The notes under the pieces were generated by a model. The model had not been told where the DNA came from and ran no database searches. It saw only the letters and a list, made by a program, of their open reading frames with translations. From positions 20,058 through 84,057 of the forward strand of contig JAHBMJ010004082.1 of the NCBI GenBank assembly GCA_018398765.1: a DNA stretch of 64,000 nt, written 5' to 3'. The DNA is from Chromera velia. Lineage: Eukaryota > Sar > Chromeraceae. Positions 1 to 64,000 of this stretch are shown here, in pieces. Made by a program: the position numbers and the translations under genes. The first letter of the stretch is position 1; each line of letters starts with the position of its first letter.

Positions 1-9
1 AGTGTGTGC

Positions 10-85
<76 letters not shown>

Positions 86-160
86 GTGTATGTGTGTGTA
101 TGTATGTGTATGTGTGTGTGTGTATGTATGTGTGTGTGTGTATATGTGTATATGTATGTG
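1..160. repeat. (GT)n microsatellite
   Basis: An almost pure GT/TG dinucleotide tract with scattered TA interruptions, which continues off the left edge of the window. It creates open frames of Cys-Val on the + strand that are compositional artefacts. Confidence 0.95.
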
Positions 161-1389
161 CGCACGTTAGCAGACAGGTGGCAAACGAAGACTTATGATC
201 AGGGAGAGATAGAGAGCGAGAGAGGGAAAGAGCCTGATGGATGTACGGTTCTGCATAGGAGAAAGAGATCGAGGCCGATGCACCCAGACTGAAGTGGAGA
301 AACTGACAGTGTCTTAGACAAACAGTAAGATCAAAAGACAAAGGCTAGGACAAAGGGTGAAAGATGATGAAAGAGTAACTATTGTGTAAGTGATGCAGAC
401 ATATATGCAGACACTGTAATACACTGTCAAAGACTAGGTCAAATACTGTTGGCTCACTCCTCCCCGGTCCTTGGACCGTCCTTCGTGTCTGGGGCTTTTT
501 CACAGATATCTTTACTGTGTTTTCGTATCGAACCTAATCTAGTGTATTGAGAGATCACGTTAACTAGAAAACGAGTCAATCATTCTCTAGATCATCATTT
601 TTTCTTTTTTAAAAATATTAGAAAAAATATGGTAAATTAGTTTATAAACTCAGGTAAAGAATATGTATTATAGACAGTTTGCAGATCGATTTGCTATAAC
701 TATGAATGAGAATTTCAGACTAATTTTTAGTCGTATTTAGGCCTTCATACGCGATAATGCGCGACCCCCGGTTTCCCCCTTTCAACGGGGCCACGGCATG
801 CTCCGCAGGAGCATCAAAATGAAGATACGGGACGAACCGGAACCTTTTGACAGACTAGGCTAGATCCGCCCCTCATACACGGGGACGCGGCATGCATAAC
901 AAAAACCTCAATCATCGTCAAATGTATATATCACGTATCGAATGCATCGACCGTCGACCGATCGCCGCGATCAAATTAAGAAACAAAAAGCGCATGCATG
1001 CATGCATGCGCATGAAGATTCAGGTCAGTCACTCATGCAGCTGAAGCTCAGTGACAGTCCGTTTGTCATTCTTAGTATATGTTCCTGCAGCGAATCCTGC
1101 TTCAAGCTGTGCACACGTGAACGGTGAACACACGTATATTCACGCTCAGCTGAAGGCATTGTGTGGGGAAACCCGAAACGGTGCTGACAGGTATATAACA
1201 AAGTTGTGACGAGGTTGACCCAGGTTTGCAGGATACAGCTATACTTAGGGTTGTATACAGCTGTATATAACTGTACCTGCCCTTTCACTTGAAACACACT
1301 CTCTGAAAGACCGTGATCTTCTCCACAGAGCCCACACGTGAGAATTCAAAAACGTTCTCTATCCACACACCTCGTTGAATCTTGACAAA
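161..1389. other. Intergenic, no gene seen
   Basis: No open frame with plausible composition was found. Two related short segments lie about 95 bp apart (near 776-799 and 871-894); each has a CCCC run, ACGGGG and then CGGCATGC, so they may be a small decayed repeat. A run of GCAT units near 990-1012 forms TGCATGCA palindromes. The last few hundred bases should hold the promoter and 5' UTR of the globin-channel gene, but no core promoter motif could be assigned. Confidence 0.5.
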
Positions 1390-4300
1390 ATGGATAGAAA
1401 ACAAGACAAAAGGCAGTCTTCTGGAAATGTGAAATTCCGCTCAACATTGGAATACGAACCGGAAGAACTCACCTTGACTCTGGCCCAGCTGGCCGACGAC
1501 ATTCCCCCAACTGACTCCCAGGCCTTGGCTGCAGAGCCGGGAAGTGAGTATGAGGTCCTGAGTCAACACAGAGAGGAGGGGTTGCCTCACGTGAATACCA
1601 TTGAGATGAGTGACGGACCTGCGCACGTGAGTTCCTTCTCTGAAGAGAACAATTTCAACACGAGCTTGACGGAACGGTTGGAAGGAGGCACCAACGACCT
1701 TGCGAGCTCTCAACAGCTGCGATCAGAGCTGGAGGAACCAGGGGGGCAGAGCAGCAAAGAGGAGGAACCGACAGAAGCAGTACCTGAGGCCCAAGAAGCA
1801 GAAACAGAAAATGAAGGACAAGAACTGGAAAAAGCATTTTCGGTGTCAACAAACGAACGGAGTGCGATTTTAACAGAAACTCTAAATCTCTGTGCACGTG
1901 CTGGAGGCAAGAAGCAGACCATAGGAAAGACCGGATTCGAGAACGCCATCAGATCGAGTTCAGACAATACTTTCCTCAAACTGAAGGGAAAGGCTGTCAT
2001 GGGCAAGGCCTTCCAAGGTCAGCGAAACCGGGGGACTCTTCACATGTCTTGTTTGCTTTGTCTTCTGTCTTTAACTGGAGTAAAGGAAGAAAGGAAGGGC
2101 AGAATGAAAGCAGGAAGGGACAAGTGTGACAGTTGGGCTTCTGTTGACTGCCTTGCTTTCCCTCTTGCTTCCTGATCGCAGACGCGATAGGCCTAGTCGC
2201 GATGAACACCATTGACAGAGCCGAGGTGGACCGACTGATGAACATGCTGGCTCTGAGACATTACCACTACGGCGTGACCACCGACCTGTTTCCCCAGACC
2301 ATCCAGGCGCTCCTTGCCGCAATGGAACAACTGTGCGGGGACAGCTGGGACTCTGTCACGGAGAGAGTGTGGGGGGAGGAGTGGGGGAAGTTGTCTTCTC
2401 AACTGATTGGCGCGATGAGCTCGATGGGAAGGCGGGTTGAAATTATCAAGAAAGACTGGGAGGTGGTCTCTGCACATCTCGGTATACAGGCACTGGTCGC
2501 GAAGATTTCGGCCAACTTGGTGGTTCTCTCTGTTCACGCTGCGGAGCGGCAACACGCAGAGGGAGGAGGCGGCCCCAGGGGTGGAGGGACTGGGATAGAA
2601 CAGAGCGATATGGTCAGTCTGGCTTTTTTGTTTTTCTTCTTTCTTCTAGCACTTGCACTGGCAAAGAAGAAGTTGAGCACACTGTCAGCTGGAGCGCGTA
2701 TGGGTGCGGTTAAGAACGAAAAGCCTGCATGATCAGAGAATGTGTGGTGGTTTCGTTGGGAAGGGGACCGAGTGAGTCATGCAGGCTCCGTCGGTCTGTA
2801 TGTTTTCCTCTTGTCGGCTTGCCGAATAGAGACACTCCCTTCCCGATGAGGCCATCGCCCTCCCGTGAAATGATGACTTACAATGATAGGCCGGAATGAG
2901 GAGAGGACTGGGTTTCTCCCCTCTTGCCGAGTTTCATTAGAGCCTTTTTTTCGTCTGACTCACGGCCAAACAATGCGATCGGGCCACAATGAGAAAACCT
3001 TTCTGATGGCCTTCTTGTGCCCCTCCTGAGTTACTGCCTGCGTTGTGTGTTGCATATCTTTCCCTTTTCATCTTTCTGTAGGACAGAACCCATCTCTGTC
3101 TATGCATCTGAGGGATTTCCTTCTAAGCCTCCGTACGCGCCTATGCACTGACTGAAAGACTGGTGGACTTCTTCTATTCAACTTGGATGGACCGCTGGAT
3201 GCCCTGTGATCATGCAGAGCGGTCTGGCTGAGGACATCGGCTCCCTTTTGTCCTTCCTCGTTGACGCCGTGTTTGACCTCAAAAGACTCCGGGGCCTGAC
3301 TGTGAACTTCCAGATCCCCTGGAGGGACATCTTCAAGAGGTACAAGGCGGTCCCGAACCTCGAGAAGGTCCAGGACGTCGTCTTAAGCACCATGCAGGTA
3401 GGTAGGCAGGTCAGTGCACTGGCAGGAAGGAGCCAGGGTCGACAGACAGATAGATGGAATGGTCGACGTACAGGTGAACAGTTGTTCGGCAACCAACCGC
3501 AGTAAGAGCACAGGGGGGAGTCGCAAGTGTACCCCCCTAGGGGTTTTTTGGAGGAGACGGCGTGCTTCGAAGAGTAGAGTTTGGGGAGGAAGAGTCAAAG
3601 GACTACGTTTAAGAATGCAAAGCAGTCGCAGTGCTATAGGCTTTATCTTCACCCCCCCTACCGATGCTCTCTCTGTGATTCGTTTATTTCAGGAGGTGGT
3701 TGGTGGTGAGTGGAGCATGGAACACGCTGAGGCCTGGACCTGGCTGTGGAGTTTGGCGCTTGCAGACAGGAAGCGGAGATGGCACAAGATAGACCGGGAG
3801 CGGGCTCTCCAGGCCTACCAGACTGTGGAAGCAGCAGTGATGAGAAAGTTTCAGTCCACAACACAGGGGGGGAGGGAGACGGCCAAGGACTTCTATGCTG
3901 AGGATGCATCGGAGTCTGGCGAGAGGGGGGGACGGGGAAAGAAGATGATTGGGTTTGCAGAGCAATCAGATTCAGAAAATGGCGACAGGGACAGAGAGCG
4001 TTTCCAGGATGCAAATGAGAAAATGATGGTACACTCCAGAAGCGACAAGGAGAGCAGTATCCGGTCAAGAAGAAAGCCCAAGTCTTTTGGGGCTTCGCTC
4101 ATGGCTGCACTCTGTTGCAAGAAAAGAGAGGAGAGAAGGGGAGGGACAGGGTCTGTTGTAGAGTCGCAAATCAGTGACAGCTCTCGAGAAGAAGCAAAGA
4201 GACGAAGAGAACTGTTGAGGACCCGCATCGAACAAAGCTATGAGGTCAAAGAGGAAGTGTCAGCAGCGATGGCCGAAAAGTTCTTTGAGCTTGTTCCCAA

Positions 4301-6156
4301 GAGGTCGGTCAGTCAACTGCAAAGATGTGATGAGCGCATCAGATTGATTTTCGTAATGCAAAATTGTGGGGTGTGTTCTACAAGGATTTGGAAAAGAGCG
4401 TTCTGTGCATAAGACAGAAATGGGGAAGCTCCAACGACAGGCTTACTGGACAGATTGATAGACCTGATCAGACCAGCCAACGAACGGCTTGAGATAGAAT
4501 CAAAAGCACACTTGACCTACTTTCACTTCTTTTGCCAACGCCGCGCATGGAAGCTTTACGGACTGTTTCGTTTGTTTATCTCTTCGTTACCGTGCATGTA
4601 TCTGCCTGCAGAGCCCCGAACCTTCGAATGATCTTCGAGAAGAGACAGGACATCTACAAGCACCATTTTGGAGAAATCACAAAGAGACTGTTGGCTTACC
4701 TGGACTCTCCAGAAGAGGTGAGAGAATGCGTGTGACGGTTCCCTCAGGGATCAATTGGAAACGAAGCACTATCGTCGCATTGCTGCCTTGTCTGTCAATC
4801 CATTACCTCTCCTCTCGGTGTCTGATCTGCACTTCTTGACATTTCTCCCCTCGTTTCCTCCTCTGCAGGTCTGGAAAGAAGATCCGGAGCTGGCCATCAA
4901 GCACATCGAATTCGGCGTCATGCCCTGTGACGTCCCCGTGTTTGCAAACGTATTCCTCCAAATCCTGGCCGAACTCGCGGGACCTGCCTGGACACAGAGA
5001 CACAGAGACACATGGGACAAGTCAGTCAGTCAGTCAGGGAGCGGCAAGGGGGGTAATTGAATGGGTGTTTATTGCGCCTGTGAAGGGGGAAAAGAACAAC
5101 CACTCTACGGGGGGAAAATGCGTGAGAGAAAATGTTTTGCTGAGAAAGAATCAAAGGACTTGTTCGAAAGATCGTGACACCATTGGCAAGTGTGAGAGTG
5201 AGTCATGGTTCATCGGGTTTATTTGGTGCATGCATATTGTCTGCATATATGTGTATACGTACGTGCACTTATGCGCGAATTTCTTTATACTTGTGTGTGT
5301 GTATGCAGGCTTTTCTCCATCGTCTCCGGAGCCCTTGCAGAGGTCGTCAGTGCCGGTCTGCTCCGACTGACACGCGCTCTCGTTTTCGGGTCTCTGCACG
5401 ACCTCAGGGAGGCACAACTCGAAGCACCGAGGGGAAAAAGGATCCAATGGAACTGCAAAGTGCGTGCGTCAGCGTTTTGCATTTTATTTTCTTGGACGCA
5501 TGTGTTGCTGCTTTTCATTTAGAAGGGAATGCTCAGGTCGGAGGGAGGTTTTCATGGAAACCGCTGTTAACCGGGTGCCGCTTTGCAATAAAAGAGAGTT
5601 GCAGAGGGACAGAGACAAAAAGGGTCGTCAGCGTGCAGAGGGCCCGTAGAGCGTTCTAGTGGATCAAGCAGGAGGGAAAGAATTGGAGCACTGCCTCTCG
5701 GTCCTGGTTTTTGAATCTACAATAAGCATCTCAAGTCTGGCTCAATCTCTTTCTCAGTTCTTCTGTGCTTGCCTCTCTATTCCGTGAATGGGCGCATGCA
5801 GGTGGAGATCAACGGCGAGGAGAGGAGTCCTCTCTTTTGGATGATTGAGAAGGGACGCACCGCCCTAGCACGGCAGATTCTGCGTGACGTCCTGGCAATT
5901 CGTGCGAACAGGTGAGGGAGCGCATGGCGGGAGGACACTGGCAGAGGCACACAAGCATCACGATGGTGTATCGGCGTGTCCTGTATGCATCAAATTCAGA
6001 AGTCCCGACTTACTTTTCACTCCACTTTAATTGTGATTTGTTCTGTGGTATTTCCGTTGTTCTGGGTCTTGCGCAGCTCACGAACCTGAGCCTGACCGTC
6101 CTTCTGCAGAGCAGCTTTTTGGAGACAAGCACAGACAGACACTTGCAGGCAGGCCA

Positions 6157-6189
<33 letters not shown>

Positions 6190-9100
6190 GGCTGCGTTCG
6201 GCTGATTCCTTTCTTTGCTTGTTTGCAGGTCGGGTGTCCACTACGGGAGGGAGGCGCTTTGGACTTCTCACGGGAGAGACCTGGTGAAGGTGAGTGCCTC
6301 GATCTGATTGGTGAAGGTGAGTGCCTCGATCTGATTGGTGAAGGTGAGTGCCTCGATCTTCTGATGGAATCGAATCAGATGATCTTGCCTCATCGTGGCT
6401 TGTCTTCGTTCAGATGTTGTTTTGGGGGGGTTTGATGTTTCACCGACCCATTTGATGCTCATTCGATTGGAATCTTCTATGTGTTTCTCCCGATCCTTGT
6501 CTGCTTCTTGCTCTCTCTGTGTGCGCAGGTGATCACCGACAACGCCCCCGACCTCTGGTGGGACCTTCTGGACGGCCACATCTGGTGCTCGGATCTTCTG
6601 ATCATGGGCAAGAGAAAGGTGAGGGAAGAGGGAAAAAGCAAAGCTGGTCTCGGAAAGGAAGACGGCCTGCAACTCTTGAAGGGTCTGTCTTTCTTTCCGT
6701 CTGTCTGCCTGTCGGGATGTTTGCCTGCCTGTTTATCCTGTTCCTGCGCGAATGCATGCATACATGAGTGCCTGAGTGCATGAGTGCAGGTGAACATGTA
6801 CATCCACGAGTTGTGGGGCGACTGTCTGAGTCCCCGAGACCCATCAGATCCCGAGAAGGGCCTCCTGTGGGCGGGCCCCTCCACCCAGCCTCTCTGGCTC
6901 CTCATGCAACTGGACAACGCCGCTCTCGCTCAGCATCCCGTGGTAGAGTTCATCGTGCAGGTAGGTCCGTGATGGATCCAGGCTGTGCGTGCGTCAATCG
7001 ACAGTCAATGAGAGTTTCAAAATGGTTTTTTTCGCCTCTCAGTCACTCTCGCATACAAAGTATAGCGCAATCGTATGAAGAAGATCTCGGAACAAAGATT
7101 CAAAAGAGAGGAAGGAAAAGTCGATCGATCGCGTCATGCACACTTACAGTTCCTTCCAAGCGCCTAGACGATTTCCACCGAACAACCTGGCATGCATCCA
7201 AAACCAGAATGCTGCTTGTGATTTGACATCATGGCTGTCCTGTCTTTCTGCTTTTCGTTATAACGTCGCACAGTGGAATCAAGGATTGATCGATCAGTTC
7301 ATGCCAAACTTCTCCATTGATTCTTATTTCTCTTTGCGCGTCTGCAGAAAAAGTGGGAGCTCTACGCGCGGCGTTCCTTCTACACGTTCCGTGCGGGGCA
7401 TTTCATCTCTGCCTTTCTGTTCTCATGCGGGTACATGTGGCTCACACGCACAGGTAGGTAGGGGGGTCTGTAAACTCGGATGAGAAGGGATTGGAGAGTA
7501 GGGATAATTTATGTGGCAGTGAGGGAGAGACTTGGCATGCGAACGATGAATGCCAGTCGCCGAACACATTTTCGGATTCTTTGGGGGCGTTGTGCTTGCT
7601 TCTTTCTGTTGTTGCATGCGTTTCATGTTCCCACGATTTGGTGTCGTGCCCTTGAGTTTTCCTTTTCTTTTGGGCCTTTCATGTCTTTTCTGTTGTATTG
7701 CAGGGGCCCATCCTGCAATGTCCTTCAGTCTCCGTCTGATGGCGACGATCGTTGCGACGGTGATGCTGGTGTTTGAGATCATGAAGGGGTTCCGACAACA
7801 CGAAAACCATTCGTACGCCACACACGTGGGGGGCATGCGGCTTCCCTGCAAGGTGCCTTTCCACTTTGCTCAGATGTTCACTCTGAATGACGTTCTGGCG
7901 TGTCTGTGCGTGATCGTGGTGTTCATCTTTGAGGTGGAACACGGCGGAGTGGAGAGAATGGCAAGGGGAGAGGTCAGCCTGTCAGCTTAATTCGGATAGA
8001 CTGTCCATTCTCCTGTATGTATGAAGTGTGCATCCTTCTCGGAATGAGTGAATCCAGCGTTCTCGTGCATACTTGTGGTTGGGGGGGGCAGGTCTCTCTG
8101 TTGACCGGCCCCCGTCTCTCTGAAGGGAAGCAGCAGGGAAAAACTGCAGCTGCAGCTGCAGCTGTGTGTGTGTGTGTGTGTTCTCGGTTTGAGACATGGG
8201 TTTCCAAGACAGCTTGATTGTTTTCTCGCTTTGCATGTTTCCGCGGTATGCCCTCTTGCTTGGGTTCTCTCGAGCTTCTCTCTGTGTTCTTCGATGTTTT
8301 TGCCTTCCTTCCTTCCTTCCTTCCTGTATGCATGCATGCATGCAGAGTTTCGCGGCAGTTCTCCTGAACAACCCGGACAGCAATCCCTCCAGCGTTTTGT
8401 CGGCGTTTGTGATGCTCCTCCTGTGGTTCTCGAACATTCAGGTCGGTCGGGCGGCCAGTCACCTCGCGAGACTGCGAGTAAATATCGATAAACGAATGAA
8501 TGGCGGAAGGAAGAAAAGAAGCAAGAAAGGAGCGAAGGAAGGAAGAAACAAGGAAGGAATGAGTGGGGGGATTTATTCATTGGACAATCCGGTGCAGGCA
8601 CTCAGCTTGGAAAGGAAAGGAGCGGATGGCCAGGTCGGCACATGAAGGTTCTCACATTGGCTCTGTGCATGGACACAGAGAGAGTTCTCGGACGGGAAGG
8701 ATAACAAAGAAAGAAAGACGGACACGAGTGAATGAATGCAAGGCCGTGCAGAGGACGAGAACTCGACGTCCCGAGACAAACCATGCATGCATCGTTCCCC
8801 TGCGATCGCATATTTTGTGCATGCAGACGCTAATGGCGATTGAGTCCGTGATGATGCTGGTGATTCTCTCCACCCACATGCTCGAGCAGCTGGCCAAGTA
8901 CATCTACATCATCATCTGTATGACTCTCGGGTGGGTGGCTGGGTGGGTGGGTCGGTGGGTGGGTGGGTGGGTGAGAGAGTAACTAAGTCTGTTGATTTTT
9001 TGTTGCATCTAGAGGGATGCTCTCACAGAAAAGATGAAACAAGGAGTAGGCAGAAGTTGAGAACCGAAACGAGAGCAAAATCCTGCAGGGACACACAGGC

Positions 9101-9491
9101 ACATTTTTCCAATGCCCCAATCTCCAATTCATTCGTTCAGGTTCTCTGGTGCGATCTGGTTGATGGCCCTTTGGCACGAGGTCGACGAATTTGACAGCTT
9201 TCCCGAGACTGTCATCCACCTGGTGCTGTACGTGTGCGGGGCTTGGACGCCGCCATGGGTAGAGATCACAGACAGCTTCATCAGGACGTTCTTTGCCATC
9301 TACGCGATCGCAGTTGCTCTAGTCCTTCTTCCGGCTCTCGTGGCCATCTTCGCAGGTGTGTGAGTGGGCAGGTGGAAAGGGGGTTGGTTGCTCTGCCGGG
9401 ATAAGCATCTCACGTCTTTAAAGGACTGATTCCTGAATACATGCATATGCTTTGACTCCAGGCAGAAAGAAAGAAGTGTGATGACAGCCAT

Positions 9492-9560
<69 letters not shown>

Positions 9561-10292
9561 ACAAGTTTGGTGACAAACCCCCTCCCTCCAGAGATCGCAG
9601 AAAGCTCACATGCTTTCTCTTACTCTCAGTCAATCACACAGCAATGAGCCCCCGTGCAACATTCTGCATCAAATCCCTTGAGAGTGAGCTCTGCCGATTT
9701 CTGATTTTTCTCACCCCGCCCCTTTCTACCCGCAGACACATGCAGAAGGAAGATTGGGATCGCGAGGGCTCAGGCTCTTTTGGGCCGAGCTAAGCTGGTG
9801 GTGGATATAGAATCCACCATGCACCGCCCTCGCGACAAGTACGGGTACTGTCCGATGGACAAAATCGTGGATGCTCACCTGAAATCAGTCTTTGAGGAGA
9901 GATTGTCCTTCGATGACGCACGCGAGCTGGGGCCTGCAGGGGGCATTTCGGTCAAAATGGACTCGAGTTTCATCCCCCCGGGCATTCAGCAAAGAAACGG
10001 TCGGGCGGACCGAATAGAAAGATACGAAAACGAGGAAGGGGACGAAATGCCTTGGCCAAGAGATCAGATGTCCCGGTCTGCTGCTGTGGGGGGATCCGGT
10101 CAGAACAGTCAGGACGCGGAGGCCCGTTCTGCCCTTGAGTCCTTGGGCAAGTCTGTGAAGAGCCTCTCTGCAGTCATATACAGAGTGTCGAAGTTGATGG
10201 CCTCCTCGGGTGTGGCAGACGACGGCACTTCCAAATCTGGAGCGACGTCAACGCACAATGCATCGGAGGGCGGCCCTGCAGTTGCACATTGA
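1390..10292 (+). CDS. Three-globin TRP-like cation channel (17 exons)
   Basis: Exons read as 1390-2017, 2182-2612, 3218-3397, 3693-4303, 4612-4717, 4869-5020, 5309-5459, 5802-5911, 6229-6289, 6529-6618, 6790-6960, 7348-7453, 7704-7972, 8346-8441, 8827-8930, 9141-9355 and 9736-10292. Every junction has gt/ag and a matching phase, giving 1345 residues. Residues 1-150 are acidic and disordered. Globin 1 (about 155-290) has the F-helix motif LRHYHYGV with proximal His236 and a G-helix ending GDSW. Globin 2 (about 292-445) keeps GGEWSMEHAEAW but has lost the F8 His. Globin 3 (about 590-735) has FFELVPKRAPNLRMIF, then KHIEFGV with His664 and AGPAW. A linker (about 754-897) ends HPVVEFIVQKKWELYARRSF, as in TRP channels just before S1. 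S1-S4 lie near 913-932, 937-961, 990-1010 and 1038-1054, S5 near 1060-1085 and S6 near 1134-1159. The cytosolic tail is polar. Predicted role (inference): haem-gated or redox-gated cation channel. The TRP subfamily is not resolved. Confidence 0.8.
6283..6363 (+). repeat. 27-bp repeat x3 carrying a splice donor
   Basis: Three tandem copies with a 27-bp period begin at 6283, 6310 and 6337, each with GGTGAAGGTGAGTGCCTCGA. The first copy spans the exon 9/intron 9 border of the globin-channel gene, so the donor AAG|GTGAGT is present three times. In the exon 9 frame the unit contains TGA, so use of the second or third donor would insert a premature stop. Confidence 0.85.
8931..8972 (+). repeat. (GGGT)n at the exon 15 donor
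   Basis: A GGGT-rich microsatellite starts exactly at the donor of exon 15 of the globin-channel gene, so several GT dinucleotides in near-identical context lie within 40 bp. It may reduce donor precision. Confidence 0.7.
9493..9556 (+). repeat. (TC)n microsatellite
   Basis: A long CT/TC tract inside intron 16 of the globin-channel gene. It is pyrimidine-rich but lies about 180 bp upstream of the acceptor. Confidence 0.9.
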
Positions 10293-13200
10293 ACTGAGAG
10301 AGGGCGGGGGGAAGAGAGAAGAGAAGAGAAGAGAAGAGAAGAGGGGAGAGAAAAAGGAAGCAGGCCACAGATGCCATATCAAAGCGCTTCTTGGCTGTAT
10401 TGTCAATTCGTTTGTGTTCGATCGATGCCGTGCTGCTTCTTTGGCTTCTTTTCTTTATCTGCCTTGCTACCTTTGTCTGACTCTTCATCTGTGTCGTTCC
10501 CTTTTTCCCTCTCTATTCCTCGCTGTTTTTTCTCCCTTTTCCTCTATGTGTTTGTCTGTGCCTCTCTCAATGTTCCATGTTCGTTCAGTATTCGTATGTG
10601 TGCAAACATGGTTTTCTGTGTGTAATTCTGTGCTTGTGTTTCCCTCTAATCGTGCCTGCTTTCTTCCTCTGTATGCATGGGTGACTGAACCGCAAAAGAA
10701 CTGCTCCAACGACCGAAATGGCAGACAAAAAGAAAGAAAGAAGCTGTCACGAGCGTCCAATCGATCCCTTCCCTCGCCGCTGGACTGTCCGTAATCGTAG
10801 CGGCCTGCGTGAGCCCTTCGCCTTAACAGGAGGGGGGAGGGAGGGATCTTGCAAACGGACAGTGTCAGTGAGCCAGCACACGTTCTTCTTTGTTTGTTTG
10901 TTTGTTTATCTGTTCATTTTTCGTCTGCATAGTGTTTCGCACCTTCATCTCTCTGATGCTTCCCTTTCTGCTTCTCTCTTTCTCTCTTTCTCTCTTTCCT
11001 TTCCTTTTCTCCCTCGTCTGTTCGTCGGCTCCCACTTGAATGAGTGGAAGTGGAGGGGAGAACGGACCGACAGACAGAAGAGAAGAGACTGCGGAGGGAG
11101 ATTGAAAGGAGGAGGGAGGTGTCTGGGTGCTATAGCATGCAGAGGGCGAGAAAAAGGGACGGGGGGGGTGAAGCAGCGAGGAATGAGGGGAAAGAGTCCA
11201 TAGGGGAACGGGACGGAAGTGCCTGTCCCAATCGAGACAGAGAGAGAGGGTTATTTGATCAAGGAAGGGGCGTCAGGGAAGATTGTGCTCATTTTCCATT
11301 TATGAATGCAGTGTTCATACGGAAATGCCGCTTTGCAGAGCGGAATATGAATTGTGTATTAACAGACAGACAAACAAACAAACAAACAAACAAAACAAAC
11401 AGACAGACAGACAGACAGACAGAGGCACTGGGATCGCATGATGTATGCGGTTTTTGGCAGTCTCTGTGTCTGTCTCTTCAGTCTGCTTTTCCCTTACTTC
11501 TCTTCGATCTTTCTTCAACTTCGGGGAACGGTGAAAGGCATGCATCGATTCGGTTTGCGTGCCCAGGGGAGGGAGGCAAGGGAAGGTTTCTTACGTTAAG
11601 AGAGTTTCTTGTGAGTGAACTCTTCCTCGATCGCGCCCGCCTCTGTGCAGAACCCTCTTTGATTGTTTTCTGACAAGAATTTTATGCCTCATTTATGTGT
11701 CTGTTGTATACAGACGTGTATGCGTACACAATCAGACATGCCCACAGAGTTGGCGAGCAAGCGGGCGGTAACGAAACTGCGTACTGCTCCTTTTGTCTCT
11801 CGAACGGGTTATGTAGGACGCGGAAAAATGTGGATTTTTCTTGCATCAGTGTTCACAAGATGCATCTTACAACAATTGAAAGGATTGAAGAAGACAGACG
11901 TATGTTTTCCCGGTGAAACCGGGTACCGAATTAATGTTTGGTCAATCGAGTGCGGGTCGGTGCCTGAGGGAGACGGCCTTCACAGACCCACCCGAGCGAT
12001 CTCTTCTCTGTCCTTCATCCAGCGTGTCTAAGAGGAAGATCGATCATGCGTTGGTGTTCCCAGAGGGGGGGGGAGGAGATCCCAAGGGAGAGGACGGAGA
12101 AAGACATACCAACAGACAAACCAAGAAAGGCAAAAACATAGAGACAGACAGGAGACGGGGCATATAGAGAAAGTGAGAAAGGATAGATCAGATTCAAAAC
12201 GCCTCTCCAAGGAAGTACGCTGCCTGTTTTTTACGCCGCCTGTTGGGCTCTGAGGAGTGGAGCCAGGCTTCGACTTTTCTTGGCGTGCATGTAGGGTACT
12301 TTGAGGGGTGTGTGCGTTTTGTCTGTTGCTGCACTGCTGTGGTTAACAAGAAAAAGGACACGAGTGAGTCTACCAAATTTATTACTTGGCATAACGAATA
12401 CACTATGCAAGTTTTGCCTCTATGCGTGTATAAAGCTTCCCAAATGTGGTTCTACGCGCGAACAAGTGAGAACAAAAACGTTGTTTCTCATACCGTGGTC
12501 TGCAACATTGGCCCTTCTGTTTTCGGGATTGAAATACGATGGTGCTAGCCTATATAAACTTGTGCAAACATGTTGCGTTGCTGCTAGCGTTGCTGGGTCG
12601 CGCTACGTTCAAGTTCTTATCAATAATCAATTGTGCACTGAGACAGCTAGTCAAATAATTTAAACAACAAAAAATAAGATAAATCTTTTATGATTTTCCA
12701 CTGAATTTCCAGTATTGAAATTAACTTGAAAACTATAAAACTGAACCTATATTTTGCCTATAAATTGTGCAAGGTATGACTCTATAGCTAGCTCTATAGG
12801 TATGACTATAAGTATAATCTAATTCATCATGATCAATCAATCAATCAAATTAATTGAATCCATCAAAAATAAAATCTAGAATTTAAGTTAATCTAACTTA
12901 ATTCAGATAATTGTTAGCACGATATGTGGAAGACCCTATAGGCCCTAGTACAGCTAGGGAAAACCCCAGGGAAAACCTAGTGGAAAACACATAAATTCAG
13001 AAGTAACATAAAAAAACATAATAGGTAGAATTGAGAGGCGAGAAAGCTAAGAACCAATCCCAATCGAATGTTACCTATTAAACTCGGCAACTTGGCATTT
13101 GTGATAGGATCATGTATGCGGTTGCATTGCCACCAATGTCACGTATGTGCCTTTGTACGTGGCAAGTCTGGTAGCAAGTCTGTAGCGGCAAGGTCAAGTT

Positions 13201-13528
13201 GGGTTCATCGAGATCATCCCAGAACTTGCAACCTCTTGCATGATCGTTCAGCAGATCACAGCTTCTTCAAACATTGCCTGCAGGCTGAGTCTACGCAACT
13301 ACATGTGCCTCAATTTTAGAAGCCAACAAATCGTTCTGACAAGAGACTCTCAGTTCAGTCAGTCCCATGAACACCCCAAAAGATTCATTTGCATCGGAAG
13401 CATGTATTGCATCACAAACAGTGCCTGAACCACAAACCCTACCGCCACCGACACGTTTCTCGGCGTATTCCGATCTTCCCCCTTCAGACAAACCACTCAC
13501 TGCACGCAATTAAATAACAAAACGGAAC
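10293..13528. other. Intergenic, no supported gene
   Basis: It begins with the 3' flank of the channel gene, including a (GAGAA)n tract near 10312-10350. Pyrimidine-rich sequence with TTTG repeats follows near 10890-10912, and a compound (CAAA)n(CAGA)n tract near 11363-11422. From about 12560 to 13060 it is AT-rich and ORF-poor, typical of decayed transposon sequence. Open frames of 60-210 codons have low-complexity composition and no recognisable domain or exon phasing. Confidence 0.5.
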
Positions 13529-14527
13529 TCAGACTTGGAACTTCCCGCACGCCTCCTCACTCTTCTCCCAGAGCATTTCGAGGGCCTCACAGTCCGTCTC
13601 GGAAGGACGAGCAGGCACAGAGACGGCAGGACCGGACATGCTGTGAAACCACCCGTTGGGCCCCCACAGTTCCCCGCTCTTCACTCCGTCTCCCATCATC
13701 GTCTTCAGCAGACCCATAGTGCCGTCCTCTGCGGACTGAATCACATAGCCCATCAAGGTCAGGAAAAGACCCCCACCAAGCGATCCTTTCGCAATCAGAT
13801 CATCCGCAAGATTCGTTGAAGAGGCCCCAGGATGGCAGGTGAGTGCCTTGACCTTCGAATTCTTCTCGGCCAGCTTCTTGTGAAGTGCCTGGGTGAACAC
13901 GGCATTCGCCAGTTTGGTCTGTTGATACCTGACGAAGTTGGGGGACCCGAGCCCCTTTCCGTTCCCTCCCAGATCCCCCCCCCTCTTCTCAAGAAAGCGG
14001 GCTTCCAACTTCTTCGTCCACTTCCGTGCCCCACTCGAGTGATTCACCACCCGCGCCTCTCCATGGACCTCTGCACCTTTCTCCAAACAGGGCAGAAGAA
14101 GAGAAGTAAGGAGGAAGTGGCTGAGGTGGTTCGTCTGCATCTGCACGTCGTAGCCGTCCTTTGTCGCAATGTCTTCGTTCCCCATCACACCCGCATTGTT
14201 TGCGAGGCAGTACAGGTGGGGGTACTGTGCCTTCACCGTCTCCCCGGCTTTGCGGACGGAGGCGAAGTCTTGGAGATCGCAGTCGACTGCTTCGAAGGTG
14301 CCGGAGGGGACCGCCTCTTTAAGAGACGCGAGGGACTTCTCTGCCCTCTCGGAGGGCCGGTTCAAAAGCAGAACCGTACCGCCCTGCTCGGCCACCGTGC
14401 GGGCAGCCACAAAGCCCGTGCCGGAAGTGGTGCCTGTGATGGCGAAGACCTTCCCATCAACGCGCGGAAGTTCTTTCTTGAAGTTCTCAAACCAACAGGA
14501 CTTAGGGTCGGGCATGCCGGCACTCAT
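13529..14527 (-). CDS. Short-chain dehydrogenase/reductase
   Basis: A single uninterrupted frame of 332 residues starting at ATG 14527. It shows the Rossmann cofactor motif TGTTSGTG (residues 31-38), NNAG (110-113), a Ser-Ser-Gly before the active site, and the catalytic YQQTK near residue 206. This is the classical or extended SDR layout and most resembles the retinol-dehydrogenase/protochlorophyllide-reductase-like group of NAD(P)-dependent oxidoreductases. Substrate cannot be read from sequence. The frame stays open upstream to 14959, but that part is built from ATGCAT and GCGCGC repeats (Cys/Ala/His-rich), so the internal Met followed by a normal SDR N-terminus was preferred. A targeting extension is not excluded. 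It is intronless, unlike its neighbours, and lies divergently from the LRR gene. Confidence 0.85.
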   Translation of the reverse strand: MSAGMPDPKSCWFENFKKELPRVDGKVFAITGTTSGTGFVAARTVAEQGGTVLLLNRPSERAEKSLASLKEAVPSGTFEAVDCDLQDFASVRKAGETVKAQYPHLYCLANNAGVMGNEDIATKDGYDVQMQTNHLSHFLLTSLLLPCLEKGAEVHGEARVVNHSSGARKWTKKLEARFLEKRGGDLGGNGKGLGSPNFVRYQQTKLANAVFTQALHKKLAEKNSKVKALTCHPGASSTNLADDLIAKGSLGGGLFLTLMGYVIQSAEDGTMGLLKTMMGDGVKSGELWGPNGWFHSMSGPAVSVPARPSETDCEALEMLWEKSEEACGKFQV

Positions 14528-15341
14528 CTTGTCAGAGGTAATTAAGGGAAACGTGCGATAACTTGTCAAAGAACGAAGGACGGAGATTGGAGACGAGACG
14601 GGAAAGGCTCTGACAATGACGTGCGTTTCTGTTGGTTTGATGTACAGACGCAATTCAGTACAGCTGCAATTCGGTGTGATTGTCGAAGAATGAATGAGAG
14701 TACTGTGCGGGATCTCTTGTGCATATGTACGCTTTTCCAAGTTCCAACTGCTTTGTTCTCGACAGCCCTCCGGAGTACGTCTCAGGGTCATGCAGCGCAA
14801 TGATTGCATGCATGACGTCTCGAAGTCTCGACGCGCGCGCCGAGCGCATGCATGCAGCGCGCGCACATGCATGCATCGCGCGCACCGAAATGCATGCATC
14901 GAATGAAGACCGTTGGAGACGGCTGGAGACACAGATAGACACAGAGCTCGAAACATCATTCATGATAAGTTTCATCATGGACTTTCGACCTATCGAGACC
15001 AGCCTTTGATTCCTACACAGCTTTTCTTCAAGCTGTGCTGTTACTGCTGTGCACGAAGAACATCGAACAAACGATTTGTGCAAGGGCCGCAAGCCAAGTC
15101 TCCAAAACGTCTGACGCTTCTAGAGACCCGAGACTGGATTCCCGCTTTCTCCTTCCTGCTGCGCAAACGTCGCAATACGTTGCCAGGCTCCTGGGATTTC
15201 CTTCAAAGTGATTCCTCGGGCCTTTTCCCATCTGAGAGCTCCACCATTCTGCGCAGCTTTTTTGTATGCGACTATTTTGTCACCATACAGCACACTAGTT
15301 CCTCGCCGTCTCCTAGCTTGCTCTCTTCAGTCGCATTTGAC
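14528..15341. promoter_or_regulatory. Divergent intergenic region with ATGCAT/GCGCGC palindromes
   Basis: This is the roughly 810-bp gap between the SDR gene (leftward) and the LRR gene (rightward). Between about 14800 and 14900 it holds several GCATGCATG and GCGCGCGC blocks that can form cruciforms. TGCATGCA is a known binding site of an ApiAP2 factor in Plasmodium; here the regulatory role is inference. No TATA or initiator element could be assigned. Confidence 0.4.
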
Positions 15342-16164
15342 ATGGATATGGAGGCCAGGGAAAAGGCGCTCGCTGCTGTCTTTGAGCGCGCTCGCCCGAC
15401 TGCACAGGTATGGCGTTCTCCTCTTTGTCGCTTGCGCTCTTTTCGTTTCGTTTCTTTTCTTTCAGGGTGTCGTCAGCGACAGCTGGCCTTTGAGTATCTC
15501 CCTCATGCCATCCTGCATGCGTATTTCGAGAAAAGTGTTTGCTATGGCGGTTTCCGTTTATTGCAGGAAATTTCTGAGCTTGCCTGGAACAGAGACGGCT
15601 TTGGCTGTGCTCTGGTGATCTTAGAATTTATTCGAACGGTCAGCTTCAACAGAATGGGGTGCCTCGCGCCTGCTTCTCGCGGTTCCAGGGGATTTCTACA
15701 GATAGACAGACTTCTGCATATTGGCGTCATTTTGGGAGAAAAGTTAAAGTTGTGCAGTCCGCCGGTTGACTCTGTGGAAGCAAGCTCCCAGTCTAATCTC
15801 TAGTGCCCGCTTCACTCATCCGCAAGGCTTTTTGGAGAAGTCTGATCTAGACCCTGGCTTTTTCTGTGGATGCAGGGACGCTGCGTTCTTCCGTTGACAA
15901 ATGTGGACTTAACAGGTCTGCAGAGGGAACGATAGTTCTTTCTTGTCTCTCTCGTCGTCGGTTTCACGATAGCAGATGGGCATGTATGTGCAATTGCGAG
16001 TGCCAGGCTGTGACCATTTTTGCTGTTCTGACCGTAGCTGGTTCATTTTCTCCTTTCTTCCGCGTGTTTCGTTTGAGTCTTCCAGTTTGCCCGGGGTCTG
16101 CTCCTGGATGCTTTCTCTGGATTCTCTCGATATGGGTGTTCCTTCGTCGTGCGCTTCTTTCTTT

Positions 16165-16195
<31 letters not shown>

Positions 16196-16237
16196 GTCTG
16201 TCTGTCTGTCAAAGGAGGGAGAAGAAGAAGAAACATA

Positions 16238-16275
<38 letters not shown>

Positions 16276-16329
16276 GCCCGAAAGAAAGGAAGCGATTCGG
16301 AAAAAGTGAAGTGAAGAAAAGACGATACA

Positions 16330-16368
<39 letters not shown>

Positions 16369-16469
16369 GTGATGTTCTTTTGTCTTTGTTGCTTTCTTTC
16401 TTTTTGTCTGTCGTGTTCATGAAGAAAAGAAGTGAGAAGAAGAAACATATAGTCCGTCTGTCTGTCTGT

Positions 16470-16502
<33 letters not shown>

Positions 16503-18655
16503 TGGCCTTTTGTCTTTGTTCTTTCTTTCTTTTTGTCTGTGGTGTTCATGAAGAAAAAGAGGGAGAAGAAGAAGAAACATATAGTCTGTCCGTCTGTCTG
16601 TCTGTCTGCCTGCCTGCCTGCCTGCCTGTCTGTCTGCAGGCTTCTCTCTGGGTGTGAGAAAATAGGATCTTTTCTTGTCATCCTTTCGTGAGCCCCAGAC
16701 TCTCGAGTCTCTCCGATGCGGTCCGTGTGCCAGATGAATGTATGGTCAGGGGTGAAGAAAGAAAAAGAAAAAGAAAGGGGACCTCAGAAGGGAAGTGGGG
16801 CTGCACGCGTGCTGTTGGCTCAGGTCGGCTGACACAGGGCGATAGGAGACCGACCTTTCACCTCCCCCTCTGTCGTCACCAGCTTCCCTCTGACTGCAGA
16901 GCAAAACAGGTGTAAGAATACGTGTACGGAGTGTTCACGACAAAAAGAGCCGTTGACAGAAGTCAGAACGAATGCAGCATGCAGAGAAAGCAACCGCTCT
17001 GTGTGCCCTCCCCCCACCCTCCTGCCGTCCGTACGAAATCTCCCGAAAGTGTCAGCCTGTGTGAGATCCCATCGGGCATGTCTGAATACACACGATCTCA
17101 CATTTTCTCACCCCCCCCTGCACCGTCTCCCTGCAGGGCCTCGTGCGTGCAATGAAGCCGCGCTGCCGAGACTCATCTCTTTCTTGCGACTCAAAGTCGG
17201 AGGGACAATAGGAATGCCCCCTAGTTGTATGAAGACTCTCAACCTTTCCAGTCAGTCATATATCGGCTGGTTGGATGACTGATCGATCGGTTTGGGACCA
17301 TCTATAGCAAGGTGTTCAACGAGGGAAATCTAATGGGCCCTCTGAAATAGTTGACAAACCGTTGGTGTAGGTGTGCTTCAGTCACTCGATCCTTCCTTCC
17401 TTCCTCCTCCCTTTTCCCTCAAGACCGCCATCTGATATTCATTTTCGCAGAAAAAAACATTTTTTGTCGTCCGCATGCTCCTCCTGGCTGCAGAGTGCGA
17501 TCTGACCAATGCGGCAGTTGCTCTTTTCTATCAGTTCCCACGCTCCCTCGAAGAGCTTGATTTGAGTGGTCAGTCAGTCCGTAAGGTGTTTTGGCCTGAT
17601 GCGAATAAAAAGTTCATTTCCTTACATTGGGTGCCCGTTTTTCCTTGCCGCGCCTTCTGGACAGCGAAAAGAGAAAATCATTTGAGCACCCAGCCAGTCA
17701 GCTAGGGACGGCCTGCAGCAAGTGCAATGTGCTGAGAGGGCCCCCCAGATTTGCTATTGATTAACATTTCAACCCGTGCACTTCTCTCTTCAACTGTACC
17801 CAGAGGCAGTCAAAAACCCTGTCCCATGTATGTGCCCTTCACGCAACCCTCTCTCACACACCCATGTGAGTGCCTGCTAAACGTAGTGCTAGGTTGATGC
17901 TTCACTCTTCCCTTGAGTGTCTCACCTTGAGACCCTGCGAAAGGATTCTCCTTCTTTCCTTCGGAACTGAAATTTTGTCAGCGCTGCTGGACGGCGTTCC
18001 CCCCTCGCAAAAAAAGAAGAGAACTGAAGGACGAACCCAAAGAAAACAAGAAAGGGGAGCTTACCTCGGATCCATAAGTAGTTTGGCTTCGTTTTTTGCA
18101 GATCACTTTTTTTTGTCTTCTTTCGATCCGCCCGGAGGGTCGCTCCCTCATTCATTCATGCTTGCAGGGAATCATCTCCGCAGTGCCTCTGCTGAAGCCC
18201 TCGGCTCCATCCTTGCCTTGGGATGGCTCCCCGCTCTTCTCAGTCTGGACTTGAGCGACAACCCTCTGGGCCCCTCTGGGGTGCGGGGGCTGGCAAAGGG
18301 TCTGCCTTCACCAGCTGATGCACTCCCCCTACAGTCGCTCAACCTGGCACGAACCAAGGCAGGCCCCATGGGGGTCGCAGCATTGGGGGAGGCGTTGAAA
18401 GCAAAGAAGGTGGCGTCTCTCGGGTCGCTGGACCTTGAAGGGAATGCAATGAGACCAGGGGGGTTCAAACACTTGGCTGCAGCGGTTAGAGAGATGGCCG
18501 TGCCTCACTTGCGAGTGCTGAATTTGAAGAGAAATTTTCTCACCCATGTATCGCGGCAGCACAGAGACTTTGCTCCGTTGAATGATTTTCTGTCAACAAG
18601 TGGGCTGAGAGAATTGGAGGAGTTGGATTTGAGTGACAATGTCCTATTTGACTGA
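15342..18655 (+). CDS. Leucine-rich repeat protein (6 exons)
   Basis: Exons read as 15342-15407, 15477-15638, 15876-15915, 17137-17250, 17494-17568 and 18177-18655. All phases agree, giving 311 residues ending at TGA 18653. The N-terminal 76 residues are helical (RQLAFEYLPHAILHAYFEK). From residue about 77 on, LRRs of the ribonuclease-inhibitor type appear: NVDLTG, LEELDLSG, LLSLDLSDNPLGPSG, LQSLNLARTKAGPMG, LGSLDLEGNAMRPGG, LRVLNLKRN and LEELDLSDN. Such proteins are protein-binding scaffolds; no NACHT or other effector domain is visible. LRR sequence continues past the stop in the same frame, so the gene is probably a truncated version of a longer ancestor. An alternative acceptor at 15465 would give a poorer reading frame. 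Confidence 0.65.
16160..16638 (+). repeat. Compound (TTTC)n/(CTGT)n/(CCTG)n array with a recurring spacer
   Basis: It lies in the long intron 3 of the LRR gene. Blocks of TTTC, CTGT and CCTG repeats alternate with a conserved spacer ending AGAAGAAGAAACATATAGTC (near 16209-16240, 16430-16455 and 16558-16587). The same spacer recurs at 25702-25740 (reverse) and 49250-49318. Confidence 0.85.
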
Positions 18656-20655
18656 TTGGGGGTGGGAGGGGGCGATGTTGCGTCTGCTGCCGCCATTGTC
18701 GCGTCGGGACGGTTTCCGAGATTGCGACGCCTTGACCTGGGGGGCACCCGGATGGTCTCTCCCCAGCTCGCGGCCTTCGCTACTGCTTTCGGAGTAGATG
18801 GGTGTCCCCCTCTGAGAGACGTTGACCTTTCGGGGGGGGGGCCGTCATTTAGTTTCAGAGGGGATTATTGCTTTAGCAAATGCTTTCAATTCGGGACGTC
18901 TCTCTCAGCTGTGTACTTTGAAAATGAGCGAGGGAGGTCATAGGTCATCTGAAGCTTTCTTGGCCTTGCATGTGTCAAAGTTTTGTGACAAGAAATGCGA
19001 TGGGCCTTCAGTTCCTCGATCTTCAAATGATCTCTGACGCTCCCGAAGAGGGTTTGGGGGCCCTCGCAGATGTGATGAGAGTGGGTGCCTTGAAGTCGCT
19101 GCAGATCTTCAGACTAAAGCTTGGTGCGGGCATTGTAGACGGGGATGCCTTGTCGGCATTCGGCAGATCGTTGGGGGGGGGTGGATGTTCGGTTCTCCAA
19201 AAATTGGAATTGGAATGGGTGGATAGTCGGGATGAGGGTGTGGCAGCACTTGCAGAGAGTCTGGCTGGGGGGGGTCTCCCATGCCTTCGGGAGATGTGCC
19301 TGTCTGTGCGGAGCAGGTATTGGAATAATTTTGTTGACTGGGATGAATCAGATGATCATTGGGAGGGTGAAAAGGGTGATGGGGATGGGTGTAGGATTTT
19401 AGGGGAAGTGCTGAGCACTAATAAGATTCCCTCTCTCAGGAGTGTCAGCCTTTGTTGGCACCTTGATTAGACGTTTGCCTGGCTGTGTAACGGCCTATCA
19501 AAGAGCAGCGTTGCTCCTCCAGTGCAGCTAGAGCTGGAGTTAATATCCCAGGATGGAGACGAAGGGGTAAATAGAGCAGTGCGAGGGTTCAGTGAGGTTG
19601 TTCGCGGGGGGAATCTGTCGGGGTTGCGCAAACTGAACCTCGAAAAAGCGCGATTCGAAAAGCATGATGAAAGCAGCAGGGATGGAGGGGGGGAGTTAGG
19701 GGAGGCATCGCTCCATTCTCTAGAGGAGCTTGTGCTGAACGATCAGCCTGAAATTGCGACTGCAATTTTCGACGGTATGTCAAGGGGTCCGGGAGTCCTC
19801 CCTGCTCTCCGCTCCCTCCGCTGCCCCCTGAATAAACTGAAAGACTCCGAAGAAACGCGTGTTGCAGAGAGCCTGTCTGCCGTGTTGACAGCTGGCAAAA
19901 CGCCCTCACTGGTTAATCTGGGAGTGGATCTGTTGCAAAATAGTGAGAAGAGCATGAATGCTTTTGCTGGGGCTCTGTGCTCGCCCCGAATTTCTGCCTT
20001 GCAACGGCTTGGCCTCAGGATCGGCCATACCGGACCTGACGGCTTGTTTGGCTCACGAAAAGAGCAGAGCGTGAAAGTAGTCATGTTGTCGGTAACGATC
20101 AGCTCTGGCAACCTGAGCGGGTTGGTAGACCTTTGTGTATGTTTTGGAAGCCAGGAGAATCTGGAGGATGTCAAGGCGCTATGCGTAGGGCTAAACAGTG
20201 GCAAGCTGCCGTCCCTCCGAAATCTTCGACTCAAGACTGATCCGCCCATGCTTTTTAGATTAGAGGACGAAGTCGGAGCCGCGCTTTCGGGAGTCCTCGT
20301 GGCAGAAAAGCTTCCTCGCTTAAGGACTCTGGAGGTGCGCGGACTGCTGAATGATACAGCGTTCACAACTCTGATGCAGGCCTGGTCGGACCAGCCTCCA
20401 CCTCCTCTGCACAGTTTGCTTCTGGCAGACAATTGCCTGAGTGAATCAGCTGACGCTGTGTTGCCACTTCTGGGGTCGAGGCGCATCCCGACTCTGGAGA
20501 CCGTCAATCTTTTCGGCACGGGACTACAGGGCAGGTCGGAGGCCGCGCTGTGTGGGGCATTCCCGGATGTCATTGATTTCGATTCATCAAATGACTATGT
20601 GGATCCTGTTGAATTGACATTCCCGCATCTTACAAATTCAGTGTGGCATCTGTGA
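18656..20655 (+). pseudogene. Decaying LRR sequence downstream of the LRR gene
   Basis: Immediately after TGA 18653 the same frame continues with LRR units (LRRLDLGGTRM, LRDVDLSGG). It shifts frame at a run of about ten G near 18831-18842 and again near 18970-19000, and meets an in-frame TAG at 19468. A 377-codon open stretch to 20655 then follows, with further LRRs (LRKLNLEKARF, LHSLLLADNCLSESAD, LETVNLFGTGL). This is most simply the degenerating 3' half of a formerly longer LRR gene. Homopolymer sequencing error could explain the frameshift at the G run but not both stop codons. Confidence 0.6.
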
Positions 20656-20870
20656 CCAGACTGGCACTAGCACGCATGCATGGGAGTGCGGAGACACGCA
20701 AAATTAATCCCAAATAGAGCAAGACATTTGATTCATGGTGATAACTAGGGTGATAAACTACTTATCATCATATGTTTCTCCCGGCCCAGTTGTGTATTTT
20801 AAATGTTCTACATCAATTTAATTAATTGAACAATCTATAAGTTATTTTAGACTTTTAGTACCTGGGGTGT
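20656..20870. other. AT-rich gap
   Basis: AT-rich sequence with TTAATTAATTG-type motifs between the LRR pseudogene and the LINE fragment. Nothing else was recognised. Confidence 0.4.
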
Positions 20871-21932
20871 GTGATATCGAATGACGGGTCTCTCAATGGA
20901 GAGATCTATCACCGCATTCAGAAAGCAGGGATGGTGTGGGGAAAGTTGCAGGGGGAGGTGTGGGAGCGGGCAGGGCTTACAACAAAGACGAAAATGCACA
21001 TGTTCAGAGGTGCAGTCTTCCCCGCCCTCCTCTATGGGGCAGAGACGTGGGTAGCCCGAAAAGACCAGATCGGGAAGTTGGAGTCATGGTGCATGGCGCA
21101 TGTGAGGCAGGTGATGAACCAGCCTCGTCAGGAGCGTACTCCTGACGCCGCCCTCCGCCGTGCATTTAGATTGCGCACGATTAAGAACACCATCCGACTT
21201 GCCAGACTCCGGTGGCTGGGGCATGTTGGGAGAATGGGGGGAGAGCGTTTTCCCCGTCAGTTGTTGTTTGGGCATCTCCAAGGAGAGCGCCCCCTTGGTC
21301 GACCCCTCCTTCGTTGGAGTGACTGTGTCCTCTCTGATTTCCGCCTTCTGGAAATCAATGAGGCCGAGTGGCAGACACTTGCCTCTCATAGAGGCAGGTG
21401 GAGGGCGTTAATTCAAGATGGGGTGAAAAAGGTAGAGGAGAGAGCAGCGGAGGAAAAGGAAAAGAAAAGGGAAGTGAGAAAGGGGCAGAGAGATGGAGAT
21501 ACGAAGTGTGAGGCATGTGGACGAACGTTTTCCACCCCCCAGGGGCTTCGCATTCACACAAGCAAAGCACATAAGGACCTCGCCCCCAGACAGCCAGAGT
21601 AGCCGAAGAAGGCAGTCAAAGAAAAGAAAGGAAGCTGGGTTCAGGGCTGTCAGGTGAAGGAAATTCTTAGAAAGTACAAGCAGGGAAGAGGATGGTGTTA
21701 TGAGGTGGCATGGCATGGCTGGCAGTCAACATGACATGAAGCAGCCTCGCTCATGCGCAAGCACGCCCTGCCAGAAGTGGAAGAGTTTGAGAAAAAATGC
21801 AGCTGTTAAGCTATTTGCTAAAGGTTGTGAAATAAGGGTTCATCATTTAATAATCTGCCTTGCGTGTTGTGACTTGCCGAACGCTAGACGCCTATTATGG
21901 GCCAATAGCGATGGCGTATGATGATGATGATG
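20871..21932 (+). mobile_element. 5'-truncated LINE, reverse transcriptase C-terminus
   Basis: An open frame at 20871-21602 encodes the C-terminal part of a non-LTR retrotransposon polyprotein. It has the post-RT thumb/connector signature LLYGAETWVARK and ARLRWLGHVGRM, followed by a basic coiled stretch and a C2H2 finger, CEACGRTFSTPQGLRIHTSKAH. The catalytic palm (YADD) and endonuclease are absent, as expected for 5' truncation. A 3' UTR of about 310 bp ends in a short (ATG)n tail near 21918-21932, which marks the insertion end. It belongs to a different family from the LINE at 56.8-61.2 kb. Confidence 0.8.
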
Positions 21933-22469
21933 AACCTTTTATTACGTTAGCATTCAAGTTAAGGTAGTAAAAATTAAGTTACACTGAGAACTAGGGTGAG
22001 AATGGTAAGTTATGGTAGTGCTAGTGGTAGTGATGCGCATGCTAGGCGTATCACAGGCTTCACAGTAAAAAAAAAAAAAAAAGAAAAGCAGAATTGGCTT
22101 TAATTATTTATTTTTTTTCTGTAACAGCTAAGCAACAGTTATGTAGTAATGTGCAACACCCAAACAACAGTTACGCAACACGTGAATACCAGTTGTTTAT
22201 CACTGAACATCATCGGCAAAAAAAAAGAAAAGTAAGTCAGAATTTGCTTTATATTTTTTTTTTTTTGCTGTGATACCCCTAGCGCGCATGTAACCAGTCA
22301 ATCAACTAGTCAATCAAATTGAATCAATCAATCTGACTTGGTCGGAGTCAATCAATCAAATTGCGACTCAATCTAGCACTCAATTAATCAATCAATTAAC
22401 ACTTATATTGAGTAAACATTCAGTCTAATTCAAATTTCTGTCAGGATTTACGGGTCGATCGGCGGCCAC
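21933..22469. repeat. AT-rich repeats, poly-A/poly-T pairs and CAAT-type runs
   Basis: Two similar modules (near 22063-22130 and 22210-22275) each run from poly-A through AAAAG-AGAATT-GCTTTA to poly-T and CTGT, suggesting a small decayed repeat unit. Many AATCAATC units lie at 22295-22400. No gene was seen. Confidence 0.5.
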
Positions 22470-22715
22470 CGGGTTGATCGGCGGGCCGCAGCATCGTCAG
22501 TGAGAGTTGATTGATTACAGTCTTTCGTATGCGATTGATAGTAATCGATTGATTATCACGTAAACAGTTTGCGGCACAGGTCTTTTTGGCCTGTGCGGGC
22601 CGGCCAGGAAGGTCCGACGTGTGTATGCGCTTTTTCTGGACGCCGCACGTCGAGCGCTCGGCATTGGGGCAGGAGGCCAATCCTCCAGACATTAATCCTA
22701 TTCTATCCTATCCTA
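22470..22715 (+). mobile_element. Solo LINE 3' UTR with (CCTAT)n tail
   Basis: About 245 bp, nearly identical to 60979-61227, the 3' end of the large LINE in this window. It shares GGCGGGCCGCAGCATCGTCA at its start and CCTCCAGACATTAATCCTAT before the pentanucleotide tail. It is an extremely 5'-truncated insertion of the same family. Confidence 0.85.
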
Positions 22716-23402
22716 CGGAATTAAGAAACTATTATTAAGTACCCAAGATTTATTATAAAATTATTTGAAGCGCTACTAGTTGAAATGATGTATGCATGAA
22801 AAAAAATTTTAAAAAAATATTTGAAAATCAGATACATCGAATTTTTAAAAGGATCGTTTAACATTCGATTCGTTCTTATAAGATTTTCTAGAAAAATTTA
22901 AAAAAAAATTAAAGACTTGTTTTTTAGAAAGTATAAGCCCTTTTTTCGTTTTCGAGTGGGACTCGCAAAACGTTCACGATCACGAAAAGGATGAAGGGGG
23001 ACAAAAGCATGTCGAAGCAGGTCGAGGCGGAGTTAGGGACGGCACATAAACACCCCTTGCATGCCTATCTCCCACTCGGTTCACACCGAGACTCAATATC
23101 CAGTCAGACCTGCGAACGCAGCACGGAGATCGATTGATGTCCTGAAGCATGCTCAAAACACAAGAATTTTTGGAGGTGCAGCTCGATCGGTATATATTAC
23201 AAGCCTGAATAGTTATGACAGTATTTCTAAAAACTTTTCTTGCAGCTAGTCTTGTAGTTTAAAAAGAGACGTAGTTCCTAAAGCCGTCACGACGTCCCCG
23301 AGCACCTCTCTTTGTACAGGCACATACGTGAAGAAACGAATCCCACTGACTGTCATTGATCGACTGTCGACTTATCTTGATCAGTTGAAGCAATGGATTT
23401 GC
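22716..23402. other. Intergenic, AT-rich then unique
   Basis: 22716-22930 is AT-rich with poly-A runs. 22950-23400 is of ordinary composition and holds the downstream flank of the leftward Rpr2-like gene. No gene was supported. Confidence 0.4.
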
Positions 23403-25740
23403 CTAACCTTTTCCCCTGCCTCTTCCTCCCCGATGTCCTCCCCGACTGCCGGAGGGGGGAGGAGCCCTGCTTGCCGACGCCGAACCTCGCGAGACAGAAG
23501 ACGCAGACACGGTGTTGGTGTCTCCACCAAGGCCCCCGAAAGTCAGGGAGAACAGTCCAGTGTCCAACCCCCCAAAGCCCTCCTGTCCCCCCCCAGAGTC
23601 CATTTGGAACTGCAACCAGAGAACGAGAAGTAGAAGGTCTAAGATGGCTGAGGAGCAACGCGAAACATGAATCCAAACGAGAAGACGGACAAACAACGTG
23701 AAAGACAGGGACATCAACAGTGAGAAGAGGAAACCTACGACGGCACATTCACGGATAGAGACAAAGACATGTAGACATACGGGGCCGTATATCCGGATGC
23801 AAAGATGAAAAGACGGTTCAAACACAGGAAGGGAGAAAGGAGGAAAGAAAGAAACCCAAAGAAAGAACGGAACAAGGGAACGAACAGACCAACCAATGCA
23901 GAATCCATGATGCCGCCAGTTCCTTTTGTTTTCTTTTTCTTCTTCCCCGACCCTTCAGCAGATCCCCCCACAGGTCCTCCTCGTAATCCATCCAGCCCCC
24001 GTCCCTGCCCTCTCCCTCTGCCCCCCGCTTCGAGGTCCCCTGCTCTCTTCGTGCCCCTCATTTCCGTCTGGGCCTCCGTGCCCCCCCTTTCCGTGCTTTC
24101 CTTTTTCTTCTTGGCCTCTGCTTTCGAAGAAGGAACAGACGCCAGCGTTCGGAACCCTCTGGGGTGTGTGGCGCTCTCCGCCCCCCCACCCGTCTCCTTC
24201 ACCTTCCCCCCGACAGCTGCTGCATCCGCGCTCCTGAATGCCGATACTGCACCTCCCCTTCCTCTTCCCCTTCCTGTTGTTTGCGAGAGACGCGGCGGGG
24301 AAGCTGGAGAGACCGGGACCGGAGGCGGCGACACGCTCTCTCCTCTTGTGTCAAGGATAAAATCGGGAGGAACAATCGCTCCGCCCTCGTCCATATCCAG
24401 AAGGGAAGACCCAAGGTCACCGCTGTGCGCGTAGATATTCAAGGAGCTCTTTCCACTGCCAACATCAGCAGCAGAAGCAGCAGAGGGTCCTTCGCACAGG
24501 AAATTGAGACTTCCACTGCCACCAGCAGGACTAGGTCCAGATTTGTTCTGAGACCCCCGTCGTCTCTCTTCCTCTTCTTCCTGCGTCTTCATCCTTCTCT
24601 GTCTGTCCAGACCTGCAAACTCCTCCTTGAGAGCGGCGGCGGCAGCAATTGCCTTCTCTTTCTCCTCTCCACTCTTGCTTTTGTGCTGACGATTAGATAC
24701 GGGCCCAGAAGAGCGAAGTCGCTTCTTCGGTCTGACAGCAATTTTCTCTGTGAAGACGGCGGGGGCCGACGACGTGTTCCCGCACGCTTTGCAGAAATAC
24801 ACCTGAAAGAATGCAGCCATGCAGAAGAAAGAGGCTGTGCTCACAGGAGGGTTGGAGACCACAGGCAAGAAAGAGAAGGGAAGGGAAGAAAAGGACAGCA
24901 TGGATGCACCTGAGGGCTCATCCACGGACCACGCTACCAAAAAGAACACAAAGAGGCGCTTTCAACACCCGACTGCAAAAAGGAAATGCACATCCCTGAC
25001 TGTTCGAGGAGACCCGTCTGTCGCCATCTCTCTGAGGGTTCTCCATTCCATCAGCTGATTTGGCGGGAGGGACACAGAGGTGAAAGACGACTTGGTTAAA
25101 GAGGAATTGTGGAGAGAAGGATGAGCACAAATCGAGACCCGGGGGGAGCGTATGTATGTGTGTGCGTACGAGTGTGCATGTATACAGATTTATGTAAGAA
25201 GAGAAGAGAAGCGGAGAAGAGAGAAGGGGAAGAATAAAGGAGACAGATAGACCCACCGCCTCACTCTTCACGGTCTTCGTCCCCTTTGCCCCAGGTCTCG
25301 AATCGCTTTGTTGACCTCCTCCACCCTGAAACGCCGCCCCCACATTTGCGTTGTGCTGCCCACTGAGCTTTTTGAGGAATTCTGGGAGATGAGAGGAAGA
25401 AGAGGAGGCGGCACCCCGTACTCCAGATACCCCAGACCCCCTTTCCGCCCTCTTCAAAAGCTTTCGCCTCCTTTGCTTGTCTGTGGGACGGGCAAGTTGT
25501 GTGCCGGTGAAGGGCACCACACGCACAGCGCCGCAGGAGGGGCAGAACTTTGACTTGGTGAAGCTGTCCAGAGCTGCACGCCCACACATGTACACACACC
25601 ACACACACCCATACGCAATCATTCGAACGCATTCGTGCACACACTTTTGTGTCCGCATTTTTGATGAGAGAGAGGAAGCGAGAGTCAGAGAGAGAGAGAA
25701 ACAGACTATATGTTTCTTCTTCTTCTCCCTCTTTTTCTTC

Positions 25741-25780
<40 letters not shown>

Positions 25781-26561
25781 TAAGCTTACACCGACACACC
25801 CGCGCGTGTGCGGAGGAACGGAGAGAAAGGCGGAGGGATGAGGGAGGAGGGAGAAGGAAGAAAGGAGGCCCGGATGGATGAACGGATGGATGGATGGATG
25901 GAGGATTAGGCGTGTGGGGTCTTTGAGGAACCGTTTTTTCATTTCGACTGCATAGTCTCTTCAGAATGAAGACTGATGGATAGATTCCAACTCAGAAGCA
26001 GAACCTGAGAATTGACGCACAAAAACTCAGTAGAGCTGATCCCCCCAAAAGGGACGGGGTCATTCGACTTATTCATGGATCGATGAGATAATCCGGAAGA
26101 GGAAAGGAAGGAAAGAAGGACGGAAGGAGGGAAGGAAAGCATGAACACCGGAGACAGAGCAGAAGGCTTCGGGCTGAGGAGAGAGTCATGCGTCTAGGTC
26201 ATGCAGGCCTACCGATGTCTCTGTCGGCCGCGAAATTGCAGAACTTGCGGGTCAAAATTCTTGCCAGAGGTGGGTTAGTGACGGCAAACGCGTGTGACGC
26301 CGTCTGCAGATGGAGGAGGGTCTTCATTTGTTGCCGCGCAGGGAGAGGAGATGACTCTCTGGGAGGTGGAAGGGGGTTGTATTGGATCTTCTTTTCGGAG
26401 TACAACGGACGGGGTTTTGCTGCGGGCCCAGAGGCACTGCCCTGTCCCTGCGCCCTTGCCAAGTCTTCAAGGAGACTGCTGCCCGCATCGCTTGGGGAGG
26501 GGGCGGGTTCCCTCGGCTGAAGCTTCTTGGAGATATCTCGGAGACGCTCAAGACGTTTCAT
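23403..26561 (-). CDS. RNase P/MRP subunit, Rpr2/Rpp21/SNM1 family (candidate)
   Basis: Exons on the minus strand: 26561-26213, 25573-25272, 24802-23894 and 23609-23403. All phases close, giving 588 residues. The core reads HLQTASHAFAVTNPPLARIL, then RDIALDSFTKSKFCPSCG across the first junction. A second pair, VYFCKACG, starts the third exon. Helices around NPxLAR, then a Lys-FCxxCG, then a second CxxCG is the Rpr2/Rpp21/SNM1 zinc-ribbon layout; members bind the RNA of RNase P or MRP and act in tRNA or rRNA processing. Odd points: about 80 extra residues between the two Cys pairs, and a long disordered tail with KKKKKTK and RGG repeats (RGGHRGGRGRGKG) at the end. Start is uncertain: Met at 26327 would give a family-like compact N-terminus. 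Family call is moderate. Confidence 0.55.
25702..25783 (-). repeat. Dispersed motif plus (GA)n(CAGA)n
   Basis: A reverse-strand copy of the spacer seen at 16.2-16.6 kb and 49.25 kb (GACTATATGTTTCTTCTTCT on the + strand), joined to GAGA and CAGA microsatellites. It lies in intron 2 of the Rpr2-like gene. Confidence 0.75.
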
Positions 26562-27040
26562 TCCAGTCTGTTCGATTGTGGTCAGTCAGCTTGCTTCTTT
26601 TTACCCAACTACTATTTTTTTTGTATGAGAGCAATTCTCTGTGACATCTTACTCACGAAGAGCTTCCTGAGGTGCGTGGAACTGCAAAAATTGCACATAT
26701 AGACGGGTGCACCAGCACGTCGACAAAAAAAATCAGTGTCAGACAAAAGAATTTTGCTGACAGAAACTGATTGACGACGTATCAGACGGCAGGACCTGGG
26801 ATCGAATTCGAGAAAGACGTACAGGCTACAAGGCCACTGCAGGCAATGGTGTAGACCATCATTGTGCGGATCGAAAACTTTGACACAAAGCGCACGGATT
26901 TACAAGGCAGTCACTCGTAGTCACTCTGAGAAAGTCGGGAAATTGTCGGGACAAGTGCAACAACAACGGGTTACGCGCGACATCGCGCGCGATGGGTTCA
27001 CCATATGGTGAGCACGCTCATGCACTGTTGCATGATGAGT
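26562..27040. other. Intergenic, no gene seen
   Basis: Upstream flank of the Rpr2-like gene, of unremarkable composition. It ends at the foldback element. Confidence 0.4.
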
Positions 27041-27458
27041 ATACCAAGACCAACTCAATTTGGCACGATTACGATTGCGATTGCAAAATGTGAAAAATAT
27101 TTTTATCGCGCAAACAGTCTTTTGAGACTTGCAACATGTTTTTGATAATATTCGTGAAGTCTGTGCAAATTTTCAAGTTTGTACGCACGACCGATTATGT
27201 TTGCCAAAAATATGAAAATTTAAAGTCGGGCGGCCCCGGAAACCAAAAAAATTAAGTCCCGACTTTGAATTTTCATATTTTTTGCAAACATAATTGGTTG
27301 CACGTATGAACTTGAAAATTTGCACAGACTTCACGAATATTATCAAAAACATGTTACAAGTCTCAAAAAACTGTTTGCACGATAAAAATATTTTTCACAC
27401 TTGCAATCACAATCATAATTGGCTGTATGGGTTTGCCAAATTGAGTTGGTCTTGGTAT
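27041..27458. mobile_element. Foldback element (long inverted repeat)
   Basis: Left arm 27041-27230 and right arm 27258-27458 are reverse complements over about 190 bp with few mismatches, around a 27-bp spacer rich in GGCCCCGG and poly-A. The outer ends are ATACCAAGACCAACTCAATT and its complement. It is AT-rich and non-coding. A foldback or MITE-type DNA element is the simplest reading. No convincing target-site duplication was identified. Confidence 0.75.
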
Positions 27459-27552
27459 ATATGCCCATAAAATGTAGTAAAATATTATAAAAAAAATATG
27501 GATCCTCTACCCCCAAGAAGGCTTCCTATGGTTGATCCGGAACGGCCGTCAA

Positions 27553-27755
27553 AGCGCGGGCGCCTTCGCTGCCAAAGCCTGACCGCGCCGAAGGCGCGGG
27601 CCTGTCAAAGCCCGACCGCGCCGAAGGCGCGGGCCTACCAAAGCCCGACCACGCTGAAGGCGCGGGCCTGTCAAAGCCTGACCGCGCCGAAGGCGCGGGC
27701 CTACCAAAGCCCGACCGTGCCAAAGACGCAGGCCTATCAAAGCCCGACTGTACGT
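27553..27755 (+). repeat. GC-rich minisatellite with hairpin units
   Basis: About six copies of a unit near 30-33 bp, AAAGCCCGACCGCGCCGAAG followed by GCGCGGGCCT. Each unit contains CGCGCC-GAA-GGCGCG, a perfect six-base-pair hairpin. It is much more GC-rich than its flanks. It creates a repetitive open frame (SPTAPKARAYQ) that is not regarded as a gene. Confidence 0.85.
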
Positions 27756-27957
27756 ACCGCCCCAAAGCCCACATGCATGTAGCTTTTGCAGTTGTACGTA
27801 TTAATGCATACATGCACAAAGGTGCAAAAGCTATCTGAAAAACGTCTCGGTCTTCTGGCTTGTTACTGTATGTCGGTCCGCTATGGTCAGCACCTACCCT
27901 TAGGCTGGCAAATTCGATCTGACCGTGACACTGTCTGTGTACTTTTCTTTTCCCAAA

Positions 27958-28739
27958 ATGTCCAGCCTGCCTTTTGACGCTCATTTGCGAATCGCTGTGT
28001 CAGACTTCCTTGAAGATGCGGCCCTTGCTGAGTCAGTTTCAGAGTTCTTTCTGAAGACGTTGGGGGTGGAATCCACAGAGCACATTGAGAAGTACTTTGA
28101 ACCCCGAAAGGAATTTAAAGCTCTGAAGCTTCAACATGTTCGACAGGCCGACGAATTGAAAACTTTTCTTTTGAAACGGCTTGGAGGGGGCTTACAGAAA
28201 GCGGAACCTCAGCAAAAGGCGCCCCCGGTGTAGGAGGCTGACACGCAGTCTCGGAAACGGACTGCCCCCCCCTCTACACGGGAGGAGAGTCCTCCTTCTG
28301 GAGCATCGCGGGGATTGATAGCCAACTGGATGGGTCCGTTTCTTTTTCACTGGCTGACTCAATCGTTCTGCATGCATGCATATCGAAGAACTGCATCCAC
28401 GGTCAGTGTTCTCCACTTCTCTTCACACACTGTCTCAGACTGCATAACTGTGGATCTGACTCTTCTATTGCCTTTGTCTCTTTTGTCTTGTTTGCAGCGC
28501 AGGGAGCCCCAAAGAAGCCGAAGCCCGACAAACCCGATAAGCCCGACAAGCCCAACAAGCCCAACAAGCCCCTCATCTTCTCGAACAATCCAGGAAACTC
28601 TGGGAAGACGGCGGAAAGGCCGATCAGAAATCGGTTGGATGTTGCTGCCCTCATGCAGAGGGCTGACCTAACAGATAACGAGAAGGTGGACCGCTTTTTG
28701 AAGTGCTTGAAGGAGAAGAAGGACATGGAACTCATCTAG
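27958..28739 (+). CDS. Unrecognised protein, N-terminal gene model
   Basis: ATG 27958 opens a clean frame (MSSLPFDAHLRIAVSDFLED, then LKTLGVESTEHIEKYFEPRK) reaching a GT donor at 28228. A second coding exon begins at 28498 after TTGTTTGCAG, with Lys-Pro-Asp/Asn repeats (KPDKPDKPDKPNKPNKP), and then a charged helical segment (LMQRADLTDNEKVDRFLKCL) ending at TAG 28737. The two exons do not join in phase directly; a micro-exon near 28388-28400 would correct it. The frame stays coding-like past the stop (AWFTNLLE), so this and the next model may be one gene with a nonsense codon. Function unknown. Confidence 0.4.
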
Positions 28740-28869
28740 GCATGGTTCACCAATTTGCTTGAGGTCAGTGGGAGCCGGTGGGAGTGGGTGCCACTGGGAG
28801 GGGGTGAGGGGTGCATGACGTGCTGCGGTTTGCATTTCCTCCCAACTTCTTCACCCCCCGGACGTTCAC

Positions 28870-30619
28870 AGACCTCTGCTGTGAAGAGCTGTTTTCTCGA
28901 GTTTGCATGTACATCCTTGGTCAGACAGAGAAGTCAATTCTGTCCTTTTTGGAAGCAGTCCGTCACTTCATTGCAGCAGACATGGGGGGGCTTGAAGAGG
29001 CACTTGGGGGCGGGAGTAAGGAGAAGCGGACCCTTTGTTCTTGTGCCGTCTGCTGTAAACCGTGGGAAGGGGATGAAGAGATTAAAAAATTGATGGAGGA
29101 AGAAATGGAAGATCTCAGAGGAGAGCTCGAGAAATTAGGAATGCATGGACTGCCTGCAATTCCACCCGTCGAACGCTTTAATCGGGGCAAGCTCTTAGAG
29201 GTCATTGGATCGGGGTGTGATGATTCAGACACCTTTGAGATGAAAGACGCATTGTTTGTCCAAGATGTGAGATTAGAAACGGAGGAAGAAGGTGAGTCAG
29301 AATCAGTTTCTGACGCTGAGAGCGAGTCTGTTCAGTTCGTGACTCCTTGTCCTTTGAATGACTCTGTGCCTCTCCCTGTGTGCGTCTCTCGGAGGGCGCA
29401 AGGGCTGAAGGCAAGCCCGACAAATGAGATGTTTGGGGATGATGGAAGGCACCTTGCAACGATTACAAAAGCTGTAGTGAATAAAGTCATGCCAACAACG
29501 TCGAAAGACACGGCGGCAGCAGGCCGTCATCGTTTTCGCGGCTCGACCAGACAGGCAGCGATTCACCGAGATGATGCATCCCGAAAAAGATACTGGAAGG
29601 GCGATGTGTATCAGCTTCTCCGTTTCACTGATGGGGAGCCTCTAAGAGAGGAAGGCAGACCTGACAGAGTGCTTCCTTCTTTCGAGCAAGCCACCGCGTC
29701 TTGTGTGTTTGTGCATATTGAACAACTCACGTTTTGTGCAAATGAATCAACAGGAAAGTACTTTATGTATCAGTCACTTGCAAAGGAGGATGTTGACCGT
29801 GCCTATGCAGTTGTATCCTTTTTGACCTTAGGGGAGGGAGGAGTCTTCTTCTCTAACTTTCTTTGAACTCCTTCGTACCCTTTGATTCCTCTGTGTGACA
29901 TTGGCTGCCGTGTCTTGTTCAATGAAGAAGGTCGATGTACTGGCCTTGAGAGAGATGCAGGTGGGGAGGGCATGAAAATTCATTCTTTCCCTCTTTCACT
30001 TTACTTTCAAACATTAAAAATTTAGAGAGAGCTGACAGCCAAACAAAAGGAAAACGTTCGGAGACAGGGGCTGCAAGCTCTCACAAAAAGAGAGATGAAG
30101 AAGGAGCTGAAAGCAAGACGTCTTTCTGTTCATGCAGGTGGAGAGTTGAGCGAGGTTCAAAGGGCTCTAGCCTTTGAAGTTTTCAATGAAAGCAGAGAAT
30201 TATGGGCCCTGACGACAGAGTATGAGCCCGCGGTTGATGTGTATCCCTTCAAGTCAAAAGTTGGTGCACCGGCGCACGCAATCGTTTGCGCCAGTGCACC
30301 TCTTGCTGCAGCTTTTAATTCATCTGCTGAATCTGCAACTAGAGATATTAGCCAATTGATTGAAGAAGCTGTGGAGGTGGAGGCTCGACGGCACGAAAGG
30401 CATCAAACAAGAGGACAAAGAGCACAAGCAAAAGGAAAAGCGAAAGCAAAAGCAAAGGCTAAGGCAAAAAACAAAGCGAAAGCAAAGGCTACTTTGTTTG
30501 CCCGGGCGACGAGCGAATATAGTGGCAGCGAAGGAAGGGGGGCTACAGAGTCTGATGATGATGACGATGACTATCGCCCTGCTGCGCGCAGAGTCCGTGG
30601 ATCTAGAATTCCTAAATGA
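28870..30619 (+). CDS. Unrecognised protein with Cys motif and basic/acidic tail
   Basis: Exons 28870-29812, 29928-29960 and 30026-30619 join in phase and give about 523 residues. Visible features: a helical N-terminus (SILSFLEAVRHFIAADMGG), a Cys cluster CSCAVCCKPW, an acidic Ser/Glu stretch (ESESVSDAESESVQF), a compact segment RKRYWKGDVYQLLRFTDGEP followed by CVFVHIEQLTF and GKYFMYQSL, a Lys-Ala repeat (KAKAKAKAKAKNKAKAKA) and an acidic run (DDDDDD). No family was recognised. The start is unclear because the upstream exon does not phase. It lies inside the candidate element at 27508-30959. Confidence 0.45.
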
Positions 30620-30959
30620 AGACTGACTAAGACTGACAGATTCAAACTGATTAAAATCAATATTTTTTTTTTTATTATTTTATATATTTAAGTTGATTAT
30701 AGCAGATACTATAAGAGAGTATTAAAATATTTTAAAACTAGGTTAAACTAGATTAAATTAGGTTATAATATTTTAAAGCTACAATGGACTGGAGGTATAT
30801 TCCATACTAGAAAGAATTAGTTTTCTGTTACCAGAGCCTTGACGATATTGCATACTAGAAAGAATGAGCTTTCTATCGTCAAAGCCCTGGCGCCTTCGCT
30901 GCCAAAGCCCAGAGTTTAATTGACAGACCATAGGGTCATAGGAAGGCTTCTTGGGGGTA

Positions 30960-32154
30960 GGATCCTCAAACGAATGCTAATAATATGCGCTATACTTACA
31001 TAGGCATGTGTGAGGGGCATGCCCGGGGCTGAGACGTCGGGCTGTACATGTGGCGGCGTGAGAGGTGCTGCCAGGGCGTGAGCACGCATAGTATATAGGT
31101 ACCGGGACTAGCTCGGAGACGGGTTGCCGCCGGGCCACGATAATAGAAAGAGCGCGCGCGATCATATTAATTTTAGTGAAGGCTGCTATGGGACGAGGCC
31201 AAATAAATGTAGCTAATGGTTCGAGCAGCCTGGTGCATGAAGTGATCAACAGACTGTTTGACTGACTAGATTGAACATTAATGCTTCTAGGTCAGACGTA
31301 CCTTCAGACCATCATATAGCATTATACTGAATGAATGAAAGTGGCTTTGTTAGAGTGGAGCCGTGCTCCCAGCAGCCCATGTTCATGCAAGAGATCGTCA
31401 ATCACTCAACTCTAGAGATAAGGCTAAGCGCGAGATCCCCTGAAGTGCTCGCTTGGTGAGCTCACGAGCAGCATGCGCGTTGGAGATGGCAATAGAAGAC
31501 TCGAACAGAAGAAGAAAAGGTCGCGTTCACACAGAAACAGGCGTGCACAGTGAGTAACAAAGATCGCAAACGGCTCTGCATGCTTCATACGGATCGACTT
31601 GTAAAGCCAAAAGCAGCATCTTTTGGGCTTCTGTTTTGGCTGCATCCGATCCTTTAATTCCTTCTCTCTGAATCCTTTGTTTCACTTTCTTTCCTTCTAC
31701 CACTTTGTTTAGTTTATTTCTTGCTTCTACCCAATTGGAGCATACTGAAAGCCGGTGCTAGAGATCATCAATTTTTCTTCCATTTGAACAACCCTCTGCC
31801 AGACAAAACACCTCTCCCGGAGAGTTGGCCCCCCCCGTCAGACCCTTCCGATTTAGTGTCAATACCCTTAGGAGTGGCTCAATCTTCTCACATAAAGCAC
31901 TTCTTGGCAGACAGGATATCCGTACCTTGGGGCCATTCTTTGAAGACAAAAGAAATAGAGAAGAACATGAAAAAGACGGAAGAGCTCTCTGTAGTCCTGA
32001 TAAAGAGGCAGACAAGGAGAAGTTGCCCCTTTCTTCCCTGTCTCCCCTTTTCATGCATTTTATTCCCTAGGTATCCTTAATTTTGGTAGAAACAAACAAA
32101 TTCCCCTTCGGGGCCCATCTTTCTGAGCTCCGGACAGGGAGAGACGTTAAAAAG
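30960..32154. other. Intergenic, no supported gene
   Basis: 30960-31260 is moderately GC-rich with short palindromic pieces; 31260-31700 is unique. A + strand frame at 31721-32080 has no recognisable domain and abuts the reverse-strand LINE fragment, so it is probably non-coding. Confidence 0.35.
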
Positions 32155-32945
32155 TTAAGGCCTGCCCATCTGAACAAACCATTGACGTACATTGACGGCT
32201 CTTCTTTGCTTCTGCCCTGCTGGTTCCTTCCATGAATTCAAAAGATCCTGAAGAATAGGGAGATGCGAACGGTTAAGTATAATCCAGAATGAAGCAAAAC
32301 GAGCACATAAGAGCGCGCGAGCAGACATTAAATTAACAGATAAAAGAGAGGGTACACGCAAACTCCTGACTGGAAGTCGGGCCGCCCATCGAACAAACCG
32401 GAGCCGCAAGTTATCAATTGCCTCCCAGTCTCCCTGTCTTATCGGAAAGCACTCCAGGCTATAGAGTACCACCTGCTCCCAGCACACCTTCAGCAGCTGC
32501 ATCTTTCCCCCGAGAGGCAACCCAGACAGACTCACAGCCAGACCAATTACCGCCCCCATTGCACGCTCTGCACTGCGTAGGCGTGCTTCAATCGACCAAG
32601 TCAAATCCCCTCCCTCAAACAGAAGGCAACCCAAATATTTGTACTGATCACACCAGTCTACTTCCCTCCCTTGGTATAAAATCATGCCCTTACAGTTCTC
32701 GCGGTATTCACAAAGGCGCAGGACCTTGGTTTTCTTCAGATTGACATTCAACCCCCACTTTCCGCAATACCCCTCCAGGGCATCGAATTTTACTTAGAGG
32801 TCGGCTGCTGAGTGTGCAAACAAGACAAGATCATCAGCGTAGCCTATGCTTCCCAAACTGGCCCCAGCAAGGTGAACCCCCTCCATTTCCTTTCCATCTC
32901 CCCGTTTTCCTTTCTGAATCTCATCATGCAGGTCATTAATGAATA
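32155..32945 (-). mobile_element. LINE reverse transcriptase fragment
   Basis: Reading leftward, the region begins with NDLHDEIQK, reaches the catalytic GYADDLVLFAHS (near 32825-32860), then an in-frame TAA near 32793, then KKTKVLRLCEYRENC, QYKYLGCLLFEGG and WEQVVLYSLECFPIRQ, ending at 32155. This is the palm-to-thumb part of a non-LTR retrotransposon RT. It is truncated at both sides and inactivated. Confidence 0.8.
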
Positions 32946-34918
32946 ATAGAAACCATATAGCATTGTACTATTCATCTTACAGCATGCATGTACCTAAAGA
33001 AAACAAGTAAAAAAAGAGTATTAAAATTAAATAAATAAATTTTATTAAATGAGTACTTTAAAAGTACTAGCAAACAAAAGAAGACCGTATATATATCTTA
33101 ATTATTTTTAAACTAGGCTATTTAAGACATACTGGTAAGAATATATCAATCAATCAATATACTAAACACGAAAAAGTAAAAAATTATACATTCCTAGATG
33201 GATTCGATCTCCGCTACCTAGCCCGCTACTTCTCTTTTAACTAGTCTTTTAAGTATATGCAATTAAGATCGACGTCAACGTCCCTACTATATGATACATA
33301 TATTGGCGTGTTGCTACGTGTTGCAATTTGATCTCCTTTTCTTGATCTTACTTCCTCTAATTTTTTTACGTATTCTACATAAATGCAGATATAACAGAAT
33401 TTAGGGCAGAATCTTAGTCTGAATCTTAGGCAAGACTGATTTTTTAGCATTGTTTTCGTCTGTCCCCCTCTTCCTCTGTTCGTGGTAGTTCGTGGAATCC
33501 GTTTTTCAAGCCATGCATTGCGCGAAAGTGAGCGGTTGTCTGTACAGTGTTTTTCTTTGGCCTCTTTTCATTTTCCCCCCGTGCTCTCTCAGCGAGGAAA
33601 AACTCCCAGAGGCTGCTTGCAAACCTGCCAGAGCATTGCATCAGTTTCTTCGATTTCCTGCAAGCAACCATCCCAGCTGCCTGACGGACTACAGCTGTAT
33701 GCCTCGGGTAGGACTGCGCAAGAGAGACAGACAGAGTGAGGGGACAGCCGCACAGCGACGTGGAAGGGAGGGAGATGAGACTGAAACAAATGACGAGAAT
33801 CAACTCATGAGAGTTTTGTGGATCGGAATCTAATTCAGACAAAAGGAAGGAAAATTCAACAAATTGAGAGGGCGTCAAGGACAGGAAATGAATTCGGACC
33901 AAAGAACCGATCAGATGAGTCAACGAGCATCTTTCTGTCGGTTTGTCTTTTGGCCCCGATCTTTGCCTCCAGTCAGTCCCCTCCTCTTCCTTTTGTCTGT
34001 CTGTTCGACTCGACCAATCAGCCAATCAATCGATCGGTCAGTCACTGACAGGTGGGTGAACTACGGCCAGACGCAAACCATTGCGCCACCATAAATTTTA
34101 CACTGCCCATCTCCGCTCTGCCAAGCTTTTCACCGTTTCTCTCTAGCTCTTGATGATCAATCGGTGTTTGATTTGAATGAAATTAGCTTCTTCCGTCCTT
34201 CCTTCCTTCGTGCCCCCGGCATCCATCCGACGCGGAGAAAACAAAAGAAAGAAAGAAAGAAAATAAACCAACCACCCGAGCCATGCAGAGGTTGGTCGAA
34301 TCTCCAACTCGACAAGCGGAGGGACAGGCAGGCAGGCAGGCAGAGAGAGCAGTCAAGCGAGCTGTTCAGAGAACGCAACGGACGTCACAAGCTTTCTCTC
34401 TTTCTTCTTGTTTCTGTCTGTCTGTCTGTCTGTCTGTCTTTCGACAAATGCGTCGACCCATCGAGGGGTTCGTTCTTTTGTTTGCATGAACCTCTGGATG
34501 GACAATGCACCTCCTCCCTCCCGAAAGGGAGACAAGAAAGAACATCCAGAGGAAGGAAGGAATACTTCAGCCAGTCAGTCGGTCAGTAAGCTGTTAACTC
34601 ATCCCACCCGCTCTGCACACACAAGACAAAACCACTCAGCCTGAATGGAGGGCATGTGAAGAGACGAGAAATAGCAGAAGAAAAAGGAAGCGGTCGGCAA
34701 CAAAACAACCAATCCAGAGTGCGGTGTCTGTCTCTTCCTAGTAGCCCAACGTCTGGGCTATCTATCCTTTCTCTCTTCTGTTCATCTTCTTCTTCCCACT
34801 ACGCCCATCAACGAGGAAAGACAGAAAAGGGACAACGACAAAAAGAAGAGACAGACTTGCGAGCAGAGACCCATCCGTCAATACCTCTCCCCATCCCTTC
34901 CTTCCTTCTTTCCCAGAT

Positions 34919-34985
34919 TGACTCACTCACTCACTCACTCACTCACTCACTCATTCGCTCACTCACTCACTCACTCGCTCACTCA
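34919..34985 (+). repeat. (ACTC)n microsatellite
   Basis: About 16 tandem ACTC units with two ATTC/GCTC variants, followed by a (TC)n(GTCT)n tract near 35024-35066. Confidence 0.9.
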
Positions 34986-35023
34986 TTTACTGCTTCGAAC
35001 ACGAAGGAGGTTTTGTTCTTGAC

Positions 35024-35059
<36 letters not shown>

Positions 35060-37957
35060 GTCTGTGTTAACTGAAAAGTCAAGAATGCTGCTGAAACCAG
35101 ACATTCATCGAATTGAGCGAGAAAGATAGAAGGCAGAAGAAGAGAAAGCGAAAGGCAGACAGACAAAAGTGGGGAGAAAGAGAGGAATGAAGAACACACA
35201 TTCTCACTTGCTTCGTCATACAAAACGACAACACAGCAGGGCACCTACAGAGTCTTCAAAATACAACAGAACACGCGGAAGCCGGTGAGTCCGCGTGTGC
35301 AGAAGGACAGTAGAAAAGAAACGAATGCAGCTTATAAAATGCGATTCATTCTCTCCCCCTTTTCCTCATTTCTTCTCTGATCGATCAATCCACCGACCCA
35401 TCCATCAATCCATCCATCCACCAGAGTAGACGGATGCACCTCTCATCCACCACCTATACAAACCCAAGTAGCATCTCCTTCTGTCATTTTCTGCGCATCC
35501 CTCCTCCTTCTATCGCACCGTGCAACCCCGCCCCATATCCCTTTTTCGACCCCTTTTCTCTCTCCCTTCCTTTCTACTCCATCCGACGTCACAGAGAGGA
35601 AAGTCGGGGTGCCGGTCGGCGTGTGAGGGAGTGAGTGAGTGAATTTGAATGTTCTTTGGAATAAAGAAGACCCGTACCTTGAAGTTTTTTCTTCTTTCTT
35701 CCCTCTTGCATTCGATCGATTCAATTCGCTTCCGTTTTCCAGCCAAGGCTTACTTCCCGCTGTCCTCACTGTCCAAACCCCCGGCCGGCAACCTTTCCTT
35801 TCCTCAGCGATTTTTTGCCAACCCATGAGGCACCGACACGTGCAGAGAGGAACAGAATTTTTGCCCCCCCCCCAAAAGGGAACAAACAACGCAAGCATCC
35901 AATCCAGCTCCTTCAACTCTGTCAACCGACTCATTATCGATTGATAGGCCGAGGGATGTCGAAGACAGTCGATCTCTCTGTTTGTTTGTCTGTCTGTCGT
36001 TGTTTGAGGAGAGTACGTGAGTTCCTTTGTGTTTCTATTTCCCTCTGGGCCTTCCTTTGCTTTCTCATAAAGTCGCCAGTCCCTTAGGATGGGGGACAAG
36101 AGAGGGCGCGTCACAAAAAACTGTACAGAGAAGAAAACTGATTTTTCTTTTCGCCTGGATGTCTGAATTCAGTTATACAAGCAGCAAGAGACAAGAAGAA
36201 GAATCAGAAGAAAAAAAACAGGCAGGGGGAAATCAGCAATGAATTAGGTGACAAAAAGGGAGACAGACCGTCATCCACACACGCAGATGACGACAGAGAG
36301 GAAGAAGAATTCAATCAATCTATCGATGGATTTGATCTCTCCAACAACTACAACAAACAGTCTGCTTCGTCTGCTTGAACGATTGCTTCGAGTCAAATCA
36401 CATCACAAAGAAGGAACGCAAGAAAAACAAAAGAGAAGCAGAAAATGTGATTCAGCCGGCCAGTCACCAACTAAAAAGGCACCAGTCCAGTCCTCTCCCG
36501 AAAGGGAGTGGAAAGAAAAAGAGAAAGCCGTACATGCAGAGTCAGGCAGTCCTCATGCATGCATGCAGGGCAGCAGCAGAAGCAGCAGAAACAAAATGGG
36601 AAAGAGGTCAAAACAGAACGGGAAAGAGAAGAACTAAAGACATGCTTTGCCTTTGCTTTCGACTTCATCCCGAACAAAAAGAAGAATTGAAGGGAGAGGA
36701 GCAGAGGCGAGGAAGGGAAGGGATTTGTATGAGCGAACGAAAGAAGGAAGACAACACCGCAAGATTCCTCCAAAGGAGAAGGAAGGAAAACTATACAGAG
36801 CGGCGGAGACCTGTATGGTCACTTCCCTTTTCTCTCATTTCCCGTGTGGTTTCGTCTGTTTTTCCTTTCATGCAGACCGCAGGCAGGCAGGCAGGCGGAC
36901 GGGCAGAGACCAAACTTTTCGTCTCACCCGTTTACCCGGCATCCATCCGTGCATATAGACACAAGAGTCGGTTTCTCGGTTCATCTCGCGCATCATGTTT
37001 GTTTTCGTGCGAAAGTCAAACCCAACAAAGGACGCAGGGGTGAAAAAAGACATGAAAGAATCATTCGAACAAGCAATGGAGAAGGACGAAGCCCAAGGGG
37101 CTGACGACAAAAGGGAAAAAAATTAAATCTCCTTGTTTTCTCTTCGTCCTTTATCGCTCTATTCTTTCTTTGTTTGTGTGATCGAGATCACTGTGTCAGT
37201 GTCTCACTGTCTTCTCTTGCCTTTCTGCTTTTCTTTCTTTTCTTCTCTTTGTTACCCTCTCCATGTGGCGCCAATCCCCCCTGTCACTTTCCATTCAATC
37301 AAAGTCATCAGAAAATGCCGCAATCGCGACACATTCTACCTTTCTTTCGGTCTGCACACCTGTCTGTCTGTTGGGGAGGCGGGATCGAACCACCCGTGGC
37401 GCCCGGTATTGGCACTTTTCCTTTCTTTTTCCTACGTTAACAAAAGAAGAGAGCAAGGAAGGGAAAGAGATCAGAGAAAAGAGGAGACAAAGGAAAAGAC
37501 GAGGAGGCAGAAGGGGACGAGAACAAAGAGGGAAAGCAGTCTTTTTGGTTCCGTCGAGAGAGAGAGAAAGGAGGCAGCAAGCGAGGGAGGGGGTTGGAAG
37601 AAGAACAAAGAAAGAAAGATCGATCTGCAAAGAAGGTCATTGATATTGTTTTGTTGATTGTGAGAAGAAGGAAAGGAAAGGGGAGGGAAGGGAAGGGAAA
37701 ACAAGGTAATGGTCAGACGAGGAAGAGAGGAAGGAGGAAGGAAAAGTCAACGAATCTCTGCATTGATTGGTTGATCCATTGGCTGGCTGGCTGACTGACT
37801 CGCTCGTCTCGGCAGGTTTCGAGAGAAGATGGGAGGGGAAGAAGAAATTGAATTATTTTGGAACGAAATTTCTGATGCCTGAGTCACTCGCCATGGAAAA
37901 AAAAAGAGGGAGAAAAGGTGCGATTGAGTGCCCGACTGTTTGAGCACTTTTGAAGGA

Positions 37958-38018
37958 TTCATTGTTTGGTTGATTGATTGATTGTTTGGTTGATTGATTG
38001 ATTGACTGATTGATTGCG
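37958..38018 (+). repeat. (GATT)n-type array
   Basis: Imperfect TTGATTGATTG/TTTGG repeats; a similar shorter tract lies near 37760-37800. Confidence 0.8.
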
Positions 38019-38161
38019 CATTTGAGTGATGATTGAAAGGGATCGCAGGGAACGACAACTGACGAGGAAAGCGCAGGAAGGGAGGGAGGGAGAGAGAAAG
38101 GAAGAAAGGAAAGGAGACGCACGCATATTGGAGAGTGGAGGAAGGGTTCATTCAGCATGAA

Positions 38162-38281
38162 TCTCTCTCTGTTCTCTTTCTTTCTTCCTTGGAACACACA
38201 AACGTACTCCATTGATTCACAACTCTCTCTGTTCTCTTTCTTCCTTGGCACACACAAACGTACTCCATTGATTCACAACTC
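38162..38281 (+). repeat. 60-bp tandem duplication
   Basis: Two adjacent, nearly identical copies starting CTCTCTCTGTTCTCTTTCTT and containing ACACACAAACGTACTCCATT. They differ by a few bases and a short TTTC indel. Confidence 0.85.
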
Positions 38282-38941
38282 TTTGTTTCATTCGATTTGT
38301 TTCTCCATCATCATCAACAAAGCAGCTTTCTCCTTTCCTCCCTCTGTTTTCATATTGTCCTGCCTGATGCGTTTGCGATCCTCCATCCCTTTGTTGACTT
38401 CTCTACCGACACACGCTCACCAACACAACTACACACTTCACCACACACACCTTTGCTGACACAACTGCGCACCTTCGCTCACACACCGAACGATGCATGG
38501 GGCGAAAGAAACTAAGGGGAGACACCCAGAGCCCTCCAGCCATCACAAGCCATCACAACAAACCAAAAGGACAGAAAGGAAGTGACAAGGCACAACTCTG
38601 GAAATACGTTCACACATACCGACCACAATGAATGATGCGCATGTACCTGTTCATGGAGATATGCAGAGAAATAAAAAAAGAGAGTGGAGACCCTTTTGGT
38701 CGTTGGGAACACAAAGGGGTAGGCAGGGAAGAGGAAGGAATCGCTCTGCGTTTGTGCCTAAAACAGAGACGGGATGAGGGGGTTCGCAACGCAACTCCGT
38801 GCTATCGCACGGTCTCTCTGCCCCTCCCTCCCTTTCTCCCTTGCATTTCCTTGGTCTTTGCCACCTGCCGGCTTCGCTTGATTCCTTTCCACCCTTCCAC
38901 CCTTCTACCCAAATCTGAGACCGGCTTTGTTCCTGCAAGGC

Positions 38942-38973
38942 NNNNNNNNNNNNNNNNNNNNNNNNNNNNNNNN
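38942..38973. other. Assembly gap (32 N) beside a poly-G run
   Basis: 32 unknown bases followed by about 18 consecutive G. The true size of the gap and homopolymer is unknown. Confidence 0.98.
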
Positions 38974-40267
38974 GGGGGGGGGGGGGGGTTCGGAAGAAAA
39001 GCAGAGACGGAAAGACGAGACGCTCCTCGACCCCTCTGCACAATCAGCGCCACCAGTCTCTCTCCGTCACAGTCTCTAATTGAATGTTTCGCTGTGTTTT
39101 GCTCCCTTCCCGTCCGCTCCTGTGACCTTGCCACCCCTTCTCTTGAAAGATTGGTTCATTCCCCGGTTTCAATGACACTGCATTGCTCCTTTGTTTGACA
39201 AAAGCAAGACAAGGGGGGGGGGAAGAAGAGACAAAGACAAGCACAGGCTCTCCCACTGCAATGCTGATCTATACAAAGAGGGAGCAACTCGATTGTTTTT
39301 GATGGAGCACTTGAATTCTCACATTTTGTCTTTCTCATGCACCCCCTCTCTTGTGTTGGGAGGCCGGAAGCCCTACAAAATGAAACAAACGGACAGGTGG
39401 AGAGGAGAAGAAGAGGCAAAGGGCGAGGAAGAGAAGAAGGGGGAGAAGAAGGAGCGAGACAGCCACAGCCAGCCAGCGAATCAGCCTTTCGTTCTGTTCG
39501 CACGTTTGAATTCTTTCTTCCGTTCTCGTTTCTTTTCTTTTCTTTTCGGCCAGCAGACATTCTTGTGTACAAGCATGTGCACATGTCGTTGCACACCTGT
39601 GATTTGAAGATTGAATCGACTGTGAGGGAAGAGGATTGACAGTCTGTCTCGGTCATGTGCCTGCCTGCCTGCCTACCTATGTTTTGTTGTTACTCGCTCT
39701 GCAGCCAGACAAAAACATCATTTTTTTCAGGGGGGCATTCGAGATCACCCAGCCACCCTGTGAGTGAGAAGAGGGAGAGGGAGAAGAAGAGGAAGACGAG
39801 ACCAGGCGGTCGGGCGTGCCTGTCTCCTGCTGATCGCTGTGTGCAGACAAGACAGACAAGACAAGACAAGACAAGACACACACGCAGAAGGTACCATGAA
39901 TGAGAAAAGAAGGAGCGAAACAAACAAAATTCCTTTCAACGCTCCTTCCTCGACAGATCCGTCGATCGATCGATCGATAAATCCATCAGACAGTCGAAAG
40001 AGAGAGCGAGCGAAAAAAAAGCACAGCTAGAGGCATGCAATCCCCGTTTCTCGCTTCTGCTTCTTCTCCTTAGTGACGCAAAGTTGCGGTTTAACACTCT
40101 GCAGGGAGTCGACAAGCTTTCTTTCCCCCCAATCCGGTCTTTCCCTCTCTTTCTTCTCATTCCTTTGCCACCCTCCTTTTCCGTACGAGAAAGGGAAAAA
40201 GGGAGGGAGGGTCGAATGTTCCTTCTAGAAGCAAGCCTGCCTTCACGAAAGAGTTTCTTTTCTTCTT

Positions 40268-42448
40268 TCATTGGTGAAGCAGGACGTTGGGCGGCATTTC
40301 GGAAAGCCGCGGGAAGTGGGAGGAGGGTGACGGCACCGGCTCCCTCCCTCTCTCTCTCTCTCCTCCCCAATTCCCCCCCCATCCAGAGAAAGACGATGAG
40401 TTCACCCCCTCACCCCCCAAGTTCTCCTGGATCGAACCCCGGAGGGATGCTGCAGGCACAGGCAGAGGCTCTGGAGGGCTTCTCTGGGAGGTCCAGAGAA
40501 GATGAGGGGGAGGGGGCCCGGGCGGAGGGGGGGGGGGAACCGGCATGCCCCCCCACGATGAGTTGCAGTGCCCCTCTGCCGTCAGTTGAGGTGCGTGGCC
40601 CTTGAAGGAATGGAAATCAAGAGCAGCGGGGGGAGAGGGAGAGGTAGAAGCGTATCGGGGAGGCCCCCCGTCGGGGGACGAGGAGAAGGAGGAGCAGGTC
40701 GGGGGGGCGCCATCTCCGTGGGAGATGAAGAAACCTCCCATCCCGTTGCCTCTACTTCCCATAGGGCTGAATCTGCGTGGGGAAGATGGGACGGGTTGTT
40801 GTTGCAGTTGTTGGCGAGGGCAAAAAGGTGCAGAAGACGGGAACTGAAGGTGCAGTTGGGGGGGAAAGGCGCTGGTGACTTCGAGGGACGAGGATGCAAT
40901 GGGAGAGGCGAAAGGATGCAGGGAGCAGCTGTGTGCCTCAGATTCTCTCATTCCATTCAGGTCCGCTCTCTCTTTCCCCTGCTTCTCCTCTTCTTGTTGC
41001 TGCTGTGTGGAGATGTTCTCTTTCATCTCCGTCTTCTTGGAGGGAGAAGGAGAGGACGAAATTTGGAGAGGGAAACAGCCTCCGAGGCCGGGGGGAAGAG
41101 GAAGAAGCCGCCGGGGGGATTGGAAGGACACAGGAGATCTTCGCATTTCTCTTCTGGTGTTCACACTCAACGGAGACTCTCTCGCAGGGGAATGAGAGGG
41201 AAACCCCCCGATGATAATATTCGGGTGGAAGGCGAATCGCACAGCTTCTGGGAAAGTCCAGGATGTGTAAATTCCATTCGAAACAAACGGAGAGACGTAC
41301 AGCGCCACAGTGCGACGCAGAAGATGCAGAGCCCGACGCATGCCTTGTGTGCTGTATTTGGGCAACAGCATGGGGGACTTTTTGCTTGTCCCTTGCACCG
41401 CTGTCTCCCTCTCTTCTGCTTTTCCCTTTCCCTCCCTCCCTTTGCCGGGGGGAACTCTGATGGCCTGCTCTCCAAACGAACCTCCGGACTCAGACGAGAA
41501 GGCAGCAGGTGGGAGAGTGGTTCTCTTCCTAGACTCCGAAGGAGAAGGAGAAGGGGAAAGAAGGGATCTGTCGGGAGGAAGGAAAGCAGCGACTATCGGC
41601 ATCTCGTCCTCCTGAAGGAACAATCCCCCTCGATCAATCCCCCCAAACTCTCCCCCCACCCTACTGCCCTCTTCCCATCCACCCCCTCCATTCGCATGTG
41701 CGCCCGCTGGGGGGAGACCTCTGCCGAGCCTCTTACCGCACTCGATTGCGGCAGACGCGAAAGGGTCAGCAGAGTCGTCCTCCTGCAGATTCTTCGTTTG
41801 GTTCTCTGCCCCCTCTATTGCCCTCTCCTTGTTGCCTGGCCCACTGAACCGGTTTTTCTGCTGCCTCGACTTTGACAGAGACAGCGCACGCCAGTGCAGG
41901 AAGGAGACCATCGATTGGCACCTCCTTCTCCTGACCAACCCACAGGCACGGGAACGCAACTCTGCAGACGAGGAGGGAGGGTTGAACATCCAACATAAAG
42001 GCCCTCCAGAGGCACACTCCGTGCCACCCCACGGGTTCAACCGGGGCACCCCTTCCTCTTCCTTTGCCCCTTCCCCTTCCAGTTCTTCTTCAGAGTGTGT
42101 GCCCAGCTCCGACAAATTCAAACTCTCCATCACGACACCCTGGGAGGACCTTCTGTCGGCCTGCCCGACAGACGCAGAAGAAGACACGCCATCTCCGTCT
42201 CTGTCTGCACAGACCAACGGAGAGTCCATGGGGGACCCCCGCACAGTCACAGAGGAAGAGGGAGACGATTGCTCGGTCCAAGAGGCAGAGTGAGAGTGCA
42301 TGGCAGCCAGACCCCCTCTCTCCCTGTCCCTCTCGGCATCGTGAGAGGACACCCCCCACATGGGAGACGATCCAGGTTGGGTCTGCAGGGAGGAGCACAG
42401 ACACATCATGCACACACGCACATAAGTGCACACAAATGAACATCTGTA

Positions 42449-42479
<31 letters not shown>

Positions 42480-45283
42480 GCGCGCGCGAACAGGGGTGAA
42501 AAGTGTCGATGGTAATTGAGGACAGGTGGCGGGTGCAAGCGAAAAGCGGAGGAAGCTGTCAAAAACGCAGACGGCCAACATCTCTGATGACCCCACGCCC
42601 CTGCTTTCTTTACTTTGCACTGTTTTCGGTTCTTTTTCGGGCATGACCCCACTATGAATACGAGAAGGGAAAGAGAAGAAAGAAAGCCGGTCAATCAATC
42701 CCCTACAGCCTGCCTGCCTGCGTACCTCTGCTGCCCTGATGGTCCACCCTGTCCCTCCTCCTGTAGCGTTGAGAGCATGCACTTGAGTGAATGAGGGGAT
42801 GCTGCTGGGAGTCGGGGAGGCGGCTGTGGACTCTGTCTGAGTGTGCTCCCCCTCTCCTCGGGAGGAAGAGATAGAGGAGGACGCAGACGCTCTCCCCCTT
42901 CTCTTTTTGGTGTCCTCTTCCCCTGCAGGTTCTTGGGTGTGGGGGGAATCAAACGGATTTGCTTGGCTCCCCTGCTGCTGATCCTGATAGAGAACAGACT
43001 CCACCCCGTCTCTGACCGGCACAACGGAGCTCTTGTGAACCCCCACAGGCACCACTCTGCACAAGTCCGATAGCTCAGTCTCGATCAATCTCTTCAGTTT
43101 GGTGTACCCCAACACCTGCACTGAGAGCGTCTCGCCGAACAGGTTTTCGTACACCTGGGGAACCTGACTCATGCACAGGCCTGCACAGACATACGTTTAC
43201 TTTGATACAGATATTGCATTTAAGAAAAAAAAGCTGTATGAAAGTATGAATAAGTGCGTACACCTGAGGAACCTGACTCATGCACAGGCCTGCACAGACA
43301 TGCATTTACTTTCACACACATATTGCATTTAATAAAAGAATTCTGTATGAAAGTATGAATAAATGCGTACACCTGGGAAACCTGACTCATGCACAGGCCT
43401 GCACGGACATACAGACATGCATGCATGCAGGGGGGAGGGAGGGCAACAGAACGAACGAAGGCGCAGATCGAATGACTTTCTTTTCTCCACAATGATTGAC
43501 GATACCGAGCTTAAGAGGGAAATGAGATATCTAAGATGGCTCTGCCCGAAACAAGGCAATCGGAAATATTTCAACTTGACATCTTTGCCGACTGGGGGGG
43601 GATTTGACTTATTCATTTTCAATTGAGTCGACGACAGCGCAGCCAGATGACAACACACCATCACGCATCCTCCCTGAAACCCAAGCGAGGAGCAGAAAAG
43701 CCAACAAAGAGAAAATGCAAAGAAAGAAGCTTAGATGGGAAAAGTCGATAGAGAAACAAACAGAGACACTGTTGTTCAATTTCATACTTAGAAAGCCAGC
43801 TCGGACATTCCCGTCTACCTGCTTGTTTGTCGCCCGTCTACAGGCTTCGCTGCCTGCCTGCCTGTCTGAACGCACAAATGGATGCCAGACGCAGGGAGGG
43901 AGGGAGGGAGCATGGGCCTGCCTGCCTGCCTCAATCAAAGACTGACCGTCTCTGTGGACGTCGAAGAGCTTCGCGAGCCGCGACCGAATCACGCTGCGAG
44001 CGTGCCCGTGCTCCTGCCCCTGCTGCTGCTGAGGGACACTTCCGGTGTCTTCTGGACGCTCCGCCTTCCCGCCCTGTGACGCCCCCCACCCCGGCCCACT
44101 CACACGGTCCCCCCCATGGACCAATGAGGTTGGAGGGGGGACAGGGGGAGGAGGAGGGGGGGGGGGATGCACAGGCCCATCAACCCCATTTGAGAGGAAC
44201 TGCCGAGACACTGGCCACACCGCCACCGCCTCCCGCTGCTTCTGCTCGGCACCGGCCCCCGGCTCGGGGAGAGGGGGTCGGGCGCTCCCTGCGAGTGAAG
44301 GAAACCCGTTCTTCTGTCCGCGCAGGCCTGCCGCTGCACCGCTCCCTCCTCCTCTGAGAGACCCCCACCATTCAGCCTCGCAAGAGGTTCTGCAAACAAG
44401 CGAAGCAAAGAAAGAGCACGGAAAAGGAAAGACGCAATGTAGGATTATGGGGTGGGTGCAGAAAAGGCTAAGGCAAAGAAGGAGCGGAGGGAACGAGGAT
44501 GTGTGCGGAGGAGAAATGGGACATACAGCTGTGAGGGCCAGAGGAAAAGGGGGATTCGTAAGTATGCACGTAAAGCATGAGTACAAAAGGCAGGCCTACA
44601 AGACAAACAAGCAAATCGGTGCAAACGAAACAAAAATCCAAAAGGTTGGAATTCACTCTACAAACCTGCAACCTCGCCACACCAACCATTCAAAGACAGA
44701 CAGACAGACAGACAGTGCGTACGTTGGTTTCTTCTTTTCCGCACAGACGGAAGAAACTGGAGACAGAGGCAGGCAGGCAGGCAGGCAGGCACACAAACCG
44801 ACCGACCGACCGACAGACATCATCTTCCAACGAAACTTACTTGCAGCACGCCGCTGGCTTGAGGCAATTGTTCTCGTAAGCCAACAGTCCAGCCTCCACT
44901 GCCCCCTGCAGAAGGAGACTTAGCCTGCCGAGACTCAGGGCACGTAGGGGGGCCTGCCCGTTTTGCTGGAGGTCCACTGCCAGAAGAAACCTTCCTCCCT
45001 GCACGGAGATATTAATACAAATACAGGCACAAACAATCAAACACACACACGACTTCTCGTACAGACACAACACGTTGACAGGCAGGCAGGCAGGCAGGTG
45101 GGCAGGCAAGAAGCGAATAGGACGACGCTGATGCTTGCAAGGGTCGGGAGGGATGCCAGACGGACGGGAGCCCACGGAAGTGGGTGAGGAGACGGTAGAA
45201 CAGAGCGAGACGGACGGAGAGAAGCACGGATTACGACCTGCTGCTCTCATCCCATGCACATGCACATGCACACACACACGCAC

Positions 45284-45371
<88 letters not shown>

Positions 45372-46720
45372 AGGGAGAGGGAGAGGGAGAGAGACAGAAA
45401 GCGCTCCTGACTGACCAGCACAAAAGGGCCGACGCAATTTCGAGGTCCCCCCCTTCCTCCCTCCTTTTCTCTTTCCTTCTTTCCCCGAGAGGACGCACGG
45501 TCCTTCTCCGTTCCCTTCCCCTCCTTGTCTCCTGTACTCATCCAGCCGTTCCCCCTCTCCCCGTTTTTCCCCTCCCCATGGAGACGAGACTCGGCCTCCT
45601 CGTCCTCGTCCTCGTCAGACAGAGAGGCCGTGTCTGAGTCTGGGTCGGAGTCTGGACCCCCGCTCCCACTGGCTCGGCCTGCGGGGCCCCATGTGAACTT
45701 CTCGAAGTCCCACAGGGCGGAGGAACGGATGGCTTGTCGGGTGGCCTCTGCCTGAGAGAGGGATTGAGCGGCTGCCGGTGGGGGGGCTGGAGGCTGAGCT
45801 TGGAGGGGTTTCTCGCTCATGACCCCCCCCTTCCCGTCTCCTTCCTGGCATCCCCCTCCCTCCCTGTTGTGCACGCGCACACATCTGCTCTCTTCCCTTC
45901 TTTGAGCTGTCTCTGCTGCGGTCATTTCCCTTTCTCCCTCTCCCCCCTTCTCTTTCTTTGCTGCCTGCACCCCCCCGGCTCCACTCTGTGTGCCGCTGAG
46001 GGTGAGGAGAAAGTCCATGACCAAAGCCAGGAACAAGGGATTGGTCCCCATCAACCCGGTTTCGTCGTCTGCCGAAGCCTTGGGGTCAAGAAATCCCTCG
46101 AAATTGAACTTGGAGGGCATCTCTCGGAGGAAGATGAAGTGCCGCGTCAAACCCTTGCTGTTGGCAGAAGGAGGTGGTTGGGATGGGGAAATCAGAGAGG
46201 ACAGTGTGGCGGAAGGCAGTGCAGAGAAGGACGAACAAAGTATCTTGCTGCTGTTGGTGTGTTGCCTCCGTTGAGAAGCTGAAGAGGGTGAGGATGGCGG
46301 TGGCGGCGGAGGGGGACGAGGGAGGGGGGGAAGATTGGCTTTATCTTCCACCTGACGCTCCCACCAGTTCTCTCCTGGGGCAACGTTCAGGACTTGAAAG
46401 ATCAAAGGAAACTGCCGACACAGATCCACGAAGCAACCTGCCTTGATCAGTCGGGCGATGTTCACATCAGGAGAAGAGGAAGAAGGCCCAGAAGCAGAAT
46501 CCAAAGGAGACGGTCTTTCCTTCCCCCCTCCTCCTACGTGTGCGTCTAGACGTCGGGAGATCTCAGAGGCGATGGGTGGGATTTGTTGTTTGTAGAGGAG
46601 AAGAATGATGCGCTGAATAATCTGAAGGAATCTTCGCACTGTGACGGCAGCATCCTTCTCCTTCTTCTTTTCATGAGGATCCTGTTGTGCGTGGAACAAA
46701 TAACTTTTTCCTCCACGCAT
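40268..46720 (-). CDS. LOTUS (OST-HTH) domain protein with long disordered regions
   Basis: Minus-strand exons: 46720-45416, 44998-44841, 44389-43947, 43180-42726 and 42382-40268. Phases close throughout, giving about 1491 residues from ATG 46720 (a stop lies just upstream in frame). The LOTUS domain spans the third/fourth exon junction, with SVIRSRLAKLFDVHRDG, then YENLFGETLSVQVLGYTKLK and LIETELSDLCRVV, matching the winged-helix consensus with FG-L and LGY-KL. An N-terminal segment (RRFLQIIQRIILLLYKQQIP ... CFVDLCRQFPLIFQVL) may be a second, divergent copy. LOTUS domains bind RNA, including G-quadruplexes, or recruit DEAD-box helicases in RNP granules. The rest is Pro/Ser/Gly-rich and disordered, including a 704-residue last exon. 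The protein is probably an RNA-granule scaffold (inference). Confidence 0.7.
43150..43425 (-). repeat. 109-bp tandem triplication covering an acceptor and exon start
   Basis: AACCTGACTCATGCACAGGC recurs at about 43161, 43270 and 43379, a period of 109 bp. On the minus strand each copy holds the acceptor tgtgcag and the first 26 or so bases of the fourth LOTUS-gene exon (GLCMSQVPQV). Only the copy nearest the exon continues into coding sequence; the other two are decoy exon starts followed by a GT donor-like site. Confidence 0.85.
45265..45397. repeat. Compound (CA)n(GA)n(GGGAGA)n microsatellite
   Basis: Long CA, GA and GGGAGA runs in the first intron of the LOTUS gene, ending about 20 bp from the donor at 45415. 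The minus-strand frame stays open through it as Ser-Leu and Cys-Val repeats, which misleadingly fuses two exons. Confidence 0.95.
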
Positions 46721-47713
46721 TTTCAATTCTTATCTTTGTCCTGTTCTGTCTTCTGTAGGTCGCCTGTCGACTTCTGCAAGTGCCGCGTCTCTGTGTAAAT
46801 CAGTCAGGAAGCGGTCCACCAGCAGATTTTGTCGCTGTCCGACGCGAAGACAACTGAAACCGAGAGGCACAAAGAGAAAATCAACTTGAGAGCTTCGAAC
46901 GAGGAGACTGTTGCTAGTTGCTGGAAAACTCCGCACACACACCTGCACAACAACTACAGAGCCTGGAACCGCTGCTTGTATCGTTCTCTTGGGTCTTGAT
47001 GCTGCGTTTTGCTGTGTCAAGATGAATCTTTAGAGGACTCTCTTGCAGAGCAGAACTAAACAGCTGGATGACCAAAACATATATACCGAAACATCAAACA
47101 TTAAATTTGCAAATTTGATCAATCGATGCATGCAGACATGTGCAGACTGAGCTGGCGGCGCCGCGGCCGCATGACGCACGCGCATGCATGCCTGCATCCA
47201 CCCAGCTCTTGCATGCACGGACGCGAGAATCGGATCATGCAGAGAATCCAATTCGCATGCCAGGATGCAGCTATAGTCGAATCTTGCATGGAGCATGTTG
47301 GTAGTACTAGCTTAATTGGATGTTTCTCTCTTGTCAGTGATTCCAAATTGAGCATAGAGCACACTGTCACACTGTCAGAAACACGAGGCATGCAACGAGG
47401 CACGTACTTGCTGTATGACAAGCTGGAAGCTGACGCACCATGATTGAGCCAGACTGTGAGCTGGCAATTTATAAGACGGGTTTCTGCCGCAAATTCTTAG
47501 TTTCTTCGTCAGGCCGTTCAGCATTCGTGGGTTGGTTTGTTTAGCATCGCTGTCGAAAGGTGCATGGAAGCAGAGCAGTTTTCTCTGATAGACATTCGTC
47601 TTTCAGAGATCCAAGAGGGCTCAGAACTCCTTTTGCACCTGTAATCGACTCGATCAGCAACAGACCGCTTTTCTGGTTTACTTATATATATACCAAGAAA
47701 TCGATTTCGCTTG
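46721..47713. other. Divergent intergenic region between two genes
   Basis: It separates the leftward LOTUS gene from the rightward unknown gene. Between 47110 and 47300 there are many GCATGC and ATGCAT palindromes and a NotI-like GCGGCCGC. A 96-codon minus frame (46730-47020, MTQQNAASRPKRTIQAAVPG) could be a separate small ORF or 5' exon, but could not be phased into the LOTUS gene. Confidence 0.4.
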
Positions 47714-50700
47714 ATGGGAGCTGGTGAAAGCCGGACTGCGGACGACCGTTGGAGCTGTGAGCTGGAGGAAGAGGACATGGTGGACAATCGGGGCATCCAG
47801 ACCCGCAGGCACCTGGGGAACCAGGATCGCAACATGAGGGGACCCCGAGCGTTTCGCAGCCCTCTCTTTCGAATTCCTGCAGACCGCAACAAGGTCAGTC
47901 AATCCACAAACCTGAGAGTGATATATGTACATGTAGGCCTCTTTGTGCGGGCTAAAGAAGAGGGAGAAGTTCTTCCCTCTAACCAGCAATATTCGTCGTT
48001 TTCACTCTTTCTCGTTCGGCAAATGAAGCGCCAGACAGCTTAGCGGGCAAGCCCACCAGAACACTGATTAACATATTGACCAGGGAGAAAAGTAGCTCGC
48101 CTGCTCTGGAACGACGGACTTATGCATCGTCTTCTCTTTCTTTCATTCTCCTTTTCTGGACGACAGCGTTTCTCATCACCCTGAAATATCCACAAATAGA
48201 TGGCGGGAAACCCAGAAAAAGTGAATCCTGCCGTTTCTTTTTGCAGGCTTCCAACAGCCGAAGGGGCGAAGGGAAGAAACTCGATCTTCGAGCTGATGCG
48301 ACCCCCGGCCAGATTAGAGGGAAGGCCGACGGGGTTCAAAGAGCGTCGATGACTCTCATTCTTCCACAGGAAGCCTTCCAACAAGCGAGAGAAGTGGATC
48401 TTTCTCGACAGGATCCTTCTAGCAGATCGCCTTCCTTGAGGCCTTCTCGCCTTTCAATTGATTCTCGCAGCCCGGTCGGTCTCTCTCTCTCTCTCCTTCC
48501 TTCCTTCCTTCCTTCTGTCCTTCCTTCAGGTTTTCATTGTTCCCATCCTGGTTCTGCCTCTCGTTCCGTTCTCTCTCTCTCTTCTTGCAGCTCCTCGTAT
48601 CTATCTGCATTCTTTGCTTTTCTGTTTTTCTGCAAATCAATTTGCCTGCGTATTCGTATCATCGCATTCTTTCCTTTTCTGTTTTTCTGCAAATCAATTT
48701 GCCTGCGTATTCGTATCATCGCATTCTTTCCTTTTCTGTTTTTCTGCAAATCAATTTGCCTGCGTATTCGTATCATCGCATTCTTTGCTTTTCTGTTTTT
48801 CTGCAAATCAATTTGCCTGCGTATTCGTATCATCGCATTCTTTGCTTTTCTGTTTTTCTGCAAATCAATTTGCCTGCGTATTCGTATCATCGCATTCTTT
48901 CCTTTTCTGTTTTTCTGCAAATCAATGTGCCTGCATATTCGTATCATCGCATTCTTTCCTTTTCTGTTTTTCTGCAAATCAATGTGCCTGCGTATTCGTA
49001 TCATCGCATTCTTTCCTTTTCTGTTTTTCTGCAAATCAATTTGCCTGCGTATTCGTATCATCGCATTCTTTGCTTTTCTGTTTTTCTGCAAATCAATTTG
49101 CCTGCGTATTCGTATCATCGCATTCTTTCCTTTTCTGTTTTTCTGCAAATCAATGTGCCTGCGTATTGACCGCTTCACGCCCCTTTCTGCCGAGCTTGCC
49201 ACCATGCACTGTCTGTCTTTCTTTCCTTCTTTTCGTCTATTGTGCACTTGAAGAAAAGAAGGGAGAAGAAGAAACATATAGTCTGTCTCTGAGGGAAAGA
49301 AACCATATAGTCTGTCTGTGTGTTGACATGCAGACCGTTGAGGGGGGCGTCTCACAACGTCCAGCTCCTCAGTTGAGACCCGCGGATCCTCCTTGCAGCG
49401 CAGACAGAGACAACAGACGTGAATCCATGGCGGCGTTTCCCCTCTCTGCGTCTGCCGGTTCATCTAGGAACTCTTTTATGTTCGGGGGATCTGATAAGAG
49501 CATTCTCAAGACGTCGTTTCCAGAAAGAGAAAGAGCGGCGGGAATCCGGAGAACCTGCTCGTACTCGAACTTCACGGACAAGCAACCTCCTTCTACTTTC
49601 GTGAGGGGGGAGAGGAAACCTACCCTTCTCGGACTCTCCTTTGAACATCTCGAGAAGCTGGAGCAAGCCGCCGCAATGGCTCGACTTGTCAGTCAGTTCA
49701 TCAGCCAGCTACTCAGACCCCGAGTAATTTGTGTGTAACATCTAAATTCGTTCCTTTTAGTTGGGACTTTCTGTTTACTGCATGTGCGTATGCAGATTCG
49801 ATCTTATCCCCCAGTGAGGCCTGAAGAGGAGACATGAAGGAAGGAAGACTTTTTGGTATCTCTCAAAACAACGCCGCGTCTTCCTTTCACACAGCGGTTT
49901 TTGTCTGTCTGTCCACCCCTGTCTTTCTTGAAGTCCCACTTCGAAAGTCTGTGTGTTGAGACGTATTTCTGCATCTTGCATTATGCCAATCACAGAAAAG
50001 AGCAATTTTCCTGTTTCCATGTTTTCCCTCTGTGTGTGTGCGTGTTTCATGGCTGTCAGCTTTCAGCTCTAAGCTCATTTCACTTTGTCCTCTTCACTTA
50101 TCCGCCCGTTCACGTTTAATTGCAGGCACCGAGAAGAAGGGGGAGGAAAAAGCTCTCTGCCCCTCCTGTCCAGGTCTCCTTCAACAAGGAGGCTGTTGAC
50201 ATGATTGGGGTTCACGCAAGCCTACAGGCAGCCGCTGAAGCGCGGCGTGGAGGTCCAACCACAAAAGAGGGGGTTGGGACTAAACCGGAGGAAGCGAACG
50301 GACAGGCAGACAGTAGAGAGGGGCACGAAGGTACCGACAGCCGAGCGAACAAACCGAAACCCAGACCAACGGTCAAGCAGACCCCACTTGCGCGTGCGTC
50401 AGAACGAACGCCAGCAGGCAGAATGACTACTTGGTGGGAATAGATAGAAAAGCGCACTTCCTCTTGGACAAGCTCGTGAGGAAAGAACAACAATAATCGG
50501 AAGCAGGGCCGGAGCATTCTGGCTGACTTCTTCCGACCCCCCCATTACTTGCTAGATAGATGAAATTGAATTCCGTACAGTAAATAAAAGTTGGATGGCA
50601 CAGAGATTATATTGCATCAACCAAGGAAGACAAAAGATTTTTTGTTCCAGACCGACCTGCGGGACGCGCACGTGCGAGCGAGTTCCACTCATCACCCAGC

Positions 50701-51160
50701 CGTCGGAGCCTTCACTTACCAGCCAATTTCTGACCTAATCATACAGGTAGGCAGCACAAAGCGGGGGGATCAACTGTACGACCAGAGGACCGTCGACAGA
50801 TGGCTGCATTGCTTTTCTGACTGTGTGCCTTCCTGCATATTTATCATATTACCGTGGGGAGGGGGGTGGGGGCCAGGGAGGGTGAGGGTAATGCATGTTT
50901 TGCACGTCCAATGTTTGCCACAAAGAAGAAGCCTTGGGGAAGCCCATACAGTGGCATCGGAGTGAAATAAATGTGTTTTGTTTTGTTCGGCATCTTCATG
51001 AATGGGGCATGTTCATCATGGTTAGCCAGTCGAGAGACACAAACACGCACACACACACTTCTCCCCTCACATGCCGGTTGGGTACACGGACGAGGCGGGG
51101 CGGGAAGAGTTCAAAGAAAGAATTGAGCTCAGCAAAGAAGAGCACTCTCGACGAACTTGA
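47714..51160 (+). CDS. Unrecognised six-exon protein
   Basis: Exons 47714-47893, 48247-48474, 49334-49687, 50126-50371, 50651-50746 and 51026-51160. All are phase 0 and each is a multiple of three, giving 412 residues. The product is basic and Ser/Arg-rich: MGAGESRTADDRWSCELEEE at the start, RASMTLILPQEAFQQAREVD, SSRNSFMFGGSDKSILKTSF, LGLSFEHLEKLEQAAAMARL, VSFNKEAVDMIGVHASLQAA, and a C-terminal MPVGYTDEAGREEFKERIEL. No domain, signal peptide or membrane segment is seen. The exon 4 donor (AACG|gtcaag) is the weakest choice; other donors give stops in exon 5. Function unknown. Confidence 0.55.
48607..49168 (+). repeat. 57-bp minisatellite, 10 copies
   Basis: CTGCAAATCAATTTGCCTGC starts at 48630 and recurs every 57 bp, ten times to 49143, with only a few substitutions (ttt-c/g-ctt, ttt/tgt, gcg/gca). 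It lies in intron 2 of the unknown gene. Because 57 is divisible by three, frames remain open on both strands, giving artefactual ORFs up to 426 codons. Confidence 0.95.
49250..49320 (+). repeat. Dispersed motif copy
   Basis: GAAGAAAAGAAGGGAGAAGA followed by AGAAACATATAGTCTGTCTC, plus a partial second copy (ACCATATAGTCTGTCTGTG). It matches the spacer at 16.2-16.6 kb and 25.7 kb. Confidence 0.8.
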
Positions 51161-52602
51161 GGACCGACCCTGATTCGACCTGTGCGTGGATTCATGTGTG
51201 ACTCTCGATGGAATGATCGAATGGCCGCGAATTTTTCGTGTTTTCATTCATTCTTACTGTCCGCAGTTTGCGGATCGCCTTACTATCGATCCGCAGTTTG
51301 CTAACTGTTCTCTCTGACTGTCCGTGCACGAGTGTGCATGTACGCGTGTCTCAACTGATGAGTCTGCCATCTGCTATTGCTGACGATGCCCGTGGAACAC
51401 CAGTCTGTACATGTAATGCATGCATGCATGTAGTCTGTACATGTAATGCATGCATGCATGTACTCTCCTCGATCATGGGGATGAGACTGGGTGGACAAGC
51501 ACAATTAATAGAGAGTCGCTGTCTGGCCGTCAGAGAAAGGCATCTTAGTGATTTTGTAAGAATGCAAAAATTTATGTATGTCCAATCGATTCTTTCATGC
51601 ACGTGGAAGACTTCTGAATCTTCTTCTTTTTCTGTCTTGTCTTGCCGTGCTTCAAAGGAAGCGCGGAAACGGAGAGTCGATCGTGGCTTCTTACATGAAT
51701 TCGTCGATGGATGCCAGTGGCGCACGCGCGAGGTTGAGTTCTCACGCTGTGATCCACTGAACATATTACTTGCCTGCATCTGTGTTTGCGATCCAGCAAT
51801 TGGACTGCCATTGTGTACGGTTCTTTCAAAATATGTATGGTAGAAACAGAGATAAATGAACGGAATGATGGCCGGCTGTAATGGAAACATCTCATTGTAA
51901 TCAACGACAGCTGTGAATGCCGTGATAATCACTTCCAACTTCTCCTCGGTCAGATATCACACATTCGATATCAAACCCTAAGCGACGCACAGTGATAAAA
52001 AAAAATATAAAAAAAAATTGGAGAAGCCTAATCTTTTTCTTTTTTTTTCTATTATTTTATTGGAAGTGCCAAACATATAATAAAAACACATCTAACTATA
52101 AAACCTACCTTTGCTAAGTTTGCTTGGACCTTTGACCACCAGACTAAAAAAAAAAAATCTCAACATGTTTATTCTTTTTTTTTTTTTTTACCACTATGCG
52201 TCGCCTAGATCAAACCTAGCCACACTCTAGGCTACACTATCAAACCAACTTGTGGCAAATAGAGGATCTTCCAATAGATTCTGAGCAGAAAGAAACTCAA
52301 TATTAATCTGTATATATAATCTTTTAGATAATTGTACACTATAGTACTATTAAATCATCATCGACATTATCATCATTATCATCATCATGTATTAGCTAGT
52401 ACATATATCATGCAGTCTAGGCGAGACACAGTGATAACAAAAAAACTTAAAAAAGGGTTATAGACGTTGATCGACAGTTTTTTTTTTTATCCAAGGCCGT
52501 CCCGTTTAATATATACATGAAACATAAATAAATTATAGACTTTTTTTATAGTTTTCTGCTTTTTTGAGTTTCGATCAACCTAGCGATCAACAATCATCCT
52601 AA

Positions 52603-52643
<41 letters not shown>

Positions 52644-52736
52644 TTGACCTTAATTGGTCTATAGGCCATCATGCAATGCATGAGTCTAGGACAATGCTTT
52701 ATTGCCCCTTTGCCAGAATTCTATTTTTTTTATCTA
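51161..52736. other. Intergenic; AT-rich from 51950
   Basis: 51161-51950 is unique, with a tandem duplication near 51405-51462 (GTCTGTACATGTAATGCATG twice). From 51950 it is AT-rich with poly-A/poly-T runs, two related GACACAGTGATAA-poly-A pieces (51990 and 52427) and an (AAT)n tract at 52603-52640. No gene was supported. Confidence 0.45.
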
Positions 52737-53737
52737 CAGAGTTGTTAAGTCCCGACAAACCTAAGTACCGAAATCCGATACCGACCCCCCGATCCGAAAT
52801 TTTTCGGTACTTTCGGTACCTTTTCGGTACTTTCGGTACCGGCTTTTTTACATATCCAAAACAGGTTTTTAGAACTCTTTACAGACTGTTTATACGCCGT
52901 TAGGACACTGGAATGCTCAAAGATGACCAGCATAAACTTTTCATGTCTAATTTGAAGCGTGAGGGGGGGGTGCACGCCTGTATGGGCCGCGGCGTGCAGG
53001 CCCTGGGCCGCGCATTGTATGTGTCTCGCGTATCCTCACATGGATGCAGAACTGCCATCTGAAGCATCACCGTCTCCTTACATGAATTTTGGGGCTATAT
53101 ACGTGCACCGCCACAAAAAAAACAAGAGAGTGTGTGCTCGCCTCCCGTTTCATCCTCTCCGTTTGGCTGTCTGTCTGTCCTCTCCGTTTGGATGAGCCTT
53201 CTTTCCTGCTTTTTCCGTGTGTGTGTGTGTTTTGTTCATGCGTCAGATCACACGAGGGAGGGAGTGTGTGTGTGTCACCAGCCTTTGTGCAAGTCAGTGT
53301 ATCACATCCGAGTCGGCATGATCTGAGTCCATTGTCCGGCCGACCGATTTCGACGTGGCGACGCATCTGTTGCCATGTATTGCCATGTAGCATGCATCGA
53401 TCTGATTTGATCAGCCTCAAGAGCATACATCCTTGATTCATATAAGCAAACAGTTCTACACATGGGTTTTATGCCTCAATCCATAGACCGTTTTAGAAGA
53501 CAGAAGTCGTAGAATAATCAAAAAAGCTAGAAAAGACTTTCTTAATTTTAATTTATCATTGTATTTTGTTTATTTTGTTTTATGAAGTGTGTTTAAATGA
53601 TATTGTAACATTAGACTACATGTGATTTTTAAGTTTGAGAGTCATTTAGGTCGGTACCAAAAGATCCAATCCAAAATCCGATACCGATCCCCCCTCTGGT
53701 ACCGAGGTACCGAAAGTACCGAGACTTAACAACACTG
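52737..53737. mobile_element. Non-autonomous hAT-like DNA transposon, 1001 bp
   Basis: The left end CAGAGTTGTTAAGTCCCG and the inverted right end CAGTGTTGTTAAGTCTCG match at 16 of 18 positions. The element is flanked by identical 8-bp sequences TTTATCTA (52729-52736 and 53738-53745). CAGRG-like ends with an 8-bp target duplication are diagnostic of the hAT superfamily. Subterminal TCGGTACTTTCGGTACC-type repeats occur near both ends. The middle (52950-53440) is more GC-rich with TG/CTGT microsatellites and no transposase, possibly captured host DNA. Confidence 0.85.
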
Positions 53738-54056
53738 TTTATCTAGCTCTCGCTGCCCTCTGCTTCGAATTCTATTAGACTATTGTACTATATCGATTAT
53801 TATGATTACATCGAGAAAAAAAAATCTGCAGTAGGGGTATACCTAGACGGAGACCTAGTTGTACTACTAGTAGTACTTATAGGGGTTATTTTCAAAAAAA
53901 AAAAAAAAAAAGGTCTCCAGGGCATTTTTTTCTTTTTTGTTTTTTCTTTTCGATGATGATCTCCATCAAGACATAACAACCATATGCAACAGCTTGCAAT
54001 ATAAAAACAACAGTTGTATAATAGTGCAATAACATTTATTTGTCATTATAATGTGT

Positions 54057-54282
54057 GGACTCGGACCTTAGCCGATTTGTTAGCATTTTTAAGCACTGAT
54101 CCCAAAGTTATGGGGGTCAGGGACCCCAAAATAACCTTAAACAGCCACTTTCAAAATTGTTTCTAATGAGTTTCTAACCATATATCAACTCTTAAAAACA
54201 CTTCAATAAGCCTCTAATGTGTTTTTTGCACAGATCCCGAAGTTAGTGCCGACATGTGCGGACAAATCGGCTAAGGTCTGAG
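54057..54282. repeat. Inverted repeat, 24-bp arms
   Basis: GGACTCGGACCTTAGCCGAT at 54057 is complemented by ATCGGCTAAGGTCTGAGTCC ending at 54282, with one mismatch across 24 bases. The material between includes two similar direct pieces (GATCCCAAAGTTA and GATCCCGAAGTTA). Confidence 0.75.
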
Positions 54283-54324
54283 TCCATGCGTAATTAATAA
54301 AGAAACAATAGTATAATAACAGTT

Positions 54325-54781
54325 CGCATGCCGGGGGCGAGTAAGGTGCTTTTTGCCCCCCTAAAGCGGCGCATTTCCGCAAAAAACTCATTCTCATAAT
54401 TGGTAAGGAATTAGAAGCTGAAACTTTGTGTAAAAAGACGTTGTAACGATAGAAAAAGAACTATAGAACAGATTTTTTATATCATTTCTAGAAACATAGG
54501 CTGTCATACATTTTTTTTTTATTTTGAGGCCATTTTTTAACGGTTTTGAATAGTAAGAAAAACGGTATAAAACTTACTAAATTTGTATGGCAGCCTATGT
54601 TTCTAGAAAGAATATAAGAAATCTGTTGCATAGTTCTTTTTTTATCGTTACAACGTCTTCTTACACAAAGTTTCAGCTTCTAACTGCTTACCAATTATGA
54701 GAACGAGTTTTTTGTGGAAAAGCGCTGGTCTCCTATGCAGACGGGGGGGCAAAAAGCACCCCACTTGCCCCTAGCATGCGT
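54325..54781. mobile_element. Long foldback, about 190-bp arms
   Basis: Arms 54325-54510 and 54584-54781 are reverse complements over almost their full length (GAAACATAGGCTGTCATACA inside; CGCATGC outside) around a 73-bp AT-rich loop. This is a foldback element unrelated in sequence to the one at 27.0-27.5 kb. Confidence 0.8.
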
Positions 54782-55107
54782 TAAACAACACTTGTTGATT
54801 CGTGCACCATATCAACAACACTTAAACAACATATTTTTTAGTTTGACATCAGAAAAAAAACAAAAAACAAAAAAGTGAAAATAACCAGTTTTTTTCATTT
54901 TTTTTTTTTGAAAATAACCCTAGTGTAGTACCTAGTTGTAGTTATAATGTAGTACCTAGACTCATGAAAAGGATCCTGATGAGACGCAGAGTGTGGGGGA
55001 GATGTAAAGAGGAACTTAAGGATGTTTTCCTTGATATGACGGCTGAATAGCTCGCAGAAGTCCATGAAAAAGAAGAGAAGGGAAAAGGAAACAGAAAGCT
55101 ACGTTCC

Positions 55108-56267
55108 TAGGCGTAGGCCATTAAAAAAAACTCTAAATTTTATTGGATGTTTTTTTTTTTTTTAAAGAGTTTTTTTTTTTTTAGTTTTGATATTGATGCC
55201 TAGGTTGATGCTAGGGACCTAGTTTTTGCCCCCTATTCACTATAGCCTCTTCAAAAACTTTAAGGACAATTATAGGACAATTAAAAGTAAATGAATTAAT
55301 CGAATATGCTTTATTGATTGATCAACAAGTCTGAGCAGCAAAGAAAATAAAACCATATTCATTCAGAGGGCTTCGAACCGCAGTCTTCACTCTTGTACGC
55401 CGAACCCTAGGTTGAGCCGCTACTGAACCATGTAATTGCAGGTTCTCAGTGACCTTCTCACTCTGAGACCATCACTCACGGCATAATTAACATGAAAACA
55501 AAATTGCGATATTCGACCGCATTACACAAACAGAAATTCACCCATTGTGTAAATTAAAAGGAGAAAAGGGAGAGGTGAAGTATTACAAATTAGTGTAAGT
55601 GCAGGCTGTTTTTAGTGCTTTAGGCAGGAGGTTTATCAGTCCTGCCGCTCGTAATCTAAAATACAAAGATTGGATGGTCAAGTGTCTTCGTGCCCCTCTA
55701 TTTGAGCGCAGTGGCGAAACAGCAATATTTAGTCTGATGGTTACAGACAATGATGTGACTGGTTTTGAAAACATTCTTTGAGTTGCAGACATCTCCGACT
55801 TTGAGAAGATTTGAAAAAAGAAGATGACGATGCCAGCGGGCAATAAAGGCTTTGTGGAGGGGTGGGCAGAGGTTCCTCTCAAAGTGGTTGAAGTGTTGGA
55901 AGAAGGCAACGTGCATGTTCTATGACCATTCAAACAAGTTCAATCATACATATAATACTATAAATTTAAATATAAAAATTTTAAGTAAAAAACGTACGAA
56001 ATAATATAAAATATACTAGGAAATAGTAGAAGAAGTGACTAGGAAAATATAAACCTAGAGGCTAAAGATATATATTGAGTAACAAAAAAAGTTCTTATAA
56101 ACAACTGTAAGTATTTTAAAAAAACTCGTTAGGGTTTTAGAAGCTCAAAACCAGTCTTAAATTGTTTGAGCCTCTTTTAGTTTTTGCAAGGGGGGTATTT
56201 TTGTAAATAAATTTTATTCGAGGTTTTTTTTTTAAGTTTTTTTTTTTTTTTAAATGGCCTACGCCTA
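55108..56267. mobile_element. Third TIR element, about 1.16 kb
   Basis: TAGGCGTAGGCCATT followed by poly-A at 55108 recurs inverted at the right end (poly-T then AATGGCCTACGCCTA, ending 56267). The interior holds a short decayed frame (55599-55781) without recognisable domain and a tRNA-like box pair. No clear target duplication. Confidence 0.55.
55369..55430 (-). other. RNA polymerase III A/B-box-like pair (tRNA-derived)
   Basis: On the minus strand, TGGTTCAGTAGCGG (A-box-like) is followed about 51 bases later by GGTTCGAAGCC, a perfect B-box. The T-stem extension and acceptor stem do not pair, so it is not a functional tRNA. A tRNA-derived SINE remnant is possible. Confidence 0.35.
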
Positions 56268-56799
56268 ACCGCATTCCAAGGTAGAGGATCTGATTGGTAT
56301 GCTTTATCAGATGAAAAGAGCAAAAAAGATAGGCTTCACCGCTCTATACGTAGACAAAAAGTCACTGAAGTAATAGAGGACGCATGCTATGGCTCCATCC
56401 CCGCCCTTTGTCATTCTGTGTTCAAGTTCCACTCGCACTTCATCAGAGAGAATCAGGCATAATTTAATGAATCCGGCCTACCCCATTCATGATGTGCCGG
56501 CAGTCGCAGGTTTTAAAGAGTAAGAGCAATGTAACAATGCATATGTTATAATGGGATGCACCGTTGCATGGATACACGTATGGAGTGGAATAATATGTAT
56601 GAAGAAGGGAGGAGAGGTGAGGGGGATCGGCATGGGGGGATGGAAGAGAGAAGGGAAGGGGAAGGGGAAAGGGAAGGGACTGAATCAGATAGAATCTCGT
56701 CATGCACTCCATCAGAAAGCGACTTCCAAGCAAACGTTCAGCTGTTTCTCTCCTCTGAGTCCGAAAATGAAATGGAAAAAAGAATAAAGGAAGGAGTAA
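56268..56799. other. No gene seen
   Basis: Sequence between the TIR element and the LINE, purine-rich from about 56585 (AAGGGGAAGGGG runs). It may include the LINE 5' UTR; the LINE 5' boundary could not be fixed. Confidence 0.35.
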
Positions 56800-59700
56800 T
56801 GTGGATAGCCTAGCTAAACTGCAAAGGGGGACAGAGAGGGTTGCAGCCCTGTTTGTGCTCCAAAGAGTTTGAAAGCAAGTTTGAGGCAGCAGACATCCTT
56901 TTTCTACCTGAAAGTTGTTCGTCACTGAAGGAGTGCAGGATAGCCAAGGGAAAGAAAGAAGGCAAAAACTTTCCATTGATTTCGAAAAGGGGGGAAACAA
57001 CGACCAGCACAGGGGGGGTAGCCGTTCTTCTCAGCCGTAGGGCAAGAAGTACGGGATGAGAAGAGGAACAACTGAGCAATGCCGCAGCGATAGTACGACA
57101 CCCTGACTTGAACACGCCTCTTTTGTGCGGGGTGTACCACCCGTGTGCAGATTCTACGCACGCGGACAACACATTCCTTATAGACTTGAAAGACCGTTTG
57201 GAAGAGAAATATAGGGAGGGAGGGGGAAGGAGACGGACAGTCTGTATAGGGGGAAACTTTAATACGAGGACTGACAGCGAAGCGCCAAGACTCACGTTTG
57301 GAGAAAACGTGGGGGAGATGGGGAGGGGAGAGATGTGGGAAAAGGAAGAGACGCCTTTTAGACCAACGAGACAGTCAAAAGACAGGGTGGTGAACTGGAA
57401 AGGAAAAAGGATGATCTCTTTCTGCGAAGAAACAGAGATTGTCCCGATCAATAGGCTGCGGGAGTGCAAGGTCGTAGGGGATGGGGGGGTGAAGTCGTTT
57501 GCATTTGATGATTCATTTACTTTTTCTGCATTGGGGCGGGATGTATAGGCGGTGAATGATTATGTATATGTGTCCCCTGAACTTTTGTTGAGAGTTCAAG
57601 ACTTTTCAGTGAGACATGTTCACTCAATCACCACCGATCACGCTGCCCTGTGGCTTTGCCTGAGATTTCTAAGAAGCGAAAACGGAAAGAAAGGAAAAGA
57701 GAGAGCTAAGAAAACAGAAAAAGAGCTCCCAGAAAGGGATCAGATAAAGAAACAATGGTGGGGACCTCTGCCAGAAAGGGCGGAAAGGAAGTTTTTAGAT
57801 AGCTTGCAGGAAAGTCTGGAGAAAGAAGGAATAGAAAAGGAATTCGACAAGATGATGAACGTAGCAAAAGGAGTGAGAGTGACAAAAAAAAGCTTAGACA
57901 GGCTCTACAGACAGCTGCACGATACAGTGGAGAGAGAATACAAACGAGCAGCAAAGAAAGAAAAGAAATTTCGAAGAGGAACAAAAATAAAAGAAGGAGA
58001 CAGTCCAGAGATCATCATAAGAAGAAATCTGAAGGAAGTGAAAAAGACCGAGTCGAGAACGGGAGAGAAAGTGAGACAAAGCAGAGAAAAACTTAAAAAA
58101 AAAAAAGTGAGGAAGCTGAGAATGAATTCAGAGAAGCAAAAAAAGAGCTACACATAGCAAACAAGGAGAGAAGAAAGGCCATGCAAAAAGAAGCAGCGAG
58201 ACAGAAATACAAAAGAATTGAAGAGATACAGAAAGAGATCAGAGAGCCAGGAGGAGCATGGAAGATCTAGAACAAGCTAAGCAAAAAGAAAGAGGTCAGA
58301 ACAACGCGCTGACAGAGGATGAGAAGGCAAAGGGATGGGCAGAACAATGGAAGGAGAACGAGGAGGAAATAAGAGAACAGGACGAGCAACTCACTTTTAC
58401 AGACAGAAAGTCAGGAAAGGTAGTAAAAGCGAGGGTGACCAACTTATGCAAGACTTTTGAGGCTCTCACAGAGGCAAGAGAATGGAGGATAAGAACAGAC
58501 CATGTAAGAGACTGGATGAAGAAAACAAGAAATCCAAAGAAGGCAGCAGGGAAAGACGGAATGCCCCCAGGCGTCTTAGGGGTGATGGCAAAGTCAGAGT
58601 CGGTGGTTGACTGCTACAACTGCTTGCTGAATGTGTGTGCTCGCTTTGCATAATGGCCAGAGGGGTGGAATGATCTAGTGATTGCTGCTGTCCTAAAGCC
58701 AGGAAAACCGCAAAATGTGCAGAAAGGACACAGATCAATTCACTTGGATTCTGCAGATGTGAAGTGGAGAGAACTGGGGATCAGAGATGTGGTAGAGAAA
58801 GAGGGGAGTGGGAAAAGGAATGAAGTGCAGTTTGCATATAGGAAGGGGGTGGGGACTCTGAATGCTATTTTTCTTTTGCTTCAATCGATTGTACGTTTTG
58901 AGTATCTGTATGTTTCTTTCATTGATTTTACGAGCGCGTTTAATGAAGCAAGTCATCGAATGATGGAAGTTCAACTAAGAAAGCATGGAGTGTTAGAAAA
59001 GACCATCAAGTGGGTGGCAGCATCTCTCCAGAACATCAGGGCAAGGGTGAGGGGAACGGACTGGTGGTTCAGAGAAAGCAAGGGGTCAAAGCAAGGCGGG
59101 CCGGCCGGTCCTTCTTTGTTTTCTGCATATATTAACGACATGCCAGAAGAGATCAAGAAGAGAGCAAGGCTGACAGGGAGGGGACCAAAACTCCAAAGAG
59201 ACGCAGACGGGTCGGAGGAAGACTTCCCCGTCGGCCTCTTCGCAGACGACACCTACCTGAAGTCAGCGGAGGCAAGGGAGATGGAAAGATTGCTGAGAGC
59301 TCTTAAGGAATACGTAGAGCCCCTCAGACTTCTTTTGTCAGACAAATTAAGGTTCGTCAAGTTCTGCTGGTCAGAAAGGGAAAGGGGAAGAAAGGAATGT
59401 TTTGTTTTGGGAGGGAAAGAGTTAGAGCAGGCAAAGGAATACCCATATCTTGGTTTGTTGTTGACAGAAGATTGCTCAGTAGATGCAATGATGAGAGAAA
59501 GAACAGTAAAAGCAGAAAGACTCTTTTTTGTGCTGAAAAGTAAGATCACATCAGTAGGAGAGATTCCCCCAGCCACTTGCTTCCATTGGTTCAAACAGAC
59601 AGTGTGTGCCGTATGGCTGTATAGCTGTGAAGTGCATTCACATTCGCAGGAGTCTTTGGCAGACTTCGATCGATTGCAGAGGAGGTTCATTCGATGGGTT

Positions 59701-61227
59701 TTCCAGTTGAGAGAGAAAGAAAGCATACACACAACCTTTTTGGAGGCAGGCTTGCTCCCCATTGACTTAGTTGTAGCTCAGAGAACGCTGTTGTGGGCAC
59801 AAAAAGTTCTGAAGAAAGTAAGAAAGACACCAACAGGCCATGCGCTTGCCAAGTCAATTCAGGAGGGGGTGGACAGTGATTTGAAGGGGGGAAGACAACA
59901 TCCTTTTCACTTTTTTCCTCATCTGAAGAAATGTGCTCAAACTCTTTTTCCACACAGACGAAGCAACCCTTTTTGTATCAGGAAAGAGCCAGAAGCAGCA
60001 GGAAGACAGCCGGCATTTGAACAGAGAGACCAGATAGTAAGATGGGGTAGCGCACTACAGAGAGAATCGGTGGCAAAAAGAAAGAACGAAGTCTTTGCGG
60101 AAAGAATAGAGAGCACAATGCAAAAGAGAAAAGAAAACGAGAGAAAAGAACTGCAAGAAAGATCACTGATACATCCGATTCACACTGTAATATCAAACGG
60201 AAACCGCTTAAACTTGTGGCTGCACAGCAAACAGACAGATGAAAGAAACAGAGAAAACGGTCTCTCAATTGAGAGAGAAAGCATCGGACGGACCCCTGTG
60301 TGCTACAGAAAGGTTGCACCCTGGTCAGTCCACAGAAGAAAAGCAGCATTCAGGGTGGGAGAGAGGAGCCTTGAGGTCAATAAGGGGAAATTCTCTCTTG
60401 ATAGAGGGAGGGGGACCCCGCTGCACGACAGAAAATGCATTGTTTGCTCTGATCTTCTTGGCATCCAGGTGGTTGAAGACGAAGTGCACGTTCTGACCGA
60501 GTGTCCCTTACATGATGCTGAGAGGGCTGTTTGCTTGCAGGCTCTTTCAGACACATGGAATGAAGGGAGGAGGGAAAGAGCAGCAGGAAATCCAAAATAG
60601 GGAGAGGGGACAAACAGGAAGACAGAAAGGCTTGCCTTCTTTTCTTTTCTTTTAAGTGAGACAGATGGAAGTGTCGACAAGTTTTTGAAGGATGTTGTCA
60701 CAAAACGAGCTGCCGTAAAGGAATGCCGCAAGAGAAATGCATGCAGCCTGCAAGATATATCAAGCATCCAGCTGGACCAAGCCCACCAAATCCTTTGGTC
60801 AAATGAAAAGGAAAGAAACAAAAGACAGGCAGAGTACTCAGCAACATGGCAGCAAATGAAGCAAGCAAAGGAAGAGGGAGAAACCAAAGGGTTGAGTGAC
60901 TGGGAAGTAATGAGATTGGCCTCTAATCGATCGACCGTTTGTTTTGAGATGCCTCCGTTTGAAGCCTGTTTGAGCTCCGCCGGGTCGATCGGCGGGCCGC
61001 AGCATCGTCAGTGAGAGTTGATTGATTGCAGTCTTTCGCATGCGATTGATAGTAATTGATTGATTATCACGTAAACAGTTTGCGGCACAGGTCTTTTTAG
61101 CCTGTGCGGGCCGGCCAGGAAGGTCCGACGCGTGTATGCGCTTTTCCTGGACGCCGCACGTCGAGCGCTCGGCATTGGGGCAGGACGCCAATCCTCCAGA
61201 CATTAATCCTATCCTATCCTATCCTAT
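56800..61227 (+). mobile_element. Nearly full-length but inactivated LINE (APE endonuclease + RT)
   Basis: The endonuclease part (56841-57650) shows ILFLPES, GGVAVLL, CIGGNFNTRTD and TTDHAALW, the apurinic-endonuclease signature. It is broken by stops near 57057 and at 57546. A Lys/Glu-rich linker follows (57660-58260). The RT (58258-60600) has WPEGWNDLVIAAVLKPGKP, FIDFTSAFNEASHRMM, SKQGGPAGPSLFSAYINDMP and the catalytic LFADDTYL. It ends in a CxxC...HxxxxC knuckle (CIVC ... HVLTEC). TAA at 58651 interrupts the RT in frame. A 3' UTR follows; its last 250 bp (60979-61227) match 22470-22715 and end in (CCTAT)n. The element is dead but structurally complete enough to define a family. Confidence 0.85.
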
Positions 61228-61913
61228 GGATATATGATGCAAGGCGGACGTCAGACAACTGGCACGCAGGTCTAGGGCTTCGGCCCCGAACACAATGTAA
61301 TCCTGTAATCTTATAATCCTGAACCTAGAACTGAACCTATACGAATACCTTGGCAAACTAGTAGCTGGCAACTTAAAATATCGTCACTATAGCCCCACCT
61401 TGTAGCCAGCCTCCAAACTAGATTCGAAATTTCAAGTTGCTAGGTAATTTGAGTCTAAAGTGGAGCTGCAACCCGTGGTGCTAAGGACATAACTTAATTC
61501 GCACAGTGGCACACACACGTGCTGGTGTAAAAGATTGACATGTCATTCGATCTGGAATCTGGTCGATTATCTGGATGGATGGATGGATGGATAGATGGAA
61601 GGATGGACGGCGGATGAAGGGAAGGACCTTTTCCGATTTAAGAAATCCTTTCAATTCACACGAAAAAGCCCAGGAAAAAGTGACGCCTTCAACGACTAGT
61701 TCAACGAAGAAGTAGGAACTTCTTCGGATTGCAGAAAGCAGCATGCAAAGAGAAGGCGGCGGAAAGGAGGACTGGGAGTCCTTTTGTGGTCTAGCTCGGA
61801 CTTTTGCGCGGGGCACTGCACCAACACTGCATTCTGCATTCACATGCATGAATTCAGCTCTCATCTTTTCCGTTTTTCTACCCGACGTGCTTGTTGCCAC
61901 TGCAGTCCGTCAG
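61228..61913. other. Intergenic, 3' flank of the HMCES-like gene
   Basis: It contains a short (GGAT)n tract near 61573-61592. No gene was supported. Confidence 0.4.
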
Positions 61914-64000
61914 CTAGGATGACGTTTTCTTGAAAAAGGACAGAATGGTCTTTGCCTGTGCTGAGGAGGGAGGGGCCTTCGACTTCGCCTTCGCTTTGGG
62001 CTTTGCTTGCGCTGCGGCGGTAGGGTTCCGTTTCGGCTGTGTGTCTGTTGAAGTTTGGCGAGAGGCGACAGAGGGGGCGAGTGGTCTGGTGCTTGTCTGT
62101 TGGTCAGGAGGGAAATTTGTTGAAGCCCTCTGTGTGTGTGCAGTACTGCTACTGCCAGGGCGCGTTGGGGAAGGGGCAGCGTCATCGTCCTCTATTTGGA
62201 CGACTTCGTCTTCTTCAGGGTGGCCTCCCTCTCGTTCCCCTTCTGTTCTTCTTCCGCTTTCCTCATCAGCATTTCCGTCTCCTTCCTTGAGAGGGGCGTC
62301 GAGTCGAATGCGCTTTTGATAAGGGTGGACTTCTGCGGGGGAATCTTCAGATGCTAGGGGTGCCGGTGCGTCCTTCCTGTGGAGGGAGTCTTGGGAGACC
62401 TCCTCTTGTTTTCTTTTGGTGGAGACAGAAGCAGCGGCAGCAGAGGCAGAGCAGGAGGAGGACGAGGAGGGGGAAGGCTGCATGTCCTCCTGTTGCTTTG
62501 ATCGGTCCTGCGCAGTGTCTGCTGCTGGGCCTTTTGCTGGAGTTGAGGTGAAGAATCTGCCGATCCCTTTCGCCTTCTGCCTCTTGAGAACGGCCTCTCT
62601 TGTCTCGACGCACTCTCTTCTGTTGTTCCGAACAGAAGAGACCACGTCAGATACCTCTATGACCTCGAGGACCGCTGAGCCTGCAATAAATTTTTCATTT
62701 CTTTCATTGACATGGACTAATTCGGAATGCGGCACTGCATTGCTCCTTTTTCTTCTCAACTCCAAGACTTCACGCAATCTCTCGCAAAACTTCGGAATGC
62801 CTGCATGACGGACTGTCTGGCTTGCGTGGATTCAATATTGATAGCATGAAAGGAAGGTCACATTCCCAGCGGCGCACGGGGAGGATACTTCTTCTCGAAG
62901 AGCCAGAGGGAAAAACAAAGAAAGGGCGAAAGAAAGTCCCGAATGCGTAAAGGAAAAAAAAGACTGCAGAGGAGACAGATCTGTAGATATACCCCCAGAA
63001 AAGCAAAGAGACAAAAGGAAACAAAGAGAAAGAAAAAATGAAGAGTGAGAGTAAGAGTGAGGTACCACGAGGAGGAGAGCTCAGGAGGTGTGGAGACAAG
63101 GAAGGTGGCAGGCAGTCTCAGAAGAGAAGCAAGGGAAAAGGAGTCGATAGGAGAAACAGCGAACGGACGAGGACAAAAAGGGTACCGGAAGAACAAAAAT
63201 ATTAGGAAAACCACGAAAATGGATAGCGCAAAAAGTGATCGGGAGGAAGAAATCATAATAGGATGAAGGGAGAAAGCAATTCGGCTTAAATCATCAAAAG
63301 GTAGGAGAAAGCGGGAAGTGAGTCAGAGAAAACAGACCACGACAAATGGACAAAATCCATCTAGCCCCCCTACCAGCCTACCTACCTATGCGTTTGGCCT
63401 CTTGTGCCATTTCGTCTTTGATCTTCTCGAAGGGAACTGAAGGGTCCAGCCACATGGAGGCCGTACGGGGACTGAGGAAGAGAGGCATTCTGCAGCCACG
63501 CATGCAGGCATGCTTCAGTAAGAGGACAGGCCGGCAGGTAGAGCAGATGAATGAAGGAGCCGGAATGAACACAGAGATCCCGCTCTGCTTCGTCCTATCA
63601 ATTGATTAAGCAACTTTCCAGCCTAGATATCTGTCAATCAAACCATCGACCTGTCTGTCTATCTGTCTGTCTTTCTGGCTCTCTGTTTCTCTCTCTGTCT
63701 CTCGCTCCCTCTCTTCACTTGCTAGCTCAATCTCGATCGATCCCACCCCCCCCCGTACCTACCTACCTGTGGTGTACCTGCTCCACCCTCGTTCCCTCCG
63801 ACTCCATCGTCACAACGGCATAAGACCAGAGAGGCTCATCATCTTGACCCCCCTCTTCCTCAACTCCTTTGTCCTCCTCTGCCTCCTCCTGCTTCCTCCC
63901 CTTTGGCTGTTGGTCAGTATCCCCTCTTGAGCGGGATGCACCCCCTCCCCCTCCCATCCCACCACCCCGAGCAGGCCACCACACATCATACAGCCCTGAA
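61914..64000 (-). CDS. HMCES: HMCES/SRAP-family abasic-site protein, 5' incomplete
   Basis: Minus-strand exons: window end (64000 or about 63996) to 63767, 63489-63386 and 62800-61914, in phase. The SRAP domain reads GLYDVWWP, a Gly-rich insert, PLWSYAVVTMES, then VHHRMPLFLSP with the conserved active-site His, MWLDPSVPFEKIK, and VSDVVSSVRNNRRECVE. SRAP proteins (bacterial YedK, human HMCES) form a covalent thiazolidine link between an N-terminal Cys and abasic sites in single-stranded DNA at replication forks. That Cys lies upstream, outside the window. The C-terminal tail is about 200 residues, acidic and Ser-rich, with two PIP-box-like motifs: AKGIGRFF just after the domain and AKTILSFF at the very end. 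Human HMCES also has a C-terminal PIP box. Confidence 0.8.

Follow-up and report, generated by a model that had tools for sequence, protein, structure and literature searches.

The 64,000-nucleotide stretch of Chromera velia DNA analysed here (the window) raises the question of whether a single gene on its forward strand, at positions 1390 to 10292, encodes globins fused to a TRP-like ion channel and, if so, whether haem could gate that channel. In a hand-set splice model, 17 exons form one frame of 1345 amino acids that ends with the stop codon at 10290 to 10292, and all 16 introns are of the GT..AG type, which bears out the 17 exons in one frame of the preliminary description. Realigning the predicted protein to the DNA reproduces this model, but the aligner received the same protein and the agreement is therefore a matter of self-consistency and no independent test. 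The predicted features are as follows.

1390-2017, 2182-2612, 3218-3397, 3693-4303, 4612-4717, 4869-5020, 5309-5459, 5802-5911, 6229-6289, forward strand: exons 1 to 9 (splice model)
6529-6618, 6790-6960, 7348-7453, 7704-7972, 8346-8441, 8827-8930, 9141-9355, 9736-10292, forward strand: exons 10 to 17 (splice model)
1390-1836, forward strand: N-terminal leader, residues 1 to 149, acidic and probably disordered (sequence, judged by eye)
1837-2423, forward strand: globin module 1, residues ~150 to 290, F8 His236 (codon 2259-2261), split by the intron 2018-2181 (PF00042, profile against PDB)
2427-3833, forward strand: module 2, degenerate globin, residues ~292 to 460, Phe392 at the F8-equivalent position (profiles, alignment)
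4221-5366, forward strand: globin module 3, residues ~590 to 722, CD1 Phe625, F8 His664 (codon 4902-4904) (PF00042, profile against PDB)
5367-7371, forward strand: weak ankyrin-like segment and pre-S1 helix HPVVEFIVQKKWELYARR, residues 723 to 905 (profile A6, family profiles)
7387-9740, forward strand: S1 to S6 with the pore loop CGAWTPPW, residues ~911 to 1162 (hydropathy, family profiles)
9747-9824, forward strand: TRP-box-like helix after S6, residues ~1165 to 1190 (aligned to the post-S6 helix of Inactive and TRPV3)
9867-10079, forward strand: conserved C-terminal tail, GP.GG ... PPG ... GRADR.ERY..EEG.E.PWP, residues ~1205 to 1275 (conserved columns of alignment A2)

Matches to the predicted protein were identified on 21 of the 4040 contigs of the genome, namely, that of the window and 20 others. 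Module 3 was matched on 13 of the 21, and 11 of those 13 also carried an ankyrin/pre-S1/S1 match. Ten of the other 20 contigs were modelled, giving 11 models with the window copy, by a spliced aligner that was guided by the window protein and penalised introns; for this reason exon boundaries, N-termini, and loops are placed roughly, and certain exons were clearly forced in error (module 3 of C1929, the regions beyond the linker in C2669 and C1757, and S1 to S4 of C2621). The alignments comprised 7 of the 11 models (A1, without C2621, C1757, C2669, and C1929), 6 (A2), 9 of the 11 (A3, without C1929 and C132, the splicing of the latter being suspect), 5 (A4), 6 of the 9 with coverage (A5), 8 (A6), and 4 (A7). 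All three globin modules were present in 5 of the 11 models; module 1 was absent or partial in 6, which contig ends, the stretch fetched, or runs of N may have caused. The family shows signs of purifying selection, with dN/dS values of ~0.08 to 0.11 for modules 2 and 3 (C2536 versus C2669) and 0.13 to 0.19 for module 2, linker, channel, and tail (C2536 versus C1929, which has an in-frame stop). The finite values for the window copy were 0.17 to 0.34, 11-codon comparisons left aside, and many comparisons, including those of this copy, had a dS close to or beyond saturation. The same genome gave 58 light-harvesting gene matches and 11 alveolin-family matches on 7 contigs, the alveolin family also matching one control bacterium (Caulobacter); such a gene content agrees with a photosynthetic alveolate, for example a chromerid. 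No psbA-family match was found in the genome, and contig C4040 carries a bacterial-type 16S rRNA.

Three globin-like modules had been proposed at this locus, with a search of globin profiles as the check. The globin region did match rather than fail to match: the window protein scored 2e-13 against Pfam Globin, in two stretches. Modules 1 and 3 stand as proposed, whereas module 2 gave weaker matches. PF00042 matched the window copies of module 1 (1e-5; four of five copies matched) and module 3 (8.2e-7; four of nine), and profiles built from these five and nine copies matched solved globins in the PDB at 5.3e-13 and 2e-12, respectively, the best matches being HGbRL, HGbI, flavohaemoglobin, and VHb. 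The best PDB match of the six-copy module 2 profile was 0.0034, and Pfam Globin was found in two of six copies (best, 0.16); the profile-profile probability of module 2 against modules 1 and 3 was 91%. Modules 1 and 3 are predicted to be M/F-type 3/3 globins of the flavohaemoglobin/HGbI kind, and module 2 a degenerate globin that lacks the proximal histidine. Module trees gave moderate support (72/83 for module 3 and 82/80 for module 1), and the module 1 group split, no longer forming one clade, when module 2 was added. A single-sequence AlphaFold2 model of exon 2 had a mean pLDDT of 47 and was discarded.

The proximal-histidine motifs lie where they had been placed, with His236 in RHYHYGV of module 1 and His664 in KHIEFGV of module 3. 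The F8 histidine is found in all 10 module 3 models (C1929 was set aside and also reads His) and in all 5 fully covered module 1 models; C2669 has Ile in the F8 column of module 1, within a doubtful partial stretch. Module 2, where F8 equivalence derives from alignment, has lost the histidine in all nine covering models of the 11 (Phe in eight, Met in one). Position CD1 of module 3 is Phe in 9 of 10 models and Trp in 1 (C132), and the alignment of module 1 copies has no conserved aromatic across the CD region. In these alignments, only module 3 shows a conserved CD1 aromatic along with the proximal histidine. In the residue survey of the models, B10 and the E7-equivalent position of module 3 were mostly Phe and Tyr, respectively (Tyr632 in the window copy, by alignment), a distal pocket that differs from that of flavohaemoglobin as commonly described.

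These residues bear on what the globins do. The readings weighed here and below overlap, and their probabilities are not meant to sum to one with that of the best explanation. RsbR is a non-haem globin of Bacillus stress signalling, and the modules could likewise be haem-free regulatory scaffolds acting on the gate through protein or small-molecule contacts. Such a role would suit the histidine loss in module 2, the lack of a conserved CD1 aromatic in module 1, and a module 3 whose distal residues depart from those of flavohaemoglobin, but the F8 histidines of modules 1 and 3 and the CD1 Phe of module 3 argue against it, and we consider it unlikely. Slightly less probable is that the globins bind haem and serve as a local O2/NO buffer, an NO dioxygenase, or a peroxidase, with no direct gating. 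Their nearest relatives, proteins of the flavohaemoglobin and HGbI classes, are in keeping with this; against it, the window protein has no reductase domain by Pfam, a flavohaemoglobin-like gene is present separately in the genome, and the order globin 3-linker-pre-S1 recurs across the family. Gating of the channel by haem, the preferred reading, is a plausible prediction.

The S1 to S6 region with a TRP-like pre-S1 that had been reported here is supported by the family as a whole and only in part by the window copy alone. At a hydropathy cut-off of 1.5 the window copy shows S2 to S6 and not S1, which appears only in the family-average hydropathy at a cut-off of 1.2; three short stretches of the globin region (residues ~307 to 329, 667 to 685, and 703 to 721) also exceed 1.5. 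The channel part of the window copy alone had no PDB match at E ≤ 10, and the ion-transport profile search that had been suggested gave no Ion_trans match, PF00042 being the only Pfam family matched by the window protein at E ≤ 10. Ion_trans and PKD_channel each matched one of seven copies, and S1 to S4 are 18 to 36% identical to the window copy in the eight other covering models.

The family profiles identified the channel type. The seven-copy channel profile matched Inactive at 3.7e-12, and the four-copy profile (without C2033, C289, and C132) matched TRPV3 at 4e-10; the best 60 of 159 and the best 60 of 120 matches, respectively, were all TRP-superfamily chains, among them TRPV, Inactive, Nanchung, OSM-9-like, TRPC, TRPM-like, polycystin, and yeast YVC1. 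TRPV3, Inactive, TRPV1, and TRPV6 were matched by the family profiles, and PKD2 also by the seven-copy profile. Among the matches listed, the alignments pass through the pore, S6, and the TRP helix in order, and for these two reasons matches driven by membrane-like composition are disfavoured. By homology, the membrane part is predicted to be a TRPV-like channel with six helices and a pore loop between S5 and S6. The S6 of the window copy (LLPALVAIF) differs from the TRP-like S6 of C2033 (LLNLLIA), and the TRPV filter is unlike GAWTPPW, as might be expected if the membrane part were a receptor or scaffold of TRP descent that has lost conduction. That C2033 keeps the TRP-like S6 and that dN/dS across S1 to S6 is 0.13 between C2536 and C1929 (though C1929 has its stop elsewhere) speak for a conducting channel, and we regard the loss of conduction as improbable.

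The pre-S1 helix was aligned with those of Inactive and TRPV3 by a family profile, and profile A6 matched the TRPA1 pre-S1 at 0.058. With the same profile, the full-sequence E value for KIDINS220, an ankyrin protein, was 2e-5, but its best individual stretch reached only 0.46; ankyrin families matched three of eight copies and not the window copy. The six N-terminal ankyrin repeats that are a TRPV trait were not found; only a short, weak ankyrin-like stretch precedes pre-S1.

Globin 3 is joined to pre-S1, S5-S6, and the TRP helix in 8 of the 11 modelled copies (window, C2621, C132, C2033, C3948, C289, C1946, and C2536). In C2621 (positions 65686 to 66804), a single open frame spans query residues 535 to 915 (E, 1.2e-72), that is, globin 3, the linker, and pre-S1. 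For all 16 introns of the window gene, two or more paralog models have a continuous exon across the junction (at residue 1022 this falls within a weakly aligned loop), and the introns at residues 413, 702, 753, and 1054 are each common to three paralogs. There is good support for the predicted globin fusion to a TRP-like channel of six helices, which is, owing to the C2621 frame and the paralog exons across all junctions, independent of the window splice model. That exon choice wrongly joined two separate genes, one for a globin protein and one for a channel, is conceivable for splice models drawn from genomic DNA, but the C2621 frame, the spanned junctions, and the shared introns make this highly improbable. 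The fused architecture proposed earlier holds, and to it we add the module boundaries (residues ~150 to 290, 292 to 460, and 590 to 722), the weak ankyrin-like segment, and membership in a gene family.

Bacterial contamination was rejected as a source of the gene, given its 16 GT-AG introns, the matches on 20 other contigs, and the searches of prokaryote genome contigs, in which no relative was confirmed (two peptide patterns, 40 stretches tested). Viral contigs likewise gave no relative (32 stretches tested), and plasmids queried with exon 4 gave nothing. Neither the window protein nor the six-copy alignment matched the protein database at E ≤ 0.01 (7992 and 7996 best word-sharing candidates scored, respectively), which says little about rarity because limited candidates were scored and the database may be poor in eukaryotes.

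We consider it fairly probable that the locus encodes a TRPV-like cation channel subunit gated by haem-sensing N-terminal globins; what we infer for such a subunit comprises haem binding, the identity of the ligand, cytosolic topology, tetramer formation, and gating itself. The cytosolic N-terminus would hold globin modules 1 and 3 with their proximal histidines and the degenerate module 2, followed by a short, weakly ankyrin-like linker to pre-S1. Module 3, and perhaps module 1, would most likely bind haem, and the F helix would move when the ligand (O2 or NO) or the redox state (iron oxidation) changes. The linker would relay this movement to pre-S1 and to the TRP-like helix, altering pore opening, whereby a gas or redox signal would become a flux of cations, probably Ca2+.

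Known globin sensors act via enzymes, chemotaxis proteins, or a receptor. The globin-coupled sensors of bacteria and archaea join an S-type globin to a kinase, cyclase, or methyl-accepting output. The likeness to them drawn in the preliminary description applies to the plan of a single chain in which a globin precedes an output domain and not to the globin type: the modules here are M/F-type (PF00042), lie three in a row, and precede an ion channel. An S-type sensor was rejected, since PF00042 was the only Pfam family and the best PDB matches were HGbRL, HGbI, flavohaemoglobin, and VHb. With TRPV channels (TRPV3, TRPV6, and Drosophila Inactive), the window protein shares pre-S1, S5-pore-S6, and the TRP-like helix by profile, as well as a weak ankyrin-like segment before pre-S1 in place of a full ankyrin domain; it differs from the general description of these channels in its N-terminal globins and filter sequence. 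With flavohaemoglobin and the single-domain bacterial haemoglobins it shares the globin class by PDB profile.

In line with the preliminary description, searches of open-licence papers gave no account of a globin-channel fusion. A globin-coupled transmembrane receptor was described in 2015 work cited in PMC13331133; as presented there, it resembles the window protein in joining a globin covalently to a membrane protein and differs in being a receptor and not a channel. Chimeric globins of 1060 and 1497 amino acids, with six globin domains together and a putative cytochrome b5 N-terminus, are reported from Guillardia theta (PMC4101818). They too are large multi-globin proteins, from an alga whose plastid is secondary; the text of PMC4101818 contains neither the word channel nor the word transmembrane.

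For the family, we tentatively suggest, as a little short of an even prospect, a set of haem-gated channels in a photosynthetic alveolate in which O2, NO, or redox state is sensed via one or two globins, mechanically coupled to a TRPV-type pore, with one globin having an unusual Phe-B10/Tyr-E7 pocket. If this is true, no ion channel gated by a globin would, to our knowledge, have preceded it. The covalent globin-channel fusion would then couple the binding of a haem ligand to membrane current within one molecule, without an intermediary, and would offer a natural template for gas-gated channels. With family members spread over ~20 contigs, the cell could translate various gas levels into ion flux. 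In a chromerid, such a fusion would also point to a way in which photosynthetic kin of the Apicomplexa might detect O2 or NO.

The window gene (positions 1390 to 10292, + strand) comprises 17 exons in a hand-set splice model, with GT..AG borders in 16 of 16 introns, and its product is a single frame of 1345 residues closed by a TGA, bearing out the seventeen exons in one frame given in the preliminary description. A spliced aligner fed with the window protein recovered identical exons, which speaks only to the self-consistency of the gene model since the query was that same protein. Exon 9 extends into a 27-bp tandem repeat (window 6277 to 6365), resulting in three identical donor sites; the frame stays open with the first donor only, and the other two would introduce a stop.

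A Pfam scan of the window protein at E <= 10 identified a single family, Globin (2e-13, in two stretches), and a single-sequence PDB search matched bacterial haemoglobins at residues 204 to 283 (0.0014) and 598 to 715 (0.0033). Profiles of module 1 (five copies) and module 3 (nine copies), the first and third globin domains, matched solved globins at 5.3e-13 and 2e-12, respectively, so the suggested check of this region against globin profiles came out positive. The best PDB match of module 1 is presumably a Glycera-type haemoglobin, and those of module 3 were flavohaemoglobin, Vitreoscilla-type haemoglobin, and the haemoglobin-like flavoproteins 3wfw and 3s1i, which we take to be HGbRL and HGbI. 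Pfam Globin was found in single copies of module 1 (4 of 5) and module 3 (4 of 9), the window copy included in both cases, and the two modules match each other at 99.1%. Three globin-like modules had been proposed; modules 1 and 3 hold, whereas module 2 is weaker and lacks the F8 His. Its best PDB match was 0.0034, Pfam Globin was found in two of six copies (best, 0.16), and its match to the other two modules was 91%. Since the F8-equivalent residue by alignment is Phe in eight and Met in one of nine covering models, module 2 is probably a structural remnant. A flavohaemoglobin-like single-exon frame on contig C3421 (stretch L001, 1252 to 2616) was the sole match in a genome search with PF00042, which missed the split globin exons of the window.

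All 10 module 3 models have the F8 His and, seven residues past CD1, a Tyr; CD1 itself is Phe in nine of them and Trp in the copy on contig C132, and B10 is Phe in eight; the copy on contig C1929 was left out of these counts because its model is unreliable there. The Tyr aligns, without gaps, with a Gln of 3wfw that we assume to be the E7 position. The F8 His of module 1 is present in 5 of 5 models of full coverage and is followed two residues later by a second invariant His, and B10 is Tyr in four of the five and Phe in the window copy; no conserved CD1 aromatic was evident in the five aligned copies. The copy on contig C2669 has Ile at the F8 column of module 1, in a partial and doubtful stretch. 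Of the two, module 3 is the stronger haem-binding candidate.

The window protein had no Ion_trans match in Pfam at E <= 10, and its channel part alone matched no PDB entry at E <= 10. Pfam searches of single copies gave Ion_trans in one of seven and PKD_channel in one of seven. The channel profile of seven copies, however, matched Drosophila Inactive (3.7e-12), TRPV3 (1e-10), TRPV6 (3.8e-10), TRPV1 (2.5e-7), and polycystin-2 (2.5e-5), and a four-copy profile omitting the copies on C2033, C289, and C132 matched TRPV3 (4e-10) and Inactive (1.4e-8). The parts aligned with TRP channels are pre-S1 (weakly) and then S5, the pore, S6, and the TRP helix; S1 to S4 are supported by hydropathy and paralog alignment only. 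The predicted helices are as follows, with S2 to S6 placed by a hydropathy cut-off of 1.5 that three short globin-region stretches also pass, and all placed partly by eye.

S1, residues about 911-932 (hydropathy; passes in the family average only)
S2, residues about 936-962
S3, residues about 985-1010
S4, residues about 1037-1063
S5, residues about 1074-1100
S6, residues about 1135-1162

By itself, the channel of the window copy is too divergent for detection, while the family answer is clear. Ankyrin similarity in the linker between globin 3 and pre-S1 is weak: the match to the KIDINS220 ankyrin region reaches 2e-5 when its repeats are summed and 0.46 for the best stretch alone. Three of eight copies matched Ank families there, the window copy not among them.

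The observation of globins fused to a channel is confirmed, with family evidence that was out of reach for the preliminary description. On C2621, a single open frame runs over globin 3, the linker, and pre-S1 (E, 1.2e-72). A globin-3-to-S1 query matched at least 21 of 4040 contigs, that of the window counted; at least 13 of the 21 have a module 3 match, and at least 11 of these 13 also match the ankyrin/pre-S1/S1 part. Among 11 models (the window and ten other copies), globin 3 is joined to pre-S1, S5-S6, and the TRP helix in eight: the window, C2621 (with a poor S1-S4), C132, C2033, C3948, C289, C1946, and C2536. Modules 1 and 2 are also present in five (the window, C2621, C132, C2033, and C1946), and module 1 is absent or partial in six, perhaps owing to the ends of contigs, the limits of the stretch fetched, or runs of N. 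Near the position of each of the 16 window introns, two or more paralog models are free of introns; for junctions 209, 702, and 1022 the number is two. Between C2536 and C2669, modules 2 and 3 gave dN/dS values of about 0.08-0.11; between C2536 and C1929, those of module 2, the linker, the channel, and the tail were 0.13-0.19. The dS values in these comparisons were 0.54-2.0, several other pairs being saturated. An in-frame stop interrupts the C1929 copy (stretches L050 and L051), which also has runs of N and is perhaps a pseudogene. Four family matches spaced about 0.8-1 kb, three scoring identically, on contig C2153 (G000, 6395-9356) suggest a tandem duplication.

In a tree without module 2, the modules cluster by position (module 3, 72/83; module 1, 82/80), suggesting that the array is older than the gene duplications; when module 2 is included, the module 1 sequences no longer form a single clade.

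No protein relatives at E <= 0.01 were found among the best 7992 and 7996 candidates of 5.8 billion predicted proteins, and none was confirmed in prokaryote genomes or viral contigs; we make no claim of a restriction of the family to Chromera velia. Genes of the light-harvesting and alveolin families in this genome are in keeping with a photosynthetic alveolate, possibly a chromerid. No description of a globin-channel fusion was found in the open-licence literature searched, and the main text of the chromerid genome paper lacks the terms globin and ion channel (PMC4501334). The nearest precedents are nematode GLB-33, a globin-coupled transmembrane receptor named as the exception among metazoans (2026 androglobin paper, PMC13331133), and two reported Guillardia theta chimeras, 1060 and 1497 residues long, with six globin domains between them and a putative cytochrome b5 N-terminus (2014, PMC4101818), the text on which never uses "channel" or "transmembrane."

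Other features of the window are the following.

13529-14959, - strand, short-chain dehydrogenase/reductase gene (adh_short, 1e-25)
17870-18655, + strand, leucine-rich-repeat ORF (LRR_6, 1.9e-8)
19471-20655, + strand, neighbouring open frame, LRR-like by eye (no Pfam family at 0.01)
20859-21602, ORF with a weak C2H2-finger match, by eye resembling a retroelement tail
58654-60600, + strand, reverse-transcriptase ORF (RVT_1, 1.6e-15)

On both strands, several frames remain open through a tandem repeat at about 48600-49200. Elsewhere, contig C4040 (stretch L052, 40-1636) carries a bacterial-type 16S rRNA, perhaps of the plastid, with tRNA-Glu and tRNA-Leu close by; the genome search gave no psbA-family match.

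The N-termini of TRP channels are cytosolic, and the globins should therefore face the cytosol and occupy the N-terminal site where TRPV channels have ankyrin repeats. The main rival readings of how such a protein would work are that the globins are haem-free scaffolds or a local gas buffer, or that the membrane part is a non-conducting receptor. The likeliest reading is gating by haem, in which we infer every step beyond the fusion and the homology: the haem of module 3, and perhaps also that of module 1, would change in ligand or redox state, the F helix would shift, and the linker would relay this shift to pre-S1 and to the TRP helix, altering pore opening.
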